Shown: piece by piece, positions 1-64,000 of the stretch
Numbering within the stretch: the stretch's first letter is position 1
Layout of the letters: every line of letters begins with the position of its first letter
Assembly: GCA_024397955.1 (NCBI GenBank)
Contig: CP073744.1
Span: forward strand, 1,240,001-1,304,000
Direction of reading: 5' to 3'
Origin: a bacterium SCSIO 12696
Lineage (GTDB): Bacteria > Pseudomonadota > Gammaproteobacteria > Pseudomonadales > Porticoccaceae
Length of the DNA: 64,000 nucleotides
Position numbers and translations under genes: made by a program
The notes under the pieces: model-generated
The model's input: the letters and a program-made list of their open reading frames with translations, nothing else
Told to the model about the DNA's origin: nothing
Database searches by the model: none

Positions 1-1087
1 GCAGGCAATTATCGACGCCGAAGGCGGCAATTTTAAATTAGCGTCCTGGGACTGGTGGTACTACGCAGAAAAATTGCGCAAGGCCAAATACGATCTGGAC
101 GAATCTCAGGTGCGCCCCTACTTTCAACTAGAAAATGTGGTCGATGGGGTTTTCTACGTAGCCAACCAGCTGTGGGGTATTCAGGTAAAACCCATCGATA
201 ACATTCCCACCTACCACAAAGATGTTCGCACTTACGAATTAAGCGATAAAGACGGCAACCACATCGGTATTTTCTACGCCGACTACTTCCCCCGTGACAG
301 CAAGCGCGGTGGCGCCTGGATGAACAGCCTGCGCATTCAGTCCAACCTGGACAGCGACTTTGTTCACCCACTGATTCTGAACGTGGGCAACTTTACGCCA
401 CCGGTGGGGGACGATCCGGCGCTGTTGTCGTTCGACGACGTCAACACCCTGTTCCACGAATTTGGCCATGCCTTACACGGCTTTTTGTCTCAGGCTCGCT
501 ACCCCAGCCTGGCGGGCACCGCCACTCCCAGGGATTATGTGGAGTTCCCGGCACAAATGCTGGAGCACTGGGCCAATCAGCCGGAAGTACTGAAAAAATT
601 CGCTTTACATTACAAAACCGGCGAACCGATTCCCGACGATCTGGTGGCCAAAATCAAAAAGATGGGTACCTTTAATCAGGGCTTTGCCACCACTGAATAC
701 CTGGCAGCATCGCTACTGGATATGGCTTGGCACACCATTGAAAACGACGTGACTGATACCCGCGCCTTTGAAAAACAGGTACTAGAAGAACAATTTGGTT
801 TGATTCCGGAGGTGATTTCCCGCTATCGCAGCACCTACTTCGCCCATATTTTCGCCGGCGGCTACTCTGCAGGTTACTACGCCTATATTTGGTCAGAGGT
901 ATTAGATAGCGATGGCTTTGAAGCCTTTAAAGAAACCTCTTTGTTTGATCAGGAAACAGCACAACGGCTGCTGAAAAATGTGTATCAGGCTGGTGGCACC
1001 GACGACCCCATGGAACTGTACAAACGCTTTCGTGGCCGAGAGCCGGAAATTGGCCCGCTGTTGAAGCGGCGCGGTTTTAGTGAGTAA
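1..1087 (+). CDS. dcp: Peptidyl-dipeptidase Dcp, M3 zinc metallopeptidase (C-terminal part)
   Basis: The gene enters the window from the left; its reading frame is open from base 2, so only the C-terminal half (about 361 codons) is present. The visible part has the M3 zinc site LFHEFGHALHGF: the two histidines and the glutamate of HExxH are the zinc ligands and catalytic base, and the downstream glutamate in DYVEFPAQMLEHW is the expected third ligand. The flanking KYDLDESQVRPYFQLENV and SKRGGAWM segments are typical of Dcp rather than of oligopeptidase A. The family removes C-terminal dipeptides from oligopeptides in the cytoplasm or periplasm; compartment cannot be judged without the N-terminus. 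The stop is TAA at 1085-1087. No operon partner follows, since the next gene is convergent. Confidence 0.9.
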   Translation, partial: QAIIDAEGGNFKLASWDWWYYAEKLRKAKYDLDESQVRPYFQLENVVDGVFYVANQLWGIQVKPIDNIPTYHKDVRTYELSDKDGNHIGIFYADYFPRDSKRGGAWMNSLRIQSNLDSDFVHPLILNVGNFTPPVGDDPALLSFDDVNTLFHEFGHALHGFLSQARYPSLAGTATPRDYVEFPAQMLEHWANQPEVLKKFALHYKTGEPIPDDLVAKIKKMGTFNQGFATTEYLAASLLDMAWHTIENDVTDTRAFEKQVLEEQFGLIPEVISRYRSTYFAHIFAGGYSAGYYAYIWSEVLDSDGFEAFKETSLFDQETAQRLLKNVYQAGGTDDPMELYKRFRGREPEIGPLLKRRGFSE

Positions 1088-1151
1088 TAAAGTACTCAAA
1101 AACCCTCATGCCCGCACGAGTGGGCATGAGAGCGAGGTCTAAATTTTCCCA

Positions 1152-1544
1152 TTAGTTTTTTGTAGCCGCCACCAACTGAGGCTTCATTTCTTTCATAGGC
1201 ATACACAGGGCCGAATCCACTTGCGCTTTAACCACTGTGGTTTTCCCCGTCTTCACCTCAAATTGCAGCTGGCTCTGCGCAGAGTCGTTCGCCATCAACT
1301 GGTAACTGCCAGGAGATAGGTGCAACTCCAGTCGCTCACCATGGGGCAGTTTGCCCAGGCTTTTGCCATTCAGGTACAAGCGATAATCCATATAGCTCAA
1401 CATGGCCCGTTGATTGGGGCGGTAAATCACCACATTGGGTTCCGCTACCTCAGCTGTACTATGCTTGTTTTCAGCCTGTACCGCAGTAGCAGAGCTTGCG
1501 ATAACCGCAGCGACAAGGGCGCTAATCAGAAATTGAATGTTCAT
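1152..1544 (-). CDS. Small secreted protein, DUF2846/PEGA-like
   Basis: A 130-residue protein. I place the start at the ATG at 1544 because an AGGAGA ribosome site lies just upstream and the product then begins with a clean signal peptide (MNIQFLISALVAAVIASS, probable cleavage after VQA). The mature part contains VVIYRPNQ, then YRLYLNGKSLGKLPHGE and LHLSPGSYQL, the pattern of DUF2846/PEGA-type beta domains in which a short sugar- or lipid-facing sheet follows the phrase 'x-Y-R-P'. Function is unknown for the family. The gene is convergent with dcp and divergent from the methyltransferase at 1653. The assignment to DUF2846 is by eye and could be wrong; export is the firmer statement. Confidence 0.65.
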   Translation of the reverse strand: MNIQFLISALVAAVIASSATAVQAENKHSTAEVAEPNVVIYRPNQRAMLSYMDYRLYLNGKSLGKLPHGERLELHLSPGSYQLMANDSAQSQLQFEVKTGKTTVVKAQVDSALCMPMKEMKPQLVAATKN

Positions 1545-1652
1545 GGCGTTTCTCCTTTTGGGGTTGATACCCAAAAGGCGCCAGAAACCATCGCGCACTG
1601 CGCCAGAAAATATCTGGCGGCTATAAATTGAAGCCTTTAAGAGGAATTTAAT

Positions 1653-2393
1653 ATGCGCGCTTTGCTTATGATCTACAGCATTTCATGCTATCTGGCTGGT
1701 GTGGCTGCACTGGTATTTCTGATTCTGTTTGTAGCGGACTACCCAGTTTTAATAACCATTAACCACGCCTCTGTCTATGCGCCGCAGTTGCCGCCACTGA
1801 GCGCCGCGCTGTGGAATACATTGTTACTGCTGGTGTGGGGCATCCAGCACAGCGTGATGGCAGATCCGGGATTTAAAAAGCGCTGGACTCGTTGTATTCC
1901 CGTTGCTGCGGAACGCAGCACCTATGTACTGACCGTGGCCATTGTTACCGTTGGGGTTATTTTACTGTGGTGCCCAATGCCACAAATGCTCTGGAAAACC
2001 GGCGGCTCCGTACTCGGGTATACATTGACGGGCATTTACTGGGCAGGTTGGCTGGTCGTGCTGATCTCCACGTTTCTGATCAATCACTGGCACCTGTTTG
2101 GCCTGCAACAGGCCTACCAGCAGGCGCGCCAAATCCCTTCCAAAGCATGCACGTTTGTCACCCCACTGTTCTACAAGATAGTGCGGCACCCAATGATGAC
2201 CGGTGTATTAATTGCCCTATGGGCAGCACCGGATATGAGCTGGGGTCGTTTGCTGTTCGCCCTGGTAATGACTGGCTATGTGTATATGGGCACAAAGCAC
2301 GAGGAAAAAACCCTGGTTATGGAGCTGGGCGACCGATACACCGGCTATTGCAAAGCAACCCCGATGCTGTTTCCAAAACTTGGTAAAAAATAG
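1653..2393 (+). CDS. mddA: Methanethiol S-methyltransferase (MddA-like membrane methyltransferase)
   Basis: A 246-residue integral membrane protein with about five or six hydrophobic helices. The C-terminal half carries the isoprenylcysteine methyltransferase/NnrU-like signature: STFLINHWHLFGLQQ, then KIVRHPMMTGVL and KHEEKTLVMELGDRYTGYC, where the RHP and the E..L...G..Y..Y residues form the S-adenosylmethionine pocket. This arrangement, with length near 250, is that of MddA, which methylates methanethiol to dimethyl sulfide. An AGAGGAA ribosome site lies before the ATG. The gene stands alone between a divergent and a convergent neighbour. The family contains other small-thiol or lipid methyltransferases, so the exact substrate is inferred. 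Confidence 0.7.
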   Translation: MRALLMIYSISCYLAGVAALVFLILFVADYPVLITINHASVYAPQLPPLSAALWNTLLLLVWGIQHSVMADPGFKKRWTRCIPVAAERSTYVLTVAIVTVGVILLWCPMPQMLWKTGGSVLGYTLTGIYWAGWLVVLISTFLINHWHLFGLQQAYQQARQIPSKACTFVTPLFYKIVRHPMMTGVLIALWAAPDMSWGRLLFALVMTGYVYMGTKHEEKTLVMELGDRYTGYCKATPMLFPKLGKK

Positions 2394-2412
2394 CGGCTGG
2401 TGGAAATAACGA

Positions 2413-3798
2413 TTACAGCTGCCACTGCTGTGGTTCAGTGGGCGAGTAACAACAGAACATCCCGGTGGATACGCTGTTTTTCAGGTGCTCGCCCAACGCG
2501 GGATGCGCTTCGGCGATTTTCTGAATGCTGGATTTAATGCGCGCAGACACCGCCTTACGATTGCGTTCTGCCGGATCATTGAGCGGGCGCTTGCGACCGG
2601 CCAGACCAACCCCTTGGCGCACCTGTTGCAACAGTGCGTCGCGTTCCTCCAACAAGCGCTGATGATGTTCGACGCTATTGCCCGGGTCGTCATCCGCCAA
2701 CTCATCATCAATTTCCGTCAGGCGTTTTTTGTATGCCAACAGTGCCTGTTGATCAATGGTCTCCACCGCTTGCTCCTGCAATGGTGTCTCACTGGCTTCC
2801 GCTGCCAACGCATTGACATGAAGTTCCTGATTCGGGGCGCTCAGCAGCTGGTGCAAATCCGTTAAACCCCGGGCATTCTTTAAATGGATAGTTGTTCCGG
2901 AAAAGGCCAACGCCCACACATCCCCATTGCGCATAAACTGCTGAGGTAGCTCGACCTTACTCGATGTTGCAGCTGCACCCGGCGCTAAAAACTCCATTAC
3001 CGGCTGCAATATCTGCTCATACTCGCCCATCCAGGGCGCATGGGTACTACCGGGCAGTGGCCGCAGGTTAGCATCGGACAAACCGGTAGCCAGCTCACGT
3101 CCAGCTTCGAACGGAATGGCGCGATCTTTTTGGCGATGCACAACCAGCGCCGGAGCTTTGACCTTGGGCAACCATTCACGGGCGTCCATATCAAACGACA
3201 GCTGCAGCAATTGCGCCGCCATATCGGCACTGGCGGATTTGCGCTGCAAGCCACTGTGGCGCTCCACCTCTTGCTTGGACATATTGGGGTCGAAAATATC
3301 CGACAGGGTTCGCGAACCCAGTCCCCAGCTGGCCCTTACCAAGTCGCACATCACCTGCTGAATGTCAGTTTTGGTCAGAGTCAGGCCATTGCCGTAAGAA
3401 CCAATAAACACCAGTTTCGATACCCGATCCGGGTTCTCGGCGCTGTACACGATAGAGGGAGGCCCGGCACAGGAATTGGCCAGTAGTGTGCACTGCTCTA
3501 CTTGCAGGTGATCGATCAAATCTGCCAGGGTGTCTGCTTCGCTGCGCAGGTTAAAGTTCTGGCGCTGGCGATCACTGAGGCCGGTACCAGGGCGATCGAA
3601 ACGCACTACCGTAAAGTGCTCAGCCAGAGTGCTGAAAAACGCCCGAAAGCTGTCACTTTGCCAATCCAGTTCCAGGTGGCTGACCCACCAGGCCGGGCAC
3701 ACTAACCAAGGCGCTTCACCGCTGCCTTGCACCGCGTAGGCGATGCTGTGGCCGTTGCGGTCGGTAAAAAAGCGAATACTGGGGTTGGCAACATTCAT
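2413..3798 (-). CDS. Alpha/beta hydrolase fused to an ATPase-associated C-terminal domain
   Basis: A 461-residue two-part protein, last gene of the fliHIJ unit and only 2 bases after fliJ. Residues about 10-280 are an alpha/beta hydrolase: the oxyanion region VCPAWWVSHLELDW, the RFDRPGTGLSDR loop, a nucleophile elbow LLANSCAGPPS with the serine between N and C (A-N-S-C-A instead of G-x-S-x-G), an acid in HRQKDRAIP and the catalytic histidine in GSTHAPWMGE. Residues about 295-461 (GDVWALAFSGTTIHLKNARG to TGMFCCYSP) match the C-terminal domain found after large AAA-type ATPases and adenylate-cyclase-like regulators of actinobacteria and myxobacteria, with a coiled region in the middle. No signal peptide or membrane segment is seen. 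It is not a known flagellar gene; substrate and link to motility are unknown. Confidence 0.75.
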   Translation of the reverse strand: MNVANPSIRFFTDRNGHSIAYAVQGSGEAPWLVCPAWWVSHLELDWQSDSFRAFFSTLAEHFTVVRFDRPGTGLSDRQRQNFNLRSEADTLADLIDHLQVEQCTLLANSCAGPPSIVYSAENPDRVSKLVFIGSYGNGLTLTKTDIQQVMCDLVRASWGLGSRTLSDIFDPNMSKQEVERHSGLQRKSASADMAAQLLQLSFDMDAREWLPKVKAPALVVHRQKDRAIPFEAGRELATGLSDANLRPLPGSTHAPWMGEYEQILQPVMEFLAPGAAATSSKVELPQQFMRNGDVWALAFSGTTIHLKNARGLTDLHQLLSAPNQELHVNALAAEASETPLQEQAVETIDQQALLAYKKRLTEIDDELADDDPGNSVEHHQRLLEERDALLQQVRQGVGLAGRKRPLNDPAERNRKAVSARIKSSIQKIAEAHPALGEHLKNSVSTGMFCCYSPTEPQQWQL

Positions 3799-3800
3799 GA

Positions 3801-4244
3801 TCAGGCGAACGGCTTTTCGATGCGGCGTATGCCGTACTCGTCGGTGGCGATTTGCTCCTTGCGACTCTCGGCATACACTTCGTCGGCGCGCCGTTTTTCC
3901 ACCGCTTTATTCAACGCCTTCACCCGTTGGTGGGCCTCCAGCCACAAACGGTGATGATTTTCCATGGTTTGCTGACTGTTGGTGACGGTTTGTTCCTGCT
4001 GGGCAATGGCGTCGTTGAGCTTATTGAGAAAGTTGTGAAAGTCCGCCAATTGGCGAGCATTAACTCCAGCACTGCCCTGCTGCTGAAATTGCTGTTTGTA
4101 TTCATCCCGGTACTGGCGCAGTTGCACCAACTGTTGTTGTTGGGCGTCGGCATTGTGGCGACTTTGCGCCAGCTGCTGACCCACCTGATGCTCAGTGTTT
4201 TCTGCGATTTTGGAAATTTGTTGCAGGCGTTCAGACTTTTTCAT
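3801..4244 (-). CDS. fliJ: Flagellar export chaperone FliJ
   Basis: A 147-residue, almost entirely helical, glutamine-rich coiled-coil protein directly after fliI, overlapping its end by 14 bases. FliJ sits in the FliI hexamer of the flagellar type III export apparatus and recycles chaperones between FlhA and the ATPase. Length and the repeated Q/L heptads (residues about 15-125) fit the family, which is poorly conserved in sequence, so position carries much of the call. The overlap suggests translational coupling with fliI. The C-terminus (YGIRRIEKPFA) runs into the start region of the hydrolase fusion. Confidence 0.88.
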   Translation of the reverse strand: MKKSERLQQISKIAENTEHQVGQQLAQSRHNADAQQQQLVQLRQYRDEYKQQFQQQGSAGVNARQLADFHNFLNKLNDAIAQQEQTVTNSQQTMENHHRLWLEAHQRVKALNKAVEKRRADEVYAESRKEQIATDEYGIRRIEKPFA

Positions 4245-5613
4245 CGGTCGTCAACGGTCCCTGGCTCGCCTGCTGCCAGTGATTGGAAAGCTGTTGGAGC
4301 TGCTGCTGACTGTCATTCAAGGTCACCGGTTGCATAACTTCCTGGGTCAAGAAGGTTTCCAGCATGGGTTGGCAACGAATAGCCTGGTCGATACGGGGGT
4401 CGGAACCGGGCTGGTAGGCACCCACACTGATTAAATCGCGGTTCTGCTCATAACTAGAGTAGATGGCCTTGAAGCGGCGCGCCAGTTGCAGTTGATTGGC
4501 ATTGACAATACTCGGCATGATGCGGCTGATGGAGGCCTCCACATCAATGGCCGGGTAGCGGCCGCTTTCAGCGATTTGGCGACTGAGGACGATATGGCCA
4601 TCGAGAATAGCGCGGGCAGCATCCGCTACCGGGTCATTGTGATCATCGCCGTCCACAAGCACGGTATACACCGCAGTCATAGTGCCACCACTGGCGGTGT
4701 TGCCGGCGCGCTCTACCAACTGCGGCAATTTGGCAAATACGGAAGGTGGGTAACCTTTGGTCACCGGCGGTTCGCCAATAGCCAGGGCAATCTCCCGTTG
4801 GGCCTGGGCAAAACGGGTTAACGAATCCATCAGCAACAGCACGTTCAGCCCCTGGGCACGAAAGTACTCTGCAATGGCCGTGGCGCGCCAGGCACCGTGC
4901 ATGCGCATTAACGGTGAATCGTCCGCTGGAGCAGCCACCACGATGGCACGCTGCATGCCCTGGGGGCCGAGGATTTCGGCCACAAATTCCTGCACCTCGC
5001 GGCCTCGTTCGCCGATCAACCCAACCACCACCACATCGGCGTTGGTGTAACGGGTCATCATCCCCAGCAGGGTGGATTTACCGACACCGCTGCCAGCAAA
5101 CAAGCCAATACGCTGACCACGACCTACGGTAAGTAACGAGTTGATCGCTCGAACGCCGGTATCCAAAGGCTCGCGAATCGGTTTGCGTTGCAAAGGGTTG
5201 GTGCTTTGCCCCAGCAACGGCACATGAATTTCCCCGTCGATCGGGCCACTACCGTCGATGGGGTGACCGGCACCATTGACCACTCGCCCTAAAAGGGCGT
5301 CGCCCACAAACACTTCGCTGGGTTGGCCCAAGGGTATGACTCTGGCACCGGGACGAATACCGCGGATATCGCCAATCGGCATCAGGTAAAGGCGATCGCC
5401 GGAAAAGCCCACCACCTCCGCAAATATATCGGCACCGTGTTCCACCGCCACTCGGCAGCAGCTGCCAATTGGGGCCTGACAACCGGCGGCTTCCAGGGTC
5501 AGGCCCACCATGCGAATCAGCTCACCTTCGACCAGTGGCTGAGGGGTGCGTATTTGCTGGCGGTACTCCGCAAGCCGGCCACTCCAACGACTGCTGCGCG
5601 CCGTATCACTCAC
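4231..5613 (-). CDS. fliI: Flagellum-specific ATP synthase/export ATPase FliI
   Basis: A 460-residue F1-beta-like ATPase that energises flagellar protein export from the cytoplasmic side. The Walker A loop LFAGSGVGKSTLLG is at about residues 171-184, the Walker B strand in LLLMDSLTRFAQ near 262, and the catalytic GLIGERGREVQEF is present. The start is GTG, embedded in a GTGA overlap with the fliH stop codon, so coupling to fliH is likely. Full-length for the family. fliJ begins inside its last codons. Confidence 0.96.
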   Translation of the reverse strand: MSDTARSSRWSGRLAEYRQQIRTPQPLVEGELIRMVGLTLEAAGCQAPIGSCCRVAVEHGADIFAEVVGFSGDRLYLMPIGDIRGIRPGARVIPLGQPSEVFVGDALLGRVVNGAGHPIDGSGPIDGEIHVPLLGQSTNPLQRKPIREPLDTGVRAINSLLTVGRGQRIGLFAGSGVGKSTLLGMMTRYTNADVVVVGLIGERGREVQEFVAEILGPQGMQRAIVVAAPADDSPLMRMHGAWRATAIAEYFRAQGLNVLLLMDSLTRFAQAQREIALAIGEPPVTKGYPPSVFAKLPQLVERAGNTASGGTMTAVYTVLVDGDDHNDPVADAARAILDGHIVLSRQIAESGRYPAIDVEASISRIMPSIVNANQLQLARRFKAIYSSYEQNRDLISVGAYQPGSDPRIDQAIRCQPMLETFLTQEVMQPVTLNDSQQQLQQLSNHWQQASQGPLTTDEKV

Positions 5614-6263
5614 GGTGTGTTGCCATCCGCTGACGGATGCATCCGATGCTCAACCTCTTCCACATCCACTTTCAGCATATCGGCAATCAATTGATTGAGG
5701 CGGGTGCGCAGGCTGGCATCCACAAAAGTATTGTCGGCTTTGACAATCACGTCGCCGCCTTTCAGGGATGGGTCAGACACCAGATGCCAGCTTTGCTCAT
5801 CGTCTGGAGACTTCAGGCTGTCGCCCACCAGAGCGGCGTCTTCCGGGGACAAATGCACATCCACGCGGCGGGCACTGCTTTGCAGAATATTCACCGCCCC
5901 TTGTACCGCGCCCTGAAGGATTGATGGTTCGGTACTGATCTCCCGCTGCACCAATTGCCCCGCTATGGCGCCGGCCAACAGCACCAGCTCCTTTTCCACT
6001 TGCTGATCCAGTTGCTGCAACGGGTGGCTGAGCGCCACCATGAGTTGTTTCAGACGACCACACTGGGCTTCTAATTCTTCCCGCCCGGAATTCATGCCCT
6101 CCCAGCGGCCCATCTGATAGCCCTTGGCATGAGCCTGCTGCTGAATAGCTTCCAGCTCTTCGGCGTTAACCGGCAATTCCGTGTTGGCCGCTTCGTTCTC
6201 TTCTACGGAGGGGGCAACCCAGCGTTGAAAATCACCGGTTTTGTCGGAAAGGATTTTTGACAT
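5610..6263 (-). CDS. fliH: Flagellar assembly protein FliH
   Basis: A 217-residue protein that regulates FliI and anchors it to the C-ring, as the peripheral stalk of the export ATPase. The middle has the EAIQQQAHAKGYQMGRWEGM repeat region with glycine-spaced helices (GxxxG-like) followed by EEKELVLLA-type FliH/V-ATPase E helix and the C-terminal domain with PSLKGGDVIVKADNTFVD. It overlaps fliI by 4 bases. No good ribosome site is visible before the ATG. In the usual order fliG precedes fliH; here a 102-base spacer with a hairpin separates it from fliF instead. Confidence 0.92.
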   Translation of the reverse strand: MSKILSDKTGDFQRWVAPSVEENEAANTELPVNAEELEAIQQQAHAKGYQMGRWEGMNSGREELEAQCGRLKQLMVALSHPLQQLDQQVEKELVLLAGAIAGQLVQREISTEPSILQGAVQGAVNILQSSARRVDVHLSPEDAALVGDSLKSPDDEQSWHLVSDPSLKGGDVIVKADNTFVDASLRTRLNQLIADMLKVDVEEVEHRMHPSADGNTP

Positions 6264-6330
6264 TTCGTTTCGCTACACTCTGTGACTACGGGTGGAAACC
6301 AACTTTCCCGAGGATAAGGTGTTACTGACA

Positions 6331-6351
6331 GTGCTGTGTCACACACAGCAC
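6331..6351. other. Perfect 9-bp hairpin in the fliF-fliH spacer
   Basis: The arms GTGCTGTGT (6331-6339) and ACACAGCAC (6343-6351) pair perfectly around a 3-base loop. No T-run follows on either strand, so it is not a standard intrinsic terminator. It lies in the 102-base gap that replaces fliG and may be an RNA-processing or stability hairpin between fliF and fliHIJ. Confidence 0.5.
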
Positions 6352-6365
6352 AACCGAAGCCATAG

Positions 6366-8033
6366 TTAAGTCGGAACCTCATCCACCCAGCTTTTCACCA
6401 CTTGCGCCACTCGTTTTGGGTCTTCCCGGGCGATAGACTTGGCCATATCCAACTGTTGTTCATAGCTGATGGCAGCACCCCCTGGCAGCTGTAATACCCC
6501 GGTATTGCCAGTGAGAGTCACCTGATCCTCCGCCAGCTGCCCATCTTGCAACTCACCGTTGGCTGCAGCGGCCAATTGGCCCTGAGCGGCTTCAGGCGTC
6601 TCACCCTGGGCGAGACTGCGCAGCACCGGTTTCAACACCCCAAAAATCAGAATGACTACCCCCAAAACACCCAACAGCTGCTTCCCCCAACGGGCGTACA
6701 TGGGATTTTGCAGCAGGTCTTCCACCAGGCCGGGTTCCGGCAATGGCTCCAGCGCTTCTTCCTGGCGAAACGCGCTATTGAGAATATTGACACTGTCCCC
6801 ACGAGCCTCGTTAAAGCCCACCGCTTCACGCACCAGTGCTTCGATACGACCCAACTCTTCTTCCGGCAGCGGCACTCGCTGTACTGTGCCGTCTTCCGCC
6901 GCCTGATCCAGGTAGTCGACGACGACAGCCACAGACAAGCGGGTAATTTCCCCGGGAGATTTGCGCTCGTGGCTGATGGTGCGATCGACTTCAAAGTTAC
7001 GGGTAGCGCGGCGAGTACTGCTGGACGGTTGCTGACCAGCAGGGGTTTCCGCCGCCAGCAACTCTTCCCCTTCTTCGGGAGGCGTGTTGGTCTCAGCGCC
7101 GGGCACACCGCCATTGATGGCGTTGCCAACGCGGTCTTCTTCCAATGTTTGCTCACTGCGTACAGCGCCATTTCCCGGAGTGGGCGCGTAGGTTTCACTG
7201 GTCTCTTCCCGATCCGTAAAATCCATATCAATGCTGACTTGGGCACTGACTTTTTCCGGCCCCAGCATCGGCGTTAACAATTCGACAATACGCTGGGAAT
7301 AGCTGCTTTCCACATCCCGCACAAAACGAAATTGCTCGGTACTGGCGGCCAATTGGGAGTTGCCCTTGCTGTTGGTAAGCAGCCGTCCTTGCTGATCCAC
7401 CACGCTGACGCTGTCGGCTTTCATGCCGGGAATACTGGAGGCCACCAGATAGACAATACCTGCAACCTGGGAATCGTTAAGATTGCGCCCGGGAAACAGG
7501 TTGACCAGTACCGAGGCGCTGGCCTCGTTGCCTCGGCGTGTGAACACCGTGCGTTTGGGAACCGCCAGATGCACTCGCGCAGTTTGCACACTGGCCAAGG
7601 TGGTAATGGATTTGCTCAGTTCACCTTCAAGAGCGCGGTTATAGCGAGCCTTTTCCATAAAACTGCTGGTGCCAAAAGGCTGTTCTTTATCCAGCAATTC
7701 AAAGCCGCCACCGGCTTCACCACGAGGCACCCCTTGGCTGGCCAGTTGCAGGCGAACCCGATGTACTTCTCCAGAGGGAATAGCCACGGTGCTGCCGCTG
7801 AGTTTGTAGGCAACCCCGCTTTGCTCCAGCACTTGAACCACGTCCGCAGCATCCTGAGACGACAAACTGCCAAACAGGGGTACGTAATCCGGGCTTTGCG
7901 CCCAGTTCACCACCCAGACTCCAAGAGCCACACTGGCGGCAAGACCCACCATCAGTCCCAATTGCCTTAGCAAAGGCAGGCGGCTAAAACCGCCGAATTG
8001 CTGCGCTGCTTTTTCTGTATCGACCAGTGCCAT
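6366..8033 (-). CDS. fliF: Flagellar MS-ring protein FliF
   Basis: A 555-residue inner membrane protein that oligomerises into the MS-ring. It has an N-terminal membrane helix (LGLMVGLAASVALGVWVVNW), the secretin-like YscJ/FliF domain with GGFELLDKEQPFGTSSFMEK and RVHLAVPKRTVF, a periplasmic low-complexity region, a second membrane helix (QLLGVLGVVILIFGVLKPVL), and a C-terminal tail SIAREDPKRVAQVVKSWV. That tail is the segment that binds FliG, so the protein is complete even though fliG is not its neighbour. The start ATG is preceded by a weak AAAGAA site. Upstream to fliE lies a dispersed inverted repeat. Confidence 0.96.
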   Translation of the reverse strand: MALVDTEKAAQQFGGFSRLPLLRQLGLMVGLAASVALGVWVVNWAQSPDYVPLFGSLSSQDAADVVQVLEQSGVAYKLSGSTVAIPSGEVHRVRLQLASQGVPRGEAGGGFELLDKEQPFGTSSFMEKARYNRALEGELSKSITTLASVQTARVHLAVPKRTVFTRRGNEASASVLVNLFPGRNLNDSQVAGIVYLVASSIPGMKADSVSVVDQQGRLLTNSKGNSQLAASTEQFRFVRDVESSYSQRIVELLTPMLGPEKVSAQVSIDMDFTDREETSETYAPTPGNGAVRSEQTLEEDRVGNAINGGVPGAETNTPPEEGEELLAAETPAGQQPSSSTRRATRNFEVDRTISHERKSPGEITRLSVAVVVDYLDQAAEDGTVQRVPLPEEELGRIEALVREAVGFNEARGDSVNILNSAFRQEEALEPLPEPGLVEDLLQNPMYARWGKQLLGVLGVVILIFGVLKPVLRSLAQGETPEAAQGQLAAAANGELQDGQLAEDQVTLTGNTGVLQLPGGAAISYEQQLDMAKSIAREDPKRVAQVVKSWVDEVPT

Positions 8034-8055
8034 TTTATTTTTCTTTAGTTCGTTA

Positions 8056-8125
8056 TCATTCTGAGCACAGCGAAAAATTTCTCTGCTGTTTTAAGCCCGA
8101 GATCCTTTGCTACGCTCAGGATGAC
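8056..8125. repeat. Dispersed inverted repeat, TCATTCTGAGC family
   Basis: The spacer between fliE and fliF contains TCATTCTGAGCACAGCGAA (8056-8074) and, facing it, TTTGCTACGCTCAGGATGAC (8106-8125). The halves are inverted copies of the common bacterial intergenic repeat built on GTCATCCTGAGCG.AGCGAAGGATCT. A half copy recurs at 19229-19252 before flgL. It could fold into a long hairpin in the fliE-fliF transcript. Confidence 0.7.
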
Positions 8126-8192
8126 AGAGGCTCTATTTTTATTGCTGCCATGGCCGTTTGAGCGTTGTAGATGCTGCTAGTGCATACGACGC

Positions 8193-8540
8193 TCAAACCT
8201 GCATATTCATGACTTCCTGATAGGCGCTGAGTAGCTTGTTACGCACCTGGTTCATGGCCTGAAACGACAGGCTGGCTTTTTGCAATGCCACCATCACCTC
8301 CGGCAACTCCACACCTTCTTCCCCTGCCTCAAAGGCTTTTTTCATCGCACCGGCTTCCATTTGAGCGCTGCTCACTGACTGGATACTGTCAGTGAGCATT
8401 TTGCCAAAATCCGGTTGTGAACCCCCTTCAACCGTCGCCTGACCAGTCGCAGGCGCCTGTTCTGCTGCCGCTCCCTGAGCAGCGTTGGCGAGAACGCGCA
8501 TTTGCGCCAGCATTTGATTCATATCTACGTTGTTGTTCAT
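8193..8540 (-). CDS. fliE: Flagellar hook-basal body complex protein FliE
   Basis: A 115-residue protein joining the MS-ring to the proximal rod. I start it at the ATG at 8540, after an AGAGAAG site, giving MNNNVDMNQMLAQMRVLA. The C-terminal helix carries the family signature: SVSSAQMEAGAMKKAFEAGE, then LPEVMVALQKASLSFQAM and VRNKLLSAYQEVMNM. fliE lies between fleR and fliF, as in pseudomonads, but a repeat element fills the gap to fleR, and I could not find a sigma-54 promoter directly in front of it. Confidence 0.95.
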   Translation of the reverse strand: MNNNVDMNQMLAQMRVLANAAQGAAAEQAPATGQATVEGGSQPDFGKMLTDSIQSVSSAQMEAGAMKKAFEAGEEGVELPEVMVALQKASLSFQAMNQVRNKLLSAYQEVMNMQV

Positions 8541-8557
8541 CGCATCTTCTCTAATTA

Positions 8558-8701
8558 TTAGGGCGCTTCTAAGGATGTAATATTTTTGCGAGAGCAAGGC
8601 GGCAGTGCACGGAGGCCCGCAGTGTATAAGTCATACATGAGGAGCCGAGTACATTGCCAACGCTGCTATCGCGGAAATAGTGCATTCTTAAAAGTGTCCT
8701 A
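8558..8701. repeat. 144-bp palindromic intergenic element ending in the fleR stop codon
   Basis: Imperfect terminal inverted repeats of about 37 bases (8558-8595 and 8665-8701) enclose a GC-rich core with CAAGGCGGCAGTGC and a small central palindrome TGTAT-AAGTC-ATACA (8623-8637). It shares the CAAGGC...GTCAT...GAGCC/GAGCG layout with the units inside the element at 36471-36752. The right-hand end supplies the TAG stop of fleR (8699-8701). It carries no open frame of note. It may act as a hairpin between fleSR and fliE or be a small mobile palindrome. Confidence 0.65.
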
Positions 8702-10093
8702 TGCAGCCATACCGGGAATGGCTATCCCCTGTTCACGCAACTTCGCCAATTTGTAACGCAAGGTTCTGGGGCTTATACCAAGCCGGGCGGCGGCATCTTT
8801 GCGGCAACCGTTTTCCGCTTGCAGGGCTTCCAGAATCAATGTCTGTTCCCGGCTTTTCATTTCATTGCCCAGTTCACCGGCGCTGTCCGATGCCACCGGC
8901 TGACTTATTGGCTGATTTAGTGGTATTGCCGCAGTGGCCTGCTCTGTGGCCTCAAAATGCAGGTCTGCCGGGTGAATGACATTGCCCACCGCCAAAATAA
9001 TTGCCCGCTGTACCACGTTCTCCAGCTCGCGAACATTACCGGGCCAGCCGTATCCGCTCAGTGCTTGCTCTGTTTCATTGGCAAATTGCATGCCGGAACC
9101 CGTTGGGGCGTAACGTTCCACAAAGCTTTTGGCAATGGGCACAATGTCGAAGGGGCGTTCACGCAATGGTGGCAATACCAAGGGGAATACGTTTAAGCGA
9201 TAGAACAGATCTTCGCGAAAACGGCCCGCAGCCACTTCATCACGAAGATTGCGGTTGGTGGTGGCCAATACCCGAACATCCAGCGTTACCTGTTTATCAC
9301 TGCCCAAACGCTCTACTTCCCGCTCCTGCAGAACACGCAATAACTTGGCTTGCAGCGCCATATCCATTTCGGAAATTTCATCCAGTAACAGGGTGCCGCC
9401 CTGAGCCTGCTCAAATTTACCCGGGCGAGATTGATAGGCACCAGTAAACGCGCCTTTCTCATAACCGAACAATACGGATTCGAGCATGCTTTCCGGTATC
9501 GCAGCACAGTTAATCGCCACAAAGGGCTTTTCTGCACGAGGGGAGCGATTGTGAATCAGCCGGGCAAATACTTCTTTGCCGCTGCCGGATTCACCACTGA
9601 TCATTACCGTGGCATCAGAGCCCGCGACACGAGCGGCCAGCTCCACCAGTTGTTGGGTGCGCGGGTCTTCCGCCACAACATCCCCAGCGGGGGCGCTGTT
9701 ATCGGTGATAAAACGGCTTACCATTTCTACCAGTACTTCCGCCTCAAACGGTTTGACCAGGTAATCAGCAGCGCCATCGCGCATCGCTTCTACCGCCCGT
9801 TCAATGCTGCCATAAGCTGTCATTAACACCACCGGCAGCTCCGGCCAGCGGCCTTTTATCTGGCGCAGCAGTGTATGTCCATCCATGGCGGCCATTTGTA
9901 CATCACTGACCACCAGCCCTACCCGTTCTGTGCGCAACACCTCAAGGGCACACTTGCCGTCCTCGCAACAGAGCACACTGAAGCCAGCAAACTCCAAGGT
10001 GTCGCACAGGGCTTCTCGCAAGGTGGCGTCGTCTTCTACCACCAATACGCGGGAGACGCTTTTCGGGGAAAGAGTGTTTGGCTTTGACTTCAT
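8699..10093 (-). CDS. fleR: Sigma-54-dependent response regulator FleR
   Basis: A 464-residue NtrC-type regulator that activates sigma-54 flagellar promoters of the hook and basal body class. Receiver domain residues 15-130 with the acidic pair ED (20-21), phospho-acceptor D64 in VVSDVQMAAMDG and the lysine in YLVKPFEAE. AAA+ domain about 145-375 with Walker A GESGSGKEVFARLI and the sigma-54 contact loop GAFTGAYQSR. C-terminal Fis-type helix-turn-helix CRKDAAARLGISPRTLRYKL. Its ATG overlaps the fleS stop by 4 bases. The stop codon lies at the edge of a repeat element. Confidence 0.95.
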   Translation of the reverse strand: MKSKPNTLSPKSVSRVLVVEDDATLREALCDTLEFAGFSVLCCEDGKCALEVLRTERVGLVVSDVQMAAMDGHTLLRQIKGRWPELPVVLMTAYGSIERAVEAMRDGAADYLVKPFEAEVLVEMVSRFITDNSAPAGDVVAEDPRTQQLVELAARVAGSDATVMISGESGSGKEVFARLIHNRSPRAEKPFVAINCAAIPESMLESVLFGYEKGAFTGAYQSRPGKFEQAQGGTLLLDEISEMDMALQAKLLRVLQEREVERLGSDKQVTLDVRVLATTNRNLRDEVAAGRFREDLFYRLNVFPLVLPPLRERPFDIVPIAKSFVERYAPTGSGMQFANETEQALSGYGWPGNVRELENVVQRAIILAVGNVIHPADLHFEATEQATAAIPLNQPISQPVASDSAGELGNEMKSREQTLILEALQAENGCRKDAAARLGISPRTLRYKLAKLREQGIAIPGMAA

Positions 10094-11343
10094 AATGACT
10101 GCCTCGCTTTTCCGTTTTCATTATTGTTTAGCTGTTGTTCACGCTGCCAAATGCTGGCAGGTTCAGGGCTTTGCCCGGCCTCAAGCAGAGGCAACTGAAT
10201 CATAAATTCGGCGCCGCCGGTGGCAGTGTTCGACACCTCCACCGTGCCACCGTGGCCACGTACAGTGGCCGCGACTACCGCCAGGCCAAGCCCCGTGCCC
10301 TGTACCCGGGTGGTAAAGAACGGGTCGAACACCTGCTCAAGAATGTCCTCGTCAATACCGGGGCCGTTGTCCTGGAGGGAAATGGTTAACGATTGCTTAT
10401 CAACCGCCGTGCTCAGGGTGACTTCTGCGCCATCGCCAATGACGTCCACAGCGTTGTCCACCAGGTTCAGTAATGCACTGGTCAGTGCTTCACAGTTGCC
10501 ATTAAGATTCACTGCAGGAGTCTCAGTGGCCACGCGCAAAGACCCGCCGACGGCCTGCAACCGCTGATGAGCCATTTCCTGCAAGGCGGCAATCATCTCT
10601 GCAGCGCTGAACGGCTGTGCTTCACAAGCTCCCCCCTTCACAAAGGTGAGCATGCTGTTCACCAGTTGTTCCATGTGGCGAAGCCGATCACGCATTTTTT
10701 CGGCCACTTGTTGGCGCTGCACTGTTTCCAGTTCTGGCCTGGCCAGGTGGGAGACATACAACAAGGTGGAGCTGAGCGGAGTGCGAATCTGATGCGCCAA
10801 ACGCGCGGCCATTTCACCCATGGCCGACAAGCGCTGCTCTCGATTCACCCGTTCCTTGAGGGCATAGAGTTCGGTGATATCAGTGAGCAACACCACCACC
10901 TCTGCGCCATCGGGCAAAGAGCGGCGGGTCATACTGAGGCGGCGATTCTGGTGAGTCAGTAGCTCTTGTTGAGCCACATCCAGCTGTGCCGCATTGCGTT
11001 TGAGCACTTCTTGCCACGGCCGCCCCGCCAACGGATGGCCCAACATTTCAGCGGCTTCCGGGTTGACGTCGCGAACATGGTGATTGGGGTCCAATACCAC
11101 TACCCCACCGGGCAGTGCCCCCATCAGTAGCGCCAGCCTATTTGCCAATCGCTCTTTTTCTGCCAGCTCTTGCAGCCGCGCTGAGCGCGCCTCAGCAAGC
11201 TCTTCAGTGAGCTGAGCCACACGCTCCTGCAGTTGCCGGTAACTGGTATCCAGCTCGACAGACACACGATTAAACGCAGCAAAGGCTTCTTCAAGCTGCT
11301 GCGCGGTGGTGGTGCCCGGGTGGTTCAGTGAGGTCTGGCTCAT
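10090..11343 (-). CDS. fleS: Flagellar two-component sensor kinase FleS
   Basis: A soluble histidine kinase of 417 residues and partner of FleR. The start at 11343 follows AGGAGAG and gives MSQTSLNHPGTTTAQ; an upstream in-frame extension has no such site. It has an N-terminal coiled coil (about 30-75), a PAS-like domain (LPGGVVVLDPNHHVRDVNPE), a dimerisation/phosphoacceptor box with the histidine in RLAHQIRTPLSSTL, and an ATPase domain with N (LVDNAVDVIG), G1 (DNGPGID) and G2 (GTGLGLAV) boxes. No membrane segments are seen, as in other FleS/FlrB. A sigma-54 promoter lies about 50 bases upstream. Confidence 0.95.
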   Translation of the reverse strand: MSQTSLNHPGTTTAQQLEEAFAAFNRVSVELDTSYRQLQERVAQLTEELAEARSARLQELAEKERLANRLALLMGALPGGVVVLDPNHHVRDVNPEAAEMLGHPLAGRPWQEVLKRNAAQLDVAQQELLTHQNRRLSMTRRSLPDGAEVVVLLTDITELYALKERVNREQRLSAMGEMAARLAHQIRTPLSSTLLYVSHLARPELETVQRQQVAEKMRDRLRHMEQLVNSMLTFVKGGACEAQPFSAAEMIAALQEMAHQRLQAVGGSLRVATETPAVNLNGNCEALTSALLNLVDNAVDVIGDGAEVTLSTAVDKQSLTISLQDNGPGIDEDILEQVFDPFFTTRVQGTGLGLAVVAATVRGHGGTVEVSNTATGGAEFMIQLPLLEAGQSPEPASIWQREQQLNNNENGKARQSL

Positions 11344-11392
11344 AGCTCTCCTGCACGCAATGTCGGTCGCACGCCGACTACGCAACAGGTTT

Positions 11393-11409
11393 AGCAATAA
11401 CCGTGCCTA
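11393..11409 (-). promoter_or_regulatory. Sigma-54 promoter of fleSR
   Basis: On the minus strand the sequence reads TTAGGCACGGTTATTGCTAA: GG (-24) and GC (-12) with ten bases between, very close to the consensus TGGCACG-N4-TTGCW. The expected transcript start is near 11382, about 40 bases before the fleS ATG. This fits FleQ plus RpoN control of fleSR in the pseudomonad-type hierarchy. Confidence 0.85.
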
Positions 11410-11460
11410 AGAATTTTTTATTTTAAAAACAAAGGGTTAAAAATATTGGGAACTATGCTG

Positions 11461-12897
11461 TCAAAAACCTGTCGCCAGATCATTGCGGTGAATATCGTAT
11501 TTGCGGATTTTTTCCACCAGGGTAGTACGTTGCAAGTTGAGCAACTTTGCTGCCCGGGCAACAACCCAATCGGACTGATCCAGTGCCTGGCTAATGAGGT
11601 CAACTTCCATATCACCCAGATAGGCTTTCAGGTCGATGCCATCCTGAGGTAGACGCGGTGAAGACTCCGGCCCACTCCAGGCTTCTTCGAGCTCGGTCTC
11701 GGGCAGCTGTTCAGCCACCCAGTCTTCATTGACGCGGTACTTTTCCGGCAAGTCCTTGCGCTTTACCGTACGCCCGGGATGAAGAATTGCCAGACGTTCC
11801 ACCACATTGGCTAATTCGCGCACATTGCCCGGCCAATCGTAACTGGCCAGCGCAGCCAGGGCGTCGGCATTCACTTTCAAGGTGCCCCGGCGTTCCGCCG
11901 CCATGCGGGCAATGAACTCGTGAACCAACAAGGGAACATCTTCCGGTCTGTCGCTGAGTCCGGGAATATCGATGGGAAACACATTGAGACGGTAGAACAG
12001 GTCGGTGCGAAATTTACCCTCCGCAACCAGCTGCTCCAGATTCTGGTGAGTGGCCGCCACAATACGCACATCCGCCTGAATGGTTTTATTGCCACCCACT
12101 CGTTCAAAGGTGCGTTCCTGCAATACTCGCAACAACTTTACCTGCATAGACAGTGGCATATCGCCAATTTCGTCCAGAAACAAGGTGCCCCCAGCCGCCA
12201 TTTCAAAACGACCCTGACGGGCACTAATGGCGCCGGTAAAAGCACCCTTTTCATGGCCAAACAGCTCGGATTCCAGCAGCTCCCCCGGTATGGCACCGCA
12301 ATTCACTGGCACAAACGGGCCGTTACGGCGTTGAGAGTGAAAGTGCACGTTGCGGGCAACCACTTCTTTACCGGTGCCGGATTCGCCCAAAATCAGTACG
12401 TTGGCATCGGTTACGGCAACCTGGCGCACCAAATCACGCACCTGTTGAATACCCGGGCTATTGCCCACCAGAGAACGAAACAGAGGCATCGCCGCATCTT
12501 GTTGGGAGCGGCGAGGCAATGCCGCAGCAATGGTTGCCTGATGCAAAGCACCGGCGACATCCTGGTATTTAAGGGGGTAACGCAATGCACCGACCATGTT
12601 ACTGTCGAGGGCATCGGCAGACTCGTTGGCCTCTCCCTGCTTAAGCAGGTACACAGGTAAACGTGGGTAGGCTTTGTGAAGGTTGGCAACCAGCTTGGCA
12701 CTGCCAGTAGAGGATTCTTCGTTAACCAGGGCCGCCAACAACTGCACGTCAGTGGCAACCGCGTTCTGCCACTGGGCACAATCACTGCACCAGATCACTG
12801 GATATTCAAGAAATTCCAATATAGTTCTGAGGCTGCTGGCTCGTTCAGCATCCTGCTCAATCAACAGAACCTGTGCGGTATTCACTGCAACCGACAT
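11461..12897 (-). CDS. fleQ: Flagellar master regulator FleQ
   Basis: A 478-residue enhancer-binding protein. The start at 12897 ([15 protein letters not shown]) follows AAGGGGA. The N-terminal FleQ domain is a degenerate receiver (about 1-125). The AAA+ domain has Walker [15 protein letters not shown], the sigma-54 loop [15 protein letters not shown] and the arginine finger region; the C-terminal Fis-type helix-turn-helix is [18 protein letters not shown]. FleQ homologues bind cyclic di-GMP and sit at the top of the polar flagellar cascade; the residues of the c-di-GMP site were not checked one by one. It is transcribed separately from fliDST by the terminator at 13155-13195. Confidence 0.95.
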
Positions 12898-13154
12898 CGA
12901 TTTTCCCCTTACCGCATATCTCCATGGCAGGGCCACCCTATGCGCTGATAACTGATCTTTTGTTGCCTGCTGCCAACCCGTGTGGCAACTGACCTGTTAA
13001 CTCATACAGCAAAGCAAATGGTGGCCTGTTCACATCGAACTATAGTATTAATTTAGGCCATTTACCTTAAAGAAACGCCAGTTTTCTGACGCTCATTCTG
13101 ACCTAGATTGAAAAACGCCGCCACTGTTTCTTGCTGACATTTTTATGACAAGCC
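12898..13154. other. Intergenic region upstream of fleQ
   Basis: About 316 bases separate the fleQ start from the gene for FliT. Apart from the fliDST terminator at its right end, I see an A+T-rich stretch around 13040-13055 that could hold a vegetative promoter of fleQ (TACTAT-like box on the minus strand), but no convincing -35 partner. No sigma-54 or sigma-28 motif is present, as expected for the top-level regulator. Confidence 0.35.
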
Positions 13155-13195
13155 AAAAAAACAGGGCCACCACTTACCTAAGTGATGGCCCTGTT
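13155..13195 (-). terminator. Intrinsic terminator after fliDST
   Basis: On the minus strand a 16-bp stem with one mismatch (AACAGGGCCATCACTT / AAGTGGTGGCCCTGTT, 4-base loop) is followed by seven T residues. It lies about 20 bases after the fliT stop and separates that unit from fleQ. Confidence 0.9.
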
Positions 13196-13213
13196 TGCTT
13201 TAAAAACAAGGGA

Positions 13214-13531
13214 TTAACGAGCGTAAGCCCCCACTGCACGACGCCCTTGTTGCAATGACTGAAATTGCCGGGCACTCTCTTCCCGAGCTTGCTGCACACA
13301 GCGAGTCAGTTGGTCATTGAGCGTCATTAGAAGCTTGATATTATTGCGAACCGCCGTTGCCTCACTGGCATCTACCGGTTGTTCAAAGCATGCCAGCATG
13401 TCCTGGCGACGACGCTGTTCCAAGTCAGCAAACTGTTGCCAATCACCATTGGTGGCTACGTCCAACATCTGTTTTGACAAACCCACAACCGTCTCAAGAC
13501 GAGATTGGCGTTCATTACTGCCTGTGGTCAT
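13214..13531 (-). CDS. fliT: FliT-like flagellar chaperone
   Basis: A 105-residue, mostly helical protein 3 bases after fliS. The first helices, LSKQMLDVATNGDWQQFADLE and RRRQDMLACFEQ, show the FliT pattern of a small tryptophan-containing helix followed by a charged R-rich turn. FliT binds the FliD cap protein before export and in some species inhibits the class 2 activator. Sequence conservation in this family is low and the call rests on position after fliD and fliS together with length and pattern. Confidence 0.75.
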   Translation of the reverse strand: MTTGSNERQSRLETVVGLSKQMLDVATNGDWQQFADLEQRRRQDMLACFEQPVDASEATAVRNNIKLLMTLNDQLTRCVQQAREESARQFQSLQQGRRAVGAYAR

Positions 13532-13534
13532 GAA

Positions 13535-13930
13535 TTATTGCCCCGTACGCTGTTCAGCGGGCATATCGTCCCACCCAGCTTTAATCTCTTTCAGTAACCC
13601 GGCTACTTCGTCCAGGCCCTCGATGTCATTATTGAGGTTGGCTTCCACCAGCCTTTGCTCCATGTAGTCATAGAGGGAGGCCAAGTTGCCGGCAATTTCG
13701 CCACCACGCTCATGATCCAAGCTGGCGCGCAAACCATCAACAATGGCAATTGCCTTGCCCAGCAATTCTCCTTTCTGGGCGTTTTCGTCACGACTGATCG
13801 CCCCTTTTGCCGAAGCGATACGGTCAAGCGCACCGTTAAGCAATTTGCTGATCAATTGTTTTGGAGACGCATCCCCCATATCACTTTGTACACCTACTTT
13901 TTGGTATTCACGCAATGCTGTTGGGCTCAT
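13535..13930 (-). CDS. fliS: Flagellin export chaperone FliS
   Basis: A 131-residue helical protein with the FliS N-terminus (REYQKVGVQSDMGDASPKQL, LISKLLNGALDRIASAKGAI) and a C-terminal helix containing NNDIEGLDEVAGLLKEIKAGW. FliS caps the C-terminal D0 helix of flagellin in the cytoplasm to stop premature polymerisation. An AGAGG site precedes the ATG. It lies 22 bases after fliD and is part of the fliDST unit. Confidence 0.95.
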   Translation of the reverse strand: MSPTALREYQKVGVQSDMGDASPKQLISKLLNGALDRIASAKGAISRDENAQKGELLGKAIAIVDGLRASLDHERGGEIAGNLASLYDYMEQRLVEANLNNDIEGLDEVAGLLKEIKAGWDDMPAEQRTGQ

Positions 13931-13952
13931 CTATAACCTCTTTATAAAAGCG

Positions 13953-15998
13953 TTAATTGTTGTTGCCTCTTACCAACGTACCCGCTTCAGGGATGCTGGC
14001 CAGTTGTTGAGTTAAGAAACTGCTGGTGCTCTGTAGCTGCGCCAGCAAGCCATCAAGGGCGGTAAACTGGGCACGAAAACGAACTTCCAACAGTTCTATT
14101 CGCCGATCCAGGGCTTCCCGCTGCTCTTCAATATCATCCAATCGAGTTTGAATCCCATCAGTACGGGAATCGAGAATACCGTCATCCTCTAAAAACCCTG
14201 CAATGAGCGCATTGAGCTGATAGGCGATACCTTGGGAATAATCCACTGTGCCACGGGGGCCAATAGCGCCGCCGTCAATGAGTAACTGCAAACCTTCCGC
14301 GCTAGTCCCTGTGGCACCAGTGAGTATCTGGCCAGTACCGAGAGCAGCCACGCCATCGATGGTGCCCGCCACGTCCTGGCCCGGTGTCCCGGAGATCACC
14401 GACAAACCCAGTTCAGCCGCTGTATTGGTATCTACTGCAGATATGGAGACACTGGAACTCGAACCGTATTCGTTGGATGTAATCTCGAAGTGATCGCCAT
14501 TGAAGACAACAGCAACTGCCACACCGGCCCCATTGATTGTGCTGTCTCCATTGATCCGCGCTTGAATTTCAGCGGCCAAGGCAGCACCGGTGGCGTAAGT
14601 ACCTTGTGTCAGGGAAATGTCCCCGCTGGTAACACCATTAACCGTAACGGTCAGATTGTCGTTGTCTGCATCAATATCTAATGGAAAGGCGGCAGTAGCG
14701 CCAATAAGCTGCCCCTGAGTCGCCAGCTGAGTAATGTCTACGCTGTAGCTGCCCACTTGGGTCTCGTCTGTAGAGCCCACAAAGCCAATATTGTTATCGG
14801 ATGGCAAACCCACCGCCGCAAACAACCCCACAAGGTCGTCAAAATTTTCATCCAACGCCCTATCGAGGCGGCTACCGTCCAACGCAAAAGTGCCGTCGGT
14901 TTGTGTGGTAATGCCAATTTCACTGAGGCTGGTAAAAGGGCCGTTAAACCCTGCCACTGCATTGGTCAGTGTCTGCCGTACCTGGCCAATAATCGAGCGA
15001 GCTGAAAAATCCCCTTGCAAGGCGCCGGCAGTGTCGGTATCCGGATTGTAATCTGTCAGTGCATTAGCAACGTTGGCAAAATTATTGAAGCTATCCACAA
15101 AATCGCTGACCAGCTGCCTAACTGCAGCGCGATCTTCAGAAACAGTCACGGTTACTGGCGAGGCACCACTCAGCTCAGTCAGGGTGATATCAACACCCTC
15201 AATCACACCACTGGCAATATTATCCGCGCTATTCACGGAGAGTCCGTTAACCGTAAATGTGGCATCCTGGGCCGCCACGGTCTGCTCTAAGTTAGTCGCA
15301 CTGCTGTTAAACGCCAACGCAGACAGACCAACGCTATCCAGATTGTTGCCATCACCGCTATCAGCAACGGAAATTTCCAGGCTGTTTTCCGCACCGGACT
15401 GTTCAGAGCTCAGCAGTAAGCGAAAGCCAGAGCCATCATTAACCACTACGGCTGTAACACCAATATCTGCATTATTGATAGCATCTCTAACGCCTTCCAG
15501 AGTGTTATTACTGCTATCAATAGTAATATTGGCAACACCACGATCCGGATTAACCGTAAAGCTGTTGTAACTCTCCGGGCCCGGGGTGGGAGGCGTGTAA
15601 TCGGTATTGCCAAAGCGAATGGTCAACTCCCCTTCGCCCACGGTCTCCACCAGAGATCCATAACTACCACTGGCTAAAGAGTGGGACCTAGCCAACTGGG
15701 TAACGCCAATTTCATAGCTGGAAGCGATGGCTTCCGGGCTTGCAGAAACCGTCAGAATATCTTCATCACTGGAACTGGCACTGCGCTGGCCAAATGTGCT
15801 GAGCTGAGTAAGAGAAGCCAAGCTGCTTTGAAAAGATGACAGTGCGCCCTGAAAGGAACCAAACGCGGAGAGTTGTGCAGTAAGTGCCGATTCACGGCGG
15901 ACCAAACGGGTTTCAGTCGGCGCACGTTCCGCATTAACCAGTTGGGTAATCAGGCCTTCTAAATCAAGACCAGAGCCAACACCAGCAGAAGTAATCAT
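13953..15998 (-). CDS. fliD: Flagellar filament cap protein FliD
   Basis: A 681-residue hook-associated protein 2. The N-terminal D0/D1 region (SAGVGSGLDLEGLITQLVNA, RESALTAQLSAFGSFQGALS) and the C-terminal coiled coil (about 610-670, TRLDDIEEQREALDRRIELL then FTALDGLLAQLQSTSSFL) are both present. The middle is long and acidic, with repeated beta-rich segments, and is longer than enteric FliD (about 470). FliD forms the pentameric cap that folds flagellin at the filament tip and may mediate adhesion. A sigma-54 promoter lies about 80 bases upstream. Confidence 0.95.
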   Translation of the reverse strand: MITSAGVGSGLDLEGLITQLVNAERAPTETRLVRRESALTAQLSAFGSFQGALSSFQSSLASLTQLSTFGQRSASSSDEDILTVSASPEAIASSYEIGVTQLARSHSLASGSYGSLVETVGEGELTIRFGNTDYTPPTPGPESYNSFTVNPDRGVANITIDSSNNTLEGVRDAINNADIGVTAVVVNDGSGFRLLLSSEQSGAENSLEISVADSGDGNNLDSVGLSALAFNSSATNLEQTVAAQDATFTVNGLSVNSADNIASGVIEGVDITLTELSGASPVTVTVSEDRAAVRQLVSDFVDSFNNFANVANALTDYNPDTDTAGALQGDFSARSIIGQVRQTLTNAVAGFNGPFTSLSEIGITTQTDGTFALDGSRLDRALDENFDDLVGLFAAVGLPSDNNIGFVGSTDETQVGSYSVDITQLATQGQLIGATAAFPLDIDADNDNLTVTVNGVTSGDISLTQGTYATGAALAAEIQARINGDSTINGAGVAVAVVFNGDHFEITSNEYGSSSSVSISAVDTNTAAELGLSVISGTPGQDVAGTIDGVAALGTGQILTGATGTSAEGLQLLIDGGAIGPRGTVDYSQGIAYQLNALIAGFLEDDGILDSRTDGIQTRLDDIEEQREALDRRIELLEVRFRAQFTALDGLLAQLQSTSSFLTQQLASIPEAGTLVRGNNN

Positions 15999-16079
15999 CG
16001 GGTAATCCCGATTTTTGCTGTTTTCTGTGCCACGTTGTTGGCCTCCTATCGCTTACTTGATTACCTACGCAACTGCAAA

Positions 16080-16096
16080 AGCAAATCAAGTGCCAA
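16080..16096 (-). promoter_or_regulatory. Sigma-54 promoter of fliDST
   Basis: The minus strand reads TTTGGCACTTGATTTGCTTT: GG and GC are separated by exactly ten bases and nearly every consensus position matches. The expected start is near 16069, some 70 bases before the fliD ATG. Confidence 0.88.
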
Positions 16097-16110
16097 ATAT
16101 CACCGCAAGG

Positions 16111-16140
16111 CGAAAGCTGATTACTCCAAATCAGCTTTCG
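16111..16140 (-). terminator. Hairpin at the end of flaG
   Basis: A perfect 12-bp stem (CGAAAGCTGATT, 16111-16122, with AATCAGCTTTCG, 16129-16140) covers the flaG stop codon. It lacks a T-run, so termination is uncertain; it could stabilise the 3' end of the fliC-flaG message or separate it from fliD. Confidence 0.45.
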
Positions 16141-16508
16141 CTGTTTAACAACGACCCTTTGGCTGGGTAAGCACCGTTATCGGCAATGTAACGGGCAAGA
16201 GCGACAACTTCCTCCGATGGAATTTGGCGGATCACTTCCTCGGTCTCACGGTCTGTAACCGTAATCAGTGTATAACCGGTGGTATCGTCCACTTGGAATT
16301 GAAGCTCGCGAGAAACGTTTTGCACAAAGTCTGTGATTTGAACCACTGCGCTTTCAATCGTTTCCCGAGACACTTCTTCGGCTTCTTGAGGTTGTTCCAC
16401 CGGCGGCGAAACCTTGCCGGTTTCTGATTGATCTTGCCGCTTTACACCCAGGGAGTTGCCGCCAGCAGCGGGCAACGGGGACAAACTTGTTATTTCTGGG
16501 CTGGACAT
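16131..16508 (-). CDS. flaG: Flagellar protein FlaG
   Basis: A 125-residue protein with a disordered N-terminal half and the compact FlaG domain at about 55-115: VVQITDFVQNVSRELQFQVD, TLITVTDRETEEVIRQIPSE. FlaG lies between flagellin and fliD in polar flagellar clusters and influences filament length, its biochemical role being unclear. A GAGGA site precedes the ATG. It lies downstream of the fliC terminator. Confidence 0.92.
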   Translation of the reverse strand: MSSPEITSLSPLPAAGGNSLGVKRQDQSETGKVSPPVEQPQEAEEVSRETIESAVVQITDFVQNVSRELQFQVDDTTGYTLITVTDRETEEVIRQIPSEEVVALARYIADNGAYPAKGSLLNSES

Positions 16509-16546
16509 AATGAAGTCCTCATAACCTCTTTACGAAAAACCGGCTG

Positions 16547-16567
16547 AAAAGGGGGGATACTCCCCCC
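16547..16567 (-). terminator. Intrinsic terminator of fliC
   Basis: On the minus strand GGGGGGA-GTA-TCCCCCC is followed by TTTT. It lies 27 bases after the fliC stop and probably ends most flagellin transcripts before flaG. Confidence 0.8.
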
Positions 16568-16593
16568 TCGTCAAGCTGGCTCTTGTTACGCTA

Positions 16594-17751
16594 TTACTGC
16601 AGCAGTGCCAGTACGTTCTGAGGCAGAGCATTGGCCTGAGCCAGTGCCGCAGTACCTGCCTGTTGCAGAATCTGGCCGCGCGTCAGTGCCGCTGTTTCTG
16701 CAGCAAAGTCGGCATCTTGAATCCGCGAACGAGAAGCTGACAGGTTTTCTGAAGTGGTTTGCAGGCTTCGAACAACAGAATCGAAACGGTTTTGCACCGC
16801 ACCCAAGTTAGCTCGAGCACCGTTAATGGACGTCAAGGCACTGTCCACCAAGCTGATGGCTGTTTGCGCACCGGCAAAGTTGGCAACCGTCAGAGTATCG
16901 ATGCCTGTAGTAGTGGTTACAGTACCGATTGCAGCGGCGTTGGCAAAACCAGCGACGGTAGCACTGTTTGTTGTACCCGCTACAGCAATAGTGGCATTAC
17001 TATTCAGAGTCAGCTGGCCGGTTGCCGAATCGAAAGAGGCACCAACACCGGTGGTTTGCGACACGTTATTAATGGCGTTTACCAACTGGCCGGCACGTTC
17101 CTGGGCACTGCTTGCTGCAGTGATCGCACCAATGTCTGTGCCGTTGATGGTGACACCACCGGCGGCGATAGCCGTACCAAAACCGGTTAAACCAGAGGCG
17201 GCAACCGACAGTGCACCACCACTGGCCTGGCTGACAGAGCCCAAAGCAGCGGTGTTGGCATCTACCGTACTGGCAATGGCAATGGTTTCACCGGCATTTG
17301 CACCCACTTGGAACAATGCACCGCTGAAACTACCGTCTAGCAAGTTGACACCGTTAAATTGTGTCTGGTTGGCAACCCGGTCAATTTCGTTAAGCAGCTG
17401 AGTAACCTCTTGCTGCAATGCAGTACGGTCACTGGCGGAGTTGGTAGCGTTGGATGATTGAACAGCCAGCTCACGAATCCGCTGCAGGTTATTGGTCACT
17501 TCGGAAAGTGCACCTTCCGCAGTCTGCGCCAATGAAATGCCGTCGTTAGCATTTCGAGCAGCTTGGTTAAGGCCGCGAATCTGAGAAGTAAAACGCTCGG
17601 AAATTGCCAATCCGGCTGCATCATCACGAGCAGAGTTAATCCGCAAACCGGAAGACAAACGCTGAAGGGAAGTATTTAGAGCATTCTGAGAGTTATTCAG
17701 ATTGCGCTGGGCCGTCAGCGAAGCAATATTGGTATTAATTGTTTGTGCCAT
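16594..17751 (-). CDS. fliC: Flagellin FliC
   Basis: A 385-residue filament subunit. The conserved N-terminal D0/D1 ([60 protein letters not shown]) and C-terminal D1/D0 ([20 protein letters not shown], ending in [14 protein letters not shown]) are intact. The central variable part (about 170-300) is short, rich in Ala, Thr and Gly, and suits a simple filament surface. The AAGGGGA ribosome site is strong and the transcript starts from a sigma-28 promoter. Only one flagellin gene is present in this window. Confidence 0.97.
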
Positions 17752-17854
17752 GTCTATTCCCCTTTTTTATCGCGTCGTCCCATGTGGATTTGCGAACTAA
17801 AATTGGTGGTTAAAGTAGATGTGAAAGCATATGCCATCACTTCCAACACCCCCT

Positions 17855-17881
17855 TTAACGACGTCTGGAGAGGAACCTTTA
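17855..17881 (-). promoter_or_regulatory. Sigma-28 (FliA) promoter of fliC
   Basis: On the minus strand TAAAGGTT (17874-17881) and GTCGTTAA (17855-17862) are separated by 11 bases, matching the FliA consensus TAAAGTTT-N11-GCCGATAA at most positions. It is about 100 bases upstream of the fliC start, leaving a long leader. Confidence 0.82.
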
Positions 17882-17948
17882 GGGAAAAAGTATGAAATTT
17901 TGTCAACTGGGTCACATTCAGTGGACAAGCGACAAAGAAGCTAGGACG

Positions 17949-17981
17949 TAGCCCGGGTAGAGGACAGCGGAACCCGGGCTT
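17949..17981. repeat. REP-like palindrome in the flgL-fliC spacer
   Basis: AGCCCGGGT (17950-17958) and ACCCGGGCT (17972-17980) form a perfect 9-bp stem around an internal GAGGACAGCGGA. The phrase is a widespread REP-type intergenic palindrome of proteobacteria. It could stop or stabilise the flgL transcript; no T-run follows. Confidence 0.6.
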
Positions 17982-18002
17982 CAGAATTACAGGATCAAAG
18001 CG

Positions 18003-19205
18003 TTATAAAAGTTGGAACAGCGACAGTCCTTGTATCCTTACATAGGATTGCTGAGCCGCTTGAAGAGACACCTGCTGAAAGTTGAGCTCGCTGATTGCCT
18101 GGGTAATATCCAGGTCTTTCACCGCCGACTCCAATTGCTGCAGCCGCAGTAAGCTGTCCTCATTGAGGCCTTGTTGACTCTCAACCGTATTGAGGCGAAC
18201 ACCAATACTGGTGCGCACTCTCAGGACATTTTCAACACTGTTGTCGATACCCTCCAAGGCACGGTTGATGGCACTGTGAAATAACGCAGTTTCAGCGCTG
18301 TTTTGACCGGGGGACTCCAGCGCAGTAATGGCAGAATCAACAATGGCAAACAAATCGCGATTGCTGGCCGGTGTTACGGTAAAGCTATCGCCATTTGCCG
18401 GCGTACCCGACAAATCAATCTGGGCGCCATTAAAACTGATACTGTCACCCTGCTGGTAGGTACCCGACGCCACTGCCCCGGCACTGGAATCCACCACTTG
18501 ATAGGTAATAGGAGCGGCAGGTGTCGCCTGACTGAATGTCAGGGTGTAGGTATCACGGACAAAGTTGCCATTACTGGTGAGTTCGCCCACAACTCCGGTG
18601 CCGCTGTTAGCCGCATTGGGAGCTACCGTGAACTGGCCATTGCCCTCAGGAATACGCAGCAGCAATTCAGCTCCAGAATCATTAACGGCCACTTGAGAAG
18701 CAGGCCCCAATTGCACTAGCCGCTGCCCCTGGTCACCGTTGTACTGCACACTGCCATTGTTGAAAGTAAACGGCTGAGTATTCACCTGGTAACCAGCAAA
18801 CAGATAATCACCGTTGGTGTCGCGACTGTTGGACAGCGATTGTATTTCCTGGCGAATACCGCGCAACTCAGTGGCAATACTTTGTCGGTCAGCGTCCGAC
18901 AACACATCGTTATTGCCTTGCACCAGCAATTCCCGCACCCGCTGCAAACTATTGCCCAAATTGGTGAGTACGTTTTCTTCCAATTGCAGCTGAGTTTCTG
19001 CAGCACTGCCGTTACGTTGATACTGCTCTACCGTGGCGATCTGGTCAGCAAAATCCAGAATCTGCACAATCCCGCCGGGGTCATCAGAGGGCGTTGTGAT
19101 ACGTTCCCCCGTGGAGATTTGCAACTGGGTTCTGTTGAGCCTGGCTTGCTGTTCCAAGATGGAATTAATACCCTGCTGGAAAATTTGTGATGTGGAGAGT
19201 CTCAT
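18003..19205 (-). CDS. flgL: Hook-filament junction protein FlgL (HAP3)
   Basis: A 400-residue protein with flagellin-like termini: MRLSTSQIFQQGINSILEQQ, GERITTPSDDPGGIVQILDF at the N-terminus and the C-terminal helix TQAISELNFQQVSLQAAQQS ending in GLSLFQLL. FlgL joins the hook-side FlgK ring to the filament. An AAAGAGA site precedes the ATG. It follows flgK after a spacer of 62 bases that holds a half copy of a dispersed repeat. Confidence 0.95.
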   Translation of the reverse strand: MRLSTSQIFQQGINSILEQQARLNRTQLQISTGERITTPSDDPGGIVQILDFADQIATVEQYQRNGSAAETQLQLEENVLTNLGNSLQRVRELLVQGNNDVLSDADRQSIATELRGIRQEIQSLSNSRDTNGDYLFAGYQVNTQPFTFNNGSVQYNGDQGQRLVQLGPASQVAVNDSGAELLLRIPEGNGQFTVAPNAANSGTGVVGELTSNGNFVRDTYTLTFSQATPAAPITYQVVDSSAGAVASGTYQQGDSISFNGAQIDLSGTPANGDSFTVTPASNRDLFAIVDSAITALESPGQNSAETALFHSAINRALEGIDNSVENVLRVRTSIGVRLNTVESQQGLNEDSLLRLQQLESAVKDLDITQAISELNFQQVSLQAAQQSYVRIQGLSLFQLL

Positions 19206-19224
19206 ATAAAGTCTCTTTAATTTT

Positions 19225-19260
19225 CCCCGTCATCCTGAGCACAACGAAAGATGACAGGGG
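19225..19260. repeat. Half copy of the GTCATCCTGAGC dispersed repeat
   Basis: GTCATCCTGAGCACAACGAA at 19229-19248 matches the repeat at 8056. Together with the flanking CCCC and GATGACAGGGG it can form a hairpin (CCCCGTCATC against GATGACAGGGG) in the flgK-flgL spacer. Confidence 0.6.
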
Positions 19261-19267
19261 ATAACCG

Positions 19268-21196
19268 TTAACGCCTGGTGGCACTCAACAACGTATCAAA
19301 CAACTGGCTGGCAGCAGAGATAATCTGTGCTGCAGCTTGGTAAGCCTGCTGGTAACGCAGCAGATTGGCCGCTTCTTCATCCAAATTGACCCCCGAAACC
19401 CCCTGTACTTCCGCCTCTGCGTTATTCAATAACGCCTGTTCAGTAGCCAGGCTGGACTGGGCCTGGCTGGTGCGCACACCTACAGTTGCGACCGTTCGCC
19501 CGTAAAGTTCAGAAAAACTGTTGGTACCGCCATTGAGCAACCGGGATTCCTGCAAACCCGCGATCGACAGCGCATTACTGTTGTCGCCCACAGCACCGGT
19601 GTTGTTCTGAATGGTGAGCGTATCGCCATTTTGCGGAATACCGGACACATCAAAACTGGCATTGCCAAAACCCGTCAGAGTAAAAGTTTTACCAGCACTT
19701 TCTGTTGTGGGATCGTAGGCCAGGGTTCCGCCAGGGCCCCCGGTAACCGTAAAGCCGGGGACTCCCGCACCCAGAGCATTGGGATCGAAAGTCAGAGTAA
19801 TCGGGGCAGCCAGCGGCAAGCTGCTGACATCACCCACCGTCAGCCGTGAAATACTGGCATCACCGCCATTGCTCACCGTGGCCTGTGCGCGAATTAAACC
19901 GGCGGCGGCAAATTGTTCCGGGCGCTCTATCTGCACAGAAAAACGTGATGCCGATGCGCCCACCGGGCGCAGTAAAAATTCATCACCCGCTGTGGGAGTT
20001 CCAGTATTTGCAATCGTCAACCCCGCCACGGTTTGCGGCAAACTGGCAAAACTTTGCACACTGTTATCCGCCAGGTTGCGCAACTGCCACTGGGCACCAT
20101 CAAAGCTGAGGTTGTAGTCTGTGGGCAGCAATGCCCCCACATCGTCAATGGCCACGGTCACCGCGGCACTGCCCAGATTATTGCTGGAAGCTACCGTTTG
20201 TGGGGCAATGGGTGCAAAAAAGTCGCCGCCAGCCAAACCGTTGAGATCAAGCCCAGAGCGATGTTGCTGGTTAACCAGATCAGTTAACCCTTGTACCAAT
20301 AAGCCCACTTCACCGCGTACTGGGTCCAACACCTGGCGACGGAAATCCAGAATGCCCTGTATTTCACCGCCACGAATCTGGCTACTCACCACATCGCTAT
20401 TGCCCACCAGGCCCTCGAAGGTGATATCCAGGCGATTGGGATTAAGTGGGTCAAACGCAACATCCAAGCGCTGCACCCGGCCACCCACCACCAGAGGCTG
20501 ACCGCTGCCAATCAACACATTCAGAGAACCATCGCCCTGCTGAATACTGGTAATTCCGACTTTTTCGGATAATTGGGAAAGCAACCTGTCACGCTCGTCC
20601 AACAGATCGTTGGGTGGGTTGTTGGGATTGCTGACCAGCGCCGCGGACACATCCTGATTGACGCTGGCCAATGAACTGGCCAGCGCGTTAATTTCAGCAA
20701 CGGTGGAGCGCAATTGTTGGTTACTGGCATTTTCCAGGGAATCCAGGCTCTGATTCAGATAACCAACACGGTTTTCCAATGCCTGAGCACGACCCAGTAA
20801 CACTTCCCGAGCAGGCAACGAGGTGGGGTCATTGGCCACATCCTGTAATGACTGGAAAAACGCCTGTATGGAGACATTCAAGCCGCTGTCTTGATCCGCC
20901 ACCAAATTATCCAAGCGGGTGGCCAGGTCGTGATAGGCGCGCAGGGAGTTAAAAGACGACTGACGCGACAACAACTCGCCACCCAAAAATTCATCGTAAG
21001 CCCGGCGTATACTCTGCACTGATGTGCCACTGCCGATAAAGCTGTTGCCCTCTTGCTGGGGTGGCAAGGTGCCAAAGGTCACTTGCTGGCGACTGTAGCC
21101 TTCGGTGTTGGCGTTAGCGATATTGTGGCCGGTGGTGGTAATGGCTCGCTGCAGGGAGTTAAGTGCCGAAACACCGATTCCAAAAACGTCTGGCAT
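19268..21196 (-). CDS. flgK: Hook-associated protein FlgK (HAP1)
   Basis: A 642-residue protein. The N-terminus GIGVSALNSLQRAITTTGHNIANANTEGYSRQQV (as short motifs: ALNSLQ, NIANANTEGYSRQ) and the C-terminal VSGVNLDEEAANLLRYQQAY with QLFDTLLSATR are diagnostic for FlgK. The central 350-550 region is variable and beta-rich. FlgK forms the first junction ring on the hook. It begins 5 bases after flgJ. Confidence 0.96.
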   Translation of the reverse strand: MPDVFGIGVSALNSLQRAITTTGHNIANANTEGYSRQQVTFGTLPPQQEGNSFIGSGTSVQSIRRAYDEFLGGELLSRQSSFNSLRAYHDLATRLDNLVADQDSGLNVSIQAFFQSLQDVANDPTSLPAREVLLGRAQALENRVGYLNQSLDSLENASNQQLRSTVAEINALASSLASVNQDVSAALVSNPNNPPNDLLDERDRLLSQLSEKVGITSIQQGDGSLNVLIGSGQPLVVGGRVQRLDVAFDPLNPNRLDITFEGLVGNSDVVSSQIRGGEIQGILDFRRQVLDPVRGEVGLLVQGLTDLVNQQHRSGLDLNGLAGGDFFAPIAPQTVASSNNLGSAAVTVAIDDVGALLPTDYNLSFDGAQWQLRNLADNSVQSFASLPQTVAGLTIANTGTPTAGDEFLLRPVGASASRFSVQIERPEQFAAAGLIRAQATVSNGGDASISRLTVGDVSSLPLAAPITLTFDPNALGAGVPGFTVTGGPGGTLAYDPTTESAGKTFTLTGFGNASFDVSGIPQNGDTLTIQNNTGAVGDNSNALSIAGLQESRLLNGGTNSFSELYGRTVATVGVRTSQAQSSLATEQALLNNAEAEVQGVSGVNLDEEAANLLRYQQAYQAAAQIISAASQLFDTLLSATRR

Positions 21197-21201
21197 GACC
21201 G

Positions 21202-22179
21202 CTATCTCCCACTAATTGCCAAGGTACCGAGACTAGCCCCAGTGGCTGACTGTACGTTGGCTTTTTGTTGCTGCTTGAGTTGTGCCACTTCCGTTTGAAA
21301 GCTGTCCCGGGCCATCAGTGCGGTAATTTTTTCCGCGTACTTGGGGTCGGTGGCATAGCCGCTTTGTTGCAGCTGCTGGACAAACTGCTCATTGCTGCTC
21401 GCCTCGCGGGCGCCCTGGTAACGAGGCTTTTGCAAAAACTGTACGTAGTCGTCAAACAATTGTTCCAGGGATTCATAGGCGCGAAAGCTCGCCCGTTCTT
21501 TACGGGCGATGCCGTCGCTGTATTCGAGCGTGACCTTGGTGGCTCGATCCCCTTGCCACTGAGCATCCGCTTTAATACCAAACAGGTTAAAGCTGTTGCG
21601 GCCATCCAAATCGCGGATGGTGTATTTGCCCCAGCCACTTTCCAATGCCGCTTGAGCCACCAACACTTCGGCATCCACCCCCAACTGTTGAGCCGCTTTG
21701 TCGGCGTGAGGCCAGAGCTCACGAATAAACTGTTGAGGGTTTTGTGGCGCAAAATCGGGACGCTGGTCGAGCGCTGGCGCCGGTGACACTGATACAACAC
21801 TTTGGCGAGATTCTGACAGCGGAGCCAGCTCACCGCGCGGGGTTGCTGCCTGAGGCCCAGCCAATTGACGTTCGATCACTTGCGCCAATCCGAAGCCACC
21901 ATTTTGCGACAAGTGCAATGAAATCTGCTGGTCGAACATATCCTGGTGAAATTTCATTTCGTCGCTATTGAACAACCCGCCTTCCTGAGTGGCATCGCGC
22001 ATGGCTTTGGTCATCATCTGCACAAACAGGGATTCAAAATGCTGGGCCACCTCTTTCAAAGCTTCCGGGCTATTGCTGCCTGCGCGGCCACGCAAGTCTG
22101 CCAGTGAAGAAAGATCAGTGGCCACCGCATTGCGCACTGCTGCTGTGGGGCTCACCAGTTGTGCTACTTGCAGTTCCAT
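21202..22179 (-). CDS. flgJ: Rod cap and peptidoglycan hydrolase FlgJ
   Basis: A 325-residue two-domain protein. The N-terminal rod-capping part (about 30-110) has SPEALKEVAQHFESLFVQMM and MFDQQISLHLSQ; the C-terminal glucosaminidase part (about 150-310) has QAALESGWGKYTIR with the likely catalytic glutamate, NSFNLFGIKAD and FRAYESLEQLFDDYVQFL. The second domain cuts the murein layer for rod passage in the periplasm. Its ATG overlaps the flgI stop by one base. Confidence 0.95.
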   Translation of the reverse strand: MELQVAQLVSPTAAVRNAVATDLSSLADLRGRAGSNSPEALKEVAQHFESLFVQMMTKAMRDATQEGGLFNSDEMKFHQDMFDQQISLHLSQNGGFGLAQVIERQLAGPQAATPRGELAPLSESRQSVVSVSPAPALDQRPDFAPQNPQQFIRELWPHADKAAQQLGVDAEVLVAQAALESGWGKYTIRDLDGRNSFNLFGIKADAQWQGDRATKVTLEYSDGIARKERASFRAYESLEQLFDDYVQFLQKPRYQGAREASSNEQFVQQLQQSGYATDPKYAEKITALMARDSFQTEVAQLKQQQKANVQSATGASLGTLAISGR

Positions 22180-23306
22180 CAGATCACCACCAGCTCGCCG
22201 CGCAGCGCACCGGCCTGTTTCAAGGCTTCCAGAATCGCCATCAAATCCCCGGGAGCAGCACCTACCTGATTGATGGCACGAACAATTTCTTCCACGCTGG
22301 TGGCGCCCTTGCCGTCAGCGCCAATGGCAAACACCCGCGCCTGCTCCTCGGTAATGGCGATATCAGTATTGGGCACCGCAAGGGTCTCACCATCGGAAAA
22401 CGGCCCGGGCTGGCTGACATCGATGCTCTCAGAAATGGTCACACTGAGATTGCCGTGGGCCACTGCGGCGGGAAGAATCTGCACACCACTGCCCATCACA
22501 ATGGTACCGGTGCGGGCGTTAACCACAATCCGAGCGGCAGCCTGGCCAGGAGTGAACTCCAGGTTTTCCACCTCGGCAAAAAAGGCCACTTTCTGAGCCA
22601 TATCCACTGGAGTATTTACCTTGATGGAAGAGCCATCGAGAGGCGCCGCGGTACCGGGACCAAAATTGCGATTGATGACTTCAGACAGCCGCTGTGCGGT
22701 GGTGAAATCGTGCTGGTGCAGGTTGAGTACCAATTGATTGCTGTTGGCAAAAGGTGTGGGCACTGTGCGTTCTACACTGGCACCGTTGGGAATACGGCCT
22801 GAGCTGGGAATATTTACCGTGACTCGCGAGCCGTCGGCTCCCTCAGCGCCGAAGCCACCGACCACCAGGCTGCCCTGAGCCACCGCGTACACCTGGCCAT
22901 CCGCCCCTTTGAGCGGGGTCATCAACAAGCTGCCGCCGCGAAGGCTCTGGGCATTGCCCACCGAAGACACGGTGACGTCAATCATTTGACCACTTTTAGC
23001 AAATGGCGGTAGATCGGCGTGCACCATCACCGCAGCGACATTTTTCAACTGAGGATTGATATTGGGGGGAATCACCACACCAAGCTGAGACAGCAGGTTG
23101 CGAAAGCTCTGTACGGTGAACTGGGTTTGGGTAGTCTGGTCACCGGTGCCGTCGAGCCCTACCACCAAACCGTAGCCAATCAGCTGGTTACTGCGAACTC
23201 CGGCAACACTGGCAATATCTTTTACCCGGTCTGCAAGCGCTGGTAACGACAGAGCTCCTGCCAACAATACCGCGAACCACTGTTTCACTACCCTACCGCC
23301 GCACAT
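22179..23306 (-). CDS. flgI: Flagellar P-ring protein FlgI
   Basis: A 375-residue periplasmic protein that forms the P-ring in the peptidoglycan layer. The signal peptide is [20 protein letters not shown], followed by [20 protein letters not shown] and [13 protein letters not shown], which are hallmarks of Flg[19 protein letters not shown] lies in the C-terminal half. The ATG at 23306 has an AAGGGGA site; a GTG a few codons later would give a more usual signal peptide and cannot be excluded. Confidence 0.96.
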
Positions 23307-23361
23307 GCTCTTCCCCTTTGGTCTGCGCCTCTGTCAGGGCGCCCTTAGAATGGCCACTTTA

Positions 23362-24060
23362 TTAAAATGGCCACAGTGGCCCCAGGAAGAATTTCGCCAG
23401 CCAGCCCATGCGATTGGTATCGGCCATTTGGCCTTTGCCGCTGTAGCTGATTCGAGCATCGGCCACTTTGGTAGACATCACGGTATTTTCACTGCTGATA
23501 TCCACCGGCCGAACCATGCCCTGAACGCGAATAAACTCCTGACCTTGGTTAATCTCGATCCACTTTTCACCGCGAATCACTAAGTTTCCATTAGGCAATA
23601 CCCGTGCCACAGTGACCGTAATACTGCCACTCAAGCTGTTGCTCTGATTGCTGCTGCCCTGACCACTAAAATCGTGCTGGGAATCCAGGTCCACCCCCAA
23701 GTTAGTGCTGCCATCGAGAGTTCGACCAAATACGCTGGGGCTGGTGAGGGTGGTACTGTTAGTGCGATCCAGGCTGGTAGCACTGCTTTTCTCGGCATTG
23801 GTCTGTTCGGTGAGCACAACGGTGATGGTGTCTCCCACCCGGTGCGCCTTGATGTCTTCAAAAAACGCCAATTGATAACCGGCCTGGTAAATAGCGCCCT
23901 CTCTGGGGGCCGGCGACAAATAGCTGTAGTCGGGCTCGTTGTCTATGTACTGATTGCTATAAGGCTGCTGGGGCGCAGAGCTGCAAGCGGCCAATGCCAG
24001 CAGGCCAAAGGCGGCAAACAATTGCCGCACAGCAGTAAATATGGGTTGTAGCGGACGCAT
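23362..24060 (-). CDS. flgH: Flagellar L-ring lipoprotein FlgH
   Basis: A 232-residue outer membrane lipoprotein of the L-ring. I choose the ATG at 24060 (TGGGAG upstream), giving a signal peptide with lipobox LALAACSS. Family motifs are GAIYQAGYQLAFFEDIKAHR, GDTITVVLTEQTNAEKSS and GNLVIRGEKWIEINQGQEF, ending in the usual WLAKFFLGPLWPF. It lies 27 bases after flgG. Confidence 0.95.
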   Translation of the reverse strand: MRPLQPIFTAVRQLFAAFGLLALAACSSAPQQPYSNQYIDNEPDYSYLSPAPREGAIYQAGYQLAFFEDIKAHRVGDTITVVLTEQTNAEKSSATSLDRTNSTTLTSPSVFGRTLDGSTNLGVDLDSQHDFSGQGSSNQSNSLSGSITVTVARVLPNGNLVIRGEKWIEINQGQEFIRVQGMVRPVDISSENTVMSTKVADARISYSGKGQMADTNRMGWLAKFFLGPLWPF

Positions 24061-24087
24061 CAGTGGCTCCCAGCCTGATTGGCTCAA

Positions 24088-24870
24088 TTAAAGTTGCTGA
24101 GTGAGGTTTTGCAGCATTTGGTCAGTGGTGGAGATAGCTTTGGAGTTCATTTCATAGGTGCGCTGGGTTTCAATCATGCTCACCAATTCCTCAACCACAT
24201 TGACGTTGGAGCTTTCCAGGAAGCCCTGAGCGAGCGTACCCAAACCATTACTGCCCGGGTTACCCACCTGGGCGGTGCCACTGGCCGTGGACTCTACGTA
24301 GAGGTTTTGGCCGCGAGGCTCCAGGCCCGCCGGGTTTACAAAATCGGCAATGGTCAGGGTACCCACCTGAGTAGAAGCACCGTCTTCAGTGACCACCGAT
24401 ACAATACCGTCGGCACCGACCGTCACCGAGCGCGCGTTTTGAGGAACAATGATCGTCGGCTGCAGCGCAAAGCCATTGGCAGTGACCACTTGCCCCTGAG
24501 CGTCCAACTGCAAGGAACCGTCACGGGTATAAGCCAGAGTGCCGTCAGGCATAGTGATTTGTAAAAATCCCCGCCCCTCAATGGCAATATCCAAGGGTTT
24601 CTGGGTATTGGAGAGATTGCCCTGAGTAAAGGTTTTCTCAGTGGCTACCACACGCACCCCGGTACCCACCATCATGCCACTGGGTAACACCGTATCCTGT
24701 GAGCTTTGGGCACCCACCTGGCGCAGGTTCTGGTAGAGCATATCTTCAAACACGGCTCTACCGCGCTTGTAACCCACCGTACTGGCGTTGGCCAGGTTAT
24801 TGGAAATGGTCGCCATTTTGGTCTGCTGGGCGTCCAATCCGGTTTTTGATATCCACAATGCCTGATTCAT
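24088..24870 (-). CDS. flgG: Distal rod protein FlgG
   Basis: A 260-residue rod protein. It begins [20 protein letters not shown], has the rod motif [20 protein letters not shown] and the FlgG-specific [20 protein letters not shown], and ends with [19 protein letters not shown] and [16 protein letters not shown]. It is 13 bases downstream of flgF. Confidence 0.97.
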
Positions 24871-24883
24871 GGTGTGGCCCTCA

Positions 24884-25621
24884 TTAGCTCACTTGCATTA
24901 GTTCGGCAGAGGCGCGGTCGTTTTCTGAGGCCATCTGCATCAATTTGGTCTGGGTTTCAAAAGAGCGGGACAGCTCAATCATCTTGACCATGGACGCCAC
25001 CGGATTGACATTACTGCCCTCCAGCGCGCCGGGGATAATTCGCACCGTGGCATCCGCAACCAGCTCAATGTCATCACGGTGACGCAACAACCCATCAAGG
25101 CCTTTTTGCAGCCGGCTTGGATCATCTACCCGAACCAGCTTGAGGCGATCCACAACCGACTGGGCAGTGGCGTCCTGTCCCAACGGCACAATGGAAATCG
25201 TGCCATCCGGGGCAATTTCCATGCTCGCAAAGGGAGGAATGGCAATGGGGCCGTTTTCACCCATAACGGGTTCACCAGCACCATTGGTCATGCGCCCAAA
25301 CGGATCGATCTGTAAATCACCACGACGGCTTACCGCCTCACCGCCTTCCGGGGTTTGCACCACCAACCAGCCACCATCATTCACCGCCACATCCAGATCC
25401 CGGCCGGTAGTTTCGATATGGGCGTTGCGAGTATCCGCACCAGCGCCGGTCAACTGCACATAACTGCGAGTGCCACTGGCGTTGGTCGCGGTTGTCGACA
25501 GGGACGCCAGGTCAGCGCGAAAGCCAGTAGTGGATGCATTGGCCAAGTTGTTGGTGGTGTGCACCTGCTCGCGCATGGCGCTGTTGGCACCGCTCATAGC
25601 CACATAAAGCATACGATCCAT
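24884..25621 (-). CDS. flgF: Proximal rod protein FlgF
   Basis: A 245-residue rod protein. [20 protein letters not shown] at the N-terminus, [17 protein letters not shown], and the C-terminal [20 protein letters not shown] are standard for FlgF. A GGGGAGA ribosome site precedes the ATG. No promoter was found in the 46 bases to flgE, so it is probably read through from flgB. Confidence 0.96.
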
Positions 25622-25667
25622 TACTGGTCTCCCCTTTTCATTACTCTCACACGTTCACCATTAACCT

Positions 25668-26933
25668 TTAACGCAGGTTAATTACCGCCTGAGTCACCGC
25701 ATCTTCGGTTTGAATGACCTGAGCGTTGGCCTGGAAGTTACGCTGGGCCACAATCATGGCCACCAACTGCTCGGTTACTTCCACATTGGAATCTTCCAGA
25801 GCGCCGGATTGCAGCACGCCCAAACCACCATCACCGGCAGGGTTGCGAGTGGGAGGACCAGAACTAAAAGTTTCGGTCCAGATACTACCGCCCTGAGGCT
25901 GCAAACCCTGAGTGTTGGAAAAGCCTGCCAATACCACCTGGCCCAGAGCGCGGGATTGACCGTTGTTGTACTGGGCAAACACCACACCGGTGGGGTCGAT
26001 CTCAACACCTCGCAATTGACCACTGGTAAAACCGTTCTGGTTGATATTGCTGACCGCGAAGTTGCTGCCAAACTGGGTGGTCTGAGACACATCAACGGCA
26101 AAATTCTGGGCCAAAGCTCCAGACGGTGAGCCATCGGAATTCAGCGGTGCCCAACCGGTAATGGTCAAAGAAGTCACACCACCCGAAGGATCCAACTGCC
26201 CGGCCTGGTCAAACTGAATGGTTTCCGGGCCAGAAGTGGATACACCGTCCACCAGGGTATAGGCCTGCCACTGGTTTGGGGTAGCGCTCTTAACATAGTA
26301 GGTACTGAGAATGTGCGGATTGCCCAAACTGTCGAAGATCGTGGTCGACGTGGAATTGTTGTACATATCAGCAGTGGGTGCGGTGGGCGGCGTCGCAAAG
26401 GCATCAAATGGCCCGCCCCACGGGGTGATGGGCACTGCCTCACGAGAGTCCAGGTTAGCCACAATTTCTGCCTGGCTGGTGGCCTGGGGTTCAATCAGGC
26501 CGGTATCCAACTGCAGATCGGATATGGAGGGCAGAATCGCCCCGGCACTATCCGCCTGAAACGCTTGCAACCGCAAGCCTTCGTTATTGACCACAAACCC
26601 ATCCCGGTCGATACCGAACTGACCCGCCCGGGTGAACACTTCCGAGCCGGAATCATTGAGAATAAAAAAACCGTTGCCGTTAATGGCCACATCCAGGGAA
26701 TTTTCGGTGAAGCTGATATTGCCCTGGGTGAACTGCTGACTCACAGCACTGAGGCTGACACCACGGCCAATGGCGTTTGAACCAGAGCCCAGCAACCCCG
26801 AAGCGTACAAATCAGAAAACTCTGCCCGGGAGGTTTTAAAGCCTGTAGTGGCGCTGTTGGCAATGTTGTTACCAATCACTCCCAACTCGGCGGATGCACT
26901 TTGCAAACCGGATACTGCGGTATCAAATGCCAT
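25668..26933 (-). CDS. flgE: Flagellar hook protein FlgE
   Basis: A 421-residue hook subunit. It starts MAFDTAVSGLQSASAELGVI with GNNIANSATTGFKTSRAEFS, and ends EDSNVEVTEQLVAMIVAQRN and QVIQTEDAVTQAVINLR. The central domain (about 150-360) holds the hook-specific TSTTIFDSLGNPHILSTYYV segment. Length matches short-hook gammaproteobacteria. CAGGAGAA precedes the ATG. Confidence 0.97.
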   Translation of the reverse strand: MAFDTAVSGLQSASAELGVIGNNIANSATTGFKTSRAEFSDLYASGLLGSGSNAIGRGVSLSAVSQQFTQGNISFTENSLDVAINGNGFFILNDSGSEVFTRAGQFGIDRDGFVVNNEGLRLQAFQADSAGAILPSISDLQLDTGLIEPQATSQAEIVANLDSREAVPITPWGGPFDAFATPPTAPTADMYNNSTSTTIFDSLGNPHILSTYYVKSATPNQWQAYTLVDGVSTSGPETIQFDQAGQLDPSGGVTSLTITGWAPLNSDGSPSGALAQNFAVDVSQTTQFGSNFAVSNINQNGFTSGQLRGVEIDPTGVVFAQYNNGQSRALGQVVLAGFSNTQGLQPQGGSIWTETFSSGPPTRNPAGDGGLGVLQSGALEDSNVEVTEQLVAMIVAQRNFQANAQVIQTEDAVTQAVINLR

Positions 26934-26990
26934 AGTTCTTCTCCTGTTAACGTCTTACACTGACGGTGTTGGTCAATTAATTGCTGTAAA

Positions 26991-27680
26991 TTAGTAGTAC
27001 TCTCGAATTTCTGATAGCCGCATGGTCGCGCCGCCTTCCAGGTTGAGCACCGGGTCACCGTTGCCACTGAGTGACACGCTATCGACTCGCACTCGGGTAA
27101 ATGCGGGCACCGCTTCGGCATTGCCATCGATAATGGCGTTGGCGGTGACCTGATAAGGCCCAGGGGTTACGGCATCACCATTGGCATTGGTACCATCCCA
27201 TTGAAAGGGAATCACCCCACCGGACTGAGGCCCCAGAGGTATACGGGTAATCAAATTGCCCGCCAAATCCGCTACATCAACGGTAAGCCCAGTAGCAGCC
27301 ACCGGCAGCTCAACAATGCCTTCATAGGTGCCACCTTCTGCCAGCGGAGCAATGTTGTAATTGGCCACCACATCCCGCCCCACCAGCGATGCCGCCTGTA
27401 AACCTTGGTTACCAGATAACGAACTCACCAAACCACTCAATGAGTTGTTGAGTTCATCGATACCGGAAACCGTGCCAAATTGGGCGATCTGAGCCAAAAA
27501 CTGGCTGCTGTCCTGTGGGTCGGTTGGGTCCTGATTGCGCAGCTGAGCGACCATCAGGTTTAAAAACTCTTCCACACCAAGGTCATTAGGGTCGTTGCTG
27601 CCTTGCTGGCGAGCGCTCGCCAATTGCTCTGCGGTAGACACACCGCCAACACCGCTGAAAGGATTTGTTACTTGCATCAT
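26991..27680 (-). CDS. flgD: Hook cap protein FlgD
   Basis: A 229-residue protein, needed at the tip for hook assembly and then discarded. The N-terminal export and capping region is LGVEEFLNLMVAQLRNQDPT and SSQFLAQIAQFGTVSGIDEL; the C-terminal half has the FlgD tudor/Ig-like segment with PFQWDGTNANGDAVTPGPYQ. An AGAGGAA site lies before two consecutive ATG codons. Confidence 0.96.
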   Translation of the reverse strand: MMQVTNPFSGVGGVSTAEQLASARQQGSNDPNDLGVEEFLNLMVAQLRNQDPTDPQDSSQFLAQIAQFGTVSGIDELNNSLSGLVSSLSGNQGLQAASLVGRDVVANYNIAPLAEGGTYEGIVELPVAATGLTVDVADLAGNLITRIPLGPQSGGVIPFQWDGTNANGDAVTPGPYQVTANAIIDGNAEAVPAFTRVRVDSVSLSGNGDPVLNLEGGATMRLSEIREYY

Positions 27681-27691
27681 CGATTCCTCTG

Positions 27692-28102
27692 TTAACGACC
27701 GATATTGAGCGTATGAATCATTAGCTGACGCGCCGTCTTCATCGCTTCAATACTGTTTTGATAGGAACGGGAAGCAGAGATCATATTGGCCATCTCCGCC
27801 ACAGGATTGACGTTGGAAAAGTAGATATAACCCTCGTCATCTGCCATGGGATGCTCTGGCGAGAACTGCCGCACCGGCGCCGCATCGGTAGTGACCACCT
27901 CAGAAACACGAACCCCCGCCACCGCGTCATCAAATACATCGCGCATCACCGTGGTAAACACTGGCTGACGGGACCGGTAAGCGTCTTCCGAGGAGGAGCT
28001 GACCGCATCCGCATTGGCAATATTACTGGCTACGGTATTGAGCCGAACTGACTGTGCCTGTAATGCCGAGCTAGACACATCCATCACATTAAACAGACTC
28101 AT
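27692..28102 (-). CDS. flgC: Proximal rod protein FlgC
   Basis: A 136-residue rod protein: FNVMDVSSSALQAQSVRLNT, VASNIANADAVSSSSEDAYR, and the C-terminal NPVAEMANMISASRSYQNSI, MKTARQLMIHTLNIGR. An AAGGAAAG site precedes the ATG; 11 bases separate it from flgB and from flgD. Confidence 0.97.
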   Translation of the reverse strand: MSLFNVMDVSSSALQAQSVRLNTVASNIANADAVSSSSEDAYRSRQPVFTTVMRDVFDDAVAGVRVSEVVTTDAAPVRQFSPEHPMADDEGYIYFSNVNPVAEMANMISASRSYQNSIEAMKTARQLMIHTLNIGR

Positions 28103-28113
28103 AACTGCTTTCC

Positions 28114-28512
28114 TTATTCGCCTTTGAGGGCCAACAACAGCCCCTTAATAGAACCATTGATAAAATTCACGCTGGCCTGATAGCGCACCGCGTTCTCACC
28201 GAACTGCGCCTTTTCAACTTGGGTTTCGACCGTGTTGCCATCCAGGGACGCCTGGTTGGGAATGCGATAGACCAGACCCTCTTGCCCAAGGCCCGCAGAG
28301 GACGAGGCGCTGCCAAAATGACGGTCACTGGTGGTGTGCAGTGTGGAATTGCCTCGCGCCTGGGCCAGCACATCGCGGAAGTTGATATCGCGGGCCTTGT
28401 ACCCCGGGGTATCGGCATTGGCCAGATTGGACGCCAAAATTTCGGCGCGTCGGCCGCGAACGTCGATGGCTTTGGCGTGTAAATCCAATGCGTTATCAAT
28501 CCAGGCGGGCAT
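28114..28512 (-). CDS. flgB: Proximal rod protein FlgB
   Basis: A 132-residue rod protein and first gene of the flgBCDEFGHIJKL run. The start at 28512 follows GAGGAAA and gives MPAWIDNALDLHAKAIDVRG. ILASNLANADTPGYKARDIN is the conserved rod motif. The frame stays open for more than 400 bases upstream, but that extension has no homologous content and would cross the promoter. A sigma-54 promoter lies 70 bases upstream. Confidence 0.96.
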   Translation of the reverse strand: MPAWIDNALDLHAKAIDVRGRRAEILASNLANADTPGYKARDINFRDVLAQARGNSTLHTTSDRHFGSASSSAGLGQEGLVYRIPNQASLDGNTVETQVEKAQFGENAVRYQASVNFINGSIKGLLLALKGE

Positions 28513-28813
28513 GTTTGGTTTCCTCAAAATATGTGTTTTCTCTGCAGCTGCCGGCAATATGCGCAGCGACATCAATGACAATGCAATCCCAATGCCAAAA
28601 TTTTTATTTATATATTTCAAATACTTATAAATAAAAAATTTAAAAATAGGCGGCAAGCGGCAACGATTATCCGCACCATTGCCGCCTGTAATGGTGGCGG
28701 CAAGACAGCGGCCTTTGCTGAAGCCGCTGCTGGATACAAACCAATGATCTACGGCGGCACACAACTTGCTTGATACGCCTGCAATGATGAAACAAACACA
28801 GAGTGGCTGAATA
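28513..28813. other. Divergent control region between flgB and flgA
   Basis: This 301-base gap holds the flgB sigma-54 promoter at its left and a very A+T-rich segment (28597-28650) next to it, typical of a bend or activator site. The right part contains two GGCGGCAAGCGGC/GGCGGCAAGAC phrases (28657 and 28692) that resemble a direct repeat. I could not identify the promoter of flgA with confidence. Confidence 0.5.
28580..28598 (-). promoter_or_regulatory. Sigma-54 promoter of the flgB operon
   Basis: The minus strand reads TTTGGCATTGGGATTGCATT, with GG (-24) and GC (-12) ten bases apart. The expected start is near 28571, about 60 bases before the flgB ATG. This fits FleR plus RpoN control of the rod and hook genes. 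Confidence 0.82.
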
Positions 28814-29521
28814 ATGACGATTCGTTGCTGGATGGGACTGGTAATAGTGTGGGGCGTGATCGGGTTCAGTAGCGCCAGCGCAGAGCCCAAGCAGACCCTC
28901 GACAGCATCCGCCAGGCGGTCACTAACTACCTGATGCAACAACCGCAGATAAAGCGGTTGAGCTCGGCAACGGTCACACCCGGGCCACTGGACAAACGCC
29001 TGCAACTGAACCAATGCCAGCAACCGCTGCAAATGTTTATGCCCGCTGGCGGCAAACTGGTGGGTAAAAGCACCGTCGGTGTGCGCTGTACCGGCAGCAA
29101 ACCCTGGACACTTTATGTGCCGGTTACGGTTATGGCCTACGCCGAAGTGGCCACCGCCAACCATCCGATGCAGCGGGGCACATTGCTGTCAGCGGATGAT
29201 TTTTCCCTGGTTCAGCAGGCTCTTCACCAACTGCCGGCCGGCTATATGGAAAGCCCCGGCGAGTTGATTGGCAAAGAGCTGACGCGTACCGTAGGTGCCG
29301 GAAAAACCTTAACCCGGAGCATGCTAAAATCCCCCACCTTGATCCAGCGGGGCCAGCAGGTCACGCTAATTGCTCAAAGCAGCAATTTTGAAGTGCGCAT
29401 GAACGGTAAAGCCTTGGGCAAAGGTGGCAAAGGAGACAGGATTCGAGTGCAGAATCTCAGCTCAAAGAAGGTGGTGGAAGGCATTATTAACGCTCAAGGC
29501 GCGGTATTGGTGGATCAATAA
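28814..29521 (+). CDS. flgA: P-ring assembly chaperone FlgA
   Basis: A 235-residue periplasmic protein. A signal peptide (MTIRCWMGLVIVWGVIGFSS, cleavage after ASA) is followed by an N-terminal domain (RLSSATVTPGPLDKRLQLNQ) and the C-terminal SAF/ChapFlgA domain with MQRGTLLSADDFSL, VGAGKTLTRSML and GVRCTGSKPWTLYVPV. It helps FlgI polymerise into the P-ring. It is divergent from flgB and about 107 bases upstream of flgM. The ribosome site is weak. Confidence 0.94.
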   Translation: MTIRCWMGLVIVWGVIGFSSASAEPKQTLDSIRQAVTNYLMQQPQIKRLSSATVTPGPLDKRLQLNQCQQPLQMFMPAGGKLVGKSTVGVRCTGSKPWTLYVPVTVMAYAEVATANHPMQRGTLLSADDFSLVQQALHQLPAGYMESPGELIGKELTRTVGAGKTLTRSMLKSPTLIQRGQQVTLIAQSSNFEVRMNGKALGKGGKGDRIRVQNLSSKKVVEGIINAQGAVLVDQ

Positions 29522-29565
29522 GCTTTTTTAAGGGATCAACGGATCACTAATTGCGCTTTATTTGC

Positions 29566-29592
29566 TAAAGAAACCGCCATAAAGGCCGCTAA
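29566..29592 (+). promoter_or_regulatory. Sigma-28 (FliA) promoter of flgMN
   Basis: TAAAGAAA (29566-29573), 11 bases, then GCCGCTAA (29585-29592): one of the best matches to the FliA consensus in the window. It lies 37 bases before the flgM ATG and gives the known feedback loop in which FlgM is made from a FliA promoter. Confidence 0.88.
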
Positions 29593-29628
29593 TAGGCCAC
29601 AGACAAGAATTTTTTGCGGAGTAACCTC

Positions 29629-29958
29629 ATGGACTCTGATATTAAGCAGTTGCGCCCTAACCTGCCGCCGACGGCCAATGCCAACGGTCGAGCAGTTGGG
29701 CCTGAACGTGCATCGGAAAACAGCATCCACAAACGCAACAACGAATCGGATGCTACTTCGGCTCCTGCCAGTGATACCGTTACAGTGACTGACGAAGCCG
29801 CTCGCCTGCAGCAGCTGGAACAGAGCCTGGCGAACACACCGGTGGTGGACAGCGCTCGTGTAGCTGAGCTGCGAGAAGCCATTGCCAGCGGCAACTATCG
29901 GCCTGACCCTGAGCGTATTGCCGACAAACTGAGCCAGCTGGAACAGGATTTGTTGTAA
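29629..29958 (+). CDS. flgM: Anti-sigma-28 factor FlgM
   Basis: A 109-residue protein that binds FliA and is exported when the hook is finished. The start at 29629 follows GGAG and gives MDSDIKQLRPNLPPTANANG. The conserved C-terminal FliA-binding helices are NTPVVDSARVAELREAIASG and YRPDPERIADKLSQLEQDLL. The N-terminal half is polar and disordered as usual. flgN follows after 3 bases. Confidence 0.93.
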   Translation: MDSDIKQLRPNLPPTANANGRAVGPERASENSIHKRNNESDATSAPASDTVTVTDEAARLQQLEQSLANTPVVDSARVAELREAIASGNYRPDPERIADKLSQLEQDLL

Positions 29959-29961
29959 CCC

Positions 29962-30450
29962 GTGGCAAACACACCCGTAGTCAATACCCAACAACTTCAG
30001 CACATCCTGCAGCAAGAGCTTGAGTTCACCTTGCAGTTGCAGCAAAGCCTGGCCAAAGAACGTCAGGCCATTGAACAGCAAGACCCTGAAAGCTTGGCCA
30101 ATACTGCGCAACACAAAGGGCAGTTAGTTCAACAACTTGAGCAAATTGCCAAACAGCGAGAATCGCTGCTGGTGCAAGGCGGTGTGCCGGTCAGCCGCGA
30201 AGGTATGCAACAGCTGTTATCGGCGAGCAACGACACCGCTCTTGAAACCGCTTGGCAACAATTGAGCGAAGCCGCGCAACAGTGCCGCGAAGACAATCGC
30301 CAATTGGGCATGCTGGTTCGGCGCGAGCAAGACAATGTTCGTCAAGCCCAACATATCCTCCAACGCGGAACTCCCAGCGACAATCACTCCTACAATGCCA
30401 GCGGCCAGAGTGCGAGCAGCAACACCAGCCGGAATATTGGTAAGGCTTGA
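29962..30450 (+). CDS. flgN: Flagellar export chaperone FlgN
   Basis: A 162-residue helical, glutamine-rich protein with GTG start, 3 bases after flgM. FlgN is the cytoplasmic chaperone of FlgK and FlgL. The helices QQLQHILQQELEFTLQLQQS and LGMLVRREQDNVRQAQHIL (the latter with typical FlgN NxxxVxxA pattern) and the disordered SSNTSRN tail fit the family. Convergent with sbcB after about 50 bases; no clear terminator seen. Confidence 0.88.
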   Translation: MANTPVVNTQQLQHILQQELEFTLQLQQSLAKERQAIEQQDPESLANTAQHKGQLVQQLEQIAKQRESLLVQGGVPVSREGMQQLLSASNDTALETAWQQLSEAAQQCREDNRQLGMLVRREQDNVRQAQHILQRGTPSDNHSYNASGQSASSNTSRNIGKA

Positions 30451-30498
30451 AGCCCAACTTAGCGTCATTGAGAAGAGCACCACCAGCGACTCGCAGCG

Positions 30499-31920
30499 TT
30501 ATAAAATCTCATCTCCCCAGCTTTGCAACGCTTCCAGTATTTGGCGATCTCTTTCCGTACAATCTGGCCTGCTGAGTAACTTTTCTATTTCTTCAAAATA
30601 AGCATCCAAGGTCAGATAGCCACTCTCCACTTCATTGAGGTGGGCATAGCGAAGCTCTTCCCAAAGGTGTTGTTCTTCAGCACTGAGGGTATCGGGATAG
30701 TTGCGCGCCCGATAGCGAAGCAGCAGTTCCTGATAGCGGGAATCACTGAATTGAATCGAGCCATCCGCCAACTCAGCGGGAGAACTGTTGCGTACTTCCA
30801 CCAAAAGGCCTTTATCCTGGTTCGGCAAAAAACCACTGTACAGCGCAGTCTCCGGGTTGTTATCACTCCACTCTCTAGGCACGCTGTAAACCTGAATCAG
30901 CTTTTCTGCCAGCTGAGCACCCTGCAATTGCTTCCAGTTACGGCGGCAATGAGGCAAATCGATACCGTGGCGCTGGGCACTGGCTTCGTCCAGTAATTTG
31001 GCGGTAGCCACCACCGGCGCCCGATTGAGATGAATACCCTTTAAGGGAATGCGGGACTCCCCCTCTGGCAAATCCTCGTTACGGGTGTATAAACGCTGAT
31101 GAATTTCATCAGCATCCATATTCAATAAAGGCCCTATATCACCGTTCAGGTTGGCGCAAATAATTTCATTTTTATTATTGGGGTTTACCGCCAGCGGCAT
31201 CATCAAACCCAAATAACCATTTTCTCTCGGCAGCCGGGAAGAAACATGCAAAAACGGACGCCGATTTACCAGGTCAATATTCTTACCCACTTCCTGCTTG
31301 GTGCGGTGGTCAAACAGATACCGATACAGTTTGGGTTGTTTTTCCTTGAGCAGTTTTGCCATGGCAATAGTGGCGTACACGTCCGACAGGGCGTCGTGGG
31401 CAGACTCGTGGTTGAGGCCATTGGCTTTGGTTAACTCCTCCAACTTAAAGCAGGGAGACCCATCCTCATAATCTGGCCACTCAATACCCTCTGGGCGCAG
31501 TGCACGAGCGAGGCGAAACATATCGATAATGTCCCAACGACTGTTGCCATTTTTCCATTCTCGCTCATAAGGGTCGAAGAAATTGCGGTAGAGGGTATAT
31601 CGAGTGACTTCGTCGTCAAAGCGGATACTGTTGTAACCCACACCACAGGTACCCGGTTGCGACAACTCCTCATGGATACGGGCAATAAACCCTCGCTCCG
31701 GCAAGCCCTCCTCCTCGGCCTGCTGAGGTGTGATGCCAGTAACCAGACAAGCCCCCGGCGCCGGCAACAAATCGCGGCTGGGTTTGCAGTAAATCATCAG
31801 CGGATCGCCGATCACATTTAATTCCGTATCGGTGCGCACCCCGGCAAATTGTGAGGGACGGGTTCGAGCCGGATCAGCGGAAGTGGTTTCGTAGTCGTGC
31901 CAGTACAGCGTTGTCGGCAT
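30499..31920 (-). CDS. sbcB: Exodeoxyribonuclease I
   Basis: A 473-residue 3'-5' single-strand DNA exonuclease used in recombination and mismatch repair. The DEDDh fold starts with YWHDYETTSADPARTRPSQF (Asp and Glu metal ligands), has GYNSIRFDDEVTRYTLYRNF and HESAHDALSDVYATIAMAKL with further acidic ligands. The SH3-like and C-terminal domains (EEQHLWEELRYAHLNEVESG) are complete. Ends convergently with flgN. No partner gene. Confidence 0.96.
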   Translation of the reverse strand: MPTTLYWHDYETTSADPARTRPSQFAGVRTDTELNVIGDPLMIYCKPSRDLLPAPGACLVTGITPQQAEEEGLPERGFIARIHEELSQPGTCGVGYNSIRFDDEVTRYTLYRNFFDPYEREWKNGNSRWDIIDMFRLARALRPEGIEWPDYEDGSPCFKLEELTKANGLNHESAHDALSDVYATIAMAKLLKEKQPKLYRYLFDHRTKQEVGKNIDLVNRRPFLHVSSRLPRENGYLGLMMPLAVNPNNKNEIICANLNGDIGPLLNMDADEIHQRLYTRNEDLPEGESRIPLKGIHLNRAPVVATAKLLDEASAQRHGIDLPHCRRNWKQLQGAQLAEKLIQVYSVPREWSDNNPETALYSGFLPNQDKGLLVEVRNSSPAELADGSIQFSDSRYQELLLRYRARNYPDTLSAEEQHLWEELRYAHLNEVESGYLTLDAYFEEIEKLLSRPDCTERDRQILEALQSWGDEIL

Positions 31921-31982
31921 GGGGATTCCCTGATTATTGTCGGTGCGATATCCATGGGCACTTTAGCAAAAATTGACCGGCC

Positions 31983-32041
31983 ACGAGCAGCAGGCTACGG
32001 GCTTCGTGCAGTCTGCTAGAAGCCCGTAGCTCGATGCTCGT
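31983..32041. repeat. Nested inverted repeat (CTACGGGC family)
   Basis: GCTACGGGCTTC (31994-32005) pairs perfectly with GAAGCCCGTAGC (32019-32030), and outer arms ACGAGCA (31983-31989) and TGCTCGT (32035-32041) extend it. A related, more degenerate palindrome is at 62818-62892. It is a member of a scattered intergenic repeat class; it lies between sbcB and the porin terminator. Confidence 0.65.
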
Positions 32042-32058
32042 AGCTGTTCCGCAAAAAC

Positions 32059-32088
32059 AAAAAAGCCCGAGCATAAGCCCGGGCTTTT
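32059..32088 (-). terminator. Intrinsic terminator of the OmpA-like gene
   Basis: On the minus strand AAAAGCCCGGGC and GCTCGGGCTTTT pair around a 4-base loop and run into six T residues. It lies 17 bases after the stop of the porin gene. Confidence 0.85.
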
Positions 32089-32104
32089 CAGTCACAGATT
32101 AATG

Positions 32105-33115
32105 TTACTCAGGAGCAACTTCTGTGTAAGACATTTCGCCCACTACGCGACGGTTGCGCTGACGACCTTCGTCGGTGTCGTTGCTGGCAACCGGGCGTGA
32201 CTCACCGTAACCCACAGCGGAGATACGGTCGGTGCTGATGCCGTAGGTTTCAGCCAGCTGGGCTTTAACAGCCTTGGCACGACGCTCGGACAAGTCCTGG
32301 TTGTAGTCGTCCGCACCTTTGGAGTCGGTGTGGCCTTCCAGTACCAGATCAATGTCTTCGTGCACTTTCATGGCGTTGGCAATGGCTTCCAGTTCGTCAC
32401 CGTAGATGCCGCGAACCACATCGCTGTTAAATTCGAACTCCACGTTCAAACGTACAGTAATAGTACGTACTTCTGGCTCTGCAGCGGGCTCGGGCTGAGG
32501 CGCAGGCTCTGCAACTGGCTCAGGTTCTGCAACAGGAGTTGGCTCAACTACAGGCGCTGGCGCTGATGTTTTGCCGAAGTGCTTGAGGAAAGAAACACTC
32601 AGAGCAGTGTCGGTACCGTGGTCAGCAGGGCCTTCATCACGAACCTGGTAAAAGCCGCTGATATCACCGCGCACTTCCCAGTTGTTTTCGTACAGCTTGC
32701 TCAGACCAAAGCCCAGACGACCCTGCCAAGTGCTGTCATAACCATTGATCACATTGACTTCGTCGCTGCTAAAGCGGCTCAGGCCAGTGATAATGTAAGG
32801 GCGCAACTTGTGCTGGTGCTCTGCTTCGTCACCCAAGAAAAATACCGCGTTCAGCTGGGTAGTTTCCAAGTCGCTACCGGTCACGTCCACACCGTAGCTC
32901 AGCTCCAGTGCCCAGTTGTTGTGGAAGCGAATACCGCCGGTTAATGCGGCAAAGCCAGAACCATTGGTGTCGTCATTGAAAGTGCGCTTGTTGTCAGCAG
33001 CGTAGTAACCCAGGGTTGGCCCCAAGTACAGGTGTGAGCCTTCAGCCTGCGCAGAAGTAGTAGCGGCAGCGGCAAAAGCAGCGGCTGCTACCGAGAGTGC
33101 GATTTTTTTACGCAT
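32105..33115 (-). CDS. OmpA/OprF-like outer membrane protein
   Basis: A 336-residue outer membrane protein. Signal peptide MRKKIALSVAAAAFAAAATT with cleavage after AQA (residue 24); an eight-strand barrel at about 26-185 with aromatic ends (HLYLGPTLGYYAADNKR, NNWALELSYGVDVTGS); a proline-glutamate hinge at about 190-222 (PVVEPTPVAEPEPVAEPAP); and a C-terminal peptidoglycan-binding OmpA domain (LVLEGHTDSKGADDYNQDLS, SERRAKAVKAQL, VGYGESRPVASNDTDEGRQR). It ties the outer membrane to murein and may act as a slow porin. An AGGAAA site precedes the ATG; the gene is monocistronic. Confidence 0.93.
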   Translation of the reverse strand: MRKKIALSVAAAAFAAAATTSAQAEGSHLYLGPTLGYYAADNKRTFNDDTNGSGFAALTGGIRFHNNWALELSYGVDVTGSDLETTQLNAVFFLGDEAEHQHKLRPYIITGLSRFSSDEVNVINGYDSTWQGRLGFGLSKLYENNWEVRGDISGFYQVRDEGPADHGTDTALSVSFLKHFGKTSAPAPVVEPTPVAEPEPVAEPAPQPEPAAEPEVRTITVRLNVEFEFNSDVVRGIYGDELEAIANAMKVHEDIDLVLEGHTDSKGADDYNQDLSERRAKAVKAQLAETYGISTDRISAVGYGESRPVASNDTDEGRQRNRRVVGEMSYTEVAPE

Positions 33116-33265
33116 CGTAATTTCCTATAAGTATGGATAAAAAAGTAGTCCTGCCGAAGACGTCTGCAGACAGCGGCATGCTATGGGCGGCCTTTATACC
33201 AGCGCGAACGGTTACTGTAAATGTTACTTTTGTAACATTACTGCTACATTCACGGGAATCAAGCA

Positions 33266-33297
33266 TCTCTCCACAGTCGGCCATGACTGTGGAGAGA
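33266..33297 (-). terminator. Hairpin downstream of the fumarase gene
   Basis: A perfect 13-bp stem, TCTCTCCACAGTC (33266-33278) with GACTGTGGAGAGA (33285-33297), starts about 9 bases after the fumarase stop. It has no T-run, so it may be a weak terminator or an mRNA end-stabiliser. Confidence 0.5.
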
Positions 33298-33305
33298 AAT
33301 ACGCT

Positions 33306-34823
33306 TTATTGAACCTGAACAGCGCGCTCTTCGATTTTGGCTTTCCAGATTTGTGGACCGGTCTGGTGTACAGATTCACCTGTGGAGTCTACTGCCACGG
33401 TTACTGGCATATCCTTGACATCAAATTCGTAGATCGCCTCCATGCCCAGTTCAGGGAACGCCACCACTTCGGCACCGGTAATGGCTTTGGAAACCAGGTA
33501 AGCAGCACCACCCACCGCCATCAGATAAACGGCTTTGTTGTCTTTAATGGCTTCAATAGCCACAGGGCCGCGCTCGGCTTTACCGATCATGCCCACCAGG
33601 CCGGTTTCCTCCAGCATGGTTCGGGTAAATTTGTCCATGCGAGTGGCTGTGGTTGGGCCAGCAGGACCAACCACTTCGCCTTCCACCGGGTCTACTGGGC
33701 CAACGTAGTAAATAAAGCGGTTGGTAAGATCCACTGGCAGCTGTTCGCCTTTGGCGAGCATATCTATCATCTTCTTGTGAGCAGCGTCGCGGCCGGTAAG
33801 CATCTTGCCGGACAGCAATACGGTTTCACCTGGCTTCAGGGATTCCACCTCTTCGCGAGTCACCGTATCCAGGTTGAGACGGCGAACGTCATCCCCCACC
33901 TCCCAGGTAATGTCTGGCCATTGATCCACATCCGGCGGCGTTTGCAAGGCGGCACCGGAGCCGTCCAACACAAAGTGGGCGTGGCGGGTGGCCGCACAGT
34001 TGGGAATCATCGCCACAGGCAGAGACGCGGCATGAGTGGGGTAATCTTTGATCTTCACATCCACAACCGTAGTCAGGCCACCCAACCCCTGAGCACCAAT
34101 ACCCAGGGCATTGACCGCATCCATGATTTCCAGGCGCAGTTCCTCGACGCGGTTTTGTGGGCCGCGCTCACGCAGTTCGTGGATATCGATTTCGTCCATC
34201 AGGGATTCTTTGGCCAGCACCGCGGCTTTTTCCATAGTGCCGCCAATACCGATACCCAGCATCCCCGGCGGGCACCAGCCAGCACCCATGGTGGGGACGG
34301 TTTTTACAATCCAGTCGACAATGCTGTCGGAGGGGTTGAGCATCACCATTTTTGACTTGTTCTCGGAGCCGCCACCTTTGGCCGCTACGTCCACTTCCAC
34401 TTTGTCGCCAGGAACAATTTCGTAGTGAATCACTGCCGGAGTATTGTCTTTGGTGTTTTGGCGTTTGCCCGCTGGATCTTTGAGGATAGAAGCGCGCAGT
34501 ACGTTATCCGGGTGCAGATAGGCGCGGCGTACCCCTTCATTCACCATGTCGTCGACACTCATGTCCCCCTCCCACTGCACGTCCATGCCTATTTTCATAA
34601 ACACGGTGACAATACCGGTGTCCTGGCAGATAGGGCGATGGCCCATGGCACTCATGCGGGAGTTAATCAGAATCTGTGCCATAGCATCTTTAGCCGCCTG
34701 AGACTCTTCCTTCAGGTAAGCCTGATGCACCGCTTGAATGTAATCCAGCGGGTGGTAGTAAGAGATAAACTGCAGTGCGTCGGCGACGCTATCGATCAAA
34801 TCATCTTGGCGAATGGTGGTCAT
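33306..34823 (-). CDS. fumA: Fumarate hydratase, class I (iron-sulfur)
   Basis: A 505-residue iron-sulfur fumarase of the citric acid cycle, converting fumarate to malate in the cytoplasm. The three cluster cysteines lie in HRPICQDTGIV, MGAGWCPPGMLG and MIPNCAATRHAH. The alpha domain (about 10-285) and beta domain (about 300-505, with TVLLSGKMLTGRDAAHKKM and YYVGPVDPVEGEVVGPAGPT) are fused in one chain as in FumA. A GGGGGAAG site precedes the ATG. It resembles the pseudomonad single-chain class I enzyme; the symbol is by class, not by proven orthology. Confidence 0.94.
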   Translation of the reverse strand: MTTIRQDDLIDSVADALQFISYYHPLDYIQAVHQAYLKEESQAAKDAMAQILINSRMSAMGHRPICQDTGIVTVFMKIGMDVQWEGDMSVDDMVNEGVRRAYLHPDNVLRASILKDPAGKRQNTKDNTPAVIHYEIVPGDKVEVDVAAKGGGSENKSKMVMLNPSDSIVDWIVKTVPTMGAGWCPPGMLGIGIGGTMEKAAVLAKESLMDEIDIHELRERGPQNRVEELRLEIMDAVNALGIGAQGLGGLTTVVDVKIKDYPTHAASLPVAMIPNCAATRHAHFVLDGSGAALQTPPDVDQWPDITWEVGDDVRRLNLDTVTREEVESLKPGETVLLSGKMLTGRDAAHKKMIDMLAKGEQLPVDLTNRFIYYVGPVDPVEGEVVGPAGPTTATRMDKFTRTMLEETGLVGMIGKAERGPVAIEAIKDNKAVYLMAVGGAAYLVSKAITGAEVVAFPELGMEAIYEFDVKDMPVTVAVDSTGESVHQTGPQIWKAKIEERAVQVQ

Positions 34824-34880
34824 GCTTCCCCCGGCTGGATGTAAGTATTCTAATACGAATCGTGGATATAGAGCGGATCG

Positions 34881-35642
34881 TCAACCGCCGCTGCCCTGAC
34901 GTAATTGCAGCAGTTCCTGGTTGATCTGGCGGCGATAGGCATCGATAGAGTCAATTGCCTCATCAGTTTGGTTAAGGCGCCCATTGACCTGTTGTTGCCA
35001 GGTCTTGAAACTGGACTCCATGCTATTGAACTGCTGAACCGCCTGTTGCAGCTGCTGTTGCAGTGTTTCCATATCCACGTTGGACGACAACAAGGTGCCA
35101 TTGATGCTGGCAATCTGCTTAGTATTCAAATCGCTTTGCTTTACGGCTTTATCGAGGCCAGCAGTGGCTTTATCAATTTTGGCGAGGCGGTTGCTGTGGA
35201 CCGCAATGTCCTTTTGATTCTTTTCGATTTTTTTCTTGTTGCGATCATTGGAAACCCCCCAGAGTTTACGAATCTCACTCCAGTGCTTCTCCAACGTCTG
35301 GTTTTGTTCTTTGATCTTTAGCAACAGGGCGTCGCCGGATTTGCTCAGGGAATCGTCCGTAGACGCCAGACGGGCTGTGAGTTCATCAAAGCTGCTTTGC
35401 AAGGAGGCCACCTGCTGATGTTGCTGCCAGCCATACCAGCCCCCAGCCAATGCTGCTAAAAACAGAACTACCACCAGCACTTTCCAAATGCCACCGCCGG
35501 AATGTTTCTCGGGCTGATGATTGCTTTTTGCAGGTGCGGGCCGCGACTTAGGCTGGCGCGCAGAGGCCCCACCAGTGGCACGAGCACCAATGCGCTCATC
35601 CTGGTCGGGAACGATTGAACTGAGGTTTTTCCGCTCTGACAT
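34881..35642 (-). CDS. Single-pass membrane coiled-coil protein
   Basis: A 253-residue protein I cannot name. A polar, basic cytoplasmic N-terminus (1-50) with proline and serine is followed by one membrane helix (WKVLVVVLFLAALAGGWYGW, about 53-72) and a long periplasmic coiled coil (80-250) rich in Q, K, S and D, with few aromatic residues. The topology is that of a spacer or scaffold protein. It lies 57 bases upstream of the fumarase start in the same direction, so the two may be co-transcribed. A GGGGTAA site precedes the ATG. Confidence 0.6.
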   Translation of the reverse strand: MSERKNLSSIVPDQDERIGARATGGASARQPKSRPAPAKSNHQPEKHSGGGIWKVLVVVLFLAALAGGWYGWQQHQQVASLQSSFDELTARLASTDDSLSKSGDALLLKIKEQNQTLEKHWSEIRKLWGVSNDRNKKKIEKNQKDIAVHSNRLAKIDKATAGLDKAVKQSDLNTKQIASINGTLLSSNVDMETLQQQLQQAVQQFNSMESSFKTWQQQVNGRLNQTDEAIDSIDAYRRQINQELLQLRQGSGG

Positions 35643-35742
35643 AGTTACCCCGTAGCGTCATTCACAGCGATGGTTTCTGGCGGCGATTATACACTGCCAT
35701 CGCCCAGAACAAGAGGGGCAATTTCGCCACCCCAAACAGCAG

Positions 35743-35766
35743 CAAAGCCGGCAGAAGCCGGCTTTG
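35743..35766 (-). terminator. Hairpin terminator downstream of the PuuD-like gene
   Basis: CAAAGCCGGC (35743-35752) and GCCGGCTTTG (35757-35766) form a perfect 10-bp stem with a 4-base loop about 20 bases after the stop. The T-run on the minus strand is broken (TTTGCTGCTGTTT), so termination may be partial. Confidence 0.6.
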
Positions 35767-35787
35767 TTAACGGAGCCCCAGATGCAT

Positions 35788-36429
35788 TTACAGGTAGTGC
35801 AGCACCGCTGCCATCACTACAGATAGCAACACAGAGCAATGAATCACCCCTTTCACACTGGCCAGTGGCCCCTGCTTGCCAAACAGGGCATTGAGTTCCA
35901 ACAGCAACACGATAGCCAACATAATCATCAGGCCCGTTGTACTGCTTCCTTCCACATTGGACCACCAAGGGTCAAGAGCACCCGCATGACTATGTGAACC
36001 CAACATCCCCAGCAACATAGGCCCAGAGAACAGCGTATTAGTGCGAGAGGCCAGTAAAGCTTTGGCGCCAGCGGCGGCAGCATCACCTTCCACCATACCC
36101 AAAGCGATCTTCTGGTTGGGCCAAATCACCAGCCACACATTGAGAAACATAATGATGCCCATTACCGCACCGACCAATATCAGACTGTTAAAGCCGCCGG
36201 ACAATCTGCCAAACAAGTACAAACCGGTAATAAACGTAAGCATGGCTCCCCAACGGAACCACCACAGAGCTGCTGGGGCAAGGTGTTGCTTGGCATCCGC
36301 CAGCGCTTCCGGCGACGCCTTTTTAAAGTACCCGCCCTGAACAAAGTTGAAGTAATACAGAAAACCGATCCAGGTAATACCAAACAGGCCGTGTCCCCAG
36401 CGAAACAGTAACTCCAGTAAATGCTCCAT
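35788..36429 (-). CDS. PuuD-like urate hydroxylase membrane domain protein
   Basis: A 213-residue protein with about five membrane helices. GHGLFGITWIGFLYYFNFVQ near the N-terminus and LVIWPNQKIALGM in the middle match the N-terminal membrane domain of PuuD (formerly DUF989), an uricase coupled to the respiratory chain. The cytochrome c domain that follows in full-length PuuD is absent: the protein stops after its last helix, with a normal stop codon. No purine catabolism genes are near. It is either a stand-alone membrane subunit needing a separate cytochrome or a family member with another role. A GGGAGG site precedes the ATG. Confidence 0.7.
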   Translation of the reverse strand: MEHLLELLFRWGHGLFGITWIGFLYYFNFVQGGYFKKASPEALADAKQHLAPAALWWFRWGAMLTFITGLYLFGRLSGGFNSLILVGAVMGIIMFLNVWLVIWPNQKIALGMVEGDAAAAGAKALLASRTNTLFSGPMLLGMLGSHSHAGALDPWWSNVEGSSTTGLMIMLAIVLLLELNALFGKQGPLASVKGVIHCSVLLSVVMAAVLHYL

Positions 36430-36470
36430 CGTTACCTCCCAAGATAGATTGTTGTCAGTTGTAATTAGTT

Positions 36471-36752
36471 AGGGCCTGTTAACACTAATTGAGTCGCCAC
36501 TGTGTGGCTAAAAAAGCGCCAATCAAGGCGCGAGGAGAGTGGCTTGGTCATTCCAAGTGAGCGACGAGCAACACCGAGTGGCGCATTTTTAGCCGCAACC
36601 CACTATCCTGAAACAAAAGGGGCTGGGGCTATTTTTCCGCCCATCTGTGTTATCAGTCGCTTATGTAGAATGACTACACGGCACTCCTTCTGCCTTGCTG
36701 GGCAAAAAAATAGCACCCAGCAGTGATGACTCAATTAGTGTTAACAGGCCCT
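36471..36752. mobile_element. 282-bp non-coding palindromic element (MITE-like, two opposed repeat units)
   Basis: The element fills most of the 395-base gap between the PuuD-like gene and the APC permease. Its ends (36471-36495 and 36728-36752) are perfect 25-bp inverted repeats starting AGGGCCTGTTAACAC. Inside are two opposed units (36506-36594, plus; 36626-36718, minus), each closed by a stem of GGCTA(A/T)-rich arms and each containing CAAGGC, GAAGGAG/GAGGAG, a small hairpin with loop TCATT, AGCGAC and AACAC. The small stems are CTTGG/CCAAG in one unit and TGTAG/CTACA in the other, so pairing is kept while bases differ. No frame, transposase or clear target duplication is seen. Confidence 0.72.
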
Positions 36753-36824
36753 CGGTCAATCCCTACCTTGGGTAAAGTCTAGTCGTTGGCGAGCGAAACC
36801 ACAAAAAAGCACACACTTTTCCCA

Positions 36825-38090
36825 TTAATTGGCAGCTTTTCGTACCGCCAAAAAATACAGAACTGTCCCTGCCAGCAGAATAAAACCGAGCATCTGCCAG
36901 GCCTGTGCACTGGCGTGGCTGGCCACCCAAATGCAGGATGCGGCCGCCAGCAAAACCATCAACAAATGCCACCAAGGGGTTTTCTCGCTATTTTTGCGTT
37001 GCAAAACCGGCAGTGCCAAAGCCGTTAGCAGGTACATCACTATCCTCGACAGTGTGCCCGCCACCGCCAAGACAATAAAACCGCCCCACAAGCTGAAAAG
37101 AATCGCAGCGATGCCATAAAACAGAATCGAGAAATACGGCGAATGAAAACGCGATGACACATAGGCAAATGCTTTGGGCAAGGTGCCCTGTTCCGCCATT
37201 GCATAAGTCACCCGAGGCACAACCGTGCCACCCGATAATGTGTTTGCACCGATAGAGAATGCTGCCGCCAGAGAAATAACGATGACCCCGGCTTGCCCAA
37301 ACAGGTCTCCCGCTGCGGCCGCCAGCGCGCTTTTGTTATCGGTGACCTCTGGGGCAATGGACAAATAAGCCCAAATAACCAGCATATAGAACAGGGCGAC
37401 GGCCAACAGCGTCACTAGCAACGCAAGTGGAATATTACGCTTGGGATTGCGTACTTCCCCGGCGGGAAGGGTGGCATTTTCAAACGCCATATAGGCATAG
37501 AAAGTCAGCAATACCACACTTTCAACTTGGGTGAATTCCGGCAAACTAAAGCCCACTGCCGGGTTGCGTGTTGCCAAGCCGACCAGCACCAGAATAACAA
37601 GGGGGCACAACTTGATAACCGTCATCAAACCAAGAGTACCCACCGACGTACGCATACCAATGATGTTGACTATGGTGGTAAAAGCGATAAACCCCACCAC
37701 CGTAATCCCTTTTGCCAGTGGGTCCGCCAACACCGGGAAAAGCACCGCCAAGTAAGCCACGGCTACCTGTGTATTCGCTGCTATGGATACCACACCGGAG
37801 GCGTAACGAGACCACCCGGTTTGAAAGCCAACAAATGAACCGAAAGCCGCCTGAGTGTAGAGAACCGGCCCCCCATGGGTATCGAAACGTGTGGCAAGGG
37901 TTGCAAAGATAAAGGTCAGGGGGAAGATCAGCGCTGCCCCCAAGAGCATCATCCAGGGCGCAAAATTGCCTACTGCTGCAACCAGAATTGCCGGCAAGGC
38001 AAAAATTCCAGAGCCAATCATGCCATTAACCGGGAACAGTGCGGTGCCCCAAAAACCCACCGAACGCTTTAGAGCAGGCACTTTTGTCAT
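36825..38090 (-). CDS. APC family amino acid permease
   Basis: A 421-residue inner membrane transporter with about 12 helices. The first helix has the substrate-binding NGMIGSGIFALPAIL (unwound GSGIF motif of the amino acid-polyamine-organocation family), and helix 6 region has TFYAYMAFENATLPAGEVRN with the family's F-E-N pattern. The substrate cannot be told from sequence. A GAGG site precedes the ATG. It follows the S9 peptidase gene in the same direction by about 40 bases; uptake of amino acids released by that peptidase is a plausible link. Confidence 0.85.
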   Translation of the reverse strand: MTKVPALKRSVGFWGTALFPVNGMIGSGIFALPAILVAAVGNFAPWMMLLGAALIFPLTFIFATLATRFDTHGGPVLYTQAAFGSFVGFQTGWSRYASGVVSIAANTQVAVAYLAVLFPVLADPLAKGITVVGFIAFTTIVNIIGMRTSVGTLGLMTVIKLCPLVILVLVGLATRNPAVGFSLPEFTQVESVVLLTFYAYMAFENATLPAGEVRNPKRNIPLALLVTLLAVALFYMLVIWAYLSIAPEVTDNKSALAAAAGDLFGQAGVIVISLAAAFSIGANTLSGGTVVPRVTYAMAEQGTLPKAFAYVSSRFHSPYFSILFYGIAAILFSLWGGFIVLAVAGTLSRIVMYLLTALALPVLQRKNSEKTPWWHLLMVLLAAASCIWVASHASAQAWQMLGFILLAGTVLYFLAVRKAAN

Positions 38091-38132
38091 GATGACCTCA
38101 GGGTATACACAGAAAACCGAGCGGTAACAAAA

Positions 38133-40250
38133 TCAGTTTCCCGTAGTGACGGCTGACTGATCAGCCATTGCCGTTCCTTCTGATTCTTCATCCTTGTATT
38201 TATCGAACCAGGTCAAAATGTAACCGATTTTTCTCGCCAGATTGGAAGGTTTGGCAGCAATGCCGTGATACGCCCCCTGAATACGCACCAGTGCACTTTC
38301 GACGCCCTGCAAACGCAAGGCACCGTAGTATTGTTCGCTTTCGCTCATGGGGGTGCGCACATCCAACTCACCAGTTAACACCATGGTGGGTGTGGTGACA
38401 TTGCCAACCAGTGACAAAGGTGAACGCTGCCAATACTGACGGTAGTCGTTCCAGGGCAGATCGCTAAACCAGTAGCGAGTCATAAAGGTATAGATGTCAG
38501 AGGTGCCGATCATACTGACCCAGTTAATCACTGGTTTGGCGACCACAGCGGCTTTAAAGCGATCGGTCTTGCCAATAATCCAAGCGGTCAAAACACCACC
38601 GCCGGAACCACCCGTAACGAACAAGTTGGTTTCGTCAACGTAACCTTTGGCGATCACTCCATCTACCATATCCATCAAATCGTCGTAGTCCTGGGAGGGA
38701 TAGTTTTTGTCAATCAAGTTGGCGAATTCGCTGCCCATCGAAGTGGAACCGCGCGGGTTGCCATAAACCACCACGTACCCCGCTGCCGCAAACATTTGTA
38801 CTTCTGTTGAGTATTCAGGGCCGTAAGCTGTGTGAGGACCACCGTGAATCTCCAGAATCAACGGGTACTTTTTAGAGGGGTCGAACTCTGGGGGTTTTAC
38901 TACCCAAGCCTGCAACTTGCGGTTATCAACACGGCTGTTTACAACCATTAGTTCGGGCTTATTAATGGCCTTGTGATCGAATAAATCGCCGTTGAGATCC
39001 GTGAGCTTGGTGACTGTGCCACGTTTGTCCACCAACGCTAAATCCGCCGGCCTGTCGCCACTGGAGTGGGTGTACACCAGGTTGCCGCTGTCAGTGACGT
39101 CGTAATGGCCAGACGTGTAAGGTCGGCCAATACTAATGCCGCCTAATGCATCGGTTTTATCAGTTATTTGCCCAGACAAACTGGCGTAGGCCACATGCTT
39201 TTTGCCCTCTTTGTCGTAGCTGAAATAGATGCCTTTACTGTTTTCTGCCCATTTGATATTGCCGACAGAACGATCTAAATCCGGTGTTAATCGCTTAATA
39301 CCGCTGCCGTCCGGGTTCATTACATAGAGTTCGGTAATTTGATGAGACTGACCGTTATCCTCAAAACCGGTAAAGGCCAGCTTGTTGCCATTTGGGCTTA
39401 TCTTGGGGTTGCCCTCTGGGCCACTGGTGCTGGTCAGTTTGGTGATCTCACCATTCGCCAAATTGATTGCCAGCAGATCGCTGTTAAAAATGTCGAAGTC
39501 AAAATCCTGACGAGTGTTGGCAGAGACAATAATTTTTTTGCCATCTTTGGTCCAGGCCAGTGAGCCGGAATAATCGTGGGCACTAAACGTCATTTGCCGT
39601 GGAGTACCGCCAATAGTTGGTACCACGTATACCTGCATATTGCCGGGTCGGTTCATGCCCGCCCCATCCCGTTGAAACAGGGTTTGGTCGATGTATTGTG
39701 CGTTGTCGGCCCACTGAGCGCCTTTCGGCTTGAATGATATGTCAAAAGCCGGTTTTTGCTTGCTCGGCGTGAACATGGCAAACGCCAGCTGTTTACCGTC
39801 TGGGGAAAAGCTCAAACTTGTCGGGCTCATGGCCACGTCAGTCACTCGAGCGGTGTTACCACTGGCAACGTCTCTGACGTATATCTGTACTTTACCTTCT
39901 TCACTAGACAGGTACGCCATACTCGCCCCATCCGGCGAAAAAACCGGACTGAAATGATTTTTCGTGTTCGACAGGAGCGGCATATGCTTTTTACCATCCG
40001 ACGACACAGTCCATAAATTCCGGCGCAATCGGTCGGTCATAATGTCCATACTGCGGCGCTCATAAACCACGGTTTTACCGTCGGGCATAACCACCGGGTT
40101 GGCCGCATACTCCAATCCAAAAATATCTTTGTAGGTAAGAAGGCTGTCGTTGAGTGCTGGTGTTTGTTGGTGGTCTGCTATGCAATAAGTTGCAAGCGGT
40201 GTACTGATAAAAAGTGCCAATGCAACTTTTGTGATAAAAGCTTTATTCAT
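38133..40250 (-). CDS. S9 family (prolyl oligopeptidase-like) exported peptidase
   Basis: A 705-residue serine peptidase. A signal peptide (MNKAFITKVALALFISTPLA) directs it to the periplasm or beyond. Residues about 45-430 form a beta-propeller with WD40-like/TolB repeats (FSPDGKQLAFAM, SPNGNKLAFTG, NPDGSGIKRLTPD). The C-terminal alpha/beta hydrolase has the nucleophile FVTGGSGGGVLTAWI, an acid in TGELDVRTPMSESEQYYGAL and the histidine in GAYHGIAAKPSN. The class cleaves dipeptides or short peptides near proline or acyl-peptides. It may form a unit with the permease downstream. Confidence 0.92.
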   Translation of the reverse strand: MNKAFITKVALALFISTPLATYCIADHQQTPALNDSLLTYKDIFGLEYAANPVVMPDGKTVVYERRSMDIMTDRLRRNLWTVSSDGKKHMPLLSNTKNHFSPVFSPDGASMAYLSSEEGKVQIYVRDVASGNTARVTDVAMSPTSLSFSPDGKQLAFAMFTPSKQKPAFDISFKPKGAQWADNAQYIDQTLFQRDGAGMNRPGNMQVYVVPTIGGTPRQMTFSAHDYSGSLAWTKDGKKIIVSANTRQDFDFDIFNSDLLAINLANGEITKLTSTSGPEGNPKISPNGNKLAFTGFEDNGQSHQITELYVMNPDGSGIKRLTPDLDRSVGNIKWAENSKGIYFSYDKEGKKHVAYASLSGQITDKTDALGGISIGRPYTSGHYDVTDSGNLVYTHSSGDRPADLALVDKRGTVTKLTDLNGDLFDHKAINKPELMVVNSRVDNRKLQAWVVKPPEFDPSKKYPLILEIHGGPHTAYGPEYSTEVQMFAAAGYVVVYGNPRGSTSMGSEFANLIDKNYPSQDYDDLMDMVDGVIAKGYVDETNLFVTGGSGGGVLTAWIIGKTDRFKAAVVAKPVINWVSMIGTSDIYTFMTRYWFSDLPWNDYRQYWQRSPLSLVGNVTTPTMVLTGELDVRTPMSESEQYYGALRLQGVESALVRIQGAYHGIAAKPSNLARKIGYILTWFDKYKDEESEGTAMADQSAVTTGN

Positions 40251-40406
40251 GAGGCTTTACCTTAGATTTTTTTAACTCTTGGCAAGACAATAGTTTACAT
40301 GAAGGGCTAACGATTTGATCCAGAGTTATGCTAGCAGCACTCTTCATTATCTCCACAAATCCAAGCCTGATTCTATATAATTTAGAGCCACGTGCCTCTT
40401 TAATCA

Positions 40407-41741
40407 TTAATTCTGAAAAGAGAAGTACAACGTTGCCGCGCTAACCACGGTTACCAGTACCAGTGCAAGATACAGAAAGATCTTCGCCGGAACTCCAGGA
40501 CGAAGCTCAGCAGGCAACAGCTTTTTCTCCAGATAGAGTATTCCCAAAATCAGAATCGGGCCAGTTAGGGCCGTGTTGATACCGCCAATAATAATCAACA
40601 GCAACGGCCTTTCGAAAGTCAGGTACAGAATTAAAATATAGAAAGGCCAAAAATAACCAAACCCGCGAATAAGCTTTTGTCGCAACGCTGCATCGTCCCG
40701 CACCATGCCAGTTTCTATCAGGTAGTCCGGCAACAGGCGAGAAAGTCCACCGAGCGCGCTAAGTACCGTCGAGAACAACACCATAAAAGCAGCGACCAGA
40801 AACAAGTCTTTCGCCCATGACCCTAACACCTCGGAGTACATAGCCGAGAGCACGGCGATCATCGTACTGTTATCCGGCACAGTCCCCATCTTATGTAGCA
40901 CCGCTGCACCCAGCAGGTAGAACGGCACCGTCGCCAGAGTGAGCAAGATCAACGTCAGCCAAACATCTGTGCGCAAAACCCGCAGCCAACCCTGGGCTCG
41001 TGCCAGCCGATCTGGCGTTGTGGAATCGCCAATATTTCGCCCATAACCTTTGTCCAGGCAAAAATAGCTGTAGGCAACGGTTTCCTGACTATTGACACCC
41101 GTGTAACCGAATACAGCCAAAGCGAGGGACAAATAAATAATATCGAAATCAACGGATTGTGCATTAGCAATCTCACTGACTGACATCGCATACTCGGTAA
41201 ATTGCAAGGCAGTCGAGCAATACACAGTTATGACGGTAAACGTGCTGACGAGTACAAGCAATAAAGTTTCGAGCAACCGGTAGGAACCACTGCCAAGAAT
41301 CATGGACGTGACGATGGCTATAGATACTGCTGCAATTGTGTTTGAAACGCCCGGTACTATCAGGCTCATGGCCTGCGCAGTACCGCCAAGAATGCCGCCG
41401 GCACCCAGCGCGCTAATCATGGTCGTCAGCAATAACAACCAGATAATCCAGGACGCTCGTTTGTGCTTGCCGGGTAAGGTTCCGGGCACATGATTAAAAG
41501 CATTCAGGTAAGTCTTATCGCGAACAATGCAGATTTTGGCCAATTCTGCCTGGACGATGGATTTGGACCAGCACGCTAATAACAAAAACCACAACAGGCC
41601 AAAACCGACAGCAGCACCCAGCGAAGAAGTCAGAATCAGTTCACCGGAACCGACAATACTGCCAGCAACTAGCACACCGGGGCCCAGGTGCCGCAATCGG
41701 CCGAGAAAAGTAGAAGGTGCAGCCCTACTCACTAACGTCAC
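40407..41741 (-). CDS. Divergent Nramp-like membrane transporter
   Basis: A 444-residue protein with about 11 membrane helices. I prefer a GTG start at 41741 (AAGG just upstream) that overlaps the end of the HD gene; a TTG at 41780 would add 13 residues. The N-terminus RHLGPGVLVAGSIVGSGELI aligns with helix 1 of Nramp transporters, but the metal-binding D-P-G-N is replaced by G-S-G-E, and the helix 6 M-P-H-N region is FGYTGVNSQETVAYSYF. Thus both canonical metal ligand sites are absent, as in the Nramp-related class of unknown or Mg-like substrates. Last gene of a three-gene unit with a methyltransferase and an HD protein. Confidence 0.75.
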   Translation of the reverse strand: MTLVSRAAPSTFLGRLRHLGPGVLVAGSIVGSGELILTSSLGAAVGFGLLWFLLLACWSKSIVQAELAKICIVRDKTYLNAFNHVPGTLPGKHKRASWIIWLLLLTTMISALGAGGILGGTAQAMSLIVPGVSNTIAAVSIAIVTSMILGSGSYRLLETLLLVLVSTFTVITVYCSTALQFTEYAMSVSEIANAQSVDFDIIYLSLALAVFGYTGVNSQETVAYSYFCLDKGYGRNIGDSTTPDRLARAQGWLRVLRTDVWLTLILLTLATVPFYLLGAAVLHKMGTVPDNSTMIAVLSAMYSEVLGSWAKDLFLVAAFMVLFSTVLSALGGLSRLLPDYLIETGMVRDDAALRQKLIRGFGYFWPFYILILYLTFERPLLLIIIGGINTALTGPILILGILYLEKKLLPAELRPGVPAKIFLYLALVLVTVVSAATLYFSFQN

Positions 41742-42306
41742 CAAGCACCTTTTTGTATAGACTCTGCTTGGGTACTGCAATCACCTTTCTTACCATTGGG
41801 GCGAACAGGTCAAGAGACAGCTTAGGTCGTGAATTATCGAATGCAATGTTGTCGTACTTGGCAACAAATCGTTCGGTACGTTCGTAATGCTCAGAATCTT
41901 TGAATTTATCCCGCATATTACGATCGACACCAAAATGATGGAAAAAGTTATACCCCTGAAAAATAGCGTGGTGTTTTATCATCCAGTAATTGGCGTCGGA
42001 AACAAATGGCCGCAAAATCTCTGCTGCCACATCCGCATGGTTGAAGCTACCCAGGGTATCGCCGATATCGTGCAATAAAGCACAAACTACGTACTCATCA
42101 TCTTCCCCAGCTTCTGCGGCAAGCTCTGCAGTTTGCAGACAGTGCTGCAAGCGGTCTAAAGGAAAACCACCACAGTCGCCATGAAGCAATTGCATATGCT
42201 GCAGAATTCGATCCGGCAAGCCAGCCATGAATTTTCTCTGCTCACCAACAATAATCTGCCAGTCTTCTTTGGTGCTTTCGGTAAACGATTTGAAGTTTGT
42301 TTTCAT
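41725..42306 (-). CDS. HD-domain protein, PhnZ/TmpB-like
   Basis: A 193-residue protein; the start at 42306 gives MKTNFKSFTESTKED and leaves a 38-base gap to the methyltransferase. The HD ligands are visible: H55 in DRLQHCLQTAELA, H79-D80 in ALLHDIGDTLG, H90 in NHADVA, H112/H113 in IKHHAIF and D152 in KYDNIAFD. The spacing, with an extra central histidine, resembles the di-iron HD oxygenases PhnZ and TmpB of phosphonate breakdown more than HD phosphohydrolases of nucleotides. No Fe/alpha-ketoglutarate partner (PhnY-like) is next to it, so the substrate is open. Confidence 0.7.
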   Translation of the reverse strand: MKTNFKSFTESTKEDWQIIVGEQRKFMAGLPDRILQHMQLLHGDCGGFPLDRLQHCLQTAELAAEAGEDDEYVVCALLHDIGDTLGSFNHADVAAEILRPFVSDANYWMIKHHAIFQGYNFFHHFGVDRNMRDKFKDSEHYERTERFVAKYDNIAFDNSRPKLSLDLFAPMVRKVIAVPKQSLYKKVLGDVSE

Positions 42307-42344
42307 GCCCGATCTCAATTCTTTGCGCACAACAATCCTTGCGA

Positions 42345-43160
42345 TTACGGCTTCACCCCACACACCATAAAACTGGCCACCACACAGAAAAAATGTCCGG
42401 CCTCCGCTGACCGCTCCATATCGGCAATCCAGGTATTTGCCTCTTCTTCGGTTAATAGTCCCTGCTCTTGCATAATCAGTGCCGCATCGGGAAAGCGCCC
42501 GACTTTTTTAGCCCGTTCAAAGTTTGTGCTGGCGCTTAGTCTTGGCGAGGAGATTACGTCTTTTAATCCGGCTTCTTTGAATAAACGGTAATTTTGTCGA
42601 CCGGCCCAGGGGTTGCGCACACGGCTGTTCATAAAAGTTAGAATTTTTTCGGTGAGTTTTCTGTCACTTCCGTCAATCATGCGGCCGCCGTAGTCCGGGT
42701 CGTTAATCAAAATTTTGCCGCCGGGGCGGGTAACTCGAATCATCTCTGCCAGCACCGCTTTGCGGTCTGGCAAATGTTGGAATACCCGGTCTGCCCGACA
42801 GCCATCAAAACTGTTATCGGGAAATTCAAGAGCTTCGCCACTTCCCTGAATGAACTCCACATGCACGCCAGCCTGCTGCGCTTTTTGCTGGGCTTCAGCA
42901 ATCATTACGGCGCTGTTATCAACACCCACAACACGGCCACTGGGGCCAGCGATCTTTGCCAGTTCTATGGCATCGTCACCGGTGCCACAACCCAAATCCA
43001 GGTAGCTGCCACCTTCTCTGGCACCCATTACTTCGTAGCTCTCGCGCTTCCTTTGCTGGGTGCCTTTCATGGCAGTAACTGTATCCAGGTATTCGACAAA
43101 CTCTTGCGCCATTGGCGATCTGTCTACTTCGCTCCAGTGATAAAGGTCGGTCTGTGTCAT
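42345..43160 (-). CDS. Class I SAM-dependent methyltransferase
   Basis: A 271-residue cytoplasmic enzyme. Motif I is SYLDLGCGTGDDAIELAKIA (about 53-72), followed by the acidic VVGVDNSAVMI, FIQGSGEALEFPDNSFDGCR and RVTRPGGKILINDPDYGG. This is the UbiE/BioC-like methyltransferase class; small molecule substrate unknown. It opens the three-gene unit with the HD protein and the Nramp-like transporter, all on the minus strand with short gaps or overlaps, so it may modify the same compound the other two handle. Confidence 0.82.
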   Translation of the reverse strand: MTQTDLYHWSEVDRSPMAQEFVEYLDTVTAMKGTQQRKRESYEVMGAREGGSYLDLGCGTGDDAIELAKIAGPSGRVVGVDNSAVMIAEAQQKAQQAGVHVEFIQGSGEALEFPDNSFDGCRADRVFQHLPDRKAVLAEMIRVTRPGGKILINDPDYGGRMIDGSDRKLTEKILTFMNSRVRNPWAGRQNYRLFKEAGLKDVISSPRLSASTNFERAKKVGRFPDAALIMQEQGLLTEEEANTWIADMERSAEAGHFFCVVASFMVCGVKP

Positions 43161-43230
43161 TATTTATACCTCGTTAAGTACATCTCATTTAATCAATGCC
43201 ACTCCCGCGCAAGCGAGATAATTTCTCTAC

Positions 43231-43324
43231 CGTCATCCCCGCGAAGGCGGGTATGCATAGACCACCGTACTGATACGCCCTCGGCAGTTTTTCCACCATG
43301 GATCCCCGCCTTCGCGGGGATGAC
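43231..43324. repeat. GTCATCCCCGCGAAGGCGGG inverted repeat pair
   Basis: GTCATCCCCGCGAAGGCGGG (43232-43251) faces CCCCGCCTTCGCGGGGATGAC (43304-43324, one base longer arm) across about 50 bases. This is a widespread gammaproteobacterial intergenic repeat. Directly after the last permease stop (43332) it could act as a 3' hairpin of the whole peptide transport transcript. A third, diverged copy lies inside the coding start of a binding protein at 50649-50674. Confidence 0.8.
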
Positions 43325-43331
43325 TTACCGA

Positions 43332-44231
43332 TTAATATTCTGCTTTGGGATCAAAAGCATCCTGCAAACCATCCCCCAAAAAGTTAAACGCAATAACGGT
43401 GATAAAAATCATCAGGCCGGGGTACACCGCCTGCATCGGCGCTTCCCAAATAAGCTGCTGGGCGTTGGTGAGCATATTTCCCCAGCTGGCCACAGGCGGC
43501 TGAATGCCCAGGCCGAGAAAGCTGAGCGCCGATTCCACCAGAATCACCCCACCAATGGAGAGCGTAACGGCGACAATAATCGGGGATAAAAGATTGGGCA
43601 GAATATGGTGGAACATAATGTCTTTATGGCCAGCACCAGCACCTTTGGCGGCCATTACAAATTCCCGTTCCCGCAAACTCAGGGCGGCCCCGCGCACCAG
43701 GCGTGCCTCGCCCGTCCAACCCAATAGGGCGACGATAAACACAATGCGATACAGGCTGACACTTTCTGATTGCACCCAAGCATCGGGCAAACCCAATTTA
43801 CTCAGGTCGATAGCGGCAATCACAATCAACAGGGGCAAACCCGGTAAGGCGATAAAACTGTCGGTCATGCGCATTAAAAACGCATCCACCCGGCCGCCAA
43901 AATAACCCGCCGCCAAACCGATCACGGTACCGATAACCACCGAAAACACCGCCGCCGTAAAGCCTACAAACAGAGAAACACGGCCGCCGTACAGCAAGCG
44001 CAAAAACAGATCACGGCCCAATTCGTCGGTACCCAGCGGATGAGCCAGCGATGGCCCTTGCAAGCGGTTTAATAAATTCACATCGTTGGCACCCACTCCC
44101 ATCCAGATTTCAAACAGGGGTGCGCTCAAGGCCAGCGCAATAAAAAGCAGTAAAATGAAACCGCTGGTCATGGCCAGTTTATGGCGAGTGAAGCGGCGCA
44201 GCGCCAACAATAACGGGGAATTCTGGTTCAT
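43332..44231 (-). CDS. Dipeptide/oligopeptide ABC permease DppC/OppC-like
   Basis: A 299-residue inner membrane permease of the peptide ABC transporter. It has an N-terminal TM region (MTSGFILLLFIALALSAPLF), the LGTDELGRDLFLRLLYGGRV signature of DppC, and the EAA loop AKGAGAGHKDIMFHHILPN that docks to the ATPase. Start overlaps the DppB-like stop by 4 bases. Last gene of the transporter operon. Confidence 0.93.
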   Translation of the reverse strand: MNQNSPLLLALRRFTRHKLAMTSGFILLLFIALALSAPLFEIWMGVGANDVNLLNRLQGPSLAHPLGTDELGRDLFLRLLYGGRVSLFVGFTAAVFSVVIGTVIGLAAGYFGGRVDAFLMRMTDSFIALPGLPLLIVIAAIDLSKLGLPDAWVQSESVSLYRIVFIVALLGWTGEARLVRGAALSLREREFVMAAKGAGAGHKDIMFHHILPNLLSPIIVAVTLSIGGVILVESALSFLGLGIQPPVASWGNMLTNAQQLIWEAPMQAVYPGLMIFITVIAFNFLGDGLQDAFDPKAEY

Positions 44232-45196
44232 GCGGCAGCACCTCCTTCGCCAATCACAATGCGTGGATCAAGCTTGGCATAGCAAATATCCGCTAATAGA
44301 TTGCCCAACAGGGTGAGCACCGTTGCCAACAGTAGTGCCGTCAACGCCAGGTTAAAGTCGTTGCCCATGATGGAATCAAAAATTAATTTGCCCATGCCGG
44401 GCCAGGAAAAGATGGTTTCTACAATCAAGGCACCGGAAAACAGGGAACCGAATTCCAGCGCCAGAATGGTCACCACCGGAATCATGCCGTTGCGCAAACC
44501 GTGGCGCCAAATCACTCGCCACTGGCCGGCGCCTTTGGCTCTTGCGGTACGAATGTAGTCTTTGCGCAACACTTCCAACATGGAGGCGCGCACAAAGCGC
44601 GAATAGCTGCCAACATTCAGAATCACGATAGTGGCCATTGGCAACACCATGTAACGAAATTGCTCCAGCAAGCTGCTACCCGCCGGGGCAGTGCCCCCTG
44701 CCGGTAACCATCCCAGGGTGACACACAGCAAGGTCATCAGCATCAGAGCCAACCAAAACGAAGGCAACGATATACCGGCAAACGCAAACAGGTTGATGCC
44801 GTAATCCAGTACCGAGCGTGGTTTTGACGCAGCCATTACACCCACTGGAATAGCAATGGCGATGGCCACAATAAATGTGGTGCCCATCAAAACCAGGGTA
44901 TTCACCAGCGCCGGGCCGAGCACATCCAATACCGGCTGGCCGAACAACCGTGAATAACCCAGCTCACCAGTGAGCGCTCTGCCCAGCCAGTTCAAGTAGC
45001 GTTCATAAACCGGCACATCCAGGTGATACAACGCTCGTAATGCCGCTACATCTTCCGGGGTCATGGTGGGGTCTTCACTGGCCAGAATATCGATGGGGTC
45101 GCCGGGCATCAGGCCGATCAAACCGTAAATAACGAACGACATCAGTAGAATAACCACCAATGACTGGCCGCAACGGGCCAACAAATATTGCCTCAT
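44228..45196 (-). CDS. Dipeptide/oligopeptide ABC permease DppB/OppB-like
   Basis: A 322-residue permease. Typical GLMPGDPIDILASEDPTMTP after the first helix, ELGYSRLFGQPVLDVL, and the EAA loop TARAKGAGQWRVIWRHGLRN. Overlaps the ATPase before it and the permease after it by 4 bases each, the usual arrangement for matched subunits. Confidence 0.94.
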   Translation of the reverse strand: MRQYLLARCGQSLVVILLMSFVIYGLIGLMPGDPIDILASEDPTMTPEDVAALRALYHLDVPVYERYLNWLGRALTGELGYSRLFGQPVLDVLGPALVNTLVLMGTTFIVAIAIAIPVGVMAASKPRSVLDYGINLFAFAGISLPSFWLALMLMTLLCVTLGWLPAGGTAPAGSSLLEQFRYMVLPMATIVILNVGSYSRFVRASMLEVLRKDYIRTARAKGAGQWRVIWRHGLRNGMIPVVTILALEFGSLFSGALIVETIFSWPGMGKLIFDSIMGNDFNLALTALLLATVLTLLGNLLADICYAKLDPRIVIGEGGAAA

Positions 45197-46218
45197 AGCT
45201 GAACCACCTCCTCAATAACGGTTTGCTCCACAACCTGCTCCGCAAAGTGGCAAGCCACCTGGTGAGTACTGGCTGAATCCGCCACTTCCAGTGCTGGCAT
45301 AGTCTTACGACACTGGTCTTGAGCTTGTGGGCAACGTGGGTGAAATGGACAGCCCTGGGGCGGGCTGATGGGGCTGGGAGGGTCGCCGTGTAAAACTTTG
45401 CCAATTTTGCTTTTGTTGGGTACCACACCGGGCACCGAACTGAGCAGAGCTTGTGTGTAAGGGTGGCGAGGGTTCTGGAACAGGTTGTCCCGTTCGCCAA
45501 CTTCAACAATTCGCCCCAGATACATCACCGCCACCCGATCTGCCAGGTGATGAACCACCGCCAAGTCGTGGCTGATAAACAGATACGTGAGGTTAAATTG
45601 TTCGCGCAGGTCTTTAAGCAAATTCAATATCTGGCTTTGCACCGACACATCCAGCGCCGACACCGGTTCGTCCGCCACCACAAAAGCCGGGTGCAGAATC
45701 AGCGCCCGGGCAATCACAATGCGCTGGCGCTGGCCGCCGCTGAATTCGTGGGGGTATTTGCGCAGGCTGCGCTCTGACAACCCCACTGCTTCCAGTAACT
45801 CCACCGCTTTTTCCCGTCGCAGCTGGGCATTGTCACTGGAAAAAAATTTAAGGGGTTCGGTAAGAATGGCTTCGATGGTATGGCGCGGATTCAGAGACGA
45901 CATTGGATCCTGAAAAATCATCTGCACATGGCGGCGCAGGGGTTTTACCTGCTTGGCGGTTAGTGCCGCAATATTCTCACCCTTAAGGCTCAAATCCCCT
46001 TCACTGGGCTTATAAAAAAGCGACAGCATTCGCCCCAGAGTGGTTTTACCGCAACCACTCTCCCCCACCAATGCCAGAGTTTCCCCGGCAACAATATCCA
46101 GGCTAACGTCCGTTACCGCGTTAACGGTTTTTTTCTGCCAGCCTTTGCCGGTGGCAACACGGGTTTTAAAGCGTTTGCATAAACCGCGAGTGGAAACCAA
46201 CACATTATCCGTGGGCAT
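45193..46218 (-). CDS. Dipeptide/oligopeptide ABC ATPase DppF/OppF-like
   Basis: A 341-residue ATPase. Start at 46218 lies inside the end of the preceding ATPase gene (14-base overlap). Walker A GESGCGKTTLGRMLS, signature FSGGQRQRIVIARAL, Walker B VVADEPVSALD and switch histidine ISHDLAVV are intact. The C-terminal oligopeptide cluster CPFHPRCPQAQDQCRKTMPA, with four cysteines, is the iron-sulfur motif of Opp/Dpp ATPases. Confidence 0.95.
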   Translation of the reverse strand: MPTDNVLVSTRGLCKRFKTRVATGKGWQKKTVNAVTDVSLDIVAGETLALVGESGCGKTTLGRMLSLFYKPSEGDLSLKGENIAALTAKQVKPLRRHVQMIFQDPMSSLNPRHTIEAILTEPLKFFSSDNAQLRREKAVELLEAVGLSERSLRKYPHEFSGGQRQRIVIARALILHPAFVVADEPVSALDVSVQSQILNLLKDLREQFNLTYLFISHDLAVVHHLADRVAVMYLGRIVEVGERDNLFQNPRHPYTQALLSSVPGVVPNKSKIGKVLHGDPPSPISPPQGCPFHPRCPQAQDQCRKTMPALEVADSASTHQVACHFAEQVVEQTVIEEVVQL

Positions 46219-47206
46219 GGCCGACCCCCTGTTTGCTGGAATCCAGAACATGGCAAGTAGCCGTATGGGTTTTGCTCAACGCCAATCTTTCTGGCCGCTG
46301 CTTGCTGCAACAGTCCACAGCCACTGAACAGCGTGGCGCGAAACAACAACCGGGCGGGCGTCGCCGTGGGCCAGGTACGCGACCGGCAATGGCCGGTAAA
46401 CGATCCAGGCTGGCATCAATTTGAGGGGTGGTTTGCAAAAGCGCCTGGGTATAAGGGTGTTGTGAGTTGAGCAAAATTTCGCTGGAACTGCCCTGCTCAA
46501 TCACCCGCCCCGCGTACATCACCGCTATGTCATCCGCCATGCGCGAGACCACGCCAAAATCGTGGCTGATAAACAAAATCGCCGTGCCCAGTGTTTCCTG
46601 CAAATCGTGCATCAGGTCGAGAATTTGCGCCTGAATAGTCACATCCAGTGCGGTGGTCGGTTCATCGGCAATCAGAATTTCCGGCTCGCAGGCCAGGGCA
46701 ATGGCAATCATTACCCGCTGACGCATACCGCCAGACAACTGGTGGGGGTAATTCGCAGCGCGGCAAGCGGGGTCGGGAATACCCACCTTTTCCAGCATGG
46801 CAACCGCTTCTTTAAGCGCGGCTTTTTTTGTCAGCCCCTTGTGCAGAATCAGCGCTTCCGCTACCTGAGCACCTACCGGGAACACTGGATTCAGCGCACT
46901 CATGGGTTCCTGAAAAATCATGGAAATGCGGTTGCCGCGAATTTTTTGCAGCTGGGTATCACCCATGTTTGCCAGGTTATCGCCCTGCAAACAAACCGAG
47001 CCGGAAAGGATTTTCCCAAAGGGTGGCAACAGTTGCAGCAAAGCAAAAGCGGTGAGGGATTTACCGCAACCACTCTCCCCTACCAAGGACAGGGTTTGGC
47101 CCCGTTCCAGGGTAAAGGAAACATCCTCCACCACTCGCACCAAACCATCATCGTTATCGAAACCGATACTCAGGTTATCGACTCTGAGCAAAGCGTTATC
47201 GCTCAT
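46205..47206 (-). CDS. Dipeptide/oligopeptide ABC ATPase DppD/OppD-like
   Basis: A 333-residue ATPase. Start at 47206 (GGAG upstream) overlaps the last binding-protein gene by 4 bases. Walker A GESGCGKSLTAFALL, signature LSGGMRQRVMIAIAL, Walker B LIADEPTTALD, and switch ISHDFGVV. The C-terminal cluster GCCFAPRCSVAVDCCSKQRP carries the Opp/Dpp cysteine motif. It pairs with the DppF-like ATPase. Confidence 0.95.
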   Translation of the reverse strand: MSDNALLRVDNLSIGFDNDDGLVRVVEDVSFTLERGQTLSLVGESGCGKSLTAFALLQLLPPFGKILSGSVCLQGDNLANMGDTQLQKIRGNRISMIFQEPMSALNPVFPVGAQVAEALILHKGLTKKAALKEAVAMLEKVGIPDPACRAANYPHQLSGGMRQRVMIAIALACEPEILIADEPTTALDVTIQAQILDLMHDLQETLGTAILFISHDFGVVSRMADDIAVMYAGRVIEQGSSSEILLNSQHPYTQALLQTTPQIDASLDRLPAIAGRVPGPRRRPPGCCFAPRCSVAVDCCSKQRPERLALSKTHTATCHVLDSSKQGVGHAHG

Positions 47207-48909
47207 GGCTCCATACTCCAATCTTCTACCCACACTGAGCAGGGAGTAATATGCCCGGACGCTCGAAAGCCTTTTAACCCCAAGGGCAAAACGTGAATCT
47301 TAGGACGCCAAAAAAGAGGAATATCCGGTAGTTCGTCAGTAAGAATTGATTGGATAGCTCTCGTCATCTGGTGGTATTTTTGAGCATCGAGTTCCAGCAA
47401 ATGAGCGATTACCAACTCATCCACCTGGGCGTTGCGATAGCCGCCATGGTTCATTCCAGAAAAACCATTTTCGTCGGAAGGAATACTCTCAGAATGGTAT
47501 CTGTGCTTGTAGAGGTGATGCGGGCTGTAACCAACCGCACCGAGCGCCAAACCAGGAAATTTGCGTTTGCGTACCGTCTGGCCGAAAAACACCCGCTGCG
47601 TTTGCGTTGTCAAACGCAGGTCTACCCCAACGTCCCGCCAGTAACTCTGTATGGCCTGGCGAATCAGGTCGCGGGTTTTATCGCCACTGGCACCGCCGAG
47701 TTCCAACTGCAAAGGTTCGCCTTTGTTGTTATAGCGAATGCCACCTCTAATCTCTGTCCACCCCGCTTCTTCCAACAAAGCGATTGCACGGGATTTGTCG
47801 TAGTCGTATTTGTGAACGCCTTCGGGGACCGGTTTGTTATAGCGAATGTAACGCTCGTGCCCTACCGGTTGTTTGCCGTCAAATAATTGTTCGCTGATCT
47901 GCTGCCGATCCAGTGCGTAGAGCAAGGCTTTACGCACTCGTTTGTCGCTGAGGATGGGGTTATCCATGTTTACCAATAAGCGTTCCAGAAGAACCCCATG
48001 AGCATAAAAAATATTAAATTTTTCACCGTGGCGTTTTTCAAAAGAAATCGCCTGATCGATTTGCAGCCCCCCTGCACCACCGGCAATCATATCGATGGTT
48101 CCCGACACCAGGTTCGCCTCCAATGCCGCAGAGTTTTCAATGGCCCGAATGGTGATCTTGTCAAAATAAGGTTGTTTCCCGTACCAATGGGGGTTGCGCT
48201 CCATCACCAGTTCATCCCCTAGTGTCATTTTGGTAATCACATAAGGACCATTCCACAACGCAGGGTTTGCGGGCTCTGCCGAGTAATAACTGTTGTCGAG
48301 GTAAGTCTTGGGGTCGCGTTCAAAGATTGCCCGTTCAAGTCGAGCATTAAGGGGCTTCAGGGGTCTATGATCCTGGTAGTGATAGCCGTCTTCAGCGGAG
48401 TGAAGTACAAAGGTTTTGTCGTCTATTATTTCAAAACGGGAAAATTGTATGTAATAGCCATGGGCTCTGTGACCAGTGGATTTATCGCGCCCCACTTCCC
48501 AACGCAATTTAAAATCTTCACTGGTTATGTGTGAGCCATCACCCCAGCGGGCTTCCGGATGAATATGAAAGGTTTGGGAAATATCTGTCTCCCCGTTGGC
48601 TTTTTGATTCAGAACCGCCAGGCCGTTTTCAAAACTGGGAAGCGTGGTACACAACGTGCAGAAAACTTTGTCTTTATCATCAAAAGTCGTCATACCGCGC
48701 AAAATAAAACCGGATATATAACCGGCGTAGCCCAAGGGCCTGGTACCAGGAAATTGTCCGATGCCGATGCGCAGGTGTTTCTCACTCGCCACTTCAGGTT
48801 TTACTGCATTCGTTTTAACTGTTTCACTTTTGTCGCTACAGGCTGTCAGTAATAACAGCGCAAGCAGCGCTGCACCTGATCGGCAGAAAGCTCTTCTGTT
48901 ATTACGCAT
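47203..48909 (-). CDS. Family 5 solute-binding lipoprotein (paralogue 1)
   Basis: A 568-residue peptide-binding lipoprotein. Start at 48909 (AGGAGA upstream) gives a type II signal peptide with lipobox LLTACSDK (C24). The SBP_bac_5 domain has ARWGDGSHITSEDFKLRWEV, RNPHWYGKQPYFDKITIRAI and RVRKALLYALDRQQISEQLF. A CxxC pair (C84-TL-C87) lies near the start of the mature domain. It is one of five tandem paralogues but the most diverged of the exported ones (GIGQFPGTRPLGYAGY in place of the HRSF motif). Overlaps the ATPase gene by 4 bases. Confidence 0.93.
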   Translation of the reverse strand: MRNNRRAFCRSGAALLALLLLTACSDKSETVKTNAVKPEVASEKHLRIGIGQFPGTRPLGYAGYISGFILRGMTTFDDKDKVFCTLCTTLPSFENGLAVLNQKANGETDISQTFHIHPEARWGDGSHITSEDFKLRWEVGRDKSTGHRAHGYYIQFSRFEIIDDKTFVLHSAEDGYHYQDHRPLKPLNARLERAIFERDPKTYLDNSYYSAEPANPALWNGPYVITKMTLGDELVMERNPHWYGKQPYFDKITIRAIENSAALEANLVSGTIDMIAGGAGGLQIDQAISFEKRHGEKFNIFYAHGVLLERLLVNMDNPILSDKRVRKALLYALDRQQISEQLFDGKQPVGHERYIRYNKPVPEGVHKYDYDKSRAIALLEEAGWTEIRGGIRYNNKGEPLQLELGGASGDKTRDLIRQAIQSYWRDVGVDLRLTTQTQRVFFGQTVRKRKFPGLALGAVGYSPHHLYKHRYHSESIPSDENGFSGMNHGGYRNAQVDELVIAHLLELDAQKYHQMTRAIQSILTDELPDIPLFWRPKIHVLPLGLKGFRASGHITPCSVWVEDWSMEP

Positions 48910-48950
48910 ATTTTTCTCCTGTGCGGCTATTGCTAGCCGAGAACCTGAAC

Positions 48951-50714
48951 TTATTGCCAACGCCACTCTTCAATCCAGTTGGTATCCGGGACCTTGTGGC
49001 CAGAAGCGCGAAAACCTTTTAATTGCAGCGGTAACACATCAACCCGTGGTCGCCAATAAAGCAGCAGCACCGGAACTTCCTCGCGAATGATCCGCATGAT
49101 TTGCTCTGCGTACTGCCGGCGTTTGGCGGCATCCAACTCCTGTTCATAGGCTTCAACCAAGCGGTCCACTTCTGGGTTGTTATAACCCATAGCGTTTTTA
49201 CCACCGTCGTAGGATGAAGAATGGACAGGGCGATACGACCTGTCTGCAGTCGGCGAGGTACCCATTAACGACAGTGCCTTGAAGGCACGCTTACGCATTG
49301 ATTGGCCGAAGAAAACGCGAGCAGTCTGGTTCTTTATTCGCGCATCCGCCCCTACCGCTTTTAGCTGAGCCTGGATAGCCTGTTGGATAAGCTCGCGGGA
49401 TTTGTTGCCACTGGTGCTGAGCAATTCAAATTGCAGAGGCTCGCCGGCACTGTTGTGGCGGATGCCATTTTTAACGTTGTCCCAACCGGCCTGTTCGAGC
49501 AGTGCAATCGCTCGTTGCGGGTCGTAGTTGTATTGGGGCACACCTTCTGGAACTGAGTCATACCTACGGTCCCCAATATGGGCGACCGGTTGCTTGCCGG
49601 CAAAGAGTTGCTGATTTATCCCTTCACGGTCCAGCGCGTAGAGCAGCGCTTGACGCACTCGCTTATCGGCAAGTACCGGATTTTTTTTCATCTGTACAAT
49701 AATGAGTTCCAGCAACGCCTTGTGGGTGTAAAGAACCTGGTAGTCGCTGCCATGACGCTTTTCAAAGGAGATCCCCTGGTCAATTTGCAGGCCGTTAGAC
49801 TGACCGGCAATCATGTCGATGCTACCAGACAGCAGATTGGCCTCCAGCGCTGCGGTGTTTTCAATGGCGCGCAGGGTCACGCTGTCAAAATGGGGTTGTT
49901 CACCGTACCAGTGGGGGTTACGAACCAGGGTTAGTTCGCTACCTGGAGTTACTCTTTCCAACCGATAGGGGCCGTTCCATAGGCCAGGATTGGTGGGGTC
50001 GGTGGTATAGAGGCTGCGATCTTTGTATGTCTCTGGATCCCGCTCGTAGATAGATCGCTCCAGCCACGAGGGAATGGGCGGCATCAACCAGAGATCGTTA
50101 AAGCTGTATTTAATCTCATCGTAGTGCAGCACAAAGGTTTTATCGTCTACCACATCAAACTGGTAAATAGGCTCGAAGGCGCTGGGAGCAATGCTGCCCA
50201 CGTCAAGGTTGCGGCCGATTTCCCAGCGCAGCTTAAAGTCCTCGGCGGTAACCGGCGTACCATCGCCCCAGGAAAATTCCGGGTGAATCTGAACAGTCAC
50301 CGCAATGCCAGGTTTGCCATCCGATGTGGCTTCCAACACCGCAAGACCATTTTCAATAGTTGGCAAAGTCACACAGGTGCGGCATACCAGCTCGCTCTTG
50401 TCGTCATAAATCGTCAGCTCGCGGAGCATAGGCGCAACCGCATAGGTTGAGGACATCATGTTTGTGAAAGAGCGGTGCAAGGTATTGGGGTACTGACCGA
50501 TGCCGACGGTTAGGTGTGTTTTACCGGTTGTTTCAGATTTTGCCGCACTACCGTTGGCAGTTTTACTTTTTTCACTACAGGCGGTTAGCGACAGCAGGAA
50601 GACAAGTCCAAGGCACATTGGCAGGATACCTGGAAACAGCTTGGAGTCGTCATTTCCGCGAAGGCGGGGAGCCATTCCAAAGTCATTCGCTTTCATCTTT
50701 TTCACCCTCAACAT
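48951..50714 (-). CDS. Family 5 solute-binding lipoprotein (paralogue 2)
   Basis: A 587-residue peptide-binding protein. Lipobox LSLTACSE (C46), CxxC at C111-RT-C114 (LVCRTCVTLPTIENG), and domain motifs FSWGDGTPVTAEDFKLRWEI and RNPHWYGEQPHFDSVTLRAI. It ends KVPDTNWIEEWRWQ. The N-terminus is unusual: the signal peptide is preceded by about 30 residues, of which MAPRLRGNDD is the translation of a dispersed DNA repeat (50649-50674). Starts are possible at 50714 (3 bases after the previous stop) or at 50696 (GAGGGTG upstream). Export efficiency with this extended n-region is uncertain. Confidence 0.88.
   Translation of the reverse strand: MLRVKKMKANDFGMAPRLRGNDDSKLFPGILPMCLGLVFLLSLTACSEKSKTANGSAAKSETTGKTHLTVGIGQYPNTLHRSFTNMMSSTYAVAPMLRELTIYDDKSELVCRTCVTLPTIENGLAVLEATSDGKPGIAVTVQIHPEFSWGDGTPVTAEDFKLRWEIGRNLDVGSIAPSAFEPIYQFDVVDDKTFVLHYDEIKYSFNDLWLMPPIPSWLERSIYERDPETYKDRSLYTTDPTNPGLWNGPYRLERVTPGSELTLVRNPHWYGEQPHFDSVTLRAIENTAALEANLLSGSIDMIAGQSNGLQIDQGISFEKRHGSDYQVLYTHKALLELIIVQMKKNPVLADKRVRQALLYALDREGINQQLFAGKQPVAHIGDRRYDSVPEGVPQYNYDPQRAIALLEQAGWDNVKNGIRHNSAGEPLQFELLSTSGNKSRELIQQAIQAQLKAVGADARIKNQTARVFFGQSMRKRAFKALSLMGTSPTADRSYRPVHSSSYDGGKNAMGYNNPEVDRLVEAYEQELDAAKRRQYAEQIMRIIREEVPVLLLYWRPRVDVLPLQLKGFRASGHKVPDTNWIEEWRWQ
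50649..50674. repeat. Intergenic-type repeat inside the start of a coding gene
   Basis: GTCATTTCCGCGAAGGCGGG followed by GAGCCA is a diverged copy of the 43231 repeat (about 22 of 26 bases the same). It lies within the signal region of paralogue 2 and is translated in frame on the minus strand. Confidence 0.8.
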
Positions 50715-50717
50715 TTT

Positions 50718-52433
50718 TTACTCCCAGCGCCATTCTTCAATCCAGTTGGTGCTGACCACAAAATGGCCACTGGCTCGAAAACCGGTCAACTCCAGGGGTA
50801 GCACATCAACCCGTGGGCGCCAATAAAGAGGCAAGTGGGGCAGTTCATCGGTGTAAAGCTGGTTTATTTGCTCGACCAAAACCTGACGTTTTTCGGCGTC
50901 TATTTCTCGATCGTACATATCGGTGAGTCGATTCATTTCGGGATTATTGAAACCACCCCAGTTACCTCCCTGAAAGCCGTTATCGGAAGAACCGATGGAT
51001 TGGGAATTCAGAAAATTGTGGTAGGGCGTGTCTGCCATATTGGGCACTCCCAACTGGGCCAGTCCGGAAAACTTTCTTTTAACCAGCGTCTCGCCTAAAA
51101 AAGATCGCGCCGTTTCATTGCTAATGCGCAGATCAATCCCTACGTCTTTAAGCTGGGCCTGCAAAGCCTGTTGAATCATTTCGCGGGTTTTATTGCCGCT
51201 GATGCTGTTCAGGCTAAGTCTCAGTGGCTCACCTTGGGCGTTATGACGAATGCCATTTTTTATATCGCTCCAGCCTGCGGCTTCCAGCAAGGCAATAGCA
51301 CGATCTTTGTCATAGTCGTATCGGGTAACTTGTTCGGAAACTTTTTGGTTATAACGAATGGCCAGGCCATGTGCCGGTGGCTGTTTACCACCAAAAATTT
51401 GTTGGTTCAGTTGTTCGCGATCGAAGGCGTACATCAATGCCTTGCGAACCCTTTTGTCTGCCAGAATGGGGTTGCTGTGGTTAAGCGGCATAGCTTCGTA
51501 AAGCACGCCCAGGGTATAAACCACTCGATGCTTGTGGCCATGGCGTTTTTCGAAAGACAGCCCTTGATCCACCTGAAAGCCACCGGCCTCGCCAGCCACC
51601 ACATCGATAGTGCCAGACAGCAGATTGGCCTCCAGTGCCGAGGTATTTTCGATCGCCCGCAATGTGATTTTTTCAAACTGCGGCTGGGTGCCATTCCAGT
51701 ATGGATTTTTCGTCATGACCAATTGATTGCCAAAGGTGATTTCTTCAAGCAAATAAGGCCCATGCCAAAGTCCGGGGTTAAGCGGCTCTGTTACATAGAG
51801 GCTGTTATTGCGGTATTCAAGGGGATTTTCTTCAAAAATTGGTCGTTCTAAGTGCGCTGGCACCGGCATCATTTCCTTGATGTAGTTGTAGCTGAAAAAA
51901 ACCTTATCCAGATGCAGCACAAAAGTTTTGTTATCGACAATGTCGAACTGGTAGATAGGCGCAAAATCCGAGGGGCGTTTGGCCCCTACTTTGGGGTTAC
52001 GACCCATTTCCCAGCGCAGTTTAAAATCGTCAGCCACTAACGGCGAGCCATCGCCCCAACGGGCATCCGGCTGAATCTGGAAAGTAACCGCCATACCAGG
52101 TTTGCCATCCGGTGTTTGTTCCAGCTTCGCCAGGCCATTTTCCAGAGTTGGCAAGGTGACGCAGGTACGGCAGACCAGTTGCATATTGTCATCGTAAATA
52201 ACTGGCCTGCGCACTAGAGGCGACAGTGCGTAATGGTCTGCGGTCATGCGCCAGAATGCACGGTGCAAGGTTGACGGGTATTGGTTAATACCGATGACCA
52301 GCTGTTTTTTAATCGGGTTTTCTGAGGCCTCATGTTTAGTGGCTTCTTGCTGGCTATCGCTACAAGCGGCCAGCAACAACAGCGTAAGCAACGGTGTTAT
52401 CGCCTGGCGGAACGTGCTTTTTTTATCACGCAT
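50718..52433 (-). CDS. Family 5 solute-binding lipoprotein (paralogue 3)
   Basis: A 571-residue peptide-binding lipoprotein. Signal peptide with lipobox LLLAACSD (C24), CxxC at C88-RT-C91, and INQYPSTLHRAF at the start of the domain. RWGDGSPLVADDFKLRWEMG, KNPYWNGTQPQFEKITLRAI and DKRVRKALMYAFDREQLNQQ match its paralogues; it ends TNWIEEWRWE. AAGGGG precedes the ATG. The next paralogue starts after 3 bases. Confidence 0.94.
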   Translation of the reverse strand: MRDKKSTFRQAITPLLTLLLLAACSDSQQEATKHEASENPIKKQLVIGINQYPSTLHRAFWRMTADHYALSPLVRRPVIYDDNMQLVCRTCVTLPTLENGLAKLEQTPDGKPGMAVTFQIQPDARWGDGSPLVADDFKLRWEMGRNPKVGAKRPSDFAPIYQFDIVDNKTFVLHLDKVFFSYNYIKEMMPVPAHLERPIFEENPLEYRNNSLYVTEPLNPGLWHGPYLLEEITFGNQLVMTKNPYWNGTQPQFEKITLRAIENTSALEANLLSGTIDVVAGEAGGFQVDQGLSFEKRHGHKHRVVYTLGVLYEAMPLNHSNPILADKRVRKALMYAFDREQLNQQIFGGKQPPAHGLAIRYNQKVSEQVTRYDYDKDRAIALLEAAGWSDIKNGIRHNAQGEPLRLSLNSISGNKTREMIQQALQAQLKDVGIDLRISNETARSFLGETLVKRKFSGLAQLGVPNMADTPYHNFLNSQSIGSSDNGFQGGNWGGFNNPEMNRLTDMYDREIDAEKRQVLVEQINQLYTDELPHLPLYWRPRVDVLPLELTGFRASGHFVVSTNWIEEWRWE

Positions 52434-52472
52434 ATCTTTACCCCTTGCAGTTTGTATTGATTAACCGGGCAT

Positions 52473-54146
52473 TTATTCCCAGCGCCACTCTTCTGCCCAA
52501 TAGCTGGTGCCAATAAATCGGGGGGTACGAAAGCCTTTCAGGTTGCGGGGAATCACCGTGACTCTCGGTTTCCAGAACATCAGGTACGAGGGCAGGTCTT
52601 CGTTGATTAACTCTTCAATGGCGAGCTCTGCCTGGCGGAACTCGGTTTCCAGCAAAGCGGCTTCTTGAACTTCGATCAGGCGGTCCATCTCGGCGCTCTT
52701 GTAGCCACCTCTGTTATAACCGCTGTAATTATTTTCCGGCGTGGGAATAGCAGACGAGTGAAATATGTTGCGATAAGTCCAGTAGGGGTACACAGATCCA
52801 CTTTGCAAAGAAAGGCCAGTAAAGAGGCGTTTTTTGCGGGTTTCCCCAAAGAACACCCGCGCAGTCTGATTGCGAATACGCAGATCAATGCCCACTTGCT
52901 TGAACTGACCCTGCATCCACTGTTGCAGCAATTCACGGGTTTTATTGCCGCTGGCAGTGGCAATTTCCAGCTGCAATGGCTCGCCCTTACTGTTGTGACG
53001 AATGCCCTTTTTTAGTGTTGTCCAACCGGCCTCATTCAAGAGTGCAATGGCTCGCTCGGGATCAAATTGATACTGACGCTCAAAGTTTTCACCGGGCCGA
53101 ATACCTATCGCCGGTGGCTGCTTGCCATCAAACAACAACTGATTAGCCTGGTCGCGATTCAAGGCATGCAACAATGCTCTGCGCACCCGAACATCTGCCA
53201 GAATCCGGTTGTCCAGATTGACGTCCATGTATTCGACTATCACATTTTCTGCGTACACCACCTGGTAATTTCGGCTGTGGCGTTTTTCAAAGGAAATTCC
53301 CTGATCCGCCTGCAAGCCAAAACCAATCATATCGACGGCACCGGAGAGCAGGTTGGCTTCCATCATTGAGGTGTTTTCGATAACTTTGAGCGCAATCTCA
53401 TCAAACTGCGGCCGCTTACCTTGCCAGTGCGGGTTACGCGCCAAAATAAATTCCTTTCCTGTTGTGAGAGATTTCAGCACATAGGGGCCACTCCAGAGCG
53501 CTACGTTAGTAGGCTCGGTTTTGTACAGGGTGTTGTTTCGATAGTTGCCTGGATCACTTTCAAAAATTGGCCGTTCCAGTTTTGAATTAATGGGGAATAA
53601 ATCGCTGATGTTGTTGTATCCATAGGCAGCATTTTTGTAGTACAAAGTAAAAGCCCGATCATCGATCACTTCAAACTTTTCGATACTTTTAAACCAGCTG
53701 GATCGATTAGCGCCTGTGTCTGGGTGACGGCCAATTTCCCAATACAACTTAAAATCGTCGGCGGTCACCGGGGTGCCATCTCCCCAGCGGGCGTCTGGCT
53801 TGATGCGAAAAGTGACCGCTATTCCACGCTCGCCATTCTCCCGGTTAACCACTCTGGCCTGGCCATTTTCCAGCGTGGGAACGCTGATACAGCTGTTACA
53901 TTGCAGCTGCCCCTGATTGTCGAAATACACCGGTTGGCGCAACGTAAAATTCAATGCGTACTTGGCAACGGTTTGCCGGAAAAAAGAACGATGAACACTG
54001 GTCGGGTACTGGCTAATGCCGATGCGAAAGTGTTTTTTATCGGCACTGTCCGAAGAGCTGGCAACGCTGAAAGTACTTAATCCCGAAAGCACCATTGCCA
54101 AAGCAAATATTTTGCAGCAAGTGTTTTGCGATTTTTTGATAGTCAT
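52473..54146 (-). CDS. Family 5 solute-binding protein, soluble periplasmic (paralogue 4)
   Basis: A 557-residue peptide-binding protein. The signal peptide (FALAMVLSGLSTFSVASS) ends without a lipobox cysteine, so it should be released into the periplasm by signal peptidase I, unlike paralogues 1-3. CxxC at C83-NS-C86; SQYPTSVHRSFFRQT, RWGDGTPVTADDFKLYWEIG and RNPHWQGKRPQFDEIALKVI are clear family motifs; ends YWAEEWRWE. AGGAGA precedes the ATG. It is 39 bases after the Phd fusion. Confidence 0.93.
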   Translation of the reverse strand: MTIKKSQNTCCKIFALAMVLSGLSTFSVASSSDSADKKHFRIGISQYPTSVHRSFFRQTVAKYALNFTLRQPVYFDNQGQLQCNSCISVPTLENGQARVVNRENGERGIAVTFRIKPDARWGDGTPVTADDFKLYWEIGRHPDTGANRSSWFKSIEKFEVIDDRAFTLYYKNAAYGYNNISDLFPINSKLERPIFESDPGNYRNNTLYKTEPTNVALWSGPYVLKSLTTGKEFILARNPHWQGKRPQFDEIALKVIENTSMMEANLLSGAVDMIGFGLQADQGISFEKRHSRNYQVVYAENVIVEYMDVNLDNRILADVRVRRALLHALNRDQANQLLFDGKQPPAIGIRPGENFERQYQFDPERAIALLNEAGWTTLKKGIRHNSKGEPLQLEIATASGNKTRELLQQWMQGQFKQVGIDLRIRNQTARVFFGETRKKRLFTGLSLQSGSVYPYWTYRNIFHSSAIPTPENNYSGYNRGGYKSAEMDRLIEVQEAALLETEFRQAELAIEELINEDLPSYLMFWKPRVTVIPRNLKGFRTPRFIGTSYWAEEWRWE

Positions 54147-54185
54147 CTTTTTCTCCTTTGCAACTGCATTTACCGGTTGGTACTG

Positions 54186-55967
54186 CTATTCCCGGTACCA
54201 TTCCTCGACCCTGCTGCTATTGCCAACCCCGTAACAATTGGGCTGAAAACCTTTTAACCAGGAGGGAATAATGTTGACGCTGGGCCGCCAGAACAGAGGG
54301 ATAATCGGCAACTCCTCGAACACGATGCGCTGAATCGCCACACCCAGATGACGGCGTTCATCGCCGTCCATGGCAGCATCAAATTCCTCGATCAATCGGT
54401 CGACTTTTTCATTGCTAAAGTCCGCCAGATTATTTCCAGCAAAGCTGTTCACTGCGCTGGGTACAGAAGAAGAGTGATAGAGGTTTCGATATTGAAGGTC
54501 GGCACCAACCCCAATGCTATTGAGGGCCAGCGCGGGAAATTGCCGCTTCGACATAATCTGGTTGACGTACAAGGTTGTGGTGTAGTTCTGGAGGTGCAGG
54601 TCAATGCCTATTTTCCTTAACTCCATTTGCATCCACTGCTGCACCAATTCATGCTCTTTATGCCCAATGGCAGACACCAGCTCCAGGCGCAGCGGCTCGC
54701 CCTGCTGATTGTGGCGAATACCTTGTTCGATGGAATTCCAGCCCGCCTCTTCCAGCAGCTGAATCGCTTTGGCCGCATCAAAGTCATAACAGGGAACACC
54801 CTCGATAACCTTTTCGCTGGGGTGGCCGTTAGCAATGACTTGTTTGCCAGAGAAATAATCCTGATTAAATTGCGTCCTGTTCAAGGCATAGAGCAATGCC
54901 TGGCGCACTCTGACATCCGCGAGGATCGGATTGTCCAGATTGAGCCTGACGTTCATCAGCAGTGCGCTTGTGCCAAACAACACTTTGAAGTCGTGGCCAT
55001 GCAGCTCTTCCACGGCAAGCGCCTGAATGGTTTGCATCCCGTATCCCGCCACATCAACGGCGCCCGACAGCACCGCACTTTCCAGTGCGATTACATCCTC
55101 TACGGCAAGAACTCTGATGCGTTCGTAATGGGCTTGCTTGCCAAACCAATGGCGGTTGCGAACCAGAATGTATTCGCTGCGGGAAACCACGGTTTCGAGG
55201 CAAAACGGCCCATTCCACAACGCCGGGTTGGTTGGTTGGGTTCGGTACAGTGAATTCTTTTGATACTCGACCGGGTTGCTTTCAAACACAGGCCTTTCCA
55301 ATCGCGCATTCAGGGGTGTCAAAGGGCTTATATCGCTGAACTCATTTACAACCCCCTTAAAGTGGAGAACAAAAGTTTTGTCATCCACCTGCTCAAAGCG
55401 CTCAATACGCTGAAACCAACTTTTGCTGCGAATATCCAGATCCGGGTGGCAGCTGATTTCCCAGCGCAACTTAAAATCGTCGGAGACGATGGCAGAACCG
55501 TCACCCCAACAGGCCTCCGGAATAATGCGAAAAGTAACTGCCATGCTGCGCTGGCCATCGTCATGGGTGATGATATTGACGTCGCCATTTTCCAAGGTAG
55601 GCAGGCTGACGTACCTTTTGCCATGAAGCTGCCCATCACTGCCGTAGCGCAGCGGCGGGCGCATGATAAAGGCTTGCAAGTAAGCGTCCGTCATCTGGCG
55701 GCCAAAAGAGATATGCAGCGACCCCGGGTATTGGGTGACGCCGACGGTTATCTGTTTGTTATCCACCGCAGATGCTTCGGCCTGCGGCGCAGCGCTCTGC
55801 TCGCTTTGCTGCTCGGTCTGGTAGGCCAGAAATGCCTCAAAATCACTGGCCGATACCACATAAGCCGCCGCCTTGTTATAGCGTTTGATGCATACCGGCC
55901 CGTGCTGGGCTTTTAGCAGCACTTCACCGAATTGGTTTTGGGCATCTTTTGAGCTGTAGGTTTCCAA
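54186..55967 (-). CDS. Phd/YefM-type DNA-binding domain fused to a family 5 solute-binding domain
   Basis: A 593-residue fusion. Residues 1-47 (TYSSKDAQNQFGEVLLKAQ, GPVCIKRYNKAAAYVVSASD) match the DNA-binding half of Phd/YefM antitoxins. A Q/S/A/E-rich linker (48-70) leads to a full SBP_bac_5 domain (ITVGVTQYPGSLHISFGRQ, CWGDGSAIVSDDFKLRWEIS, RVRQALLYALNRTQFNQDYF) ending VEEWYRE. There is no signal peptide or membrane segment, so it should be cytoplasmic. The CxxC of its paralogues is GKRY (116-119) here. The start is TTG at 55967, supported by GAGGAAAAAAACG. It is first of the five paralogues and 33 bases after the SGNH gene. No toxin gene is adjacent. By analogy with SgrR it may sense peptides and control this operon; that is inference. 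Confidence 0.85.
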   Translation of the reverse strand: METYSSKDAQNQFGEVLLKAQHGPVCIKRYNKAAAYVVSASDFEAFLAYQTEQQSEQSAAPQAEASAVDNKQITVGVTQYPGSLHISFGRQMTDAYLQAFIMRPPLRYGSDGQLHGKRYVSLPTLENGDVNIITHDDGQRSMAVTFRIIPEACWGDGSAIVSDDFKLRWEISCHPDLDIRSKSWFQRIERFEQVDDKTFVLHFKGVVNEFSDISPLTPLNARLERPVFESNPVEYQKNSLYRTQPTNPALWNGPFCLETVVSRSEYILVRNRHWFGKQAHYERIRVLAVEDVIALESAVLSGAVDVAGYGMQTIQALAVEELHGHDFKVLFGTSALLMNVRLNLDNPILADVRVRQALLYALNRTQFNQDYFSGKQVIANGHPSEKVIEGVPCYDFDAAKAIQLLEEAGWNSIEQGIRHNQQGEPLRLELVSAIGHKEHELVQQWMQMELRKIGIDLHLQNYTTTLYVNQIMSKRQFPALALNSIGVGADLQYRNLYHSSSVPSAVNSFAGNNLADFSNEKVDRLIEEFDAAMDGDERRHLGVAIQRIVFEELPIIPLFWRPSVNIIPSWLKGFQPNCYGVGNSSRVEEWYRE

Positions 55968-56000
55968 CGTTTTTTTCCTCGTACTTCTATTGCTTGCTAT

Positions 56001-57083
56001 TTACTTTTTGTGTGAGCTGTTGGCGGCGTTGAGTTTTTCCATCAAGATAGCTGCCAGCTCCGCCGTATAGGGCGCCGCATCGTCTGAATGCAGATGTGAC
56101 CATTCCGGAATACGAAAGCCCTGTAGTTCGGAGTGATCTTCAAAGTGAATACCCACGGTATTTGTTTCTTTTAGCAATCTGTCCCAGTGGGTTTTCCTGG
56201 GTAGGTTTTCGCGCTCAAAATCCCGGTAAAACTCCGACGAGGGCGAGCGAACAAAAACCACATCACCGCCACGGGCGCGTATTTTTTCAATATCAGCACT
56301 GATGCCTGACAGAAAAGCATCCATATCCAAGGCGGGCTGCCCTCCTTGCGGCGCCTGCAAAAACATCGCCCAGGTGTTTTCTGCATAAGTCTGGTAGTAA
56401 TCCAGATCTTCCACTTTCCAGAACATTTTGTTGTTGCGGTCGACATCGGTGTCTCTGAGCTTCCACACCGGGTTGCCAGGAGGCCTCACTCCTTCCGGAT
56501 TTTCAACGCGGATTTTTTCAATCAGGGAAAACAGCGGAAACGTGTCGTTGTCGTAAAACGCCAACTGTGGCTCAAGCAACATACTGATGCGCTGCCCCGC
56601 CCACTGGGATGGGCTTTCATCCCGGTAATAGTCAGTGGTATCTCCAAGCAGGCCGGCCTTTTCTGAAAAGAACAATTCCGGTGTCACCCCCACGATCAAC
56701 AATCCGGAAAAATCGTCGTCAGCCGCCAGGTCCCCCAGAAAAGGCCTGGGGTTGGTACCCACTAGCGCCAGCATCACCGGGCGCACGCCAGTGACTTGTT
56801 GGTAGGTATCCAGATCCAGATCGAAAAGAATGCGGCTGGAACCAACCACCGCTACTTCAGCTTCGCCGCGATCCACTTTGCGCCGCTCTATAGACCACAG
56901 GCCGGGGCTGTCGATGTAATAACCGGTCTCATACCCCCAAATCACACGAGCGTTGTATTCCCAGGCAGCAATCCCGAAGGCCATTAATACCAACCCCAGA
57001 ATCAACGCCTTTTTCCAGGGTATTTCAGGAATGGGCCGGTCTTCGTAGGAATAGGGATCAGAATTGGAAGTAGATGAACGCAT
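56001..57083 (-). CDS. SGNH-like periplasmic partner of the MBOAT acyltransferase
   Basis: A 360-residue protein starting at 57083 (GGGAGG upstream). A cytoplasmic tail is followed by a membrane helix (ALILGLVLMAFGIAAW, 26-41) and a periplasmic domain with VVGSSRILFDLDLDTYQ (GSSR at 81-84, the place of the GDS serine) and near the C-terminus PEWSHLHSDDAAPYT with a candidate catalytic histidine. This fits AlgJ/AlgX/DltD-type SGNH proteins that finish acyl transfer started by an MBOAT. It overlaps the MBOAT gene by 26 bases. The acylated polymer is unknown. Confidence 0.75.
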   Translation of the reverse strand: MRSSTSNSDPYSYEDRPIPEIPWKKALILGLVLMAFGIAAWEYNARVIWGYETGYYIDSPGLWSIERRKVDRGEAEVAVVGSSRILFDLDLDTYQQVTGVRPVMLALVGTNPRPFLGDLAADDDFSGLLIVGVTPELFFSEKAGLLGDTTDYYRDESPSQWAGQRISMLLEPQLAFYDNDTFPLFSLIEKIRVENPEGVRPPGNPVWKLRDTDVDRNNKMFWKVEDLDYYQTYAENTWAMFLQAPQGGQPALDMDAFLSGISADIEKIRARGGDVVFVRSPSSEFYRDFERENLPRKTHWDRLLKETNTVGIHFEDHSELQGFRIPEWSHLHSDDAAPYTAELAAILMEKLNAANSSHKK

Positions 57084-58479
57084 CGCCGCCTCCCTGTGTG
57101 ATGATGATGAAAAACAACATAAGCCCCCAGACAACACCTACCAGTGGCCAGGGTGCTTTTTGTACGACGGCCTCGACGGAGGTATCGCGCATCCGCCAGT
57201 GAATCGCCACCATGGCAATGGTGACCACCAACACCTGAACGATATACACGGTAGCCAGTACGTTGGTGCCATCCGGGTTAAACCCAAACATGGATTTGAC
57301 CATCGAAAACGCTTTGTCAAAGCTCTGCGCCCGGAAAAACACCCAGGTGATATTGATAAAGAAATAGGTAACCAGCGCCAGAAAAATGCGAAACAAGATA
57401 GTCTTGGCAATTTGTGCGCCTTTGAATGTGGCTTTCAGCCAGCGCTCTACCGCCAGGTACAAGCCATGCAAACCACCCCAGACCACAAAGGTCCAACTGG
57501 CACCGTGCCACAGACCACCCAGCAGCATAGTTGCCATCAGGTTGATGTAAGTGCGCACCGGCCCGCGCTTGTTGCCGCCCAGAGGAATGTATAAATAATC
57601 CCGCAACCAGGTAGACAGGGAAATATGCCAGCGCCGCCAGAAATCGGAAAAGCCAATGGCCGCATAGGGAAAACGGAAGTTGGTGGGCAGGGAAAAACCC
57701 AACGTCAAACCAACACCAATGGCGGTGGTGGAATAGCCGGCAAAGTCGGAAAAGATCTGCCCGGCAAATGCCAGCGTACCCAGCCAAGCATCGCTAAAGC
57801 TCAATACCGCATCGCTGCCAAACACCGCATCGGAGGCCGGTGCCAGTGCGCCATCGGCAATCACCACTTTCTGGAACATCCCCAGGGTGATCAGCCCCAG
57901 GCCCCAGATAAACATGGACTTGGTGGCTTTGCGTGCTTTTTCAAACTGAGGAATCAAGTGCGTGGGCCGCACAATAGGGCCCGCTACCAACTGCGGGAAA
58001 AAGGTAACAAACAGGGCAAAGTCGAGGAAATTTTTCGCTGGCTTGGCCCGATTCAAGTAAATATCCAGTGAATAGGCCATGGTCTGGAAGGTGTAGAAGG
58101 AAATACCCACCGGCAGAATAATGCTCCAGTCCGGTACTTGGTAGTCGATGCCAAACAGGCTCATAAAGGCCTGCCAGTTGTGCAGCAAGAAATCGCCGTA
58201 CTTAAAAAAGCCGAGAATGCCAAGATTGGTGGCCAGACTGAGAACCAGCAGCAACCTGCGCCGGGACTGAACCTTTTCCACATACAGCCATTTCGCCACA
58301 TGCCAATCCACCAGTGTGGAAATCCACAACAAAATAACGAAAGGCGGGTTCCAGGCGGCGTAAAACAGATAACTGGCCAACAACAGATTGAATTTCTTCT
58401 GCCGCCAGGAAAACGGCAGGTAGTGCAGCAGCAGAACAATTGCGAAAAAGACGATAAAAGTCAGTGAGTTAAATAGCAT
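57058..58479 (-). CDS. MBOAT family O-acyltransferase (AlgI/DltB-like)
   Basis: A 473-residue membrane protein with about ten helices. It has YLFYAAWNPPFVILLWISTL near the start, FPQLVAGPIVRPTHLIPQFE, RDYLYIPLGGNKRGP and the active-site region LLGGLWHGASWTFVVWGGLH with the conserved histidine. AlgI-like enzymes move an acyl group across the inner membrane for polysaccharide or cell wall acetylation. It is the first gene of a long minus-strand run with the SGNH partner and, 33 bases further, the peptide-binding cluster. Confidence 0.93.
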   Translation of the reverse strand: MLFNSLTFIVFFAIVLLLHYLPFSWRQKKFNLLLASYLFYAAWNPPFVILLWISTLVDWHVAKWLYVEKVQSRRRLLLVLSLATNLGILGFFKYGDFLLHNWQAFMSLFGIDYQVPDWSIILPVGISFYTFQTMAYSLDIYLNRAKPAKNFLDFALFVTFFPQLVAGPIVRPTHLIPQFEKARKATKSMFIWGLGLITLGMFQKVVIADGALAPASDAVFGSDAVLSFSDAWLGTLAFAGQIFSDFAGYSTTAIGVGLTLGFSLPTNFRFPYAAIGFSDFWRRWHISLSTWLRDYLYIPLGGNKRGPVRTYINLMATMLLGGLWHGASWTFVVWGGLHGLYLAVERWLKATFKGAQIAKTILFRIFLALVTYFFINITWVFFRAQSFDKAFSMVKSMFGFNPDGTNVLATVYIVQVLVVTIAMVAIHWRMRDTSVEAVVQKAPWPLVGVVWGLMLFFIIITQGGGDAFIYFQF

Positions 58480-58584
58480 CCATCACCCCCACTGCCCTAT
58501 TGATTGGTGCGTTATACGGGCGCACCGGTTGTAACAAATGGTCTTTCTGGGTTTTGGCTTTTTTTGTTGTCAGCTCCATTCTTT

Positions 58585-58626
58585 TGCCTATCTTAGCCAA
58601 GTTAGGGAATATAGCTAAGATAGGCA
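58585..58626. repeat. Perfect 13-bp inverted repeat downstream of dfrA
   Basis: TGCCTATCTTAGC (58585-58597) and GCTAAGATAGGCA (58614-58626) form a perfect stem around a 16-base A/T-rich loop containing AAGTTAGGG. The region from 58480 to 58766 has no gene. It could be an attC-like or terminator palindrome, but the conserved core-site triplets of integron cassettes are not clearly present. Confidence 0.5.
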
Positions 58627-58656
58627 CATTTTCTCAAAATTGCCATTTTGGCCATT

Positions 58657-58690
58657 AAAAAACCCTGACCGGTTTTGCGATCAGGGTTTT
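58657..58690 (-). terminator. Intrinsic terminator of the dihydrofolate reductase gene
   Basis: On the minus strand AACCCTGATC and GGTCAGGGTT pair (CCCTGA core) and run into six T residues at 58656-58661. It lies about 75 bases after the stop and can also work weakly on the plus strand. Confidence 0.8.
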
Positions 58691-58766
58691 GAAAACCATA
58701 AAAAAGCACTAAAAATCAGAAAGTTAGAGCTCTAAAAAATTACTTTCAATGACTTACCTTCGGAAC

Positions 58767-59240
58767 TTAGTCCTTACTCCAAATTTGATAGCTGTAATTT
58801 ATGTTAGAGACGAAATCTTGAGTAAAAACCTGCCTGAAATTTTCTGGAATCTCAGGGAAATAAACATCGCCCTCTGGCTCAACATCAATAGTTGATATAT
58901 GCAATGTATCAACTTTATGAATCAGGTTTTTGTATATTTGCCCGCCACCAGAAACAATCACATGATCTGTTATAGCCTCAAGACGATTCAATGCCTCCTG
59001 AATAGATGGAAACACCAAAACATTCTCATTATTTGATGTGAAGCCAGAGCGGGTTACAACCGCATACTTTCTATTTGGCAATGCACCCATAGACTCGAAC
59101 GTCTTGCGACCGATCAACAGCCACTGGTTATAGGTAAGCGCCTTAAACAGTAACTGCTCCCCTTTAGCGCTCCATGGAATATCTGGGCCATTCCCAATGA
59201 CTCTATTTTTCGATATTGCAGCCATTAATGATAGCTTCAC
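58767..59240 (-). CDS. dfrA: Dihydrofolate reductase, DfrA1-like (trimethoprim-resistant class)
   Basis: A 157-residue dihydrofolate reductase reducing dihydrofolate with NADPH. It starts with GTG at 59240, after GAGGAA, exactly as dfrA1 does. [38 protein letters not shown] and [14 protein letters not shown] are the active and cofactor regions. Compared from memory with the integron enzyme DfrA1 it has the same length and about 85% identity, with no insertion. It is clearly richer in A+T than its neighbours. There is no integrase, attI or clear attC site. A normal chromosomal folA is not seen in the window. Whether it confers resistance cannot be told from sequence. Confidence 0.93.
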
Positions 59241-59350
59241 AGTATTTCCTCAAACATTTAAATATCGCGCTTAAAAAAAGCATTGCCTCTTATTCGAAGC
59301 CAGCCATCTGAGTATAGAAGCACTTTACAGAAGTTACTAAAGTCACACAG

Positions 59351-59386
59351 AAAAGCCCCGACTGCTTTCACAGTCGGGGCTTTTTT
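59351..59386. terminator. Bidirectional terminator between sodB and dfrA
   Basis: AAAAGCCCCGACTG and CAGTCGGGGCTTTT form a perfect 14-bp stem. Six T residues follow on the plus strand and TTTT on the minus strand, so it should end sodB transcripts (minus strand). Confidence 0.85.
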
Positions 59387-59400
59387 ACAGGCATCAGCAA

Positions 59401-59979
59401 TCAAGCAAAATTGCTGTTCACAAATTCCCAGTTCACCAAATTCCAGAACGCACCCATGTAAGCCGGGCGAGCGTTGCGGTAGTCGATGTAGTAGGCGTGC
59501 TCCCACAGGTCGACCGTCAGCACTGGGGTGTCGTCGCCAGTGAGCGGGGTTTCTGCGTTACTGGTGTTTACGATGGCCAGGGAACCGTCGGCTTTTTTCA
59601 CCAACCAGGTCCAGCTGGAACCGAAGTTGTTGATGGCGCTGTTGGTAAATTCTTCTTTAAACGCGTCGAAAGAACCAAAGCTGGCGTTGATAGCCTCAGC
59701 AATAGCGCCAGTGGCTTCGCCGCCGCCGTTGGGGCTCAGGCAGTTCCAGTAGAAGCTGTGGTTCCAGATTTGCGCGGCGTTATTGAACACACCACCGGAG
59801 GAAGCTTTAACAATTTCTTCCAGAGTTTTGCCTTCAAACTCGCTGCCGGGCAACAGGCCATTGAGCTTGTCCACGTAGGTTTTGTGGTGCTTACCATAGT
59901 GGTATTCCAGGGTTTCGCTAGAGATGTGCGGCTCCAGTGCGTCTTGTGCATAGGGCAGCGCGGGCAGTTCAATACTCAT
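59401..59979 (-). CDS. sodB: Superoxide dismutase, iron type
   Basis: A 192-residue cytoplasmic enzyme that dismutes superoxide. Metal ligands are H in LEYHYGKHHKTYVDKLNG, H in QIWNHSFYWNCL, and D/H in VDLWEHAYYIDYRNARPAY. The AQIWNHSFYW and NNFGSSWTWLV patterns, with glutamine position typical of FeSOD (SSPNGGGEAT upstream), indicate iron rather than manganese. Ends ahead of the bidirectional terminator. Confidence 0.96.
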   Translation of the reverse strand: MSIELPALPYAQDALEPHISSETLEYHYGKHHKTYVDKLNGLLPGSEFEGKTLEEIVKASSGGVFNNAAQIWNHSFYWNCLSPNGGGEATGAIAEAINASFGSFDAFKEEFTNSAINNFGSSWTWLVKKADGSLAIVNTSNAETPLTGDDTPVLTVDLWEHAYYIDYRNARPAYMGAFWNLVNWEFVNSNFA

Positions 59980-60047
59980 GGCTTTGTCCTTATGGGTGAG
60001 GTGGTTTAAATGTGGCTATTAAATGCTGATTCAGGTAAAGATTATGT

Positions 60048-60082
60048 GAAAAAAAGCCCCGACTGTTAAGAGCCGGGGCTTT
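60048..60082 (-). terminator. Intrinsic terminator of groESL
   Basis: On the minus strand AAGCCCCGGCTC and the pairing AGTCGGGGCTT form a stem with one bulge, followed by seven T residues. It lies about 20 bases after the groEL stop. Confidence 0.85.
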
Positions 60083-60100
60083 CGAGCCAAGTGGCTGGGC

Positions 60101-61756
<1,656 letters not shown>

Positions 61757-61796
61757 TTAATTCTCTCTGATTGATCAGTGTTTTGTTACGTCAAGA

Positions 61797-62090
61797 TCAG
61801 GCTTCGATAACGCCGAAGATCTCGCTTTCGTTCATGATGATCAGCTCTTCACCGTCTACGGTTACGGTGTTGCTGCCAGCGTAGGGGCCAAATACCACCT
61901 GATCGCCTACCTGTACGGATACCGCACGCACGTCACCGTTATCCAGCACCTTGCCAGCGCCTACGGCCACAACTTCACCCTGGTTGGGCTTTTCTTTGGC
62001 AGCACCGGGCAGCAAAATGCCACCAGCGGTTTTTTCTTCCTCTTCCTTGCGGCGTACTACCACGCGGTCGTGTAAGGGACGAATTTTCAT
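61797..62090 (-). CDS. groS: Co-chaperonin GroES
   Basis: A 97-residue lid subunit of the chaperonin. [20 protein letters not shown], the mobile loop ...[20 protein letters not shown], and [20 protein letters not shown] are full matches. It is first in the groES-groEL pair. A possible heat-shock promoter lies about 90-120 bases upstream. Confidence 0.98.
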
Positions 62091-62179
62091 CTTGGTTGTC
62101 TCCAGCTTTAGCTTTTAAAACAATCAGTTAGTTGGGTTAGTTTGTAAGTAGCGCGTGAGTCTACCCCCGCGATGTAACC

Positions 62180-62209
62180 CTATGTGGTGGCACCCTGAAC
62201 AAAATCAAG
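62180..62209 (-). promoter_or_regulatory. Candidate sigma-32 promoter of groESL
   Basis: On the minus strand CTTGAT (62204-62209) and CCACATAG (62180-62187) are about 16 bases apart, near the heat-shock consensus CTTGAA-N13-15-CCCCATNT. The fit is partial, and no CIRCE element was seen. Confidence 0.4.
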
Positions 62210-62299
62210 GGTACCGACACAAAAATTTGAGCCCCGAAATACTTGGGACAAACAATAGATAGGGACATTTAAGTGGGTTTCAAGGGGTACAGATGCCTA

Positions 62300-62740
62300 T
62301 CAATCTTCCCGGCGGTAGCTGCCTTCTATGACATCCGCATCATCGCGGCGCGCAGAGCGATGCTCGTAGACAGAGCCACCAGCGCCAACGACGGTGACCA
62401 GACCAGACAGCTTGCTGAACAGCCAGCGGCGAATACCAGGAGTCAGGCCCGCAAAACCAATGGCGTCGGTGACAAACCCAGGGGTCAGAAGCAGTGCACC
62501 ACTGACCGCCAGCATCAAACCCTCGGCCATTTCCTGTGCGGGCATCTGGCCCTGCTGCATCTTCCAGTTGCCACGACGCAACGTATCAAAACCCTGCTTG
62601 CGCAACAGAGCAAAGCCGATGGCAGCGGTCAGAAACACCAAAGCGATGGTAGGCACTGCACCAATAACACCACCCACCTCAATCAACAGCCACATCTCAA
62701 GGATGGGCATAATGATGAACAACAGAAAGAGTGAACGCAT
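62300..62740 (-). CDS. fxsA: FxsA family membrane protein
   Basis: A 146-residue inner membrane protein. MRSLFLLFIIMPILEMWLLI, TIALVFLTAAIGFALLRKQG and MLAVSGALLLTPGFVTDAIG are the FxsA core with two to four helices. FxsA suppresses F-exclusion of phage T7 when in excess; its normal role is unclear. It lies upstream of groES as in enterobacteria, in the same direction. Confidence 0.9.
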   Translation of the reverse strand: MRSLFLLFIIMPILEMWLLIEVGGVIGAVPTIALVFLTAAIGFALLRKQGFDTLRRGNWKMQQGQMPAQEMAEGLMLAVSGALLLTPGFVTDAIGFAGLTPGIRRWLFSKLSGLVTVVGAGGSVYEHRSARRDDADVIEGSYRRED

Positions 62741-62817
62741 AGTGGTTCCGGTAGTGTGTATTGTTTGAGTAGTTATGAAATGGGGGTAAGTATCGGAGTT
62801 TCAAGGGCTGCTGCGGG

Positions 62818-62892
62818 CCTCGGGCTGCGCGCCACTAGCAGATCGAACGGAATTGCCATTCTGCTCGCGGCCCGTGGCTCGTAGCCCGAAGC
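62818..62892. repeat. Degenerate inverted repeat related to 31983
   Basis: The left arm CGGGCTGCGCGCCACTAGC (62821-62839) and the right arm ending GTGGCTCGTAGCCCGAAGC match in inverted orientation at about 16 of 19 positions. Phrases CTCGTAGCCCG recall the repeat at 31983-32041. Confidence 0.5.
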
Positions 62893-62913
62893 ATTTACAG
62901 GTAAGCTGCCCCA

Positions 62914-63222
62914 ATGGAATCCACCCCCCAACAACGCATTTACGCCGTACTCCACTCCATCCCCAGTGGCAAAGTAGTCACCTACGGTCAGGTGGCAGAA
63001 CTGGCGGGATTGCCACGGGCTGCTCGGCTGGTGGGCACTACCCTGAAAAAATTGCCCACAGGCTCCACCCTGCCCTGGCATCGGGTGATTAATTCCGCCG
63101 GCAAAATCAGCTTCCCCAATGAACATCCCAATTACAAACGTCAGCGCCAGTTGCTATTGGACGAGGGCGTGTTGTTTAGTGGAGATAGAGTGAAACTGCG
63201 GGAATACCAATGGCGACCTTAG
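62914..63222 (+). CDS. Alkyltransferase-like protein (Atl, MGMT family)
   Basis: A 102-residue protein of the O6-alkylguanine transferase DNA-binding domain class. It has IPSGKVVTYGQVAELAGLPR and VGTTLKKLPTG, and the active-site PCHR of MGMT is PWHRVINSAGK, with tryptophan (W55) in place of cysteine. Atl proteins bind O6-alkylguanine without removing the alkyl group and flag it for nucleotide excision repair. No promoter or operon partner is seen. Confidence 0.93.
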   Translation: MESTPQQRIYAVLHSIPSGKVVTYGQVAELAGLPRAARLVGTTLKKLPTGSTLPWHRVINSAGKISFPNEHPNYKRQRQLLLDEGVLFSGDRVKLREYQWRP

Positions 63223-63279
63223 GGGGTTTGCAGTAAGGTAGCCGCCTGTTCACTGCGAGACCACCAAAAAATAACAACC

Positions 63280-64000
63280 ATGCCCTTTCAGGATATAAAA
63301 GCCGCCGTTTTCAACCAGCGGATGTTGATTTGTATTTTCACCGGTTTTGCGTCGGGATTACCGCTGTACATTCTAATTCAGCTGGTGCCTGGTTGGCTGC
63401 GAGATGAAGGCGTTGGCCTAGCGGAAATTGGCTTTTTTACTCTGATCGGCCTGCCCTACACTTGGAAGTTTTTGTGGTCACCACTGCTGGAGCGCTATCA
63501 ACCTAAATGGCTGGGGCGCCGCAGGGGTTGGATGATGGCCAGCCAACTGGGCTTATTGTTAACTATTGCGGTGCTCGGCACCTTCGACCCAAACACACAG
63601 CTTTGGTCAATCGCGGTGTTGTGCACACTGGTGGCATTGCTCAGTGCTACCCAAGACATCGCCCTCGACGCCTACCGCCGCGAGCTATTGCCTGACCCTG
63701 AATTAGGACTGGGTAATTCCATTCACGTTAATGCCTATCGGGTTGCCGGATTGGTGCCTGGAGGGCTGTCATTGATTTTGGCCGACCTGCCCCTGTGGGA
63801 TTGGGATATGGTGTTTTGGGTAACCGCTGTATTCATGCTGCCCGGGATCTTAATGACCGCACTGGTCAAAGAACCGAAACACCTGTCACCACCACCAACA
63901 TCCCTGCGCGATGCGGTTATTGAGCCATTTAAAGAGTTCTTTTTTAGAGATGGTTCCAAACGCGCCTGGTTGATTCTTTGGTTTATCGTTTTGTACAAAT
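63280..64000 (+). CDS. ampG: AmpG-like muropeptide permease (N-terminal part)
   Basis: An open frame from the ATG at 63280 runs off the window end (240 codons). It is a major facilitator with about 6 helices visible: TGFASGLPLYILIQLVPGWL, GLPYTWKFLWSPLLERYQ and ATQDIALDAYRRELLPD are AmpG signatures, the last being the conserved S/TQDIAxDAYR loop. AmpG imports anhydromuropeptides for cell wall recycling. No strong ribosome site; A-rich ACCAAAAAATAACAACC lies before the ATG. Confidence 0.88.
   Translation, partial: MPFQDIKAAVFNQRMLICIFTGFASGLPLYILIQLVPGWLRDEGVGLAEIGFFTLIGLPYTWKFLWSPLLERYQPKWLGRRRGWMMASQLGLLLTIAVLGTFDPNTQLWSIAVLCTLVALLSATQDIALDAYRRELLPDPELGLGNSIHVNAYRVAGLVPGGLSLILADLPLWDWDMVFWVTAVFMLPGILMTALVKEPKHLSPPPTSLRDAVIEPFKEFFFRDGSKRAWLILWFIVLYK

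Follow-up and report, generated by a model that had tools for sequence, protein, structure and literature searches.

The genome of bacterium SCSIO 12696 (Porticoccaceae) encodes a protein in which the N-terminal domain of Phd/YefM antitoxins is fused to a complete family-5 solute-binding domain (SBP_bac_5). The fusion is real, and it has been seen so far in one family of bacteria, the Porticoccaceae. Its gene lies among genes of an oligopeptide-type ABC transporter within a 64,000-nucleotide stretch of contig CP073744.1, which was analyzed as a whole (the window; positions are counted from its first nucleotide). We consider it quite probable that the protein is an SgrR-like cytoplasmic one-component sensor that uses an antitoxin-type DNA-binding domain and acts on its own transport operon. 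No description of a Phd/YefM and SBP_bac_5 fusion, or of a ligand-controlled regulator class of this kind, was found in the open-licence literature.

Architecture and distribution of the fusion

The sequence-only reading of this DNA had claimed a Phd/YefM half followed by an entire family-5 solute-binding domain, and profile searches bore this out, with both parts scoring above curated cut-offs. Residues 1 to 47, for which that reading required a DNA-binding profile match, match PF02604 (35.7 bits; cut-off, 29.8) as well as the NCBIfam profile TIGR01552 (25.6 bits; cut-off, 20.8), and PF00496 scores 151.6 bits. A profile search of the fusion at E values up to 0.1 returned PF02604 and PF00496 only, and no SgrR-type helix-turn-helix domain. 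The predicted fold of the solute-binding part has pLDDT values mostly above 85 and PDB matches across residues 67 to 593, and in the model the two-lobe fold of the family-5 domain is complete. The Phd part was modeled poorly (pLDDT of 54.8 alone and of 37 to 47 for residues 1 to 40 in the full model); its fold is therefore assigned from sequence, and no Phd/YefM entry came up when this part was searched against PDB sequences.

Table 1. Positions of the fusion gene, its parts, and the surrounding features in the window
Feature	Positions	Strand	Basis or remark
Phd/YefM + SBP_bac_5 fusion gene	54186..55967	-	593 aa, TTG start
Residues 1-47, Phd/YefM-type DNA-binding/dimerization domain	55827..55967	-	PF02604 and TIGR01552 above cut-off
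Residues 48-71, variable linker, at the place of the free antitoxins' C-terminal tail	55755..55826	-	alignment with P0124-P0128
Residues 72-593, complete family-5 solute-binding domain	54186..55754	-	PF00496, predicted fold
Place of the exported relatives' CxxC pair; here G116 and Y119	55611..55622	-	127-row alignment
GAGGAA, likely ribosome-binding site ahead of TTG	55975..55980	-	sequence
Candidate operator, 42-bp imperfect palindrome with 13-bp perfect arms	58585..58626	.	
Best sigma-70-like site, TTGAGA-18-TATATT, overlapping the palindrome	58608..58637	-	10/12 positions
MBOAT membrane O-acyltransferase, first gene of the putative operon	57058..58479	-	PF03062
Second gene, unnamed, 378 aa	56001..57137	-	no Pfam or NCBIfam match
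SBP_bac_5 paralogue 1 (SBP1), signal-like N terminus	52473..54146	-	
SBP_bac_5 paralogue 2 (SBP2), lipoprotein-like signal	50718..52433	-	
SBP_bac_5 paralogue 3 (SBP3), lipoprotein-like signal	48951..50714	-	
SBP_bac_5 paralogue 4 (SBP4), lipoprotein-like signal	47203..48966	-	
Two oligopeptide-type ABC ATPases	45193..47233	-	PF00005 and PF08352 in each
Two ABC permeases	43332..45196	-	PF00528 in each

The same fusion is encoded at 94% identity by Porticoccus sp. W117, a genome of the same genus (G002), and a third, partial copy (P0006, 59% identical to the window fusion) is found on a 1,340-base contig of a Porticoccaceae MAG. The search of genomes for the same architecture that the sequence-only reading had suggested turned up these two and no other, so that the sample consists of three sequences, one partial and two 94% alike. 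Four of 97 genomes match the fusion, but over the Phd part only G000 and W117 do; another genome of the genus, G001, has no match to the fusion at an E value of 1e-30. Among the best 120 of 661 whole-protein matches, PF02604 is confined to P0006 and the window's own cluster (P0002), and the same two clusters were recovered when residues 1 to 72 were searched among fusion-length proteins (2/24 candidates). When 84,980 species genomes, a set to which the window's own record possibly does not belong, were scanned for the pattern, one locus was found, that of W117. These fusion searches rely on short exact words, which a distant, independent fusion could escape.

The three parts of the protein differ in conservation. 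Between the window and W117, 46 of 47 residues are identical in the Phd part, 16 of 24 in the linker, and 497 of 522 in the binding domain (dN, 0.023; dS, 0.269). The corresponding fractions in the comparison with P0006 are 44/47, 7/22, and 161/290 (Fisher P of 9e-8 for the Phd versus the solute-binding part).

Solute-binding domain and probable antitoxin ancestry

The solute-binding part was compared with its relatives in a 127-row alignment made of the best 120 of 661 matches, two more window proteins, and five W117 proteins; three W117 proteins occur twice and two other pairs are near-identical, and all of these have the CxxC pair. This pair, which would form a disulfide in the exported relatives, is present in 123 of the 127 proteins and absent from the three fusions and P0098. 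Thus, 123 of 124 non-fused rows have it and all three fusions lack it (Fisher P of 1.2e-5, a statistic that ignores shared ancestry), with the residues G..Y, G..Y, and G..C in its place; the window and W117 fusions have six cysteines at other places. Such a loss in every fusion is as expected of a domain that has left the periplasm. In the same set, positions conserved in at least 98% of the non-fused relatives are changed at 13/65 in the window fusion, 14/65 in W117, and 10/40 in P0006, compared with at most 5/67 among the non-fused proteins; at the 90% level, the changes number 42/133, 45/133, and 22/77, compared with at most 26/141. At two positions, all 124 non-fused rows have arginine, whereas both full-length fusions have histidine (H439) and threonine (T465). 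Together with the CxxC loss, these changes indicate that the fused domain has retained its fold while escaping the constraints on exported proteins, and its ligand may therefore differ from those of the exported paralogues. A peptide is only the commonest guess for family-5 binding proteins; according to PDB entry titles, the ligands of the structural neighbors are peptides, nickel chelates, opines, and chitooligosaccharides. We suggest CxxC loss as a sequence test for other cytoplasmic sensors among such family-5 binding proteins.

Phylogenetically, the fused solute-binding domains form one clade (support, 100/100) that adjoins the clade holding the window's SBP1 and W117 SBP3; the P0006 branch is long and was flagged by the tree tool. 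The sequences are consistent with one old fusion in which the Phd part has changed least since.

The closest free relatives of the antitoxin part (P0124 to P0128) are 63 to 77% identical to it over the N-terminal part. The similarity declines beyond about residue 52, the point at which their C-terminal, toxin-binding tail begins, and this tail is absent from the fusion. A free relative in genome G158 (48% identical) overlaps a downstream gene with a ParE_toxin match of 63.5 bits; W117 also has a free relative (42% identical), with a PF05016 (ParE-family) match just downstream, and a plasmid-borne one (40% identical) stands ahead of a PIN-family toxin. The toxin of the captured antitoxin was probably, not certainly, of the ParE type. 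Among 369 genomes sampled from the class, only the window's own has a strong match to the antitoxin part, and three others have matches that are 33 to 38% identical. None of 143 genomes of another order has a match, plasmid records contain two (about 40% identical), and the scan of viral sequences for relatives of the antitoxin part found none, nor any phage record.

Putative transport operon and candidate operator

On the minus strand, the series begins with the MBOAT gene, the unnamed gene, and the fusion and continues with four binding proteins, two ATPases, and two permeases. Neighbors within it overlap or are less than 45 nt apart, and these genes were therefore treated as one putative operon. 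Beyond the permeases lie, in this order, genes for a methyltransferase, an HD protein, an Nramp-type transporter, an S9 peptidase, and an amino acid permease. The signals and the PF00496 and ABC profiles agree with the sequence-only reading that four exported paralogues and an ABC transporter follow the fusion. The unnamed second gene adjoins the MBOAT gene in both genomes seen, and from its resemblance we take its product to be possibly an SGNH-type partner of the MBOAT protein.

Relative to W117 (L014, 9344-16425), the window (47203-54146) has its exported binding-protein genes rearranged. SBP2, SBP3, and SBP4 of the window match W117 SBP1, SBP2, and SBP4 at 87 to 92% identity, and the best W117 match of SBP1 is SBP3, at 60%. 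Downstream of the HD gene, the window has the Nramp-type transporter and the S9 prolyl oligopeptidase (38133-41780); in W117 the amino acid permease gene directly follows the HD gene. Synonymous divergence from W117 (dS) is 0.23 to 0.29 in the MBOAT, unnamed, and fusion genes (54186-58479), 0.69 to 0.90 in the ABC genes, and 1.3 to 1.7 in the methyltransferase and HD genes (the latter two groups together at 41725-47233). The lower divergence of the MBOAT-unnamed-fusion block suggests transfer or recombination of that block.

The operator had been placed next to the fusion gene by the sequence-only reading, but the inverted-repeat search of 55960-56100 came back empty and this location was rejected; a palindrome was found instead upstream of the MBOAT gene. 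Four sigma-70-like sites, called by consensus match only, were found in the region, compared with 2.2 expected. When the spacer was shuffled 20,000 times, 13-bp arms within 25 nt turned up four times, but inverted repeats of that size are found at four separate places in the 64-kb window. In W117, the arms are identical and the palindrome is more symmetric (38/42 positions versus 32/42 in the window). Unmismatched arms occur only at this operon in the window genome and W117 and do not occur in G001; the palindrome pattern is present in 1 of the 369 class genomes, the window's own, and absent from viral contigs. Half-sites with one or two mismatches are no commoner than in the reversed control (24 versus 27 in the window genome). 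Relative to W117, changes fall at 0 of 26 arm positions, 3 of 16 inner-spacer positions, and 12 of 167 flanking positions, but with surrounding DNA that is itself about 93% alike between the two genomes, the unchanged arms are weak footprinting evidence. By eye, the W117 DNA upstream of the operon (L015, 2870-3800) differs from that of the window; in the aligned stretch, the two become similar from a terminator-like repeat onward, some 60 bases ahead of the palindrome.

The TGTACA core that is reported for YefM operators in PMC4803016 is absent from the palindrome, an argument against a simple carry-over of specificity; in the window, TGTACA occurs at the chance level (12 matches versus 11.7 expected). 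A reading of the palindrome as RNA is disfavored, given that the window has no Rfam match at the gathering score and no T-run follows the palindrome on the minus strand. The likely promoter would start transcripts inside the palindrome, and a DNA operator is therefore preferred.

Proposed regulation and alternative readings

In the proposed mechanism, the N-terminal 47 residues would derive from a Phd/YefM antitoxin that lost its toxin-binding tail and probably belonged to a ParE-type module; they would stand where a duplicated binding protein had its signal peptide. The Phd parts most likely pair, which would bring two solute-binding domains onto one DNA site. Once imported, the solute would be bound by these domains in the cytoplasm, and their closure would alter how tightly the dimer binds the 42-bp palindrome over the operon promoter. 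The outcome would most likely be relief of autorepression, with activation as the alternative; autorepression is favored because Phd and YefM are described as repressors of their own operons in PMC4803016. We infer DNA binding, dimerization, the ligand, the operon, and the direction of control in this model. Of the regulator proposed by the sequence-only reading, one part is supported by the profiles, the three sequences, the CxxC loss, and the conservation of the Phd part: a cytoplasmic fusion protein whose DNA-binding domain is of the antitoxin type. The proposed operator region is not supported.

A mis-called start in a gene for an exported binding protein would fit the TTG start codon, the four exported paralogues that come after the gene, and the frame in W117, which is open for 38 further codons upstream, to an ATG inside the preceding gene. 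However, this extension is not conserved (it contains 23-nt and 1-nt indels, and the window has no matching extension); W117 keeps both the TTG and the GAGGA, and P0006 starts three residues earlier than the window fusion. A hydropathy scan of the first 70 residues found no signal-like stretch in any of the three fusions, as had been claimed for the protein and as that claim required of its homologues: the best 14-residue means are 1.08, 0.94, and 0.74, compared with 2.04 to 2.87 in eight exported paralogues of the window genome and W117. The same analysis found neither a signal peptide nor a lipobox in the window fusion. The nucleotide changes between the window and W117 in the Phd part are five synonymous and one other, and the CxxC pair is lost. 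A mis-called start was rejected on the signal scan and the unconserved extension, and we give it next to no credence. That the fusion still serves as antitoxin or decoy to a partner toxin is very improbable, and this was rejected as the main reading. The source does name P0006 a prevent-host-death antitoxin, but the fusion lacks the antitoxin tail, and no toxin gene stands beside it, the profiled neighbors being MBOAT, the unnamed ORF without a family match, solute-binding, and ABC genes. Furthermore, the window genome, one contig of 2,930,128 bases, has a single PF02604 match, the fusion itself, and no PF05016 match in a genome-wide search for toxins of that family.

Two other readings accept a cytoplasmic protein. 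The Phd part might not bind DNA and might serve only as a dimerization or proteolysis tag on a solute-binding protein that acts as a buffer or chaperone. The N-terminal domain of Phd is indeed a dimerization domain according to PMC4803016, and DNA binding by the fusion is predicted from sequence; nevertheless, no other piece of the protein is as conserved as the Phd part, whose basic stretch VCIKRYNK is identical in 8/8 rows, fusions and free relatives alike, and we regard a mere tag as unlikely. A possible, if doubtful, reading keeps the fusion as a cytoplasmic regulator, one that binds elsewhere or controls another locus, and assigns the palindrome to a different regulator. The missing TGTACA core would fit this, as would the report in PMC4803016 that the antitoxin MqsA acts on distant genes. 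Conversely, the exact arms are found in both fusion-bearing genomes, only at this operon, and G001 lacks both arms and fusion. Moreover, known YefM operators are palindromes over promoters according to PMC4803016: an incomplete 44-bp palindrome over the promoter in Streptococcus pneumoniae and a long palindrome overlapping the -10 element in E. coli.

The sensor model places the fusion beside known one-component regulators. SgrR and DsvR, as described in PMC13060122, likewise combine an N-terminal DNA-binding domain and a C-terminal SBP_bac_5-type domain in one chain. Their DNA-binding domain is a helix-turn-helix, whereas that of the fusion is of the Phd/YefM type, and the fusion gene, unlike theirs, sits within an oligopeptide-type ABC gene run; the lack of an export signal is shared with SgrR-type proteins. 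A further difference from the enteric SgrR members is that no SgrS RNA was matched in the window, Rfam presumably including an SgrS family. With Phd/YefM antitoxins the fusion shares the N-terminal domain, but it lacks the tail, has no toxin gene among its profiled neighbors, and carries a ligand-binding domain instead. Compared with Opp/Dpp/Nik family-5 proteins, it has the complete fold and is 40 to 44% identical to its four neighboring paralogues, but it lacks the signal-like stretch and the CxxC pair and has unusually many conserved positions changed.

On balance, we favor the view that the DNA-binding half of an antitoxin was captured and released from its toxin, and that it now provides the output of a one-component regulator that senses a metabolite. 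If so, the fusion would illustrate a route from toxin-antitoxin genes to ordinary metabolic switches, and the Phd/YefM DNA-binding module would be portable and drivable by a small-molecule domain in place of a toxin. The four exported paralogues may aid in finding the ligand. If true, the capture would be a clear example of metabolism recruiting part of a toxin-antitoxin system, and it comes with a concrete prediction of the operator.
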